This document shows positions 1 through 33,750 of a stretch of DNA of 33,750 nucleotides, piece by piece. The notes beneath the pieces were generated by a model. The model made no database searches. It saw only the letters and a program-made list of their open reading frames with translations, and was not told the origin of the DNA. The stretch spans positions 1 through 33,750 of the forward strand of contig JAQBYN010000031.1 of assembly GCA_027622715.1 (NCBI GenBank). The letters run 5' to 3'. Numbering within the stretch: position 1 is the stretch's first letter; every line of letters begins with the position of its first letter. The stretch comes from Pseudomonadota bacterium (GTDB lineage Bacteria; Pseudomonadota; Alphaproteobacteria; SHVP01). The position numbers were made by a program, and so were the translations under genes.

Positions 1-2
1 CC

Positions 3-986
3 ATCAACATCTTTGATCCGCAGATTCTCTTCAACGACGGGTTCTATGACCTCGTCGATGTTGTGATCCCGGCGGGCACGATCCTCAAGCCGATGAAGCC
101 GGCGGCACTGTCATGCCGGACTCATATGCTGGGCCGCATCTTCGACATCATGGGCGGCCTGCTTGGTCAGGGCGCGCCGGATGCGCTGAACGCTGCTGGC
201 TTCTCCGATAGCCCGCATTTCATGTATTCGGGCTACGACAAGAACGGCGAGTGGTATCAGCTTTACCAGATCGGCTTTGGCGGCATTCCGGGTCGTCCGG
301 TTGGCGACGGCCCAGACGGGCATTCGCTGTGGCCAGCCTTTACCAACGTGCCGTGCGAGTATCTTGAAAGCTACTTCCCGCTGCGGATCGACGTCTACGA
401 GTCGATCACCGACTCGGGCGGGCCTGGCCTGCATCGTGGTGGTAACGGCATCTCGACTGGCTACCGGTTCTTGGAGCCCGGCGAGATCTCAGTCCACGAC
501 GATCGTTGGCTGACCTATCCGTGGGGCGTGAACGGCGGCCTACCGGGCGGTCGCAGCACCAAGGTACTGGTTCGTGCGAATGGTACCGAAGAGCTGATCC
601 CGTCCAAAAAAGACCACGTCAAGGTTGAAGACGGCGACATCCTTTACTTCAACACGTGGGGCGGCGGCGGATGGGGCGACCCGTTCAAGCGGCCTGCCGA
701 ACGTGTCGCGAAAGATGTCGAACGCGGTCTGGTCTCGGTTGTTGGTGCGAAACGCTACGGGGTTGTCCTGAACGAAGACCTTTCGGTCGACGCGAAAGCA
801 ACCGAAACCCTCCGTGCCAAGCTCACCAAAGAGCGCGGCGAGATCAAGTTGTTCAACTTCGGCGGTACAATCGAAGAACTCAAAGCGCGTTGCAAAGCTG
901 AAACTGGCTTTGAGCCGCCGGCTGCACCGGTGTTCCAGAAGTGGCACAAAGTCGCGGCGCAGAAAATGCGCGAAGCCGCCGAGTAA
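3..986 (+). CDS. Hydantoinase B / N-methylhydantoinase beta-subunit family, 3' part
   Basis: The reading frame is open from the first full codon at position 3, so the gene begins outside the window and only the last 327 residues are present; family members are usually about 550-680 residues. HyuB proteins pair with HyuA for ATP-dependent opening of hydantoin, 5-oxoproline or related rings, and the acetone carboxylase subunit is a relative. Recognisable family features are the DSGGPGLHRGGNG stretch, the WGVNGGLPGG loop and the C-terminal GGGGWGDPF motif. HyuA is probably just upstream. The gene is followed by a 108-base gap with two strong hairpins and then by a lyase and an amidase on the same strand, suggesting a catabolic operon for a cyclic amide or ureido compound. 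The family call is secure; the substrate is unknown. Confidence 0.9.
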   Translation: MNIFDPQILFNDGFYDLVDVVIPAGTILKPMKPAALSCRTHMLGRIFDIMGGLLGQGAPDALNAAGFSDSPHFMYSGYDKNGEWYQLYQIGFGGIPGRPVGDGPDGHSLWPAFTNVPCEYLESYFPLRIDVYESITDSGGPGLHRGGNGISTGYRFLEPGEISVHDDRWLTYPWGVNGGLPGGRSTKVLVRANGTEELIPSKKDHVKVEDGDILYFNTWGGGGWGDPFKRPAERVAKDVERGLVSVVGAKRYGVVLNEDLSVDAKATETLRAKLTKERGEIKLFNFGGTIEELKARCKAETGFEPPAAPVFQKWHKVAAQKMREAAE

Positions 987-1000
987 CCGTCGGTCGCCTA

Positions 1001-1055
1001 CCGGGGTCTTCTCCCCGGCTCATAATGAATGCGTGGCGCCCTTTGTGGCGCCACG
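1001..1055 (+). repeat. Two tandem perfect inverted repeats (RNA hairpins) between hyuB-like and lyase genes
   Basis: The first hairpin has arms CCGGGG (1001-1006) and CCCCGG (1013-1018) around a 6-base loop. The second has 9-base arms CGTGGCGCC (1032-1040) and GGCGCCACG (1047-1055), also around a 6-base loop. Neither is followed by a T-run, so they do not look like intrinsic terminators. They could be transcript-processing or stability elements that set different levels for the genes on either side. The pairing is seen; the role is inferred. Confidence 0.6.
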
Positions 1056-1094
1056 TGTCTATTGGGCGATCCTTAAGGCGCCGAAAGGAAGACC

Positions 1095-2021
1095 ATGTCC
1101 GCTGAAAAACGTAAAGCTCTCGCCGCGCGGATTCGGGCGAAGGACTTTTTCGTTGCACCCGGTGTCTATGACATGATTTCGGCCCGCATCGCCGACAACA
1201 TGGGCTTCCCGGGCATCTACATGACCGGTTACGGCACGGTTGCCTCTTATCTCGGTCTTGCCGATGCCGGTCTCGCTAGTTACCGCGACATGGTCACTCG
1301 TGTTGGACATATCGCCAGCGGCACCACGACGCCCCTGATCGCCGATGCCGATACCGGCTATGGCGGGCTTCTCAACATCGCGCAGACCGTCCGGGGCTAT
1401 GAGGCCGCCGGCGCCTGCGCGATGCATATCGAAGACCAAGCCGACCCCAAGAAATGCGGTCACACGCCGGGCAAACAGATCGTTTCGACGCACGACATGG
1501 TCATGCGCATCAAGGTTGCGGTCGACGCCAAGACCGACCCGGATTTTCTCGTTATCGCGCGTACCGACAGCCGCGCAAACGAAGGCCTCGATAGCGCCTG
1601 CAAACGGGCGGAGGCCTACGCCGCGGCGGGCGCCGACGTTCTCTTCATTGAGGCACCGACAACCGTTGAGGAAATGGAGGTTATCGCGCGGCGTTTTGAC
1701 CAGCCCTTGATGATCAACATTACCGATTTGGGCCTGACGCCGATCGTTCCTGCGGAAACCTTACGGGCCCTTGGCTATGCGTTCGCGATCTATCCCGGCA
1801 CCGGTTTTGCCGCCGCCGCGCAGGCGGTCAAGAGCGTGTACACGACACTCAAAACCGAGGGTTCGACGTCGAACGTGACCGTGCCGCTGATGCCGGCTCT
1901 AGAAATGCACACCTTGATGGGATTTCCCGACGTTTGGTCGTTTGAAGAAAAGTGGGGCATCGACGTGTCCGCCGAGGACGATCCTGCGGCCGATATGCGG
2001 CGCCAAGCCAAAGCCAGCTAG
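1095..2021 (+). CDS. Isocitrate lyase / PEP mutase superfamily C-C lyase
   Basis: A 308-residue TIM-barrel enzyme of the size of 2-methylisocitrate lyase and 2,3-dimethylmalate lyase. It has the metal-binding DADTGYG loop (84-90), the HIEDQ motif (111-115) and the active-site loop KKCGH (119-123) with Cys121. That Cys-containing loop is the signature of true lyases in this superfamily; PEP mutases and oxaloacetate decarboxylases carry other residues there. It therefore probably cleaves a 2-hydroxy-dicarboxylate or tricarboxylate into a 2-oxo acid plus a second acid. The ATG is preceded by AGGAAG with good spacing. The isochorismatase-family gene starts 17 bases downstream, so the two are likely co-transcribed. 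The exact substrate is not deducible; methylisocitrate is less likely because no prpC or prpD neighbours are seen. Confidence 0.88.
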   Translation: MSAEKRKALAARIRAKDFFVAPGVYDMISARIADNMGFPGIYMTGYGTVASYLGLADAGLASYRDMVTRVGHIASGTTTPLIADADTGYGGLLNIAQTVRGYEAAGACAMHIEDQADPKKCGHTPGKQIVSTHDMVMRIKVAVDAKTDPDFLVIARTDSRANEGLDSACKRAEAYAAAGADVLFIEAPTTVEEMEVIARRFDQPLMINITDLGLTPIVPAETLRALGYAFAIYPGTGFAAAAQAVKSVYTTLKTEGSTSNVTVPLMPALEMHTLMGFPDVWSFEEKWGIDVSAEDDPAADMRRQAKAS

Positions 2022-2038
2022 ACCAGAGGGAGTGGACA

Positions 2039-2680
2039 ATGCCCGAACAAGACCTCGACAACGATTATGCCGGTGCCGGATACAACAAGCGTCTGGGTTT
2101 CGGCGCGCGCCCAGCCGTCATTCTTATTGATTTTGTCGAGGCTTACTTTGATGAATCCTCGCCGCTGTACGCCGGGGTAGACGACGCGCTCGCGGCTGGC
2201 ATTCGGGTCCGCGATGCCGCGCGCGGCTCGCGCGTCCCGGTCATCTACACCAACGTTGTCTTCTCCAAAGGCGGCATCAACGGCGGCATGTTCATACAAA
2301 AAGTGCCGACGCTGCACATCATGGAGCAGGGCGGCCCGATGGGGGCCTGGCCCAAGGGGCTGGCGCCCTCCGCGGATGAATTGGTGATCTCCAAGCAATA
2401 TCCCAGCGCCTTCTTTGGCACCTCACTGTCCTCAACGCTCACTGCAGCGGGGATCGATACGCTGATTTTAACCGGGCTAACGACCAGTGGCTGCATCCGG
2501 GCCACCTGCATCGACACAGTGTCCTATGGGTTCCGCCCAATGGTCGTGCGCGAAGCCTGCGGTGACCGCGACGAACGCCCGCACGAGGCCAACCTGTTCG
2601 ACATGAACGCCAAATACGCCGACGTCGTCAGCGAGCAGGAAACGCTCGACTACCTGGCCGGCATCGGCAATCAAACCTAA
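2039..2680 (+). CDS. Isochorismatase-family cysteine hydrolase (N-carbamoylsarcosine amidase-like), copy 1
   Basis: A 213-residue alpha/beta cysteine hydrolase. The catalytic triad is visible as Asp31 (ILIDF), Lys119 (VISKQY) and Cys152 in TSGCIRA, with the usual GFGARPA motif before the first strand. The start at 2039 is chosen because GAGGGAG lies just upstream; the frame is open further 5' but that part overlaps the lyase gene. The clade that includes N-carbamoylsarcosine amidohydrolase and maleamate amidase looks most similar in its N-terminal motif. Next to a hydantoinase B, hydrolysis of an N-carbamoyl or amide product of ring opening is a reasonable inference. A paralogue lies at 5807. 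The family is certain; the substrate is not. Confidence 0.9.
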   Translation: MPEQDLDNDYAGAGYNKRLGFGARPAVILIDFVEAYFDESSPLYAGVDDALAAGIRVRDAARGSRVPVIYTNVVFSKGGINGGMFIQKVPTLHIMEQGGPMGAWPKGLAPSADELVISKQYPSAFFGTSLSSTLTAAGIDTLILTGLTTSGCIRATCIDTVSYGFRPMVVREACGDRDERPHEANLFDMNAKYADVVSEQETLDYLAGIGNQT

Positions 2681-2722
2681 TACGCCAAGCAACATCCTTA
2701 GTAGGAACGGAGCATCACCCCT

Positions 2723-3430
2723 ATGGCCGACAAACAAATCCGGCTCACGGCCGACAACGTTGAAGACCAGTCACGCCAGGTTGTGGATGTGATCGCGGGT
2801 GGCGGTGTTGCCATCATCCCCCTCGACGTGGCCTACGCCATCGTCGGTAATTCAGAAGCCTCGATCCGCACAATATTCAGTGCCAAGAACCGCTCCTTCG
2901 AGAAACCCTCGGGCATGTTCTCGAATTACGACCTCTTGAAGGAGATCCAAATCATCGAGCCGGCGAAGCACGAGATCATCAAGGCAGTGATCTTCGACAA
3001 CGATCTACCGATGTCGACCGTCGCACCGTTCCGCGCCGACCATCCGATCTTCAAGGACGTACCGCCATTTGTGCTCAAAAATTCCACGAAGATAGGCACA
3101 CTGGACATGCTCCTCAATGCGGGCGTCTTTCACAACGAAATGACCCGCCAGTCGATGGAACGGGGGATGCCGATTCTCGGCTCCTCGGCCAATACGTCGC
3201 TCACCGGTTCAAAATACACGCTCGCCGAAATCGACGCGCCCGTGATGGATGCAGCCGATATCCTTGTCGACGGTGGCAAGTCCAAATACGCCAACGACGA
3301 GGGCCGCTCCTCCACGATCATCGACTTCGGGGATTTCACGACGATTCGTGTCGGCGTTTGCTATGACAAGCTGTGCGACATCTTCCTAAAATTCGATGTC
3401 GATTTGAAAAAGATCGGCATGGCTGGCTAG
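2723..3430 (+). CDS. Divergent YrdC/Sua5/YciO-domain protein
   Basis: A 235-residue protein carrying one YrdC-like domain. Sua5/TsaC proteins make threonylcarbamoyl-AMP from threonine, bicarbonate and ATP for tRNA t6A, and the related domain in HypF forms a carbamoyl adenylate. Visible family features are IIPLDVAYAIV (31-41, aligned with the usual P-T-D-T-x-Y-G-L-G strand), the basic motif KNRSFEKPS (55-63, usual form KxRPxxKP) and SSAN followed by TG. Several positions are changed (YAIV for YGLG, N-R-S for xRP), so a housekeeping t6A role is doubtful. It is the last plus-strand gene before a strong terminator and 42 bases after the amidase gene, so it probably belongs to the same transcript. 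Function in this locus is unknown; a carbamoyl-transfer role is speculative. Confidence 0.7.
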   Translation: MADKQIRLTADNVEDQSRQVVDVIAGGGVAIIPLDVAYAIVGNSEASIRTIFSAKNRSFEKPSGMFSNYDLLKEIQIIEPAKHEIIKAVIFDNDLPMSTVAPFRADHPIFKDVPPFVLKNSTKIGTLDMLLNAGVFHNEMTRQSMERGMPILGSSANTSLTGSKYTLAEIDAPVMDAADILVDGGKSKYANDEGRSSTIIDFGDFTTIRVGVCYDKLCDIFLKFDVDLKKIGMAG

Positions 3431-3447
3431 GCCCGGGCCTCACTCAT

Positions 3448-3480
3448 AAAAAAAGGGCCGCAGCAGCGGCCCTTTTTGTT
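3448..3480. terminator. Bidirectional intrinsic terminator
   Basis: Seven A residues (3448-3454) precede a perfect GGGCCGC (3455-3461) / GCGGCCC (3466-3472) stem with an AGCA loop, followed by TTTTT (3473-3477) and GTT. The A and T runs can pair to extend the stem by five base pairs. It sits between two convergent genes ending at 3430 (+) and 3508 (-), so it can stop transcription from both sides. Confidence 0.93.
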
Positions 3481-3507
3481 TGGGCTCGAGGGGTTCGCAG
3501 TCTTGGG

Positions 3508-4440
3508 CTATTCCGCGGCTTGGGCCGCCTCGGCGGCAAGTTTGCGCTCTTTCGACAGCCACCACTGGGTAATACGCCCGCCCAGCTTCTGGCCGGTCAG
3601 CCGCTCGGCAACGATCACGGCGCGGCGCAGGCCGTGGATGTCGATGCCGGTGTCATAGCCGCTCTCGTTGAGCATGAAGGCAAGGTCCTCGGTGGCCAGG
3701 TTGCCAGCTGCCCCGGGGGCGAAAGGACAGCCGCCCAAGCCGCCAATTGAAGTGTCGAACTCCCGCACGCCTTCTTCCAGCGCGACCCAGGCATTGGCCA
3801 ACCCCATCGCCCGGGTATCGTGGAAATGTACGACGATCTTATCGGCACCGAATTCCTTAACCACGGCCGAGACCACCTCTTTGGTCAGTTGCGGGTGGCT
3901 TGAGCCGATGGTGTCGGCGATAGCAATTTTGTCGGCCCCCGCTTCGGCCAGCTTCGCGGCCAGGTTCATCACCACCTTGAGCGGTACGTCACCCTCAAAC
4001 GGGCAGCCCAGCGCGGTCGAGACATAGGCCCGCGCATCAAACCCGTCTTTCTTGGCGCGGGTAATCAGCGCGCCAAGGTTTTTCGTTGCTTCATCCAGGG
4101 TCATGCGGATGTTGGCCATGTTCATTTTCTCGGTCGAGGCCAGGGCCACGGCGATCGCCTTAACGCCCGCGCCAACTGCGCGTTCATAGCCCTTCTCGTT
4201 AAACAGCAGGCCCGAGTAATAGACCGTGTCCTTGGCGGGCAGCAGCGGATAGAGCTCGGCCGAATCGGCCATTTGCGGCACGGCCTTGGGTGAGACGAAC
4301 GACGTCGCCTCAAAAGACCGGACGCCGGCATCGACCAGCGCCTGGCACAATTCCAGTTTGCCTTCGGTCGGGACGTATTTCGGTTGGATCTGCAAACCGT
4401 CGCGCAGGCCCACTTCGTTGATGATGACTTTCTCGCCCAT
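3508..4440 (-). CDS. Hydroxymethylglutaryl-CoA lyase family protein
   Basis: A 310-residue TIM-barrel acyl-CoA lyase of the HMG-CoA lyase group, which cleaves 3-hydroxy-3-methylglutaryl-CoA or a close relative into acetyl-CoA plus an oxo acid. Catalytic features are Arg13-Asp14 in GLRDGLQ, the metal ligands His205 and His207 in VHFHDTR, and the signature loop GGLGGCPFAPGAAGN (233-247) containing the catalytic Cys238 and metal-binding Asn247, followed by LATED. The length is normal. The gene starts 8 bases after the CoA-transferase gene stop on the same strand, so the two form a tight pair: activation of a hydroxy acid to its CoA thioester, then aldol cleavage. Whether the substrate is HMG-CoA itself or, for example, a citramalyl-type thioester is not decided by the sequence. 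Confidence 0.88.
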   Translation of the reverse strand: MGEKVIINEVGLRDGLQIQPKYVPTEGKLELCQALVDAGVRSFEATSFVSPKAVPQMADSAELYPLLPAKDTVYYSGLLFNEKGYERAVGAGVKAIAVALASTEKMNMANIRMTLDEATKNLGALITRAKKDGFDARAYVSTALGCPFEGDVPLKVVMNLAAKLAEAGADKIAIADTIGSSHPQLTKEVVSAVVKEFGADKIVVHFHDTRAMGLANAWVALEEGVREFDTSIGGLGGCPFAPGAAGNLATEDLAFMLNESGYDTGIDIHGLRRAVIVAERLTGQKLGGRITQWWLSKERKLAAEAAQAAE

Positions 4441-4448
4441 GATGGCCT

Positions 4449-5645
4449 CTATCCTATGGTTCCGGCGGCGCGCAGTTTGGAGATTTCTCCGGCGCTTTTG
4501 CCCAGCATATCACGCAAGACATCGTCCGTGTGTTGCCCCAATTTGGGCGGCGATTCCCAGGTATCTTGGTGGTCGCTCATTTTGATGGGGTTACCCGGTG
4601 CGCGGAAGCTGCCGCCATCGACATGGGGAATCTCCACCACCATGTCGCGGGACAGGACCTGGGGGTCCGACAGCGCGTGCTCGAAATCGTTGACCGGCGC
4701 GTGGGGAATACGGGCGGCCTCAAGGAGCGGCATCCAATGTTCGGCGGGCTGCGTCAGGAAAAGTTCTTGGACCCGGGCGTTAATTTTGGCCTGATCGCGC
4801 AACCGCGGCGGCTGGGTTCGGTACTCCTCCTGTTTGAGGAAATCGTCATCCAACAGCTCAGCTAGGGATACGTAGAAGTTGTCGGTAATGATTGCCAGCA
4901 CGACCGGCAAGGTTGTGGTCCGGAACACGTCGTAGGGTACGTGTACAAAATGTGAGTTGGCGATGCCGTGCGGATTCTCGTCCGACAGGAAATACATCGT
5001 CGCCATGTAATTCAGCATGGATATCTGCGCATCCAGCATGGCGACATCGACGTGCTGGCCGCGGCCGGTGCGCTCGCGCTCGTGCAAGGCCGCCAGAAGG
5101 CCGATGGCCCCGAACAGCCCGCCACCAAGATCGCCGATCGGAATCCCGGCGCGAATCGGGCCGGTCGTCTTATCCCCGGTAATCGACATGCCGCCGCCGG
5201 TCGCCTGGGCGACCATGTCAAACGCCGGACGTTTGTTGCTCGGGCCGGTCTCACCAAAGCCGGTGACGCAGCAGGTAATAATGCGCGGGTTGATTGCCGC
5301 CAGACTCGCATAGTCGATCTTGAGCCGTTCCGGCACGCCGGATGAAAAATTGCTCATAACAATGTCGGCTTTCTTGACCAACTCGTAGAACAATTGAAGT
5401 CCTTCTGCGGACTTTAGATCGATCGCGACGCTCCTCTTGTTGCGGTTGAGCGTCAGGTAATACGACCCCATGCCGTGCATCGAATTCTTGGGATCCTTAG
5501 CCTGAAGCGCCCGGGTGCCCTCGCCCTTGCCGGGCGGTTCAATTTTGATGGTCTGCGCACCCAGATCGGTCAGCAGCATGGCGCCGTAGGGACCAGACAA
5601 CATATGGGTCAGGTCGAGCATGACCACATCCTCAAGCGCTTTCAT
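4449..5645 (-). CDS. CaiB/BaiF family (family III) CoA-transferase
   Basis: A 398-residue protein of normal length for family III CoA-transferases, which move CoA between carboxylic acids through an aspartyl-CoA thioester. Seen are the N-terminal DLTHMLSGPYGAMLLTDLGA segment, the KIEPPGKGEGTR loop, the LNRNKRSVAIDLK stretch and Asp172 in GIPIGDLGGG, which aligns with the catalytic Asp of formyl-CoA transferase and methylacyl-CoA racemase. The ATG is preceded by AGGAGA at about 10 bases. It is the first gene of a two-gene minus-strand unit with the HMG-CoA-lyase-type gene and is divergent from the second isochorismatase gene, with 161 bases between. Racemase activity is possible but the lyase neighbour favours CoA transfer. 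Confidence 0.9.
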   Translation of the reverse strand: MKALEDVVMLDLTHMLSGPYGAMLLTDLGAQTIKIEPPGKGEGTRALQAKDPKNSMHGMGSYYLTLNRNKRSVAIDLKSAEGLQLFYELVKKADIVMSNFSSGVPERLKIDYASLAAINPRIITCCVTGFGETGPSNKRPAFDMVAQATGGGMSITGDKTTGPIRAGIPIGDLGGGLFGAIGLLAALHERERTGRGQHVDVAMLDAQISMLNYMATMYFLSDENPHGIANSHFVHVPYDVFRTTTLPVVLAIITDNFYVSLAELLDDDFLKQEEYRTQPPRLRDQAKINARVQELFLTQPAEHWMPLLEAARIPHAPVNDFEHALSDPQVLSRDMVVEIPHVDGGSFRAPGNPIKMSDHQDTWESPPKLGQHTDDVLRDMLGKSAGEISKLRAAGTIG

Positions 5646-5806
5646 CGGTCCGTTTTCTCCTGGTGAGAGCCAAATATCGGCGCTGGCATCCTAGCATTCA
5701 AGAGTCCCTTTGCAACCCGCCGCGCGCACCTAACCCTATGAGGAATAGACATTTTCCGCGCCTTGCACTGGTTCGGGACGGGCCCTAGGGTAGGCCTTCA
5801 TTCAAG

Positions 5807-6463
5807 ATGGCAACGCAGCGGAGCGGCACGATGACGGACGCGTATGAAGGTGCAAGTTACGGCGAATACACGATCGGCTTCGGCGCCCGTCCGGCCGTCA
5901 TCGTGGTCGATTTTCAAAAAGCGTTCACCGATCCGCAATATCCGATCGGCGGGTTCAAACACATTCACGACGCGCGTGACGAGACCGGCGGTCTGCTGGA
6001 CGTAGCGCGGCGCTGCGGGATTCCGGTGGCGAGCTGCTTCACCGGCTACTGGTCGCAACAGGACATGCCGTACTGGAAGATTGGTGCTGTGCGCGATGAG
6101 TTCTTCCTCGACCATCCCAGCATGGATATCGACGAGAAAGTGCTCGACGCCAAATACGACTATGTCTTTCCCAAGTCCGCACCGTCGATCTTCTTCAAGA
6201 CGCCACTAACGACGTTCTTGACCAAACACAGCGTCGATACCGTGATCGTGACCGGCTGCACCACCAGCGGCTGCGTGCGGGCCAGCATCATCGATAGTTT
6301 TTCGCACGGTTATCGCACGATGGTGCCCGAATCTTGCGTCGGTGATGCCGATATCGGGCCGCACAATGACAACCTACGCGATGTCGGCCGCCGCTATGCC
6401 GATGTCGTCACCCGAGGCGACGTGGAGAGTTATTTCGAGGACGTGCGCAAAAGCAACGCCTGA
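5807..6463 (+). CDS. Isochorismatase-family cysteine hydrolase, copy 2
   Basis: A 218-residue paralogue of the protein at 2039. The triad is Asp35 (VIVVDF), Lys123 (VFPKSA) and Cys156 in CTTSGCVRA, and the GFGARPAV motif is shared. An in-frame ATG at 5831 lies closer to the family's usual N-terminus and follows GAGCGG, so the true product may be 210 residues. It is transcribed divergently from the CoA-transferase gene and is followed by the CtrA-type palindrome at 6530. Middle segments differ strongly between the two copies (the region around 75-110), so they probably act on different amides or ureido compounds. The family is certain and the substrate unknown. Confidence 0.88.
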   Translation: MATQRSGTMTDAYEGASYGEYTIGFGARPAVIVVDFQKAFTDPQYPIGGFKHIHDARDETGGLLDVARRCGIPVASCFTGYWSQQDMPYWKIGAVRDEFFLDHPSMDIDEKVLDAKYDYVFPKSAPSIFFKTPLTTFLTKHSVDTVIVTGCTTSGCVRASIIDSFSHGYRTMVPESCVGDADIGPHNDNLRDVGRRYADVVTRGDVESYFEDVRKSNA

Positions 6464-6529
6464 GCCCGCCGCGTCGCGCCGAAACGTCCTCACATCGGTG
6501 TGATGGGCTCACCGTCTGGTGCGGCGTCC

Positions 6530-6554
6530 TATGGTTAACGCCTTGTTAACCATA
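6530..6554. promoter_or_regulatory. Palindromic CtrA-type binding site
   Basis: A perfect 10-base inverted repeat TATGGTTAAC (6530-6539) / GTTAACCATA (6545-6554) with a 5-base centre. It contains TTAA-N7-TTAAC (6535-6550), the full consensus of the alphaproteobacterial cell-cycle regulator CtrA, and the TTAACCAT half-site on both strands. A TATGAT -10-like hexamer follows at 6585-6590 and the next gene starts at 6629, so an activator position is plausible. Pairing as an RNA hairpin is also possible, but the stem is AT-rich and not followed by a clean T-run. Confidence 0.7.
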
Positions 6555-6628
6555 ACGTTTTCCCGAATCTGATGGTCGAATTCATATGATTGCCGCACCC
6601 AATTTGGTTGGTATGTGGTTTGGTGATC

Positions 6629-7294
6629 ATGACCAGTGTCGGCGCGTCTCTCGTCGCAAAATTTGCCCAAAGTATCCTGCCGCGACCCGGCGGCGCTGGC
6701 GCCTTCGAGGCGCCGCAGGCCGGCGCGGTTGCCGATGCGGATAATGCTGATCCGGCGTCGCGCGGCCCGGCGACCATTGTCGAACTCTCCGCCGGCGCGG
6801 AAGAGGGTGGCGGGCTACCGGGGCAGACCTTAACCGAAGAAGAAAAAGCCCAGGTGCGTGAGCTGAAAGAGCGCGACACCGAGGTGCGCCGTCACGAGCA
6901 GGCCCATGCCCGGGCCGGCGGTCAGCATGCCGGCATGCCGAGCTACGAATACCAGACCGGCCCCGACGGTAAGCAATACGCCATTGGCGGCACTACCCCA
7001 ATCGACATAAGCCCGATCCCGGGCGATCCTGCCGCGACCATCGAAAAGATGCGCGCCGTCAAAGCCGCCGCGTCCGCGCCGGCCGAGCCGTCAGGTCAGG
7101 ACCGCGCAATTGCCGTGCGTGCCGACGCTCAGTTGCGCGAAGCCCGGGCGGAACTGGCCAAAGAAAAGGCCGAAGGGTCCAGCACGGTCTTCCGCACCGA
7201 CCCGCCGAGCGATCCACTCGATCAAACCGGGCCACCGCTACCCGAACAAGCCGTCCTCGCCTATCGCGGCGCGCTGGGTCTCCTCGGCTCCTAA
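6629..7294 (+). CDS. SprA-related putative metalloprotease
   Basis: A 221-residue protein when started at the ATG at 6629. The frame is open back to a TTG at 6590, but that codon overlaps a TATGAT -10-like hexamer. The core QVRELKERDTEVRRHEQAHA contains an HExxH zinc motif (His89-His93) followed by ARAGGQHAG, then YEYQTGPDGKQYAIGG and PIDISPIPGDP, all diagnostic of the SprA-related family annotated as putative metalloproteases. An Ala/Gly/Pro-rich N-terminus precedes it and a charged helical C-terminal part follows (about 140-185). There is no clear signal peptide. The biological role of the family is not established. The CtrA box upstream suggests cell-cycle or motility-linked expression. 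Confidence 0.85.
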   Translation: MTSVGASLVAKFAQSILPRPGGAGAFEAPQAGAVADADNADPASRGPATIVELSAGAEEGGGLPGQTLTEEEKAQVRELKERDTEVRRHEQAHARAGGQHAGMPSYEYQTGPDGKQYAIGGTTPIDISPIPGDPAATIEKMRAVKAAASAPAEPSGQDRAIAVRADAQLREARAELAKEKAEGSSTVFRTDPPSDPLDQTGPPLPEQAVLAYRGALGLLGS

Positions 7295-7392
7295 CCCTGA
7301 GGCTGCCAACGCGGGTTGTGGTGCTGGAACAAGGCGTTGCCCGCCAATGCCCTGCATGGCATACCTCTGCCTCGCTCAAGAGGGAGGTTCCA

Positions 7393-8517
7393 TTGAAAAT
7401 CCGCGCCGCCGTGTTGCACGAGATGGGACTACCGCGCCCGTATAGCCAGTCAAAGCCGCTGAAGATCGAAACGCTCGATCTCGACCCGCCCGGTGAGGGC
7501 GAGGTGCTGGTCAAGATCCATGCGGCCGGTCTGTGTCATTCGGATCTTTCGGTGATCGACGGCAACCGGCCACGCCCGATGCCGATGGCGCTGGGCCATG
7601 AGGCCGCCGGCGAGGTTCTCGAGGTCGGCCACGGGATCGATGACGTGGAGCCCGGCGATCATGTGGTTTTTGTGTTCGTCCCCAGCTGCGGCCATTGTCG
7701 TCCGTGCGCCTCGGGCCGCCCGGCGCTCTGCGAACCGGCTGCCGCGGCGAACGGCCAGGGAACCTTGGTGTCCGGCGAACGCCGCTTGCGCCTCCACGGC
7801 GCGCCGGTCAACCATCATCTCGGTGTCTCGGCCTTCGCCGATCACGCGGTCGTTTCGCGCCGCTCTTTCGTCAAGATCGAAAAGGACCTTCCGTTCGATA
7901 TCGCGGCGTTATTCGGCTGTGCCGTCATCACCGGCGTCGGCGCGGTCGTCAATACCTCGAAAGTCCATCCCGGTTCTAAGGTTGCCGTTATCGGTCTCGG
8001 CGGCGTTGGACTAAACGCGCTTCTCGGCGCACGGCTTGCCGGTGCCCGCCAAATCGTTGCCATCGACATGCGCCAAGACAAGCTCGACTTCGCCCGCGAA
8101 CTCGGCGCGACCCACGTCTTCAACGCCGGTGATGAAAACTGCGCGGCCGTGGTCAAAGAGGCGACCGGCGGCGGAGTCGATTACGCATTTGAAATGGCCG
8201 GTTCGGCCAAGGCGCTCGAACTCGCCTGGAACATTACCGGTCGCGGCGGCGAAACCGTGTCGGCCGGATTACCGCATCCCGACCAACGGCTTTCGATCCC
8301 GCCGGTACAACTCGTCGCCGAAGAGCGCACGTTGCGCGGCAGCTACTTGGGCAGCTGCGTTCCGGTACGTGACATCCCCAACTTCGTGCAGCTCTACCGT
8401 GCCGGCCAACTACCGGTGGATCGCCTGTTGACCGAACGCATTCCGCTCGACGACATCAACGACGCGTTCGAACGGTTGGCGAACGGCGAAACCGTCCGCA
8501 CCGTGATGATCCCTTAG
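7393..8517 (+). CDS. Zinc-dependent alcohol dehydrogenase (MDR family)
   Basis: A 374-residue medium-chain dehydrogenase/reductase that oxidises an alcohol or reduces an aldehyde with NAD(P). The start is a TTG at 7393 behind a strong AGGGAGG; the frame is open to 7318 but lacks such a site. The catalytic zinc ligands are Cys48 (GLCHSD), His69-Glu70 (GHEAAG) and Cys176 (FGCAVITG). The structural zinc is held by Cys99, Cys102, Cys105 and Cys113. The Rossmann motif GLGGVG is at 201-206 and Asp225 suggests NAD preference. The loop after 113 is somewhat longer than in simple members and resembles class III-like or aryl-alcohol dehydrogenases. Its stop codon overlaps that of the convergent gene at 8514 by four bases. 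Confidence 0.92.
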   Translation: MKIRAAVLHEMGLPRPYSQSKPLKIETLDLDPPGEGEVLVKIHAAGLCHSDLSVIDGNRPRPMPMALGHEAAGEVLEVGHGIDDVEPGDHVVFVFVPSCGHCRPCASGRPALCEPAAAANGQGTLVSGERRLRLHGAPVNHHLGVSAFADHAVVSRRSFVKIEKDLPFDIAALFGCAVITGVGAVVNTSKVHPGSKVAVIGLGGVGLNALLGARLAGARQIVAIDMRQDKLDFARELGATHVFNAGDENCAAVVKEATGGGVDYAFEMAGSAKALELAWNITGRGGETVSAGLPHPDQRLSIPPVQLVAEERTLRGSYLGSCVPVRDIPNFVQLYRAGQLPVDRLLTERIPLDDINDAFERLANGETVRTVMIP

Positions 8518-10145
8518 CGTTCGTCTGACTTTTCGCGGTAGGCCCGCAGCGCTGCGGGCGTATCGACATCGACAAAAATGGCCTCGTCCTCCAGCGCCAC
8601 CTCGCACACCGCCTCTCGGTGCGCGCCGATCAGGTGACGCGCCCCGACATCCCCTGATAGGGCGGCAATTTCGTCGAAATAGGCCCGGCCCCACAACACC
8701 GGGTTGCCGCGTTTCCCCCGCGTAGTGGGGACGCATATGCTGCGCCCCTCGACCGGATTGAACCCGGCAATCAGCCGGTCGATATGGGCGGGCGAAACGG
8801 CGGGCATATCACCCAACAGCACGATGGCCCCGTCTGATTCGACCGGCACCCCGGCGATCCCTGCTTTCAGCGATGCGCTCAGACCCTCGGCATAGTGCGG
8901 ACTGTCGGTGAACGTAACGCCGGCATCGGCCAAAGCCGCGCGCACCGATTGGCTTTGATGCCCTAGGACAACCAAAACATCGGTCGCCTGGCTTTCCCTG
9001 GCATGGGCGACCACCCGGCGCACCATGGCCTCGCCGTCGACTGTTTCCAGCAATTTGTTGGTGGGGCCCATGCGACTGGACTGTCCCGCGGCCAAGACGA
9101 TCGCGGTAATCCGGGGCACCCGCGGCGCGGCGTCGGTCGATCCGGGTTCGCGCAATTGTGGGCGCGATGGGATCTCTTTGAGCAGGCCGCCGACGCCCAT
9201 CGCCTGGATCGAGGCTGCGTCCACCGGCACCCCGGCGAACAACCGCCACAGCACCCAGTCCACCCCATTTAGTTTGGGCGAGCGCGCGCAGCCGGGTAGG
9301 CCGACTACCGGCGTGCCGCCGACATGGGCGGTCAGGATCAAATTGCCGGGATCAACGGGCATGCCGAAATGCTCAATGGCGCCGCCCGCCGCGACGATGC
9401 CGGCCGGTACCACGTCGCGCCGATCGACAATGGCCGACGCGCCGTAAATCAGGATCGGGGCGCAACCGTCTTGCAGCAACGTGCGCACCGCTTCGCCAAT
9501 AGCCGTCTCGTCGTGGGCGCAGCGTTGTTCGGCAATTAGGGTACTGCCAAGACGTTCCAGCCGGTCGCGCACCACGCCTGCGGTCTTGTCGAGCACGCTG
9601 TCCTTGGTGCCGCTCAATGTCGTCATCACCAGCCCAACCCGGTGGGTCTGGATCGGCGCCAGACGAACCAGCGGGGTATCCTCGCTCGCGATGGCGATGC
9701 ACGTGTCCACGGCATCACGCGGCGCGGCAAAGGGGATAATTTTCACCGTGGCCAACAGCTGCCCCTTGGTCACGTGATCGAACGGCGCCAGGGTTGCCAT
9801 GGTGATTGACTCGTCAACCCGGTTCAGGCGGTCGATGCGTTCACGGTCGATCAGCACCACGCCACCGGCATCGGCGTAGAGGTTGCACCGGCCCGTAAAG
9901 GCCGCGCTGGTTTTGGTGTGGTCACCGCGCGCGGCCTCGGCGACCGCCGCTGCCGCAACGTCCTCGGGCACGTCGTCGGTTTCAAAGCGGGCCGCTAAAA
10001 CCGAGTCGATGCCCGCGTCGGCCAATGCCGCGGTGTCGGTCGCCGACAACCGGCGCCCTTTCTTGAATGTGGTGCCGGCGAAACGAATGCTATGCGCCAA
10101 GATACAGTCCTGGGCGTCGGCAACGGGGGTGGGGCCGAAGATCAT
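8514..10145 (-). CDS. Molybdopterin-binding / MobA-like nucleotidyltransferase fusion (MocA-type)
   Basis: A 543-residue two-domain protein. Residues 1-340 form a MoeA/MoaB-like molybdopterin-binding part (TLSGTKDS at 177-183, PILIYGASAIVDRRDVVPAG, GLPGCARSPKLNG). Residues 345-543 form a MobA-like NTP transferase with LAAGQSSRMGPTNKLLE (351-367), LLGDMPAVSP (443-452) and GKRGNPVLW (477-485). MocA-type domains attach CMP to molybdopterin to give the cytosine dinucleotide cofactor used by xanthine oxidase/CO dehydrogenase-type enzymes. The start is the ATG at 10145, one base after the XdhC stop (TGACATG); the frame is open beyond but overlaps that gene. It is the last gene of the Cox-type operon, fitting a cofactor-maturation role. 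The C-terminal half is very secure, the N-terminal assignment good. Confidence 0.88.
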   Translation of the reverse strand: MIFGPTPVADAQDCILAHSIRFAGTTFKKGRRLSATDTAALADAGIDSVLAARFETDDVPEDVAAAAVAEAARGDHTKTSAAFTGRCNLYADAGGVVLIDRERIDRLNRVDESITMATLAPFDHVTKGQLLATVKIIPFAAPRDAVDTCIAIASEDTPLVRLAPIQTHRVGLVMTTLSGTKDSVLDKTAGVVRDRLERLGSTLIAEQRCAHDETAIGEAVRTLLQDGCAPILIYGASAIVDRRDVVPAGIVAAGGAIEHFGMPVDPGNLILTAHVGGTPVVGLPGCARSPKLNGVDWVLWRLFAGVPVDAASIQAMGVGGLLKEIPSRPQLREPGSTDAAPRVPRITAIVLAAGQSSRMGPTNKLLETVDGEAMVRRVVAHARESQATDVLVVLGHQSQSVRAALADAGVTFTDSPHYAEGLSASLKAGIAGVPVESDGAIVLLGDMPAVSPAHIDRLIAGFNPVEGRSICVPTTRGKRGNPVLWGRAYFDEIAALSGDVGARHLIGAHREAVCEVALEDEAIFVDVDTPAALRAYREKSDER

Positions 10146-10146
10146 G

Positions 10147-10830
10147 TCACGCCGGCGATTGGCGCAGGCGCTCGGTGATTTGCGCGAGGACTGCGACCGC
10201 AATTTCCGCCGGCGACTTGGCGCCGATTGCCAGACCAACGGGGCCGCAGATGCGGGCGACGTCGTTGTCGCCAAAGCCTGCCTCGCCGAGTCGGTGGAGC
10301 CGCGCGCTATGGGTCTTCTTGCTGCCCAACGCGCCGATATAAAAAGCAGCTGAGCGCAAGGCCACCTCCAACGCTGGATCGTCGATCTTGGGATCGTGGG
10401 TCAAGGTGACGATGGCTGTGCGGGCGTCTGGCGACAACGCCGTCATCGCATCGTCGGGCCATTCGGTGATCACCGTCACTCCGGGGAAGCGCTCCTCGCT
10501 GGCAAACGCCGCGCGCGGATCGATTACCGTCACATCGTAGCCGGTCATCGCCGCCATCCGCGCCAAGGGTTGGGCAATGTGGACCGCGCCGACGATAATC
10601 AAGCGCAGCGGTGGGTTGTAAACGTTCAAGAATACCTTGGCGCCGATTGTCTCGACCACGCCGCTCTTGTCGCGGCGCGCGGCGTCCTCGGCCTCTTTCT
10701 TCAAACGATCGTCGCCGGCCTCGAACGGATAGATCAGCCATTCTTCGCCGCTTGCGAGATCGGTCGCCAGGACGACCGCGCGCTTTGCGGCCTGATCGGC
10801 CAAAACCTGCTGGAGCGTCGCGTCCTTCAT
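10147..10830 (-). CDS. XdhC family protein, NAD-binding-domain half (CoxI/CoxF-like)
   Basis: A 227-residue protein holding the C-terminal Rossmann domain of XdhC, with LIIVGAVHIAQPLARMA (77-93, usual form GAGHVAxAL) and TVIDPRAAFASEERF (101-115), then a conserved YIGALGSKKTHSARL and GPVGLAIGAKSPAEIAVAV near the end. XdhC proteins bind molybdenum cofactor, promote its sulfuration and deliver it to xanthine-oxidase-family enzymes. The ATG at 10830 overlaps the stop of the upstream small XdhC gene (ATGA), indicating translational coupling; an alternative in-frame upstream start would lie inside that gene. His84 replaces neither glycine of the phosphate loop, but the A for G at 82 is mildly unusual. 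Confidence 0.9.
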   Translation of the reverse strand: MKDATLQQVLADQAAKRAVVLATDLASGEEWLIYPFEAGDDRLKKEAEDAARRDKSGVVETIGAKVFLNVYNPPLRLIIVGAVHIAQPLARMAAMTGYDVTVIDPRAAFASEERFPGVTVITEWPDDAMTALSPDARTAIVTLTHDPKIDDPALEVALRSAAFYIGALGSKKTHSARLHRLGEAGFGDNDVARICGPVGLAIGAKSPAEIAVAVLAQITERLRQSPA

Positions 10831-11150
10831 GCAACCCGTTCGACGAAGACTTGCACCTTGCCGCCGCACGCCAGGCCAACTTCCCAGGCTTGCTCGTTGG
10901 TTACCCCGAAATCGAGCAGGCGGGTTTTGCCGTCTTTGATTGCCGCCAACCCCTGCTCGACCACCGCGCCCTCGATGCAGCCGCCTGAAACCGAGCCGAC
11001 AAACTTGCCGCTATCGTCGACGACAAGCTGCGAGCCGACCGGGCGGGGCGATGATCCCCAGGTCGTCACCACAGTGGCCAAGGCGACGCCCTTGCCCGCG
11101 CCGCGCCAAGCCGCGGCTTGTTCGAGAACGTTGTCCAGATCCGCGGTCAT
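10827..11150 (-). CDS. XdhC/CoxI family protein, N-terminal domain only
   Basis: A 107-residue protein consisting only of the small XdhC_CoxI domain. Seen are ATVVTTWGSSPRPVGSQLVV and GSVSGGCIEGAV, both family hallmarks, with the invariant Gly-Gly-Cys. In many bacteria this domain is fused to the Rossmann domain encoded by the next gene; here they are separate, as in several cox clusters. It overlaps its neighbours by four bases at each end (ATGA on both sides). It probably acts with the downstream protein in sulfuration or insertion of the molybdenum cofactor. Confidence 0.9.
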   Translation of the reverse strand: MTADLDNVLEQAAAWRGAGKGVALATVVTTWGSSPRPVGSQLVVDDSGKFVGSVSGGCIEGAVVEQGLAAIKDGKTRLLDFGVTNEQAWEVGLACGGKVQVFVERVA

Positions 11151-12364
11151 GCGACGGCTCCCCAGGTGGTAGCGGTGGCTTCTTCAGTGCGCGGCCAAGC
11201 CCGGCTCAGCGAGCCGGTCAGGTCGGCGATACTCTCAAGATTGTGAATCGAACGGAATTCGTCAACATGGGGCAGGATTTGGCGGGCGCCGGCCGCCTTG
11301 GCTTCGTACTTTTCGTAGCGCAGCAGCGGGTTAAGCCACAGCAGACGGCGGCAAGATTTATGCAACCGTTCCATTTCAAACCCCAGGTGTTCCGTGCCTT
11401 CGCGGTCCAGCCCGTCGGTAATCAGCAGGACCAGCGCGCCCTGGCCCAATACCCGGCGCGACCAATGGGTATTGAAATCGCGCATGCAGCCGCTAATCCG
11501 CGTGCCGCCGGACCAATCCTGCACGCCCTCGCTGACATCGCCCAGCGCAACGTCCACGTCCTTCTGGCGAAGGTAACGTGTGATGTTGGTCAGACGCGTA
11601 CCGAAGACAAAGGTCGAAACCCGGTCGCGGTCGTTGGTCACCGCATGCATGAAATGCAAAAACATCCGTGAATAGCGGCTCATCGAACCCGAGATATCGC
11701 ACAACACCACAAGCGGTGGATGGCGCTGGATCCGGCTCCGCCGACGCAGCGGAATGATCCCGCCGCCTGAGCGCAGACTGGCGCGGATAGTCGCGCGCAT
11801 GTCGATCCGCCGCCCGCCTTGGTCGGCCCGGAAACGCCGCGTCTTGACGTCGACAATCGGCAGCCGCATCCCCGCAATGGCTTTCTTCGCCTGGGCAATT
11901 TCCTCAGCTGACATCGATTCGAAATCGCGCGTTTTTAAGTCCTCTTGGGCCGAAAATGTAAACGCTGCGTCGAACTGCGTTTCTTCTTCCAGGGGCTGCT
12001 CCGGTTGGGTGTTCTTGTCGGTCGGAAACAGCGCATCGGCGAGGCGACGGTTGGCTTCGCGCGCCGGCGGCGGCGCCTCGTTCTCGGCGCCGAACGTGGG
12101 CAACAACATCGCCATCGCGCGCTCGAGAATGCGCGGGTTGCGCCAAAAAATATGAAAGGCCTGATCGAACAAGTCGCGCTGGTCGCGGCGGTTCACAAAA
12201 ACCGCGTGTAGCGCCCAATACAGGTCCTCGCGGCCGGCGATGCCGGCGGCTTCGACCGCGCGCACCGCTTCGATAACGCGCCCTGGCCCGAGCGGCAGGC
12301 CTGCCGCGCGCAGGACGCGGCCAAAATGCATGATGTTGTCGGGGAGGCGGCCGGTGTCAGCCAT
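11147..12364 (-). CDS. CoxE-like VWA-domain protein
   Basis: A 405-residue protein with a C-terminal von Willebrand A domain. The metal-site motif DISGSMS is at 223-229, followed by the conserved FVFGTRLTNITRYLR, GGTRIS and LLITDGLDR stretches. The N-terminal half is helical and acidic in the middle (about 95-150). CoxE proteins partner with MoxR-type CoxD ATPases to build or activate the Cu/Mo or Mo active site of CO dehydrogenase-type enzymes. The ATG at 12364 is preferred to an in-frame TTG one codon earlier. It lies 6 bases after coxD-like and overlaps the XdhC gene by four bases. Confidence 0.92.
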   Translation of the reverse strand: MADTGRLPDNIMHFGRVLRAAGLPLGPGRVIEAVRAVEAAGIAGREDLYWALHAVFVNRRDQRDLFDQAFHIFWRNPRILERAMAMLLPTFGAENEAPPPAREANRRLADALFPTDKNTQPEQPLEEETQFDAAFTFSAQEDLKTRDFESMSAEEIAQAKKAIAGMRLPIVDVKTRRFRADQGGRRIDMRATIRASLRSGGGIIPLRRRSRIQRHPPLVVLCDISGSMSRYSRMFLHFMHAVTNDRDRVSTFVFGTRLTNITRYLRQKDVDVALGDVSEGVQDWSGGTRISGCMRDFNTHWSRRVLGQGALVLLITDGLDREGTEHLGFEMERLHKSCRRLLWLNPLLRYEKYEAKAAGARQILPHVDEFRSIHNLESIADLTGSLSRAWPRTEEATATTWGAVA

Positions 12365-12370
12365 CAACGC

Positions 12371-13297
12371 TCAGCGCGCCGCTGCGAGTTCCGCGTTCAC
12401 TTGGTCGAGAAGCTTCGCGGCCTCACTGCCTTGGATCTTGGCGATGTCATCTTGGTATTTCAGGAGTACGCCCAGCGTGTCGTTCACCGTTTGCGGGTCC
12501 AGCGCCAGTTTATCGAGTTGTACCAGGGCGGACGCCCAGTCGATCGTCTCGGCAACGCCGGGCAGCTTGAACAAGTCTTGCTCGCGCAGCGACTGCACGA
12601 AGGCAACGACCTCGCGGCTCAAGCGCTCCCCTGCGCCCGGTACTTTGAGCGTCAGGATGGCGAGCTCACGCGCCGCGTCGGGATAGCCGATCCAGTGATA
12701 ATAGCAACGCCGCTTTAGCGCATCGTGAACCTCACGCGTTCGGTTCGACGTGATGATGACAATGGGTGGGTGTTCGGCCTTGATGGTTTCGAATTCCGGG
12801 ATCGTCACCTGAAAGTCGGATAGCAATTCCAGTAAATAGGCCTCGAACGGCTCGTCGGTACGGTCCAACTCGTCGATCAGCAGAACCGGCGGTCCCGCGA
12901 TGTCGGGTTCCAGTGCCTGGAGCAGGGGCCGCTTGATCAAAAACCGCTCCGAGAAAATATCCGTCGCCAGTTGCTGGCGGTCGCTGACGCCTTCGGCCTC
13001 GGCAAGCCGAATTTCGATCATTTGCGCCGGGTAATTCCACTCGTATACCGCCGAGGCGACATCGAGGCCCTCGTAGCACTGCAGGCGCACCAACCGTCGC
13101 GACAAGGTACGGGCGAGCACGTTGGCGATTTCGGTTTTGCCAACGCCGGCGTCGCCCTCAAGAAACAGCGGGCGGCCCAATTTGAGACTGAGAAACAGGG
13201 TCGTCGCCAGCGCGCGGTCGGCGACATAATCGCCGCCATTCAGTAGGTCGAGCGTCGCATCGATCGACGCAGGCAATTCGCGCATGGCAGGGGTCAT
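12371..13297 (-). CDS. CoxD-like MoxR-family AAA+ ATPase
   Basis: A 308-residue AAA+ protein. Walker A is GDAGVGKT (48-55), Walker B VLLIDELD (138-145), and the sensor stretch PPIVIITSNRTREV follows. MoxR ATPases work with VWA proteins as metal-centre chaperones; CoxD is required for maturation of the molybdenum site in CO dehydrogenase. The CoxE-like VWA gene follows after 6 bases, which is the standard arrangement. The start is the first ATG at 13297; another ATG four codons later cannot be excluded since no strong ribosome site precedes either. The gap of 68 bases to the CoxM-like gene is where a large-subunit gene is often found in other clusters; none is present. Confidence 0.93.
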   Translation of the reverse strand: MTPAMRELPASIDATLDLLNGGDYVADRALATTLFLSLKLGRPLFLEGDAGVGKTEIANVLARTLSRRLVRLQCYEGLDVASAVYEWNYPAQMIEIRLAEAEGVSDRQQLATDIFSERFLIKRPLLQALEPDIAGPPVLLIDELDRTDEPFEAYLLELLSDFQVTIPEFETIKAEHPPIVIITSNRTREVHDALKRRCYYHWIGYPDAARELAILTLKVPGAGERLSREVVAFVQSLREQDLFKLPGVAETIDWASALVQLDKLALDPQTVNDTLGVLLKYQDDIAKIQGSEAAKLLDQVNAELAAAR

Positions 13298-13365
13298 CCG
13301 CTAAGGGTAGGGGGGCAAGGCCGGCTCAACAAGTGGTGCCTGCCGCCCCGGTGATCGAGCGTCGG

Positions 13366-14157
13366 TTAGGCAGCCGCGACGGCGCGCTTGGCCATCACCC
13401 CGACCAGATGGGCGCGGTATTCGGCACTGCCATGAATGTCCGAATTCAACCCGTCCGATGGGATCGTAATGTTCGCCACCGACTCGGCGGCGAACTTGGC
13501 GCCGAGTGCCTTTTCCATTGCCGGCACACGGAACGCACATGGTCCCGCCCCGGTCACGCCAACGCGAATACCAGAATCGGTTTCGGCGACCATCACACCC
13601 ACCATCGCGTAGCGCGATGCCGGCTGTGGAAACTTTTGGTAGGCCGCCCGTTTCGGAATGGGGAACGATACCGAGACGATCAACTCGTCATCGGCCAAAG
13701 CCGTCTCGAACAGGCCCTTGAAATAGTCGTCCGCGGCAATGTCACGCTTGTTGGTCTTGATGGTTGCGCCGAGGCCGATCACGGCGGCCGGATAGTCTGC
13801 CGACGGGTCGCTATTGGCGATCGAGCCGCCGATTGTCCCGCGATGGCGCACCATCGGATCGCCGATCTGGCCGGCGAGGTCGCTCAGCGCCGGAATGGCT
13901 TTCTGCACGTCCTTGGAGGAATGCACTTCCCAATGGGTCGTCATCGCCCCGATCGTGACGGTTTTGCCATCCACCTTGATCCCTTTAAGGGCAGCGATGC
14001 CGGACAAATCGATCAGGTCGCTGGGCGAGGCCAAACGCTGTTTCATTGTCGGCAGCAATGTCATGCCGCCCGCGAGAATTTTGCCATCGTCGGCGCTCGC
14101 GAGTTTCTTCATGGCGTCTTCGACGCTACTGGCCTTGTGATATTCGAACTGATACAT
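13366..14157 (-). CDS. FAD-binding medium subunit of a xanthine oxidase/CO dehydrogenase-family enzyme (CoxM-like)
   Basis: A 263-residue FAD subunit. The two flavin-binding motifs are AGGMTLLP (29-36, usual AGGQSLLP) and TIGGSIANSDPSADYP (108-123). The C-terminal CO-dehydrogenase flavoprotein domain follows from about residue 160. It passes electrons from the 2Fe-2S subunit to an acceptor. The ATG has GGAGG seven bases upstream, and the iron-sulfur gene ends 13 bases before. The protein could belong to any three-subunit molybdenum hydroxylase; the motifs alone do not mark it as an aerobic CO dehydrogenase. Confidence 0.92.
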   Translation of the reverse strand: MYQFEYHKASSVEDAMKKLASADDGKILAGGMTLLPTMKQRLASPSDLIDLSGIAALKGIKVDGKTVTIGAMTTHWEVHSSKDVQKAIPALSDLAGQIGDPMVRHRGTIGGSIANSDPSADYPAAVIGLGATIKTNKRDIAADDYFKGLFETALADDELIVSVSFPIPKRAAYQKFPQPASRYAMVGVMVAETDSGIRVGVTGAGPCAFRVPAMEKALGAKFAAESVANITIPSDGLNSDIHGSAEYRAHLVGVMAKRAVAAA

Positions 14158-14170
14158 GGCTGCCTCCGGC

Positions 14171-14626
14171 CTAGACTTCTGCGTTCATGATGGCCTTGAC
14201 GATGTTGTGGTAACCCGTGCAGCGACAGATGTTGCCTTCAAGTTCGTGCCGGACGGTTTTCTCATCGGCCTTCGGATGGCGGCGGCGGATGTCGATCCCG
14301 GCCATCACCATGCCTGGGGTGCAAAATCCGCACTGCAGCCCGTGGTGTTCCTTGAACGCGGCCTGCATGGGATGGAGTTTGCCGTCTTTGGCCAAGCCTT
14401 CGATGGTCACGATGTCCGCGCCCTCGGCCTGAACTGCCAACATTGTGCAGGACTTCATGGCCTGACCGTCGACGTGCACGGTACAGGCGCCGCACTGCGT
14501 GGTGTCACAACCAACATGGGTGCCAGTTAGGCGCAGGTGTTCGCGGATGAACTCGACCAGGAGCGTCCGCGGCTCGACATCGGCGCTGACGGCCTTGCCG
14601 TTAACGGTCATTGAAACTTTGCCCAC
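14171..14626 (-). CDS. 2Fe-2S small subunit of a xanthine oxidase/CO dehydrogenase-family enzyme (CoxS-like)
   Basis: A 151-residue protein with two [2Fe-2S] clusters. Cys40, Cys45, Cys48 and Cys60 form the plant-ferredoxin-type site ([13 protein letters not shown]), and Cys99, Cys102, Cys134 and Cys136 the helical site (QCGFCTPGM and CRCTGYHNI). All eight ligands are intact. It relays electrons from the molybdenum centre to the FAD subunit. The GTG at 14626 is chosen because GGGAGG lies 6-7 bases upstream; an ATG five codons in lacks such a site. It is followed directly by the FAD subunit. The partner large subunit is not in the window. Confidence 0.94.
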
Positions 14627-14775
14627 AGGCGACCTCCCAAGGAAATCCCCGGTCCGGTGTCGGCCGGCCAGGGTTTGTTGACGTTGGCCGGAATCCGGCG
14701 AAATTCAATGCTGACCCGCAGTTTCCTAGGACCGGTGGGTCAGGTCAAGTGCGCCGGGGCGCGGCCCTGAAGTTG

Positions 14776-15378
14776 TCATAAAACGCTGAACAGCAGGAGT
14801 ACAACCGCAACAACCGCGACCAGCCCCACGATCCAAGTCGCCGTGCTGATAGTCTTGGACGGTTTGACCTCTTCGTGGTTGATCTTGATCCCCGCTCCGT
14901 CGGCGGCCGGCTGTTCACTTGTGTCGGATCTCGCTGCCGCGCCGCCCACATGGGCGGCGAAATTGGAGAAAAACTCGTCGGCGATTTTCTTGGCCGCGCC
15001 GTCGACCAGCCGGGCGCCAATCTGAGCCAACTTTCCCCCAACTTGAGCATTGGCCTCATAGCGCAAGATCGTGTCGGTGCCGTCTTCTTCAAGTGAAACG
15101 GTGGCGCCGCCCTTGCCGAACCCTGCCGGGCCGCCCTGGCCCTCGCCCGAGATACGGTAGCTGTTGGGCGGGTTGAGGTCTGACAGCGTGACTTTGCCTT
15201 TGAACCGGGCGCTCACCGGGCCGACCTTGGCCTTCACCGTCGCTGTCATTTCGGTGTCTGACGTCTTCTCGATGGTCTCGCACCCCGGGATGCAGGTCTT
15301 CAACGTCTCTGGGTCGTTGAGCGCTTCCCACACGGCCTGTTTGGTCGCGGGAATCCGATATTCGCCCTTCATATCCAT
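14776..15378 (-). CDS. CoxG-family SRPBCC protein with C-terminal membrane anchor
   Basis: A 200-residue protein. Residues 1-145 form a CoxG-type SRPBCC domain (GEYRIPATKQAVWEALNDPE, LKTCIPGCE, FKGKVTLSDLNPPNSY, GGKLAQIGARLVDGAAK). A polar linker (about 148-175) leads to a single hydrophobic segment (about 180-199) at the very C-terminus. CoxG helps recruit the CO dehydrogenase complex to the cytoplasmic membrane in aerobic carboxidotrophs, and the tail seen here fits such an anchor. It is the first gene of the minus-strand Cox-type operon, 149 bases before the iron-sulfur gene, and is divergent from the Panacea-like gene. An in-frame ATG two codons later is an alternative start. Confidence 0.88.
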   Translation of the reverse strand: MDMKGEYRIPATKQAVWEALNDPETLKTCIPGCETIEKTSDTEMTATVKAKVGPVSARFKGKVTLSDLNPPNSYRISGEGQGGPAGFGKGGATVSLEEDGTDTILRYEANAQVGGKLAQIGARLVDGAAKKIADEFFSNFAAHVGGAAARSDTSEQPAADGAGIKINHEEVKPSKTISTATWIVGLVAVVAVVLLLFSVL

Positions 15379-15460
15379 GTGGAATTCGCCTGTTATGCAT
15401 TCGTTAATCGTTGCCTGGGAACCTAGTGATCGGGTCCACGCGGGGCAAGGCCCGGATGTT

Positions 15461-15488
15461 TTGCCAGCACCCGTCCCCGCGGTCTAAA
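15461..15488 (+). promoter_or_regulatory. Candidate sigma70-type promoter for the Panacea-like gene
   Basis: TTGCCA (15461-15466, five of six to TTGACA) and TCTAAA (15483-15488, four of six to TATAAT) are separated by 16 bases and end 33 bases before the chosen start codon. This is a consensus match only. Confidence 0.35.
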
Positions 15489-15521
15489 GTTCCTACAGAT
15501 CGAGAACGAAACCGGAAAACG

Positions 15522-16208
15522 ATGGTGATCCCGCAGCCCCCCGCCGCCCGATCCACGCTCGACATTGCGTGGTGGTTCCAAGCTCGTTGCGAATCCGCGG
15601 GCGAGGCGCTGTCGCATATCCGCATCCATTTCCTGCTCTATCTCACCCACGCCCATTACGCCGCTGAACATCGCGGCCGCAAGATCATGCCGGCGACGTT
15701 TCTTGCGACGCAAGCTGGCCCGATCGAACCGAATATTCACCAGCTATTTGACGGTGATCGCTTCGCCGTTGAGGCCCATGATCCTCCCCGCCCAGTCGAG
15801 GACTATTTGATCGAGATTTGGTCCCGCTTCGGCAAAAAGACGGTGAAGCAGCTTGAGGCGCTGATCGAGCGTGACGGCGCGTGGCGTCCCGTTCTGCGCA
15901 AAGGGGCGTTGCTCGAAATTCCTGTAGAACTGCTCTACCGGGCCTATGGCGGCGGCGCCGATGCGGTTCCCCTCGACAAACGGTCGAGCGCTGGACAGAA
16001 CCGCAACAAGGAACAGGAATATTGGACGCTGACCGGCAAGAAGGCTGAACAATGGGTCCCCGGTCTATCCGGTGGCCCGGCGCGGCCGACTCCGCAGCGA
16101 GTGGCGCAGACTAAAGCGTCGAGTGGCGGCGTGCGGCGTGTCCTCTCACCCGAAGAAGCAGCCCAACGCAGCAAACGCGCTGTGCCGAGTAAACCGCCCA
16201 CGCGTTGA
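15522..16208 (+). CDS. Panacea (DUF4065)-like protein
   Basis: A 228-residue protein. Residues 25-125 resemble the Panacea/DUF4065 (SocA/GepA-like) fold: a leading helix IRIHFLLYLTHAHYAA (34-49), then the AGPIEPNIHQLF motif (65-76, usual form W-xxGPVxxxLY) and later FGKKTVKQLEAL ending in DGAW (118-121). Panacea domains serve as antitoxins to many unrelated toxins, and some are prophage proteins. A basic, Ser/Pro/Gln-rich tail covers about 155-228. The start at 15522 is chosen over upstream in-frame codons because a promoter-like sequence lies between. Its TGA shares the A with the ATG of the next gene (TGATG), so the two are translationally coupled. The family call is by eye and moderate. 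Confidence 0.6.
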   Translation: MVIPQPPAARSTLDIAWWFQARCESAGEALSHIRIHFLLYLTHAHYAAEHRGRKIMPATFLATQAGPIEPNIHQLFDGDRFAVEAHDPPRPVEDYLIEIWSRFGKKTVKQLEALIERDGAWRPVLRKGALLEIPVELLYRAYGGGADAVPLDKRSSAGQNRNKEQEYWTLTGKKAEQWVPGLSGGPARPTPQRVAQTKASSGGVRRVLSPEEAAQRSKRAVPSKPPTR

Positions 16209-17089
16209 TGGCGCGCACCCTACGGATCCGTGCCCTCAAGGTTCCGCCCTCGATTATTCTCGCCCGCGCCGCGCAAGACCCGCGGCTCGCCGATTCATTC
16301 TCCGATGTTTCATTCGCGACCTGGCCCGATGCGAAAGCGATGCGCGCTGATCTCGATGCCGGCGCGGTCGATCTGTGCATCATCCCGACCAATGTTGCCG
16401 CCGCGCTCTATAACGCCGGCACCCCGATCCGGCTGCTGTGCGTCAACGTGTGGGGCATCCTGCACGTGATGTCGCACGCCCCGATAACCGGTGGGTGGTC
16501 GGCGTTGCGCGGGAAGAGAATCGCGGTGCCGCTAAAGGGCAACATGCCCGACACGATTTTTTCCACGCTCGCGGCCCGCGCCGGACTCGATTTATCGGCT
16601 GATGTTCAAGTTGTGTATTGCGACTCATACCTCGCGGCGCAGGACGCGGTGCTGACCGGCGCGTGCGACGCTGCCGTCCTTCCCGAACCGGTGGCCAGTT
16701 CTGCTGCGGCACTGGGCGGGTTTCGGGCGCTCGATCTCCAACAAGAATGGGCCACGCTGACGGGTCGCGCACCGCGTTTTCCCCAGGCCGGCACGGTCAT
16801 CCCGCAGGATTTTTCGAGCGCCGATGCGGCATCAATCCTCGCCGTGATGGACGATGCCCTAGGCTGGATGGTTGCCAACCCCGACGCGGCCGGCGCGCTC
16901 GGCGCGCCGCTGCTCGGCTTGGCCGCGCCGATCATTGCCGACTCGTTGCGGGCGACGACTTGGATGTCGATGGACGCTGCCGCTGCGCGCGAGGATCTCG
17001 AATATTTCTACGGCGTCTTGACGGCGACATCGCCCGCGTTGGTCGATGGCGGGTTGCCGGACGCGGGTTTTTACAGCGCGCATTCCTAG
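16208..17089 (+). CDS. Leaderless substrate-binding-protein-fold protein (NMT1/NrtA-like)
   Basis: A 293-residue protein resembling NitT/TauT-type ABC transporter substrate-binding proteins: RADLDAGAVDLCIIPTNVAA, ALRGKRIAVPLKGNMPDTIF, and AAQDAVLTGACDAAVLPEPVA match the usual pattern of lobe and hinge segments. It has no N-terminal signal peptide; residues 1-25 are charged and polar. No permease or ATPase gene is adjacent. It may therefore be a cytoplasmic enzyme or sensor built on this fold, as MqnA, MqnD and THI5 are, or a binding protein that lost export. No THI5-type cysteine cluster is seen. It starts inside the stop of the Panacea-like gene and its stop overlaps the convergent antiporter gene by four bases (CTAG). 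Confidence 0.65.
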   Translation: MARTLRIRALKVPPSIILARAAQDPRLADSFSDVSFATWPDAKAMRADLDAGAVDLCIIPTNVAAALYNAGTPIRLLCVNVWGILHVMSHAPITGGWSALRGKRIAVPLKGNMPDTIFSTLAARAGLDLSADVQVVYCDSYLAAQDAVLTGACDAAVLPEPVASSAAALGGFRALDLQQEWATLTGRAPRFPQAGTVIPQDFSSADAASILAVMDDALGWMVANPDAAGALGAPLLGLAAPIIADSLRATTWMSMDAAAAREDLEYFYGVLTATSPALVDGGLPDAGFYSAHS

Positions 17090-18774
17090 CTAAAGTTAAA
17101 GACGAGAAACGCCGCTAGAATCACCAATACCCAAAAGACAGTTCGGCCGGTCGGCAACGTTCGCGCGAGCAAGCCGGCAGGCCCGTGATAGTGGGCCATC
17201 GAGTCGATGATCGATCCGACTTGGGCCCGCGTTCCGCCCAACACACCGTCGCTCAACTCGCGCAGATCGCGCGCGATCCAGGCGATGACGGCAGGCGCCG
17301 CGCGGCGGTACAGCCAGTCCACATCCAGGCTGACGGTCAACGTCCGTTTCATCAGCGGCAGCAAAAGGAAAAAAGCGAGCCCCGAGAACAGCAACAGCTG
17401 CAACTGTCCGACGACATGGGCGCCGGTATAGGGCACGAACGCGACCGGCGCCGGCAACAGCGCGTAAAGCGGTTGCGGGAAAACCCCGATCAATAGGCAC
17501 AGCGCCGCGAAGAAAATCATCGCTGCACGCATATTCCACGGCGGATCAGGCGGCCGCAGGCCAGAGTCTTTTTGGAAGAAGACAAACCAGGGAAATTTGA
17601 TCCCGGCATGCAGGAAAACGCCGGCCGATGCCGCCGTCAGCAACAGCCACACCACCATCATATGTTGGTCGGCCGCACTTTGATTGATCATCGACTTACT
17701 GATGAACCCGGACGTCAACGGGAACGCCGAGATCGCCAGCGCCCCAATAATCCCGCACGTCGCGGTGATCGGCATGCTCTGGAACAACCCGCCTAGATCG
17801 GAGCATTTTCGCTTGCCGGTCATATAGAGGACCGAGCCCGCCGACATCAACAAAAGTCCCTTGTAGATAATGTGGGCGAAGGCGTGCGCGGCGGCGCCGT
17901 TTAACGCCATCTCGGTGCCGATTCCGATACCCACCACCATAAAGCCGACTTGGTTGACGATGCTGTAGGCCAGGATACGGCGCATGTCGTTTTCCAACAG
18001 CGCGTAAATGATCCCGTAGAAGATCATGAACAGGCCGACATAGATCAGCGCCTGGGTGCCCGGGAACCCGACCAGGAGGACGAACACGGCCGTCTTGGTC
18101 GTGAAGGCCGAGAGAAAAACCATGCCGGCGGGGGAGGCCTCCGGGTAGGCATCCGGAATCCACGATGACAGCGGCCACGCGCCGGCGTTGATTAGGAATC
18201 CGGCCAGGATCAACCAGCGTGGCCAGGCATCCGCTTGCATCACGTCGAAAGTGATCGAGCCCGTCGCCTCGATATGCCCGATCAGGCCGATCATCAGCAC
18301 GATGCCGCCGAAGAAATGGATCAGGGCGTAGCGCAGGCCCGCGCGCCGCGCCGCATCGCTGCTGCCGTTCCACACCACCATGGTCGAGCCGATCGCCATG
18401 ATCTCCCAAAAAACAAACAGGGTGATGAGGTCGCCGGCGAACACCACGCCGATCGCGCTACCCGCGTAAAGGAAGGCTGCGGCCATCTCTGATGGACGCG
18501 CGCTACGCAGAGCGAATAGTGCGCCGCCAAAGGCCATGATGCTGAAGACGGTCGCAAACAGCATGCCCGTCGGGGCATAACGTACCGGCGACACGGCGTA
18601 GCCCATGAACGGCGCGGACCACACGGTTCCAGCGTCGATACCGGTGCCCCAGATCAGCGCCAAGGTCAGGACCGGTAGGGCGAGAACGAGCCCTTTGCGG
18701 ATCGTGGGTCCGACAAACGGTATCGCCACCGCACCGGCAATCAGAATCAGGCCCGGCGGCAGCCCGCTAATCAT
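17086..18774 (-). CDS. Mrp-type antiporter D-like subunit, third copy
   Basis: A 562-residue polytopic membrane protein of the NuoL/M/N-MrpD proton-channel family. Signature positions are Glu124 in LFVFWEIMAIG (the conserved Glu of helix 5), Lys in AFTTKTAVFVLL, and His plus Lys in HAFAHIIYKGLLLMSAG, with LTSGFISKSM corresponding to the discontinuous-helix segment. It is the longest of three such subunits in the operon; about 70 extra residues at the C-terminus include an amphipathic stretch (around 490-535) and a final hydrophobic helix. It is the last gene of the operon and overlaps the 78-residue membrane protein gene by eight bases. Role: proton or cation translocation within an Mrp-like complex in the cytoplasmic membrane. 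Confidence 0.88.
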   Translation of the reverse strand: MISGLPPGLILIAGAVAIPFVGPTIRKGLVLALPVLTLALIWGTGIDAGTVWSAPFMGYAVSPVRYAPTGMLFATVFSIMAFGGALFALRSARPSEMAAAFLYAGSAIGVVFAGDLITLFVFWEIMAIGSTMVVWNGSSDAARRAGLRYALIHFFGGIVLMIGLIGHIEATGSITFDVMQADAWPRWLILAGFLINAGAWPLSSWIPDAYPEASPAGMVFLSAFTTKTAVFVLLVGFPGTQALIYVGLFMIFYGIIYALLENDMRRILAYSIVNQVGFMVVGIGIGTEMALNGAAAHAFAHIIYKGLLLMSAGSVLYMTGKRKCSDLGGLFQSMPITATCGIIGALAISAFPLTSGFISKSMINQSAADQHMMVVWLLLTAASAGVFLHAGIKFPWFVFFQKDSGLRPPDPPWNMRAAMIFFAALCLLIGVFPQPLYALLPAPVAFVPYTGAHVVGQLQLLLFSGLAFFLLLPLMKRTLTVSLDVDWLYRRAAPAVIAWIARDLRELSDGVLGGTRAQVGSIIDSMAHYHGPAGLLARTLPTGRTVFWVLVILAAFLVFNFS

Positions 18775-19003
18775 AGTAGGTGTCCTTGCGCTTGATGACG
18801 GCGCCCAAGATTTTGGCGCCGATCACCATCACCGCGCAGGTTCCCAGGCCGTACCAGGCGCCAAAGCCGAATGTCTCGTCGATATGAAATTCGCCGTGGA
18901 TCTCGATACCGAGTTGCAGCAGCACGGTCACGGCAAGGACGCCCAGCATGACGATCCACAACAGCCGGATCGTCTTGGGTCTGACCAACCAGTGTTTTTC
19001 CAT
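18767..19003 (-). CDS. Small two-helix membrane protein of the antiporter operon
   Basis: A 78-residue protein. Two hydrophobic segments (about 13-31 and 46-65) are linked by an acidic loop IEIHGEFHIDETFGFG, and the C-terminus is a short charged tail KRKDTYYD. It starts at the ATG at 19003 that overlaps the stop of the upstream D-like gene (TGATG) and itself overlaps the downstream D-like gene by eight bases, so it is clearly translated as part of the operon. I do not recognise a named Mrp subunit. An accessory subunit holding adjacent D-like channels together is possible. The longer open frame upstream (to 19348) is the shadow of the D-like gene. Confidence 0.8.
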   Translation of the reverse strand: MEKHWLVRPKTIRLLWIVMLGVLAVTVLLQLGIEIHGEFHIDETFGFGAWYGLGTCAVMVIGAKILGAVIKRKDTYYD

Positions 19004-20466
19004 CAGATGCCTCCCACGATTTGTGACGCGAAGCGCACAATGGGTTGGGAAAAGAAGAACATCAGAAATGTCAGCGTCACCGACGCGCCAAGCGCCAACA
19101 AAATGGGGCGCGGCGCCTCGCCGTGTGTCGGTGGGCCGGTTTCCTCGGGCGCCTGGAAAAATGCTGTGTAGACCACGGGCAACAGATACGCGGCACTGAG
19201 CAGAGTGCTCACGATCAATACGCCGGCCATCACCGGCTGCTCGGCCTGCAGCACGCCGAGCAAGATGTACCATTTGCTGACAAAGCCGCCGGTTGGCGGC
19301 AGGCCGATGATCGAAATCGCGCCGATGGTGAAGGCGGTCATGGTCCACGGCATGGATCGGCCGATCCCACGCAACTGGCTAACGGTCGTTTTGTTGGCCG
19401 CGACGTAGATCGCCCCGGCACAAAAGAACAATGTGATTTTGCCAAAGGCGTGCGAAGCAATGTGCAACGCGCCGCCGACGATTCCGGCGGAATTGGCAAG
19501 CATCGCGGCCAGTACAATATAGGAAAGTTGACCGACCGTGGAGTAGGCGAGGCGGCGCTTCAGGTTGTCCTGGCGCAACGCGATGATTGACGCGATTAAG
19601 ATGGTCGCAGCGGCAACCCACAGAAAAAAGCCCGTGGACGGCGTCGCGGCTAGGAAATCGACGCCAAAAATGTAGACCGTCACTTTTAGAATCGAGAACA
19701 CGCCCGCCTTCACCACGGCAACGGCATGCAACAACGCGCTGACCGGCGTCGGTGCGACCATGGCGGCCGGCAGCCAACGGTGGAACGGCATCACCCCGGC
19801 TTTGCCGATGCCGAAAACAAACAGCGCCAGCAGCGCCGCGATCAGCACAGGATCGGTCTGGCCACTGAACACGCCGCCGGGGGTGAACGCGACGGTGCCG
19901 GCCTCATGCCACACCCACAACACTCCGAACAGAAAAAATCCGATCGACGTCGTCAGCAACACGCCAAGATAGGTGCGGCCGCCCTTGCGCGCTTCGTCGT
20001 TGTTATGGTGGGTAACCAACGGGTAGGTCGATAGCGATAGCGCCTCGTAAAAGATGAACAGCGAGATCAGATTGCCCGAATAGGCGACCCCCATCGTGCT
20101 GGTGAGCGCGATAGCGAAAAACGTGTAAAAGCGGGTTTGTTTCGCTTCGTGTTTGCCGCGCATATAGCCGATGGCATAGACCGACGTCACGATCCACAGC
20201 CCGCTCGCCACCAATCCGAAGATAACGCCGAGCGGTTCGGCGCCAAGCAGGATTGGCGCCCCCGGAATGAAGTCTGCGAGGATAAATTCGGGCCGCGCGC
20301 CAGCCAGGACATCGGCTGCCAACGCGATGTTTAGGGCGAACAACACCACGGCCGTCAGCAGCGTCGCGGCCTCGCGCACATTGGGCGACCGGTCCAACAG
20401 CGAGATCACTGCGGCGCCGGCAAGCGGTACCGCCAGCGTCAACACCATCAACGTTTCGGGCGTCAT
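19003..20466 (-). CDS. Mrp-type antiporter D-like subunit, second copy
   Basis: A 487-residue polytopic protein of the MrpD/NuoN family. Features are Glu141 in LFIFYEALSLSTY, Lys in LHAVAVVKAGVFSILK, RRLAYSTVGQLSY and HIASHAFGKITLFFCAG, then GLPPTGGFVSKWY. It acts as a proton/cation half-channel of the complex. It starts one base after the stop of the first D-like gene and overlaps the small membrane protein gene at its end. It is distinct enough from the first and third copies that recent tandem duplication is unlikely. Confidence 0.9.
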   Translation of the reverse strand: MTPETLMVLTLAVPLAGAAVISLLDRSPNVREAATLLTAVVLFALNIALAADVLAGARPEFILADFIPGAPILLGAEPLGVIFGLVASGLWIVTSVYAIGYMRGKHEAKQTRFYTFFAIALTSTMGVAYSGNLISLFIFYEALSLSTYPLVTHHNNDEARKGGRTYLGVLLTTSIGFFLFGVLWVWHEAGTVAFTPGGVFSGQTDPVLIAALLALFVFGIGKAGVMPFHRWLPAAMVAPTPVSALLHAVAVVKAGVFSILKVTVYIFGVDFLAATPSTGFFLWVAAATILIASIIALRQDNLKRRLAYSTVGQLSYIVLAAMLANSAGIVGGALHIASHAFGKITLFFCAGAIYVAANKTTVSQLRGIGRSMPWTMTAFTIGAISIIGLPPTGGFVSKWYILLGVLQAEQPVMAGVLIVSTLLSAAYLLPVVYTAFFQAPEETGPPTHGEAPRPILLALGASVTLTFLMFFFSQPIVRFASQIVGGI

Positions 20467-20467
20467 C

Positions 20468-21943
20468 TCAGCCGCCGCCCATCAACTGGATCGCCGCTTG
20501 TTCGGCAAAGCCCAACGACAACGAGGTTTCGATGCCGAAATAGACGCACGCGCCCGTCAGTACCCAGGTTGGTACCAGCAAGGCCAACGGCGGATCGGAC
20601 AGCGGCGGGGCGTCGGCAGGCGCATCGCGGAAATAGGCAATCTCAACAACGCGCCAGACATAAACCGCCGCCAACAATGACGTGGCCAGGATCACGGCCG
20701 CGACCGGCCACCAACCCTTTTCCATCGCCCCCAGCACAAGATACCACTTGCTGATGAATCCGGCCGTCAGCGGCACCCCGATCAGGCTGAGACCGGCAAT
20801 CACAAACGCCGCCATCGTCAGCGGCATCCGTTTGCCCAACCCCGCGAAACTCTCGAGCCGACAGGCGCCCGCCGCGTAGGCAACGCAGCCCATGACGAGG
20901 AACAGGGCGCCTTTGGTCACCGCGTGGTTGAAAATATGGACGATCGACGCGGTCAGGCCGGTGACGTTGGCGTAGCTGATCCCCAAGATGATGTAACCGA
21001 TTTGCGCGACGCTGGAATAGGCGAGGAGGCGCTTCACGTCGCTCTGAAAGATCGCGACGAACGACGCGATAATGACGCCGGCAAGGGCGAGGGTCAGCAG
21101 AACCTCTGACGCGGGCACGATATTGAACACGAACTCGGCGCCGAAAACCGTGTAGCCGAAACGCAATAGCAGATAGATCGCCACTTTGGTGGCGGTCGCG
21201 GCAAGAAACGCGGTAACCACCGACGGCGCGTAGGTGTAGGCGTTGGGCAGCCACAGATGCAGCGGGAACAACGCGAGCTTCAACAAGATGCCCACTGAGA
21301 TGAAGGCAAACGCCGCCAGCACCGTGCGGCTTTGGTATAGCGGCGGCAGACGCTCGGCGAGGTCGGCCATGTTCAGCGTGCCGGTGACGGCGTAGATCAG
21401 CCCAACCCCGATCAAGAAAAACGTGGCGCCAACCGTACCCATGACCAAATACGTGAACGCCGCCGACAAGGCGCGCCGGTCGCGGCCCATCGCAATCATC
21501 GCGTAAGACGACAACGAGGAAATTTCGATAAACACAAACACGTTAAACGCGTCGCCGGTAATCGCCATGCCAAGCAGGCCGGTGAGCATCAGCAAAAAGC
21601 CGCTGTAGAACAGGTAGTGCCGGTCCTGCGGTATCTCCTTGGCGACACTCTTGTAGGCAAACGGCAACACGGCGCTGCTTGTCCCGGCAACCAGTAGCAG
21701 CATGAACGCGTTGAGCGTATCGATGCGGTATTCGATCCCCAGCGGCGCGAGCCAGCCGCCGAGCGCGTAGCTAATAATCTCGCCGTCGGCAACTTGGCTG
21801 AGCAACGTTGCCGCCATCGCCAGCGCGGCCCAACTCACCAGCAGCGCAATCAGCCAGGGCAGCGCGCCGCGCCGCAATATAATGCACAGTGGTGCACCCA
21901 GCAGTGGGATAACGACCTGAAGGGCAGGGAATTGCGCGATCAT
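20468..21943 (-). CDS. mrpD: Mrp-type antiporter subunit D, first copy
   Basis: A 491-residue polytopic protein, the closest of the three to standard MrpD by position directly after subunit C. Key residues are Glu140 in VFVFIEISSLSSYAM, Lys in ATATKVAIYLLLR, RLLAYSSVAQIGY and HIFNHAVTKGALFLV, with GVPLTAGFISKWYL after. MrpD forms the main ion path together with MrpA in Mrp Na+/H+ antiporters. It overlaps the subunit C gene by four bases (ATGA). Confidence 0.9.
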   Translation of the reverse strand: MIAQFPALQVVIPLLGAPLCIILRRGALPWLIALLVSWAALAMAATLLSQVADGEIISYALGGWLAPLGIEYRIDTLNAFMLLLVAGTSSAVLPFAYKSVAKEIPQDRHYLFYSGFLLMLTGLLGMAITGDAFNVFVFIEISSLSSYAMIAMGRDRRALSAAFTYLVMGTVGATFFLIGVGLIYAVTGTLNMADLAERLPPLYQSRTVLAAFAFISVGILLKLALFPLHLWLPNAYTYAPSVVTAFLAATATKVAIYLLLRFGYTVFGAEFVFNIVPASEVLLTLALAGVIIASFVAIFQSDVKRLLAYSSVAQIGYIILGISYANVTGLTASIVHIFNHAVTKGALFLVMGCVAYAAGACRLESFAGLGKRMPLTMAAFVIAGLSLIGVPLTAGFISKWYLVLGAMEKGWWPVAAVILATSLLAAVYVWRVVEIAYFRDAPADAPPLSDPPLALLVPTWVLTGACVYFGIETSLSLGFAEQAAIQLMGGG

Positions 21944-22293
21944 GGTTCACGGTCCATGTCGGCAATTTCGTTTTCCTCGATGGTGCTGTAGCTCTCGTGA
22001 ATCCGTACCACCAAGGCCAGGCCAAGCGCCGTCGTCGCGACGCCGACCACAATGGCGGTCAGGATCAGAACGTGTGGCAGCGGGTTGGAGTAGACCGTGA
22101 TCCCCTCGGCGATGATCGGTGCCGATCCACCGGTCACTTTGCCCAACGTGATGAATAGCAAGAACACTGAGGCCTGAAAGATGTTCAGGCCGACGATCTT
22201 CTTAATCAGGTTGCCGCGGGCGATCAGCGCGTAGAAACCGATCATCATCAGTACGACGACGACCCAGTAATTGAAATGCCCCAGAACCTCCAT
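21940..22293 (-). CDS. mrpC: Mrp-type antiporter subunit C (NuoK-like)
   Basis: A 117-residue protein with three transmembrane helices and the NuoK/MrpC pattern: GFYALIARGNLIKKIVGLNI, a glycine-poor middle loop, then NPLPHVLILTAIVVGVATTALGLALVVRI. A short acidic tail follows. It starts two bases after subunit B and overlaps subunit D. In the complex it lies beside subunit D and continues the polar path through the membrane. Confidence 0.92.
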   Translation of the reverse strand: MEVLGHFNYWVVVVLMMIGFYALIARGNLIKKIVGLNIFQASVFLLFITLGKVTGGSAPIIAEGITVYSNPLPHVLILTAIVVGVATTALGLALVVRIHESYSTIEENEIADMDREP

Positions 22294-22295
22294 GT

Positions 22296-22712
22296 TCAGC
22301 GCAGCCGACCGGCAAAGGTCATGAAGATGGTCATCATCACCGCGGCAACGGTGATACCGACGCCGAGTTCGACCAAGAGAATGCCGAGGTGCTGCCCGTC
22401 GTGGTCGACCGCGCTCAACACGTCATAGTCGAGGTAGTTAGCACCAAGAATCTGCGACACAACGCCGACCCCGCCATAGAGGAGGACGCCAACCGCAATG
22501 AACGCGGTAACGATCTGCGGGGGTGCCACCTTGCGCAGATTCTCTAGTCCAAACACCAGTCCGTACAAGATGAATCCAGCGCCAAAGATTACGCCCGCCT
22601 GAAAGCCGCCGCCGGGCCCGTAGTCGCCGTGGAACTGGACATAAAGCGCAAACAACAGGATGCCGGGTATCGTCAGTTTCGCGATCACGCGCGGAATGAG
22701 ATGGTGTTTCAT
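22296..22712 (-). CDS. mrpB: Mrp-type antiporter subunit B (MnhB domain)
   Basis: A 138-residue protein with four hydrophobic helices and the MnhB hallmark FHGDYGPGGGFQAGVIF in the first periplasmic loop, then a G-V-L-L-Y-G-G helix and a conserved LLVELGVGITVAAVMM. It overlaps the upstream MbhD/E-like gene by four bases (ATGA) and precedes subunit C by two. The length is normal for stand-alone MrpB. Confidence 0.93.
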   Translation of the reverse strand: MKHHLIPRVIAKLTIPGILLFALYVQFHGDYGPGGGFQAGVIFGAGFILYGLVFGLENLRKVAPPQIVTAFIAVGVLLYGGVGVVSQILGANYLDYDVLSAVDHDGQHLGILLVELGVGITVAAVMMTIFMTFAGRLR

Positions 22713-23284
22713 GAGGCGCCCCCGCCGCCGGAGTTGGGTTCGTCGGGGTCACGGCGTCGCCGTCCCAAGCCGCCCGACAGCAACAGCAACACGCCGATCC
22801 CGGCCGTGAAGATCACCGTCACTTCGCCCAACGTGTCATAGCCGCGGTAGCTCGCCAGCACCGCCGTGACGATGTTGGGCGCGCCGGTCTCGTGTTCGCC
22901 TTCAGCCAGGTATGCCGGCGCCACATGGAGGTGAATTGGGGCGTTCGGGTCGCCGAATGCTGGTAGGTCCCAGGTCCCGTAGATCAGCAATCCGCCCGTG
23001 ACCAAAACTGTGACCAACGGCAGCAGCGGTGTGGTCACGGGAATTTTCTCGCGGTTCTTGGTCAGGGCGAGCACCCCCAACATCAGTACGGTCGAAATTC
23101 CGGCGCCGACGGCGGCCTCGGTGAACGCGACATCAACCGCATCCAAAAGCACGAAAATGCACGCCATTAGCAGGCTGTAGATGCCCGACAGCATGACCAC
23201 GGCAAATAGATTGCGCAGGCGAATGATGGCGATTCCCACCACTGCCAGCAGCACCAAAAGCACGATGTCGATGGCAAGGATCAC
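22709..23284 (-). CDS. MbhD/MbhE-like fused subunit (DUF4040; equivalent to MrpA C-terminus)
   Basis: A 191-residue membrane protein. The first 85 residues form an MbhD/DUF4040 unit (LRNLFAVVMLSGIYSLLMA, DVAFTEAAVGAGISTVLML). The second half is an MbhE-like unit with APNIVTAVLASYRGYDTLGE followed by a hydrophobic helix and a Gly/Arg-rich tail. In bacterial Mrp systems both units are usually the C-terminal part of the large MrpA. The GTG at 23284 is chosen because it overlaps the subunit G stop (GTGA) and the longer open frame upstream only shadows subunit G. No MrpA N-terminal domain is found here. Confidence 0.87.
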   Translation of the reverse strand: MILAIDIVLLVLLAVVGIAIIRLRNLFAVVMLSGIYSLLMACIFVLLDAVDVAFTEAAVGAGISTVLMLGVLALTKNREKIPVTTPLLPLVTVLVTGGLLIYGTWDLPAFGDPNAPIHLHVAPAYLAEGEHETGAPNIVTAVLASYRGYDTLGEVTVIFTAGIGVLLLLSGGLGRRRRDPDEPNSGGGGAS

Positions 23285-23607
23285 GGGGTCTGCTTCTCTT
23301 TGTCGCGCGCCCACGGTTTTAGCCCGCTGGCCAATGCCGCCCGGGCCAGCGCATGCGTTGCCGTCGGGCTGGTGAAAAACAAGAAGATCACGATGAAAAT
23401 CAGCTTCACGACGACCTGCCAACTTTCGGCTTGAAGCATGAAGCCGACCAGTAGCATCCATGCGCCCAGCGTGTCGGTAATGCCGGCGGCGTGGAGGCGC
23501 GTGTAAAAGTCGGGAAAACGCAGCAACCCGATCGCGCCCACGACGCTGAAGCCTGCGCCACCCAGGATCAGCACCCAACTGAGAACGTCGAGGATCGTGT
23601 CGATCAT
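23281..23607 (-). CDS. mrpG: Mrp-type antiporter subunit G
   Basis: A 108-residue protein with three helices and the subunit G motif GAIGLLRFPDFYTRLHAAG, then TDTLGAWMLLVG. A charged tail ends the protein. It overlaps subunit F by four bases at its start and the MbhD/E-like gene at its end. Confidence 0.93.
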   Translation of the reverse strand: MIDTILDVLSWVLILGGAGFSVVGAIGLLRFPDFYTRLHAAGITDTLGAWMLLVGFMLQAESWQVVVKLIFIVIFLFFTSPTATHALARAALASGLKPWARDKEKQTP

Positions 23608-23879
23608 TTGGTGCCGCCCTGCGACGAAACGAACTCGCCGTATTGGGTGTAGCGCATGACGGCTATCACGGCGATGAAGTTCATCAACGCGTAAATCAAC
23701 GCGATATCGAGAAACTCGGGGCGGTCGGCCAAAAACCCGAGCACGGCAATCAAAAGGGTGGTTTTTGTCCCCACCATGTTGGCCGCCAAGATGCGATCAA
23801 AGGTCGTGGGACCGAGCAACGCGCGCAGCAAGGCGAATGTCATCGTCACGATGATGCCGATTGCGGCGGCGGCGAACAT
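23604..23879 (-). CDS. mrpF: Mrp-type antiporter subunit F
   Basis: A 91-residue, three-helix protein with the subunit F pattern RALLGPTTFDRILAANMVGT, then LDIALIYALMNFIAVIAVMRY. Its ATG overlaps the stop of subunit E (TGATG) and its stop overlaps subunit G. The length is usual for the family. Confidence 0.93.
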   Translation of the reverse strand: MFAAAAIGIIVTMTFALLRALLGPTTFDRILAANMVGTKTTLLIAVLGFLADRPEFLDIALIYALMNFIAVIAVMRYTQYGEFVSSQGGTK

Positions 23880-24352
23880 CAGCCGGTCATCCGTGTAGTG
23901 CGGCGCGCCATCTCGCCGCTCGTCAGATCATCGGCGGCGGCGGCGGTTAACGCATGGACGAGAATGCGACCGTCATCCAACATACGCACCGACACAGTGC
24001 CGGGGGTCAATGTGATTGCGTTGGCGTAGGTGACGCGGCCAACGTCGTCGGCCTGCGGGGCGTCGACCTCGATCATCCGCGGGTCGATGTCTAATCGCGG
24101 CGCCAGAATGGCGCGCGCCACAGCGATATTCGACATTACGATTTGCCAACCGAGCCACAGCCAGTAGAGCGGCGCAGCCCACACCATCTTGACCGGATGG
24201 CCTTCGTGATCGACGACATCCATGCGCCGCGCGATCCACACCACGAGCACGACCGAAGCGGCGCCGAAAGATAAGATCAAAGGCGTGTAGTGCCCCGACA
24301 GGAGCAGCCAGATCGCCGCGAGAAAGACGCCCAGACTTAACGCGCGACCCAC
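23879..24352 (-). CDS. mrpE: Mrp-type antiporter subunit E
   Basis: A 157-residue protein with two N-terminal hydrophobic segments and a C-terminal cytoplasmic domain containing ITLTPGTVSVRMLDDGRILV, the subunit E hallmark. I choose the GTG at 24352 because GGGGGA lies about six bases upstream and the protein then starts right at the first helix. The frame is open to 24463 but that part looks non-coding. It is the first gene of the antiporter operon, so the operon promoter should lie in 24353-24631. Confidence 0.85.
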   Translation of the reverse strand: MGRALSLGVFLAAIWLLLSGHYTPLILSFGAASVVLVVWIARRMDVVDHEGHPVKMVWAAPLYWLWLGWQIVMSNIAVARAILAPRLDIDPRMIEVDAPQADDVGRVTYANAITLTPGTVSVRMLDDGRILVHALTAAAADDLTSGEMARRTTRMTG

Positions 24353-24465
24353 GCTTATTCCCCCACAACCAGTACCCACAGCCCAAACGCGACGTGGGCG
24401 GCAGCCCGCCGTGGCACCCGGTCTATGTACCCGAGTCGCCCAACGAGCCCGTCCGTCAATCACTA

Positions 24466-24477
24466 CCTAAGTTTAGG
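24466..24477. repeat. Short palindrome in the mrp / cold-shock intergenic region
   Basis: CCTAAGTTTAGG has arms CCTAA and TTAGG around a two-base centre. It lies about 114 bases upstream of the antiporter operon start, on an AT-richer patch of a divergent 279-base intergenic region. It could be an operator for either gene. A TTGGAG (24543-24548) / TACAAT (24565-24570) pair with 16 bases between lies on the cold-shock side and is a weak promoter candidate. Confidence 0.35.
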
Positions 24478-24631
24478 ATAACTCTGCAAGTAATCGAAAC
24501 AAATGAATAAAGCGGGCTCCAGGACGCTGTGGCTTGGCCCTTTTGGAGACTCCCGGAATCCGGTTACAATACCGCAGAGTTGAAGGGGCGAACTTTGCGC
24601 CCGGCTTGGTTTGATTTGACAGGGCCTAGTG

Positions 24632-25147
24632 ATGGTCGACGGCTCCCCCGATTCGGGGCGCACGAACGGTGACGTAGTTCGGGGCACGATAAAGTGGTTC
24701 AACATTTCCAAGGGATTTGGATTTGTAACCCCGCTTGACGGCGGCGGCGATGTGTTCGTTCACCTGTCTGCCTTGCGGCAAGGCGGTTTCGACATCGTCG
24801 AAGAAGGGGTCACAATCTTCTGCCGGGTGGTCCAGGGCCCTAAAGGCCGTCAGGCCATCGAGGTTATGGAGGTTGATCGCTCCACCGCGGCGCCAGAAAA
24901 GTTAGGCGGCCCGCCACCAATCGAGCCCGAGGGCGACGCGTTCGTCGCCACGGTGAAATGGTTCAACCCCGAAAAAGGCTACGGCTTTATCACCCAGGGG
25001 GAAGAGTCCGAGGACGTCTTCGTCCACATCAAGACCCTTCGGCGCGTCGGCGTCGAGCAATTGCTCCCCGGTCAATCCGTGCGCGTACGGGTCGGACAAG
25101 GGCCCAAAGGGCCGCAGGTCGCCGAGATCGATCTAGTCGAGGATTAG
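24632..25147 (+). CDS. Two-domain cold-shock protein
   Basis: A 171-residue protein with two cold-shock (OB-fold) domains, the usual alphaproteobacterial form. Domain one has GTIKWFNISKGFGFV with DVFVHLSAL; domain two has ATVKWFNPEKGYGFI with DVFVHIKTL. Both RNP1 and RNP2 motifs are intact, so each domain should bind single-stranded RNA or DNA. A Pro/Glu-rich linker (about 85-105) joins them. A GTG directly before the ATG (24629) is an alternative start; AGGG lies about 8 bases upstream. The stop overlaps that of the convergent thiY-like gene by four bases. Confidence 0.95.
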   Translation: MVDGSPDSGRTNGDVVRGTIKWFNISKGFGFVTPLDGGGDVFVHLSALRQGGFDIVEEGVTIFCRVVQGPKGRQAIEVMEVDRSTAAPEKLGGPPPIEPEGDAFVATVKWFNPEKGYGFITQGEESEDVFVHIKTLRRVGVEQLLPGQSVRVRVGQGPKGPQVAEIDLVED

Positions 25148-26088
25148 CGCGACAGCTCGACCGCGTAGCTGTCGGTCGGCAATACCGTCTCCAACATACC
25201 CCGATCCTTCAAGAAGGCAGCGAAGCGCGCGTAACGCCCACGGTCGAGTGCCGCCGGTCGCAGCGCGAACCGCGGCAACGTGTCGGCCCACGCGCGCCGG
25301 TTCAACTCGTCGTCCAGATCGCCGCGTCCCTTGATAAACAGCTGCCAGCTCTCATCGGGATGGTTCACCAAATACTGCACCCCTTGTTCCAGCGCCGCGA
25401 TGAATCGCACCAGACGCGGATCATCCAAATGGTCGGCGTTGGCTACCAGGATCAACTCGTCATAGCCCGGCACACCGTGCTCCTCGACGAAGAAGGCGCG
25501 GCCCGGCCGTCCCAATATCGCCATCTGATTCAGTTCGAAATTGCGGAACGCGCCAATGACCGCGTCGACCTGACCGCTGATCAACGACGGTGAGAGCGAG
25601 AAATTTACGTTGATGAGATCGATGTCGTCGAGCGTCAGACCATGTCGCTCCAGCATCGCGCCCAGCAGGGCATCTTCGAATCCGCCGACCGAGAACCCGA
25701 CTTTCTTTCCTTTCAAATCGGCGATTGACTGGATCGGTCCGTCGGCAAGGACGACCAGCGAGTTAAGCGGGGTCGCCACCAATGTCGCAATGCGCCGCAA
25801 CGGCAAACCTTGCGCGACTTGGAGATGCAACTGGGGCTGGTACGAGACCGCGATATCGGCGCGACCCGCAGCGACCAGTTTAGGGGGATCGTTGGGGTCC
25901 GAGGGTTGAACGAATTCAACAGCCAGATCTTGCTCAGCGAAATAACCGCGCTCAAGGGCGACGAATAGAGGCGCGTGGTCAGGATTGATGAACCAGTCCA
26001 GCATCACCGTCAGCCGCTCCGCGGCCTGGGCTGCAGGCGCAACAACGGCGACGGCCAAGACAATGGTCAACAAGCGCAGCATCTTCAT
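25144..26088 (-). CDS. thiY: Thiamine-precursor ABC transporter, substrate-binding protein
   Basis: A 314-residue periplasmic binding protein of the NMT1/THI5-like group. A signal peptide covers about residues 1-22 (hydrophobic core LLTIVLAVAVVAPAA, cleavage after AQA). The mature protein opens with LTVMLDWFINPDHAPLFVA, a hallmark of the HMP/formylaminopyrimidine-binding ThiY family. DLKGKKVGFSVGGFED and SGQVDAVIGAFRNFE follow. It is the last gene of a three-gene operon under a TPP riboswitch, which supports uptake of a thiamine pyrimidine precursor rather than taurine or nitrate. Confidence 0.9.
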   Translation of the reverse strand: MKMLRLLTIVLAVAVVAPAAQAAERLTVMLDWFINPDHAPLFVALERGYFAEQDLAVEFVQPSDPNDPPKLVAAGRADIAVSYQPQLHLQVAQGLPLRRIATLVATPLNSLVVLADGPIQSIADLKGKKVGFSVGGFEDALLGAMLERHGLTLDDIDLINVNFSLSPSLISGQVDAVIGAFRNFELNQMAILGRPGRAFFVEEHGVPGYDELILVANADHLDDPRLVRFIAALEQGVQYLVNHPDESWQLFIKGRGDLDDELNRRAWADTLPRFALRPAALDRGRYARFAAFLKDRGMLETVLPTDSYAVELSR

Positions 26089-26101
26089 GGCTGGGTCTCC
26101 C

Positions 26102-26875
26102 TTAAGGATCTAGATCGGGCAGGGTGTCGGGCTGCCACGGGATGGCTTTGCGCAAGGCAAAGTCGACGAGGAAATAGAGCGCGACGGCGAGCGCCGCGAG
26201 GGCGAGCAGGGCGGCGAACATCAAGTCGGTCTGGACCCGGGCATTGGCCCGCAGCATCAAATAGCCGAGCCCGGCACCCGATCCGACCCACTCGCCGACC
26301 ACGGCGCCGATCGGCGCGACCGCTGCGGCGACCCGCAGGCCAGAGGCAAACGCCGGCAGTGCCGCCGGAAGCCGAACGTGCCGGAGCACCGCAAACGGCC
26401 GGGCGCGCGGGCCGCCGGTCATGGTGTGGGCGAGATCGATCCAGCGCGTCTCGGTGCGGCGCAACCCATCCAGAAAACTCGACGCCACCGGAAAATAGAT
26501 GATGAGCGTCGCCATACCGATTTTCGATGCCATCCCATAACCCAGCCACAGCACGAGCAACGGGGCGATCGCGAATACCGGTATTGCTTGGCTGGTTACA
26601 AGAATTGGCAACAACCAGCGCCGCGCCGGGCGAAACATCGCGATCACCACGGCGCTGCCGGCGCCAAGCAACGTGCCCAGCACTAGCCCGCCCAGAATTT
26701 CGCTGAGTGTTACGAGTGCGTGTCCGGCAATCAAACCTGAACGCGTCACTAGTGCCGTGAACGTCTCGATCGGACCCGGCAGCAAATAGGGCGGCGCGCC
26801 GGAGACCAACACGATTACCTGCCAAAGGACGATCAGGCCGGCCACGGTGACGGCACCTCGAAACACCCGGCTCAT
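26102..26875 (-). CDS. thiX: Thiamine-precursor ABC transporter, permease
   Basis: A 257-residue permease with about six transmembrane segments. The EAA-type loop that docks the ATPase is visible as [18 protein letters not shown] followed by [20 protein letters not shown]. It overlaps the ATPase gene by four bases (ATGA) and precedes the binding protein by 13. The family also contains nitrate and taurine permeases; the riboswitch and the ThiY-type partner decide the assignment. Confidence 0.9.
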
Positions 26876-27639
26876 GGCGCACCGGCATCGCCAACCGCGA
26901 GCTGATCCATCAAGTCTTGATACCGTGCAGGAAAATCGCCAAACGTCGGCTGCCGGGGTGGGGGCAAGTCGGGCACCCCTGATTTCTCGATTTGAGCCGG
27001 TGATCCCGATAGCACGAACAGCTGGTGCCCGAGGCGCAACGCTTCTTGCGGGTCATGCGTTACCAGCACCACCGTGCGCCCGCGTAACACGGTGCTCGCC
27101 AAGTCCTGCAGCCGAAATCGGGTCAGCGCATCGACCGCGGAAAACGGTTCGTCCATCAAGACGACGGCGCGGTCCTCCATCAACGTGCGGGCCAGTGCGA
27201 CCCGTTGGCGCATGCCGCCCGACAATGCCGCGGGGCGTTTCGTCTCGTGGCCACGCAGCCCGACCAGCGCCAGCAGGCGATGAGCGGCGGTTGCATCGGT
27301 CGGCTCACCGCGCAATCGCGCGCCCAACCCGACGTTGTCCCGCGCCGAAAGCCACGGCAGCAACAGATCGCTCTGATCCATATAGGCAACACGCCCCGCC
27401 AGGCCCCGGCCATCACCGCCCACAATCCGGCCATTGGTTGGCGCAATCAGACCCGCCATGGCACGCAGCAATGTACTCTTGCCGACGCCGCTTGGTCCCA
27501 GCAGGCAGGTGGTTTGTCCCGCCGGGAATACCGTGGACAGGCCGTCAAATAGCGGCAAGTCGCCGAGCGTCAGCGACAGTTTCTCGACCACAACAGTGGT
27601 TGCACCGCCGGCGTTGCCGCCGGGCTCTGGTTCGGTCAT
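26872..27639 (-). CDS. thiZ: Thiamine-precursor ABC transporter, ATPase
   Basis: A 255-residue ABC ATPase. Walker A is GPSGVGKS (48-55), the signature LSGGMRQR (139-146), Walker B VVLMDEP (159-165) and the switch His195 (VTHDPQEA). The Q-loop reads [13 protein letters not shown]. The start is the ATG at 27639; its ribosome site AAGGGA (27646-27651) is the 3' strand of the TPP riboswitch. The frame is open to 27783 but that stretch is the riboswitch. It is the first gene of the operon. Confidence 0.92.
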
Positions 27640-27645
27640 AGCGCG

Positions 27646-27722
27646 TCCCTTCGCCGGTATTAACCGGATCAGGTTCGAGGGGTCGTTCCAGCGGAACCTC
27701 TCAGCCAAAGGCTCCCCCCGCT
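27646..27722 (-). ncRNA. TPP riboswitch (THI element)
   Basis: Read on the minus strand, GGGGAGCC is followed by CTGAGA (27699-27704), then GAACCTGATC (27667-27676) and GGTTAATACCGGCGAAGGGA (27646-27665), in the order and spacing of the thiamine pyrophosphate aptamer. The optional P3a extension is short. The final AAGGGA is also the ribosome site of thiZ, six bases before its ATG. Binding of thiamine pyrophosphate should therefore hide the ribosome site directly and switch off translation of the transporter. Confidence 0.95.
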
Positions 27723-27732
27723 TGATCAAGTC

Positions 27733-27761
27733 ACTATAATGCGCTGTGTTGCAGTTGAGAA
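27733..27761 (-). promoter_or_regulatory. Candidate promoter of the thiZXY operon
   Basis: On the minus strand TTCTCA (27761-27756, four of six to the -35 consensus) and TATAGT (27738-27733, five of six to the -10 consensus) are 17 bases apart. Predicted initiation near 27726 would begin the transcript just before the riboswitch. The same base pairs read TATAAT (27735-27740) on the plus strand, a possible -10 for the DUF192 gene, though no good plus-strand -35 is seen. Confidence 0.5.
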
Positions 27762-27783
27762 CGTATTTCCGGAGATCGCGCAC

Positions 27784-28296
27784 GTGTCCAAAGGACCGGA
27801 CTTAGAGGGCCTCAAGAGGCCGCTGCTCTATATCGTCATTATTCTGACTCTGGGCCTTGCGGTGTCGCTGGTCGGACCAGAATTGACCGGCGATGCGGCC
27901 GAAGACCGGCTCACCGGCCAAGAATTGGTCGTCGCCGCGCAGAGCGGGCCCGTCACTTTCGTGGTCGAGGTCGTCGACACCAACGAGACGCGCGCGAGCG
28001 GCCTGATGTTTCGCGAACAGCTGGCGCCGAATGCCGGCATGTTGTTCGACTTCAAGCGCGAACAGCCGGTGTCGTTTTGGATGAAGAACACGTTGATCCC
28101 GCTAGATATGTTTTTCATCAAGGCCGACGGTCGAATTGTCCAGATTGCCAAGCGCACGGTCCCACATTCTGAGGCAGGTATTCCGTCGCCTGAGCCAGTG
28201 CTGGCGGTGCTCGAGACCAACGCCGGCGTGGCCGATCGGTTTGGCATCAAGGCGGGCGACATCGTCCGCCATCCGGTATTCGGAAATGCGCAATAG
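27784..28296 (+). CDS. DUF192 family protein with N-terminal membrane segment
   Basis: A 170-residue protein. A hydrophobic segment (about 14-30) anchors or exports it. The DUF192 domain covers about 48-165, with the hallmark [19 protein letters not shown] (70-88), [17 protein letters not shown] (95-111) and a late AGDIVRH. I choose the GTG at 27784, which has GGAG about nine bases upstream; the ATG at 27739 lies inside a TATAAT element and has no ribosome site. It is five bases before the thioesterase gene, forming a three-gene plus-strand unit. The molecular function of the family is not established. Confidence 0.85.
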
Positions 28297-28301
28297 ATCC
28301 C

Positions 28302-28784
28302 ATGGACGGGCACGCGGGCACAGATCAACCGGATGTTGCGGGCGCTGAACCGCCCCCTGGTTTTTTCCTCATCGACAAACGATCGGCATTCGGCGTCCTC
28401 GTCGGTCCGGTCTTTCAACACGATGATGCGGCGGGCAACCTGTACGGTTTTCGCGTCCAGGCCAAACACCTCAACCTCGGCGGCGTTGCCCATGGCGGGA
28501 TGCTCGCGACGTTCGCCGATGTCGTCCTAGGTCAGTTTCCGTCGCGCGATTTTGGCCGTCTGACCGTCACTATTCGCCTCGTCATGGATTATTTGGCGCC
28601 GGCCAAAGCGGGTGACTGGGTCGAGGCACGCCCCGTCATAACCCGCGAAACCCGCAACCTCGTATTTGCCGAGACCACGCTCGTTGCCGGGCCCCGCTCA
28701 CTGCTTACCGCATCGGCGATTTTCAAAACGCTGGAACGCCGCCGCACGAAACCAACCCAAGCTAGTCAATCAGGAGATGCGTAA
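28302..28784 (+). CDS. PaaI-type hotdog thioesterase
   Basis: A 160-residue hotdog-fold protein of the PaaI group, which hydrolyse acyl-CoA thioesters. The active-site region is HLNLGGVAHGGMLATFADVV (56-75) with Asn58, His64-Gly-Gly and Asp73 at the usual places, then VTIRLVMDYLAPAKAGDWVE. The Ala/Pro-rich N-terminus is short. Its TAA shares the A with the ATG of the MaoC-type gene (TAATG), so the two are translationally coupled. Confidence 0.88.
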   Translation: MDGHAGTDQPDVAGAEPPPGFFLIDKRSAFGVLVGPVFQHDDAAGNLYGFRVQAKHLNLGGVAHGGMLATFADVVLGQFPSRDFGRLTVTIRLVMDYLAPAKAGDWVEARPVITRETRNLVFAETTLVAGPRSLLTASAIFKTLERRRTKPTQASQSGDA

Positions 28785-29299
28785 TGTACGGAAGAAAAGA
28801 AATCGGCCCGCAGCGCTACCGCGAAGACCTCGGCCGCTACTACGAGGACTTCGAGGTTGGCGACGTTTACGAGCATCGCCCGGGCCGCACCGTGACCGAA
28901 ACCGACAACATTTGGTTCACCAACCTGACGATGAACACCCATCCCGTTCATTTCGACCACGCCTATGCGCGCAAGAGCGAGTTCGGCAAGCCGCTGGTCA
29001 ATTCAGCGCTAACGCTGGCGATGGTCGCGGGCATGAGCGTTAGCGACACTAGCCAAAAGGCCATCGCCAATCTCGGTTGGGACAAAATCAAACTGACTGC
29101 GCCGGTCTTTGTCGGCGACACGCTCTATGCCGAGAGCGAGGTTCTCAGCAAACGCGAATCGAAGTCGCGCCCAACCCAGGGAATCGTGACCATTACAACG
29201 ACGGGCCGCAAAGACGACGGCACCGTGTTCATGACGTATGAACGATCGTTCCTCGTGCCCAAGCGTGGCCACGGTGTTGGTGATCTTGCCAATTACTAA
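28784..29299 (+). CDS. MaoC-family acyl-CoA hydratase/dehydratase
   Basis: A 171-residue hotdog protein with the MaoC pattern: TETDNIWFTNLTMNTHPVHF (38-57), FGKPLVNSALTLAM, TAPVFVGDTLYAESEVL and a late FMTYERSFLVPKR. In place of the usual Gly-Asp-x-Asn-Pro of R-specific enoyl-CoA hydratases it has Thr-Met-Asn-Thr-His-Pro, as in beta-methylmalyl-CoA dehydratase-like and itaconyl-CoA hydratase-like members. Hydration or dehydration of a branched dicarboxyl-CoA is thus a reasonable inference. It is coupled to the thioesterase and converges on a thiolase gene 76 bases away. Confidence 0.88.
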   Translation: MYGRKEIGPQRYREDLGRYYEDFEVGDVYEHRPGRTVTETDNIWFTNLTMNTHPVHFDHAYARKSEFGKPLVNSALTLAMVAGMSVSDTSQKAIANLGWDKIKLTAPVFVGDTLYAESEVLSKRESKSRPTQGIVTITTTGRKDDGTVFMTYERSFLVPKRGHGVGDLANY

Positions 29300-29340
29300 A
29301 CGCGAAAAGCGACTCCTCAATCGCCGATGCGACCCGTGGT

Positions 29341-29360
29341 ATCGCGTAGGTCTGCGCGAT
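29341..29360. repeat. Weak inverted repeat between convergent genes
   Basis: ATCGCG (29341-29346) and CGCGAT (29355-29360) flank an 8-base loop in the 76-base gap between the MaoC-type and thiolase genes. Only three T residues follow on the plus strand. It may help end transcription but is not a clear intrinsic terminator. Confidence 0.3.
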
Positions 29361-29375
29361 CTGTTTGGTGGGTGA

Positions 29376-30581
29376 TTAAACGCGTTCCAAGACCAGGGCG
29401 ATCCCTTGGCCGACGCCGATACACATGGTGCACAACGCGTATTTGCCGCCGCGCCGGTGCAACTCACGGGTCGCGGTCAGGGCCATGCGCACGCCACTCA
29501 TACCCAGCGGGTGACCCAGCGCGATGGCGCCGCCGTTGGGGTTAACGTGTTCGGCGTCGTCGGGCACGCCGAGGTCGCGCAGCACCGCGAGTGCCTGGCT
29601 CGCGAACGCTTCGTTGAGCTCGATCACGTCCATGTCGGCGATGCTCAGACCGGTATGCGCCAACACCTTACGGCTGGCCGGCGCGGGGCCAAATCCCATA
29701 ATCCGTGGTGCGACACCCGCGGTCGCCATGGCGACAATGCGGGCCTTGGGCTCGAGCCCGTTGTCGCGCGCCGCCGCTTCGCTGGCGACAATCATTGCGG
29801 CGGCGCCGTCGTTGATACCCGACGCGTTGCCGGCGGTGACCGAACCATCTTTGCGAAACGCCGGTTTCAGTTTGGCCAAGCCGCCCAGGCTGACGTCGGG
29901 GCGCGGGTGTTCATCGCGATCGACCACCACCAGGTCGCCGCGCCGCTGCGGTATCGACACGGCCATGATCTCGCCCGCGAGAAAGCCCGAGGATTGCGCG
30001 GCGCCGGCACGTTGCTGGCTGCGCAACGCAAAGGCGTCTTGATCGGCGCGCGATACTTGAAACTCTTCGGCGACGTTCTCGGCCGTAACACCCATCGGGT
30101 CCACCCCGTGCGCTTCTTCCATCTTCGGATTAACGAAGCGCCAGCCTAGCGTGGTGTCATAGACCTCGGCTTTGCGCGAAAACGGCGCGTCGGACTTGGC
30201 CATCACGAACGGCGCGCGCGTCATACTTTCGACCCCGCCGACGATGCCCATGGCGGTGTCGCCGCTACGAATGGCGCGGGCCATCGTACCGGTCGCATCC
30301 AGACCCGAACCGCACAGGCGGTTAATCGTGGCGCCAGTTATGCTATCGGGCAGACCAGCCAGCAACAGCGCCATGCGCGCGACGTTGCGATTGTCCTCGC
30401 CTGATTGATTGGCACAGCCGAACAGTACATCGTCGACCTTTTCCCAATCGACGCCAGGGTTGCGGCGCATCAGTTCCGCCACCGGTAGCGCGGCCAGATC
30501 GTCCGTTCTTACCGGCGATAGAACGCCGCCATAGCGGCCGATCGGCGTTCTAATCGCGTCACAGATGAAAGCGTCGGTCAT
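29376..30581 (-). CDS. Thiolase, 3-oxoadipyl-CoA thiolase-like
   Basis: A 401-residue thiolase of normal length. The nucleophile is Cys90 (NRLCGSGLDATG), with His357 in NPNGGAIALGHPLG and Cys387 in TMCIGVGQG. The segments GGVESMTRAPFVMAK and DTTLGWRFVNPKM resemble 3-oxoadipyl-CoA thiolases (PcaF/PaaJ) more than acetoacetyl-CoA thiolases. It would cleave 3-oxoadipyl-CoA to succinyl-CoA and acetyl-CoA or act on a related 3-oxoacyl-CoA. It starts only 15 bases after the RDD gene on the same strand. No other beta-ketoadipate genes are in the window, so the substrate assignment is moderate. Confidence 0.87.
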   Translation of the reverse strand: MTDAFICDAIRTPIGRYGGVLSPVRTDDLAALPVAELMRRNPGVDWEKVDDVLFGCANQSGEDNRNVARMALLLAGLPDSITGATINRLCGSGLDATGTMARAIRSGDTAMGIVGGVESMTRAPFVMAKSDAPFSRKAEVYDTTLGWRFVNPKMEEAHGVDPMGVTAENVAEEFQVSRADQDAFALRSQQRAGAAQSSGFLAGEIMAVSIPQRRGDLVVVDRDEHPRPDVSLGGLAKLKPAFRKDGSVTAGNASGINDGAAAMIVASEAAARDNGLEPKARIVAMATAGVAPRIMGFGPAPASRKVLAHTGLSIADMDVIELNEAFASQALAVLRDLGVPDDAEHVNPNGGAIALGHPLGMSGVRMALTATRELHRRGGKYALCTMCIGVGQGIALVLERV

Positions 30582-30596
30582 GCGTCGCCCTATTTC

Positions 30597-31493
30597 TTAG
30601 GTGTTCGTTTGATCGAACTTATCCTTTCGCCGCACCCCAAGCAGCATTTTCTGTTCCAGGTGCCCACGAAGTGCTGTGTAGAAGGCTTGGAGAAACGGAC
30701 TAGGCGCGGGCGGTATGTGGTCCGATGCTTGCCAGCGGATGCGCCGTTGGATGCGGCGGGCCACTTCAGACTCCCATTTCGATGATTGCATCCCGCCCGA
30801 GCGCAGCACCTCTTCCAGCGTCTGCAATTCGTAAATCCCGTAAACGTCCAGCTGCTCTTTGGTGAACGAATAGGACTTAACGCGCCCCGCGTTGGATGAG
30901 CGCCCGGCGATATCGCGCAACAGGCCGGCGCGCGGGATGTCGATAACCCAGGTGCCGCCGACGATGTCCCCGGCGCGCAGCCGGTCGCGATTAAAGAACG
31001 GCAGCAGGACCAGGATCATCATCCAGCCCAGGGTCGCCAGCGTCGTCCATTGGCCCTCGCCGCCGAACCCAAGCGCGAACAGCAGGGATGCAGGCATAAA
31101 GAACTCGATCTCGCGCAGCAGGTTGCGGGCGATCACCGCCTCAGTCGATAGGTGGCCGCCGCGCCGGTCGACCACTTTGAGCCCCATTGCGCGCTTGCCG
31201 GGGGTCGCACCGCGCCACCGGGCTTCGAAGGCGATGAAATAGAACGACTTCAACAAGAACAAGATGACGATCCAACCCGAGACCAGCCATAGCCCGCCGC
31301 CAAACGGGCGGAACGTGACGCCGGCAAAGATCAACAAGGCGACCGCGGCGGTGCCGATGATGAGTAGGTCGATCGCGAATGCGGCGGCCCGGCTGCCACG
31401 ATCGGCAAGCCGCACCGGAATTGGGACGCCTTCAGGCGTGGTGATTGTCCGTAACGCCGGATCTGGCCGGTCTGCCACTGACGCGACGGTCAC
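30597..31493 (-). CDS. RDD-family membrane protein with C-terminal cytoplasmic extension
   Basis: A 298-residue protein. The RDD domain covers about 25-190: RLADRGSRAAAFAIDLLI (28-45), TPGKRAMGLKVVDRRGG (97-113) and several hydrophobic helices. About 100 further residues form a charged, probably helical tail (FTKEQLDVYGIYELQTLEEV, then VARRIQRRIRW). The GTG at 31493 is chosen because it overlaps the stop of the SpoIIM-like gene (GTGA); the longer open frame to 31793 shadows that gene. RDD, SpoIIM-like and DUF58 genes commonly sit together with a MoxR ATPase and a transglutaminase; the joint function is unsettled. Confidence 0.87.
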   Translation of the reverse strand: MTVASVADRPDPALRTITTPEGVPIPVRLADRGSRAAAFAIDLLIIGTAAVALLIFAGVTFRPFGGGLWLVSGWIVILFLLKSFYFIAFEARWRGATPGKRAMGLKVVDRRGGHLSTEAVIARNLLREIEFFMPASLLFALGFGGEGQWTTLATLGWMMILVLLPFFNRDRLRAGDIVGGTWVIDIPRAGLLRDIAGRSSNAGRVKSYSFTKEQLDVYGIYELQTLEEVLRSGGMQSSKWESEVARRIQRRIRWQASDHIPPAPSPFLQAFYTALRGHLEQKMLLGVRRKDKFDQTNT

Positions 31494-32491
31494 GGCGCCC
31501 GCCGTGCCGGCCAAACGAAATAGGCCGTAAGTAAAATCAGTGTCACCGCGGCGATCGCCAGACGCGCGCTCGTATCGATCACGGTCTGGCGGCCAAACCC
31601 TTCGAGGACGCCGGCAATCAGAAACAAGACCACCGCCCCGATTGCGATCCGGGCGGCGACACGGCCGGCCTGCATCACTTCGCTCAACCGCCCGTGGCGG
31701 CCCGGAAAAATCACCCGATGGCCGATGAACAAGCCGGCCCCGCCGCACAGAATGATTGCCGCAAGTTCCGTCACGCCGTGGATCAGCAACCACCCGGAAA
31801 AATCGACGAATAGACCGCGGGCAGTATAGATCGCCAGCATCGCGCCCAAGATCAGGCCGTTCTGGAACAGCAGCAGCGCCGTCGGCAAACCAAGCGCGAA
31901 CCCCAACGCCAGCGCGAGAAAACCAATGCGCGTGTTGTGAGTAAACAAGAACGAGGCAAAGACAGACAGCTGCCCGCCCTCAATCTCCGGCCCGGTGACC
32001 AGGACATCGTACAAATCTTCTGTCGAACTCGCCGGCCCGCGATCGCCCGCGAGGCCAGGTGGGACGAGCGTGTAGAACAGGTCGGGCGATTGCGCGGTGA
32101 CGACGAACCCGGCGACCCCGCCAAGCGCCATCAGAAACGCGGCCAGCCCGATGTGCCACCGGGCCTGGCGCACGGCACGACGAAAGCCAACCGTGAAAAA
32201 CTGCACAAACACGCGGCGCAAAGGCGTGCGCGGGCTGTAAACGCTGAAGTAACCGCGGCTTGCCAGGTTTTCTAGGTGGGTCAGGACATTGCGGTCGAGC
32301 GAAATACTGCGCGCCACCGATAGCGAGGACAGAACGGCTCGGTAAAGAACCGGCAAGCGGGCGAGTTCGTTGCTGTCCAGGCCGCGCAGTCCGCTTTTCT
32401 CGAATCGCGTGACCAGCGTGTCGAACTCCTGCCACACGCGTTCACGCTCGCGTCGAAACCGGGTGCTCTTGAGGTCGCCGGTGTCGGCCAT
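31490..32491 (-). CDS. SpoIIM-like (DUF95) membrane protein
   Basis: A 333-residue protein. A helical, charged N-terminal region (1-110; FRRERERVWQEFDTLVTRFE, then LPVLYRAVLSSLSVARS) precedes five or so hydrophobic segments. The family core is SVFASFLFTHNTRIGFLALA, GLPTALLLFQNGLILGAML and SGWLLIHGVTELAAIILCGG. The name comes from a Bacillus sporulation factor, but the family is widespread in non-sporulating bacteria, where it is linked to DUF58 and MoxR genes. It follows the DUF58 gene by two bases and overlaps the RDD gene by four. Confidence 0.9.
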   Translation of the reverse strand: MADTGDLKSTRFRRERERVWQEFDTLVTRFEKSGLRGLDSNELARLPVLYRAVLSSLSVARSISLDRNVLTHLENLASRGYFSVYSPRTPLRRVFVQFFTVGFRRAVRQARWHIGLAAFLMALGGVAGFVVTAQSPDLFYTLVPPGLAGDRGPASSTEDLYDVLVTGPEIEGGQLSVFASFLFTHNTRIGFLALALGFALGLPTALLLFQNGLILGAMLAIYTARGLFVDFSGWLLIHGVTELAAIILCGGAGLFIGHRVIFPGRHGRLSEVMQAGRVAARIAIGAVVLFLIAGVLEGFGRQTVIDTSARLAIAAVTLILLTAYFVWPARRAP

Positions 32492-32493
32492 GC

Positions 32494-33750
32494 TCAGATA
32501 ATCTCCCGGCGTTTGACGTCGAGATAGCGGTTGACCAGATCCACTGCCAACGTTGAGTCGTGTGTCTCAAGGCACTGCACGCCCATCCGCCGCAGCCGCT
32601 CGTATACCTTGTCGCGTTCGCGCGCCAAGCCGTAGGCGACCACAGCGGCGGCCGCGTCCGCCATGCGATGCGGCGGCGCGTCAAGCCGGTCGCGCAACTC
32701 GACATCACCCAACGAGACGAACAAAACCACATGGCGCCGCGCCAAACGGCCGAGGTTCTCGATCATCAACTCGGCCGTCACAGTATCGACGAATTCCGTA
32801 AACAATACGATAAGCGAACGTCGGCGCAACCGCGCCGCCAGGTGCACCAAGCCCAGCGTGTAGTTGGTCTCGGTCGTGCTGTAGTCGAAGCGGGCGGTGC
32901 GGTCTTGCAAAATCGGAAAGTCGTGCATGCGGCTGACCGGGTCGAGATAGCGCCCCGGCACGGCGTCAAAACTGAACAGGCTGATCCGGTCGCCGTGGCG
33001 CAAGGACGCATACGCCAGTAATAGCGCCGCGTTGATCGCATGGTCGATGCGCGTGACGCCGGCGACGGGCTCCGACATTTGCCGGCCGGTATCGATCGCC
33101 AACACGATCTGATGATTGCGCTCGGTTTCGAATTCTTTGCAGACCAGTTTGAGGTGCCGCGCCGAGTGTTTCCAATCAATGGCCCGATGGTCCATGCCCG
33201 GCACAAAGTCGCGCAACGAATCGAACGCGGTGCCTGCGCCTTTGTCGGTCTGTGCTTTGATCCCGTGGAACGACGCTTGTTTGCGCAGGTTCAACGCCTC
33301 GCGGCGGATCGGTCGGGTATTGGGCACCACAGAAATCGTGTCATTGCCGGCTTGTTTCTTGATCCGCCACGCCAGCCCTAGAGGGCCGTGCCAACGCACC
33401 CAAATCGTGCCGAGTTTGATCACGCCGCGATGGGTCGGATTTACGGCGACCGTAATACGCTGAGCCGCGCCAGGTTCGAACGTGAACCATTGCGCTTCAA
33501 GCGCTGGCGCCGGGCCATCGATGTCCACGACCACTTCGCCGCCGCCCGTCGCGTCCGGCGGGTGAGCAACCTCAATAGTCAGTGTCGCGGGCTCGCCGAT
33601 AAGGATCGAGGCGGGCCGGTCGATGCGCGCGGTTACCGCCGTTTTAGCCGGGGCCAACAGGAAGTCCGCACCCATCAGGCCGGCGATCGCGAGAATGTAG
33701 ATCAGTCCAGCCGGCCATAGGCGCGCGTCGAGCAGGACTAGGATTAAGGA
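32494..33750 (-). CDS. DUF58 domain protein, 5' end outside the window
   Basis: The frame stays open through the right edge. The 393-residue part from the ATG at 33675 is preceded by a further 25 codons encoding a mostly hydrophobic stretch (ARLWPAGLIYILAIAGLM), so the true start is beyond 33750 and an N-terminal membrane segment is included. The DUF58 core reads DSLRDFVPGMDHRAIDWKHS with FETERNHQIVLAIDTGRQM, a VWA-like region in which the DxSxS metal motif is replaced by D-T-G-R-Q. A MoxR ATPase gene is expected next to it outside the window. Role: probable partner of a MoxR chaperone at the membrane. Confidence 0.88.
   Translation of the reverse strand, partial: SLILVLLDARLWPAGLIYILAIAGLMGADFLLAPAKTAVTARIDRPASILIGEPATLTIEVAHPPDATGGGEVVVDIDGPAPALEAQWFTFEPGAAQRITVAVNPTHRGVIKLGTIWVRWHGPLGLAWRIKKQAGNDTISVVPNTRPIRREALNLRKQASFHGIKAQTDKGAGTAFDSLRDFVPGMDHRAIDWKHSARHLKLVCKEFETERNHQIVLAIDTGRQMSEPVAGVTRIDHAINAALLLAYASLRHGDRISLFSFDAVPGRYLDPVSRMHDFPILQDRTARFDYSTTETNYTLGLVHLAARLRRRSLIVLFTEFVDTVTAELMIENLGRLARRHVVLFVSLGDVELRDRLDAPPHRMADAAAAVVAYGLARERDKVYERLRRMGVQCLETHDSTLAVDLVNRYLDVKRREII

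Follow-up and report, generated by a model that had tools for sequence, protein, structure and literature searches.

The window, a stretch of 33,750 nucleotides of alphaproteobacterial DNA, carries two adjacent genes, here called A and B, between a divergent coxG gene and an antiporter cluster (Table 1). The molybdenum-hydroxylase genes on the coxG side are missing coxL, and coxS and coxM adjoin at 14157–14171 with no coxL between them. coxL is present at the corresponding locus in G004, G006, G007, and several other families. Four coxL-type matches occur elsewhere in the genome of the window, three of them in tandem on contig C21 (26971–34136), and the matches in which the motif was read carry AYRGAGR, which is characteristic of form II. 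Because what form II enzymes act on is, to our knowledge, not settled, the name CO dehydrogenase operon should be avoided for the locus. The Mrp/Mbh-like antiporter cluster is found beside cox genes in several alphaproteobacterial families. The form II naming of coxL follows the published usage (PMC7645674). Two genes farther along the window (24629–25147, 27739–28296), encoding a protein with a double cold-shock domain and a DUF192 protein, are recurrent neighbours of A in the class, including at loci where cox genes are absent.

Table 1. Positions of genes A and B and of the features around them in the window.
Feature	Position	Strand	Remarks
coxS, coxM, coxD, coxE, XdhC-like and MobA-like accessory genes	8514..14626	-	molybdenum hydroxylase; no coxL
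coxG	14776..15378	-	divergent neighbour of A
Intergenic region between coxG (-) and A (+)	15379..15521	.	143 bases, common to both starts
Gene A, Panacea (SocA/DUF4065-like) protein	15522..16208	+	228 aa; domain at residues ~10–143, AGPIEP, disordered linker, C-terminal G-K-x4-W-x-P
TGATG, A stop overlapping B start	16206..16210	+	one base common to TGA (16206–16208) and ATG (16208–16210)
Gene B, leaderless periplasmic-binding-protein fold (SsuA/NMT1 type)	16208..17089	+	293 aa; complete fold, mean pLDDT 91
Mrp/Mbh-like antiporter cluster	17086..24463	-	three Proton_antipo_M subunits; last gene overlaps B stop
ABC importer, including an NMT1-type binding protein of its own	25144–27783		8 kb from the pair, not part of it

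Gene A matches the Pfam family SocA_Panacea (PF13274) with an E-value of 1.4e-4 and 23.2 bits, below the cut-off of 25.7, and the SocA family equivalog model with 23.9 bits, far under its cut-off of 190. Eight of the 12 A family members match SocA_Panacea at E ≤ 0.01 (best E-value, 2.8e-5), a GPI, GPL, or GPV signature is found in all of the 12 aligned members except one, which has GFAEP, and G66 is invariant. The fold of residues ~10–143 is predicted with confidence. This combination of a sub-threshold Pfam match, a family-wide GP[ILV] signature, matches in most members, and a confident fold indicates that A is a diverged Panacea protein, so that the identity given in the original prediction holds. 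No DNA- or RNA-binding output domain is recognizable in A, for which the Pfam search gives Panacea only; a PHROGs search returned two families of unknown function (best match, 44 bits), and the single match to a solved structure is regarded as chance (E 0.19). Most members of the A subfamily end, after a variable linker, in a G[KR]xxxxWxP-like motif, whether or not B is present. The possibility that this motif is a B-binding tag was rejected because A proteins without B carry it too.

The best family model for B is SsuA_fam (43 bits), followed by weak matches to NMT1, Phosphonate-bd, and VitK2_biosynth, the last being the MqnA/MqnD family (E 3.5e-5). Among solved structures, the B profile matches PDB entry 3hn0 alone (E 2e-14); the name of this entry, nitrate transport protein, is the depositors' annotation. 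The open frame of B has only 298 codons and begins MARTLRIRALKVPPS, and B is therefore without a signal peptide. The same is true, judging by eye from the sequences, of all seven B proteins of the order that have a readable start, those of G002 and G004 being cut by contig ends. The short open frame, the family matches, and the complete predicted fold uphold the earlier description of B as a leaderless protein with a substrate-binding fold. Measured against ABC binding proteins of the SsuA/NMT1 type, B has the fold, whereas the export signal and a cognate permease or ATPase are absent.

Residues that are invariant in B and kept by most of its exported relatives are P60, P108, P114, L158-P-E-P161, R173, W181, and P192-Q-A194. 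Several of them appear to sit near strand ends, the expected position of the cleft in such folds, when placed from the predicted secondary structure rather than from model coordinates. These conserved, cleft-type residues suggest that B binds a ligand. A second set, W82, H86, N112, T116, and Y141, is invariant in B but not in the exported relatives; H86, Y141, and the other residues of this set could serve in catalysis or form a new surface.

The stop codon of A and the start codon of B overlap as first described, and the pair is conserved: A and B are adjacent and on one strand in nine of the 10 genomes sampled from the order, many of which are fragmentary and in which genes were called by a simple script. 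The tenth, an incomplete assembly, is without A, B, and the antiporter. In G002 the pair is spread over two contigs, yet B begins right next to A. The two genes join as TGATG in G000 and G002 and as TAGTG in G001; in the remaining six, about 8 to 20 bases separate them. Even at identities as low as 32–38%, and in AT-rich members too, the genes stay adjacent, on one strand, and almost without spacing. Identities of the A and B orthologues are 80 and 76% in G001, and 77 and 72% in G002, with dN of about 0.13–0.21 and dS above 1, near saturation. The existence of orthologues and a dN well under dS, as expected from purifying selection, mark A and B as real genes. B evolves somewhat faster than the neighbouring genes. 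G007 keeps A and B while its downstream genes differ from the antiporter: at this locus (L034, 1–1968), an ATPase gene and a permease-like gene come next after the pair, and by eye they resemble a FetAB/YbbLM-type exporter. As these two genes do not look like a binding-protein-dependent importer, G007 was not accepted as proof of a transporter partner for B.

The distributions of the two genes differ widely. The A profile matches 58 of 385 genomes of the class, in 57 of which A is single-copy. The B profile, run across the same 385 genomes, found the members of the order and one distant relative, G171. When 84,980 species genomes were scanned with short B motifs, which miss distant relatives, members of the group alone were returned; B in leaderless form was found nowhere else in these searches. 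About 45 of the 54 examined A loci are without B. The recurrent neighbours of A, in a survey that was less than exhaustive for small unannotated partners, are genes of the cox, antiporter, cold-shock, or DUF192 kind. coxG lies within about 10 kb in 28 of these 54 loci and is divergently adjacent at 0.5–0.8 kb in 26; the antiporter gene antiA is on the other side of A in 13, and a DUF192 gene is nearby in 19. Outside the order, the divergent coxG–A arrangement is found in nine families of the class. Because A recurs at coxG/antiporter loci, mostly without B, A looks like an old gene of the cox/antiporter locus, and B seems to have been inserted later, on the antiporter side of A. The many loci without B also imply that the basic role of A does not need B. 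Separately, the weaker Panacea proteins of G024 and G268 have no C-terminal WxP motif, are not beside cox genes, and each precede a short gene. These short genes, of 133 and 150 aa (loci L123, 8378–9265, and L043, 9009–9900), have products with no Pfam match, which are possibly undescribed toxin partners.

The likely source of B is seen among its exported relatives. Searched with the B profile, the phylum sample yields ten additional places, spread over nine genomes. Nine exported relatives, including G171, can be aligned with B at about 28–38% identity with motifs in common, and start with leaders that by eye are Tat/Sec-like. Most are adjoined by a permease or ATPase gene, and several by an NnrS gene or a TonB receptor gene. 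In the tree, the B proteins form one group (support 85/99) near G461. NnrS-associated ABC importers include the nearest relatives of B outside the order, with shared motifs, but differ from it in their export-type leaders and in the permease or ATPase genes that mostly accompany them, neither of which B has. The genome of the window carries an NnrS gene but no close copy of the G171-type permease, the best match having 29% identity. On the basis of the exported relatives, the grouping in the tree, and the missing permease, it is most likely that B has lost its leader and its transporter, loss being the probable direction of change. The original prediction had counted the occurrence of the second gene elsewhere with a signal peptide, permease, and ATPase against itself; these distant relatives fit that description, but none is an orthologue within the order. 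It had also described B as having no transporter neighbours, which is incorrect for the window, given its ABC importer, but correct for the pair, from which that importer is separate. B was also rejected as the binding protein of this importer, whose own NMT1 protein scores 245 bits and from which B is distant in the tree.

The original prediction offered three readings: a toxin–antitoxin pair of a new type, a ligand-sensing pair, and a cytoplasmic enzyme accompanied by its regulator. Of these, the ligand-sensing pair is the best supported. We tentatively favour it, at somewhat less than an even chance: A and B may form a cytoplasmic ligand-sensing pair in which B is the sensor and acts with A, by a logic analogous to that of NasS/NasT. 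This preference rests on the co-conserved adjacency, the tight junctions, the missing leader, the complete fold, the shared cleft-type residues, and the lack of a close permease. Counting against it are the roughly 45 A loci without B, the retention of the WxP motif irrespective of B, the lack of a recognizable nucleic-acid-binding output domain in A, and the residues invariant in B alone. AmiC/AmiR is a comparable adjacent pair, in which AmiR carries an ANTAR domain. NasS, which is homologous to the binding proteins of nitrate transport but lacks a leader, keeps NasT bound until nitrate triggers the release of this partner (PMC5424462). A and B resemble NasS/NasT in being two adjacent genes for a leaderless, transport-type binding protein and a cytosolic partner, but NasT also carries an ANTAR domain, whereas A is a Panacea protein without one; the likeness is therefore one of working and not of membership. 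Panacea domains act through protein–protein contact, according to excerpts of two studies (PMC8832971, PMC10440598).

Under the favoured ligand-sensing reading, the ancestor of B would have been the exported substrate-binding protein of an importer of the NnrS-associated ABC family, which lost its signal peptide and its permease and ATPase partners; in the ancestor of the order, its gene would have arrived at the position immediately after A. The cleft would have been retained, and a small, probably anionic, ligand would change the conformation of B, which in turn would switch a putative contact with A. A would be the Panacea-fold adaptor of an older locus, comprising the molybdenum-hydroxylase (coxG/S/M/D/E) and Mrp-like antiporter genes, and, when switched, may tune the expression, assembly, or stability of the products of that locus.

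A possible but doubtful alternative to this sensing pair is that B is a leaderless binding protein that is merely co-translated behind A, with an independent role or none involving A. The predominance of A loci without B is consistent with this, as is the somewhat faster evolution of B than of its neighbours, and, as B was found in one order only, its linkage to A could go back to one founding insertion that has simply been inherited. However, adjacency, strand, and spacing have survived the divergence among members, the AT-rich genomes, and the changed downstream genes of G007, which argues against mere neighbourhood. It is unlikely that B is instead a cytosolic enzyme of the binding-protein fold, as are MqnA/MqnD and THI5, with A as a stabilizing or regulating partner. 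B has the cytosolic location of these proteins, a weak match to the MqnA/MqnD family, and the B-specific invariant residues that such an activity might explain, but its sequence similarity to them is only weak (23.9 bits, under the VitK2_biosynth cut-off of 26), no biosynthetic neighbours are seen, and the closest relatives whose gene surroundings could be read are binding proteins of transporters, not enzymes.

That A neutralizes a toxic B, in the manner of PanAT or through a protease as in SocAB, is highly improbable, mainly because many families have A without B at the same recurring chromosomal locus, and further because B resembles an intact solute-binding protein with conserved cleft motifs and mobile elements yield no matches. 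A shares with PanAT and SocAB the Panacea fold, the GP[ILV] signature, and the overlap with the next gene, the putative antitoxin gene standing first, and Panacea antitoxins pair with many toxin folds, as stated in an excerpt of PMC8832971. It differs in its fixed locus and C-terminal WxP motif, the Panacea proteins that do precede short genes (133 or 150 aa, at L123 and L043) being WxP-less; the regular Panacea–toxin pairing that characterizes PanAT is not seen among the recognized neighbours at the A loci, and a binding-protein fold such as that of B is not among the PanAT toxins named in the excerpted text. No matches to A were found in 50,697 phage and 72,556 plasmid records, nor relatives of B in viral contigs, and a toxin–antitoxin system on a mobile element was rejected on these grounds. 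In PADLOC, A has no match and B one weak match, to DpdE (E 0.0038).

The pair is a new combination of known parts, and literature searches for a locus combining cox with Mrp-antiporter genes, or for an NnrS-type binding protein located in the cytosol, gave no specific description among the records listed. A more far-reaching proposal, which we consider rather unlikely as a whole, is that A represents a non-antitoxin Panacea subfamily, with a core and a GKxxxxWxP motif, that serves the molybdenum-hydroxylase/Mrp-antiporter locus across the Alphaproteobacteria and in one order has been placed under small-molecule control through a former transport protein acting as an intracellular receptor. Panacea domains are readily taken for antitoxins. 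If the proposal is true, the existence of a conserved chromosomal subfamily, present in single copy and linked to a metabolic locus, would suggest that the Panacea fold is also a general adaptor, and would warn against antitoxin labels for such genes. The pair would also add a new case in which an exported binding protein has become a cytoplasmic receptor, here with a partner that resembles neither NasT nor AmiR, and would offer a way into how form II cox-type molybdenum hydroxylases are regulated.
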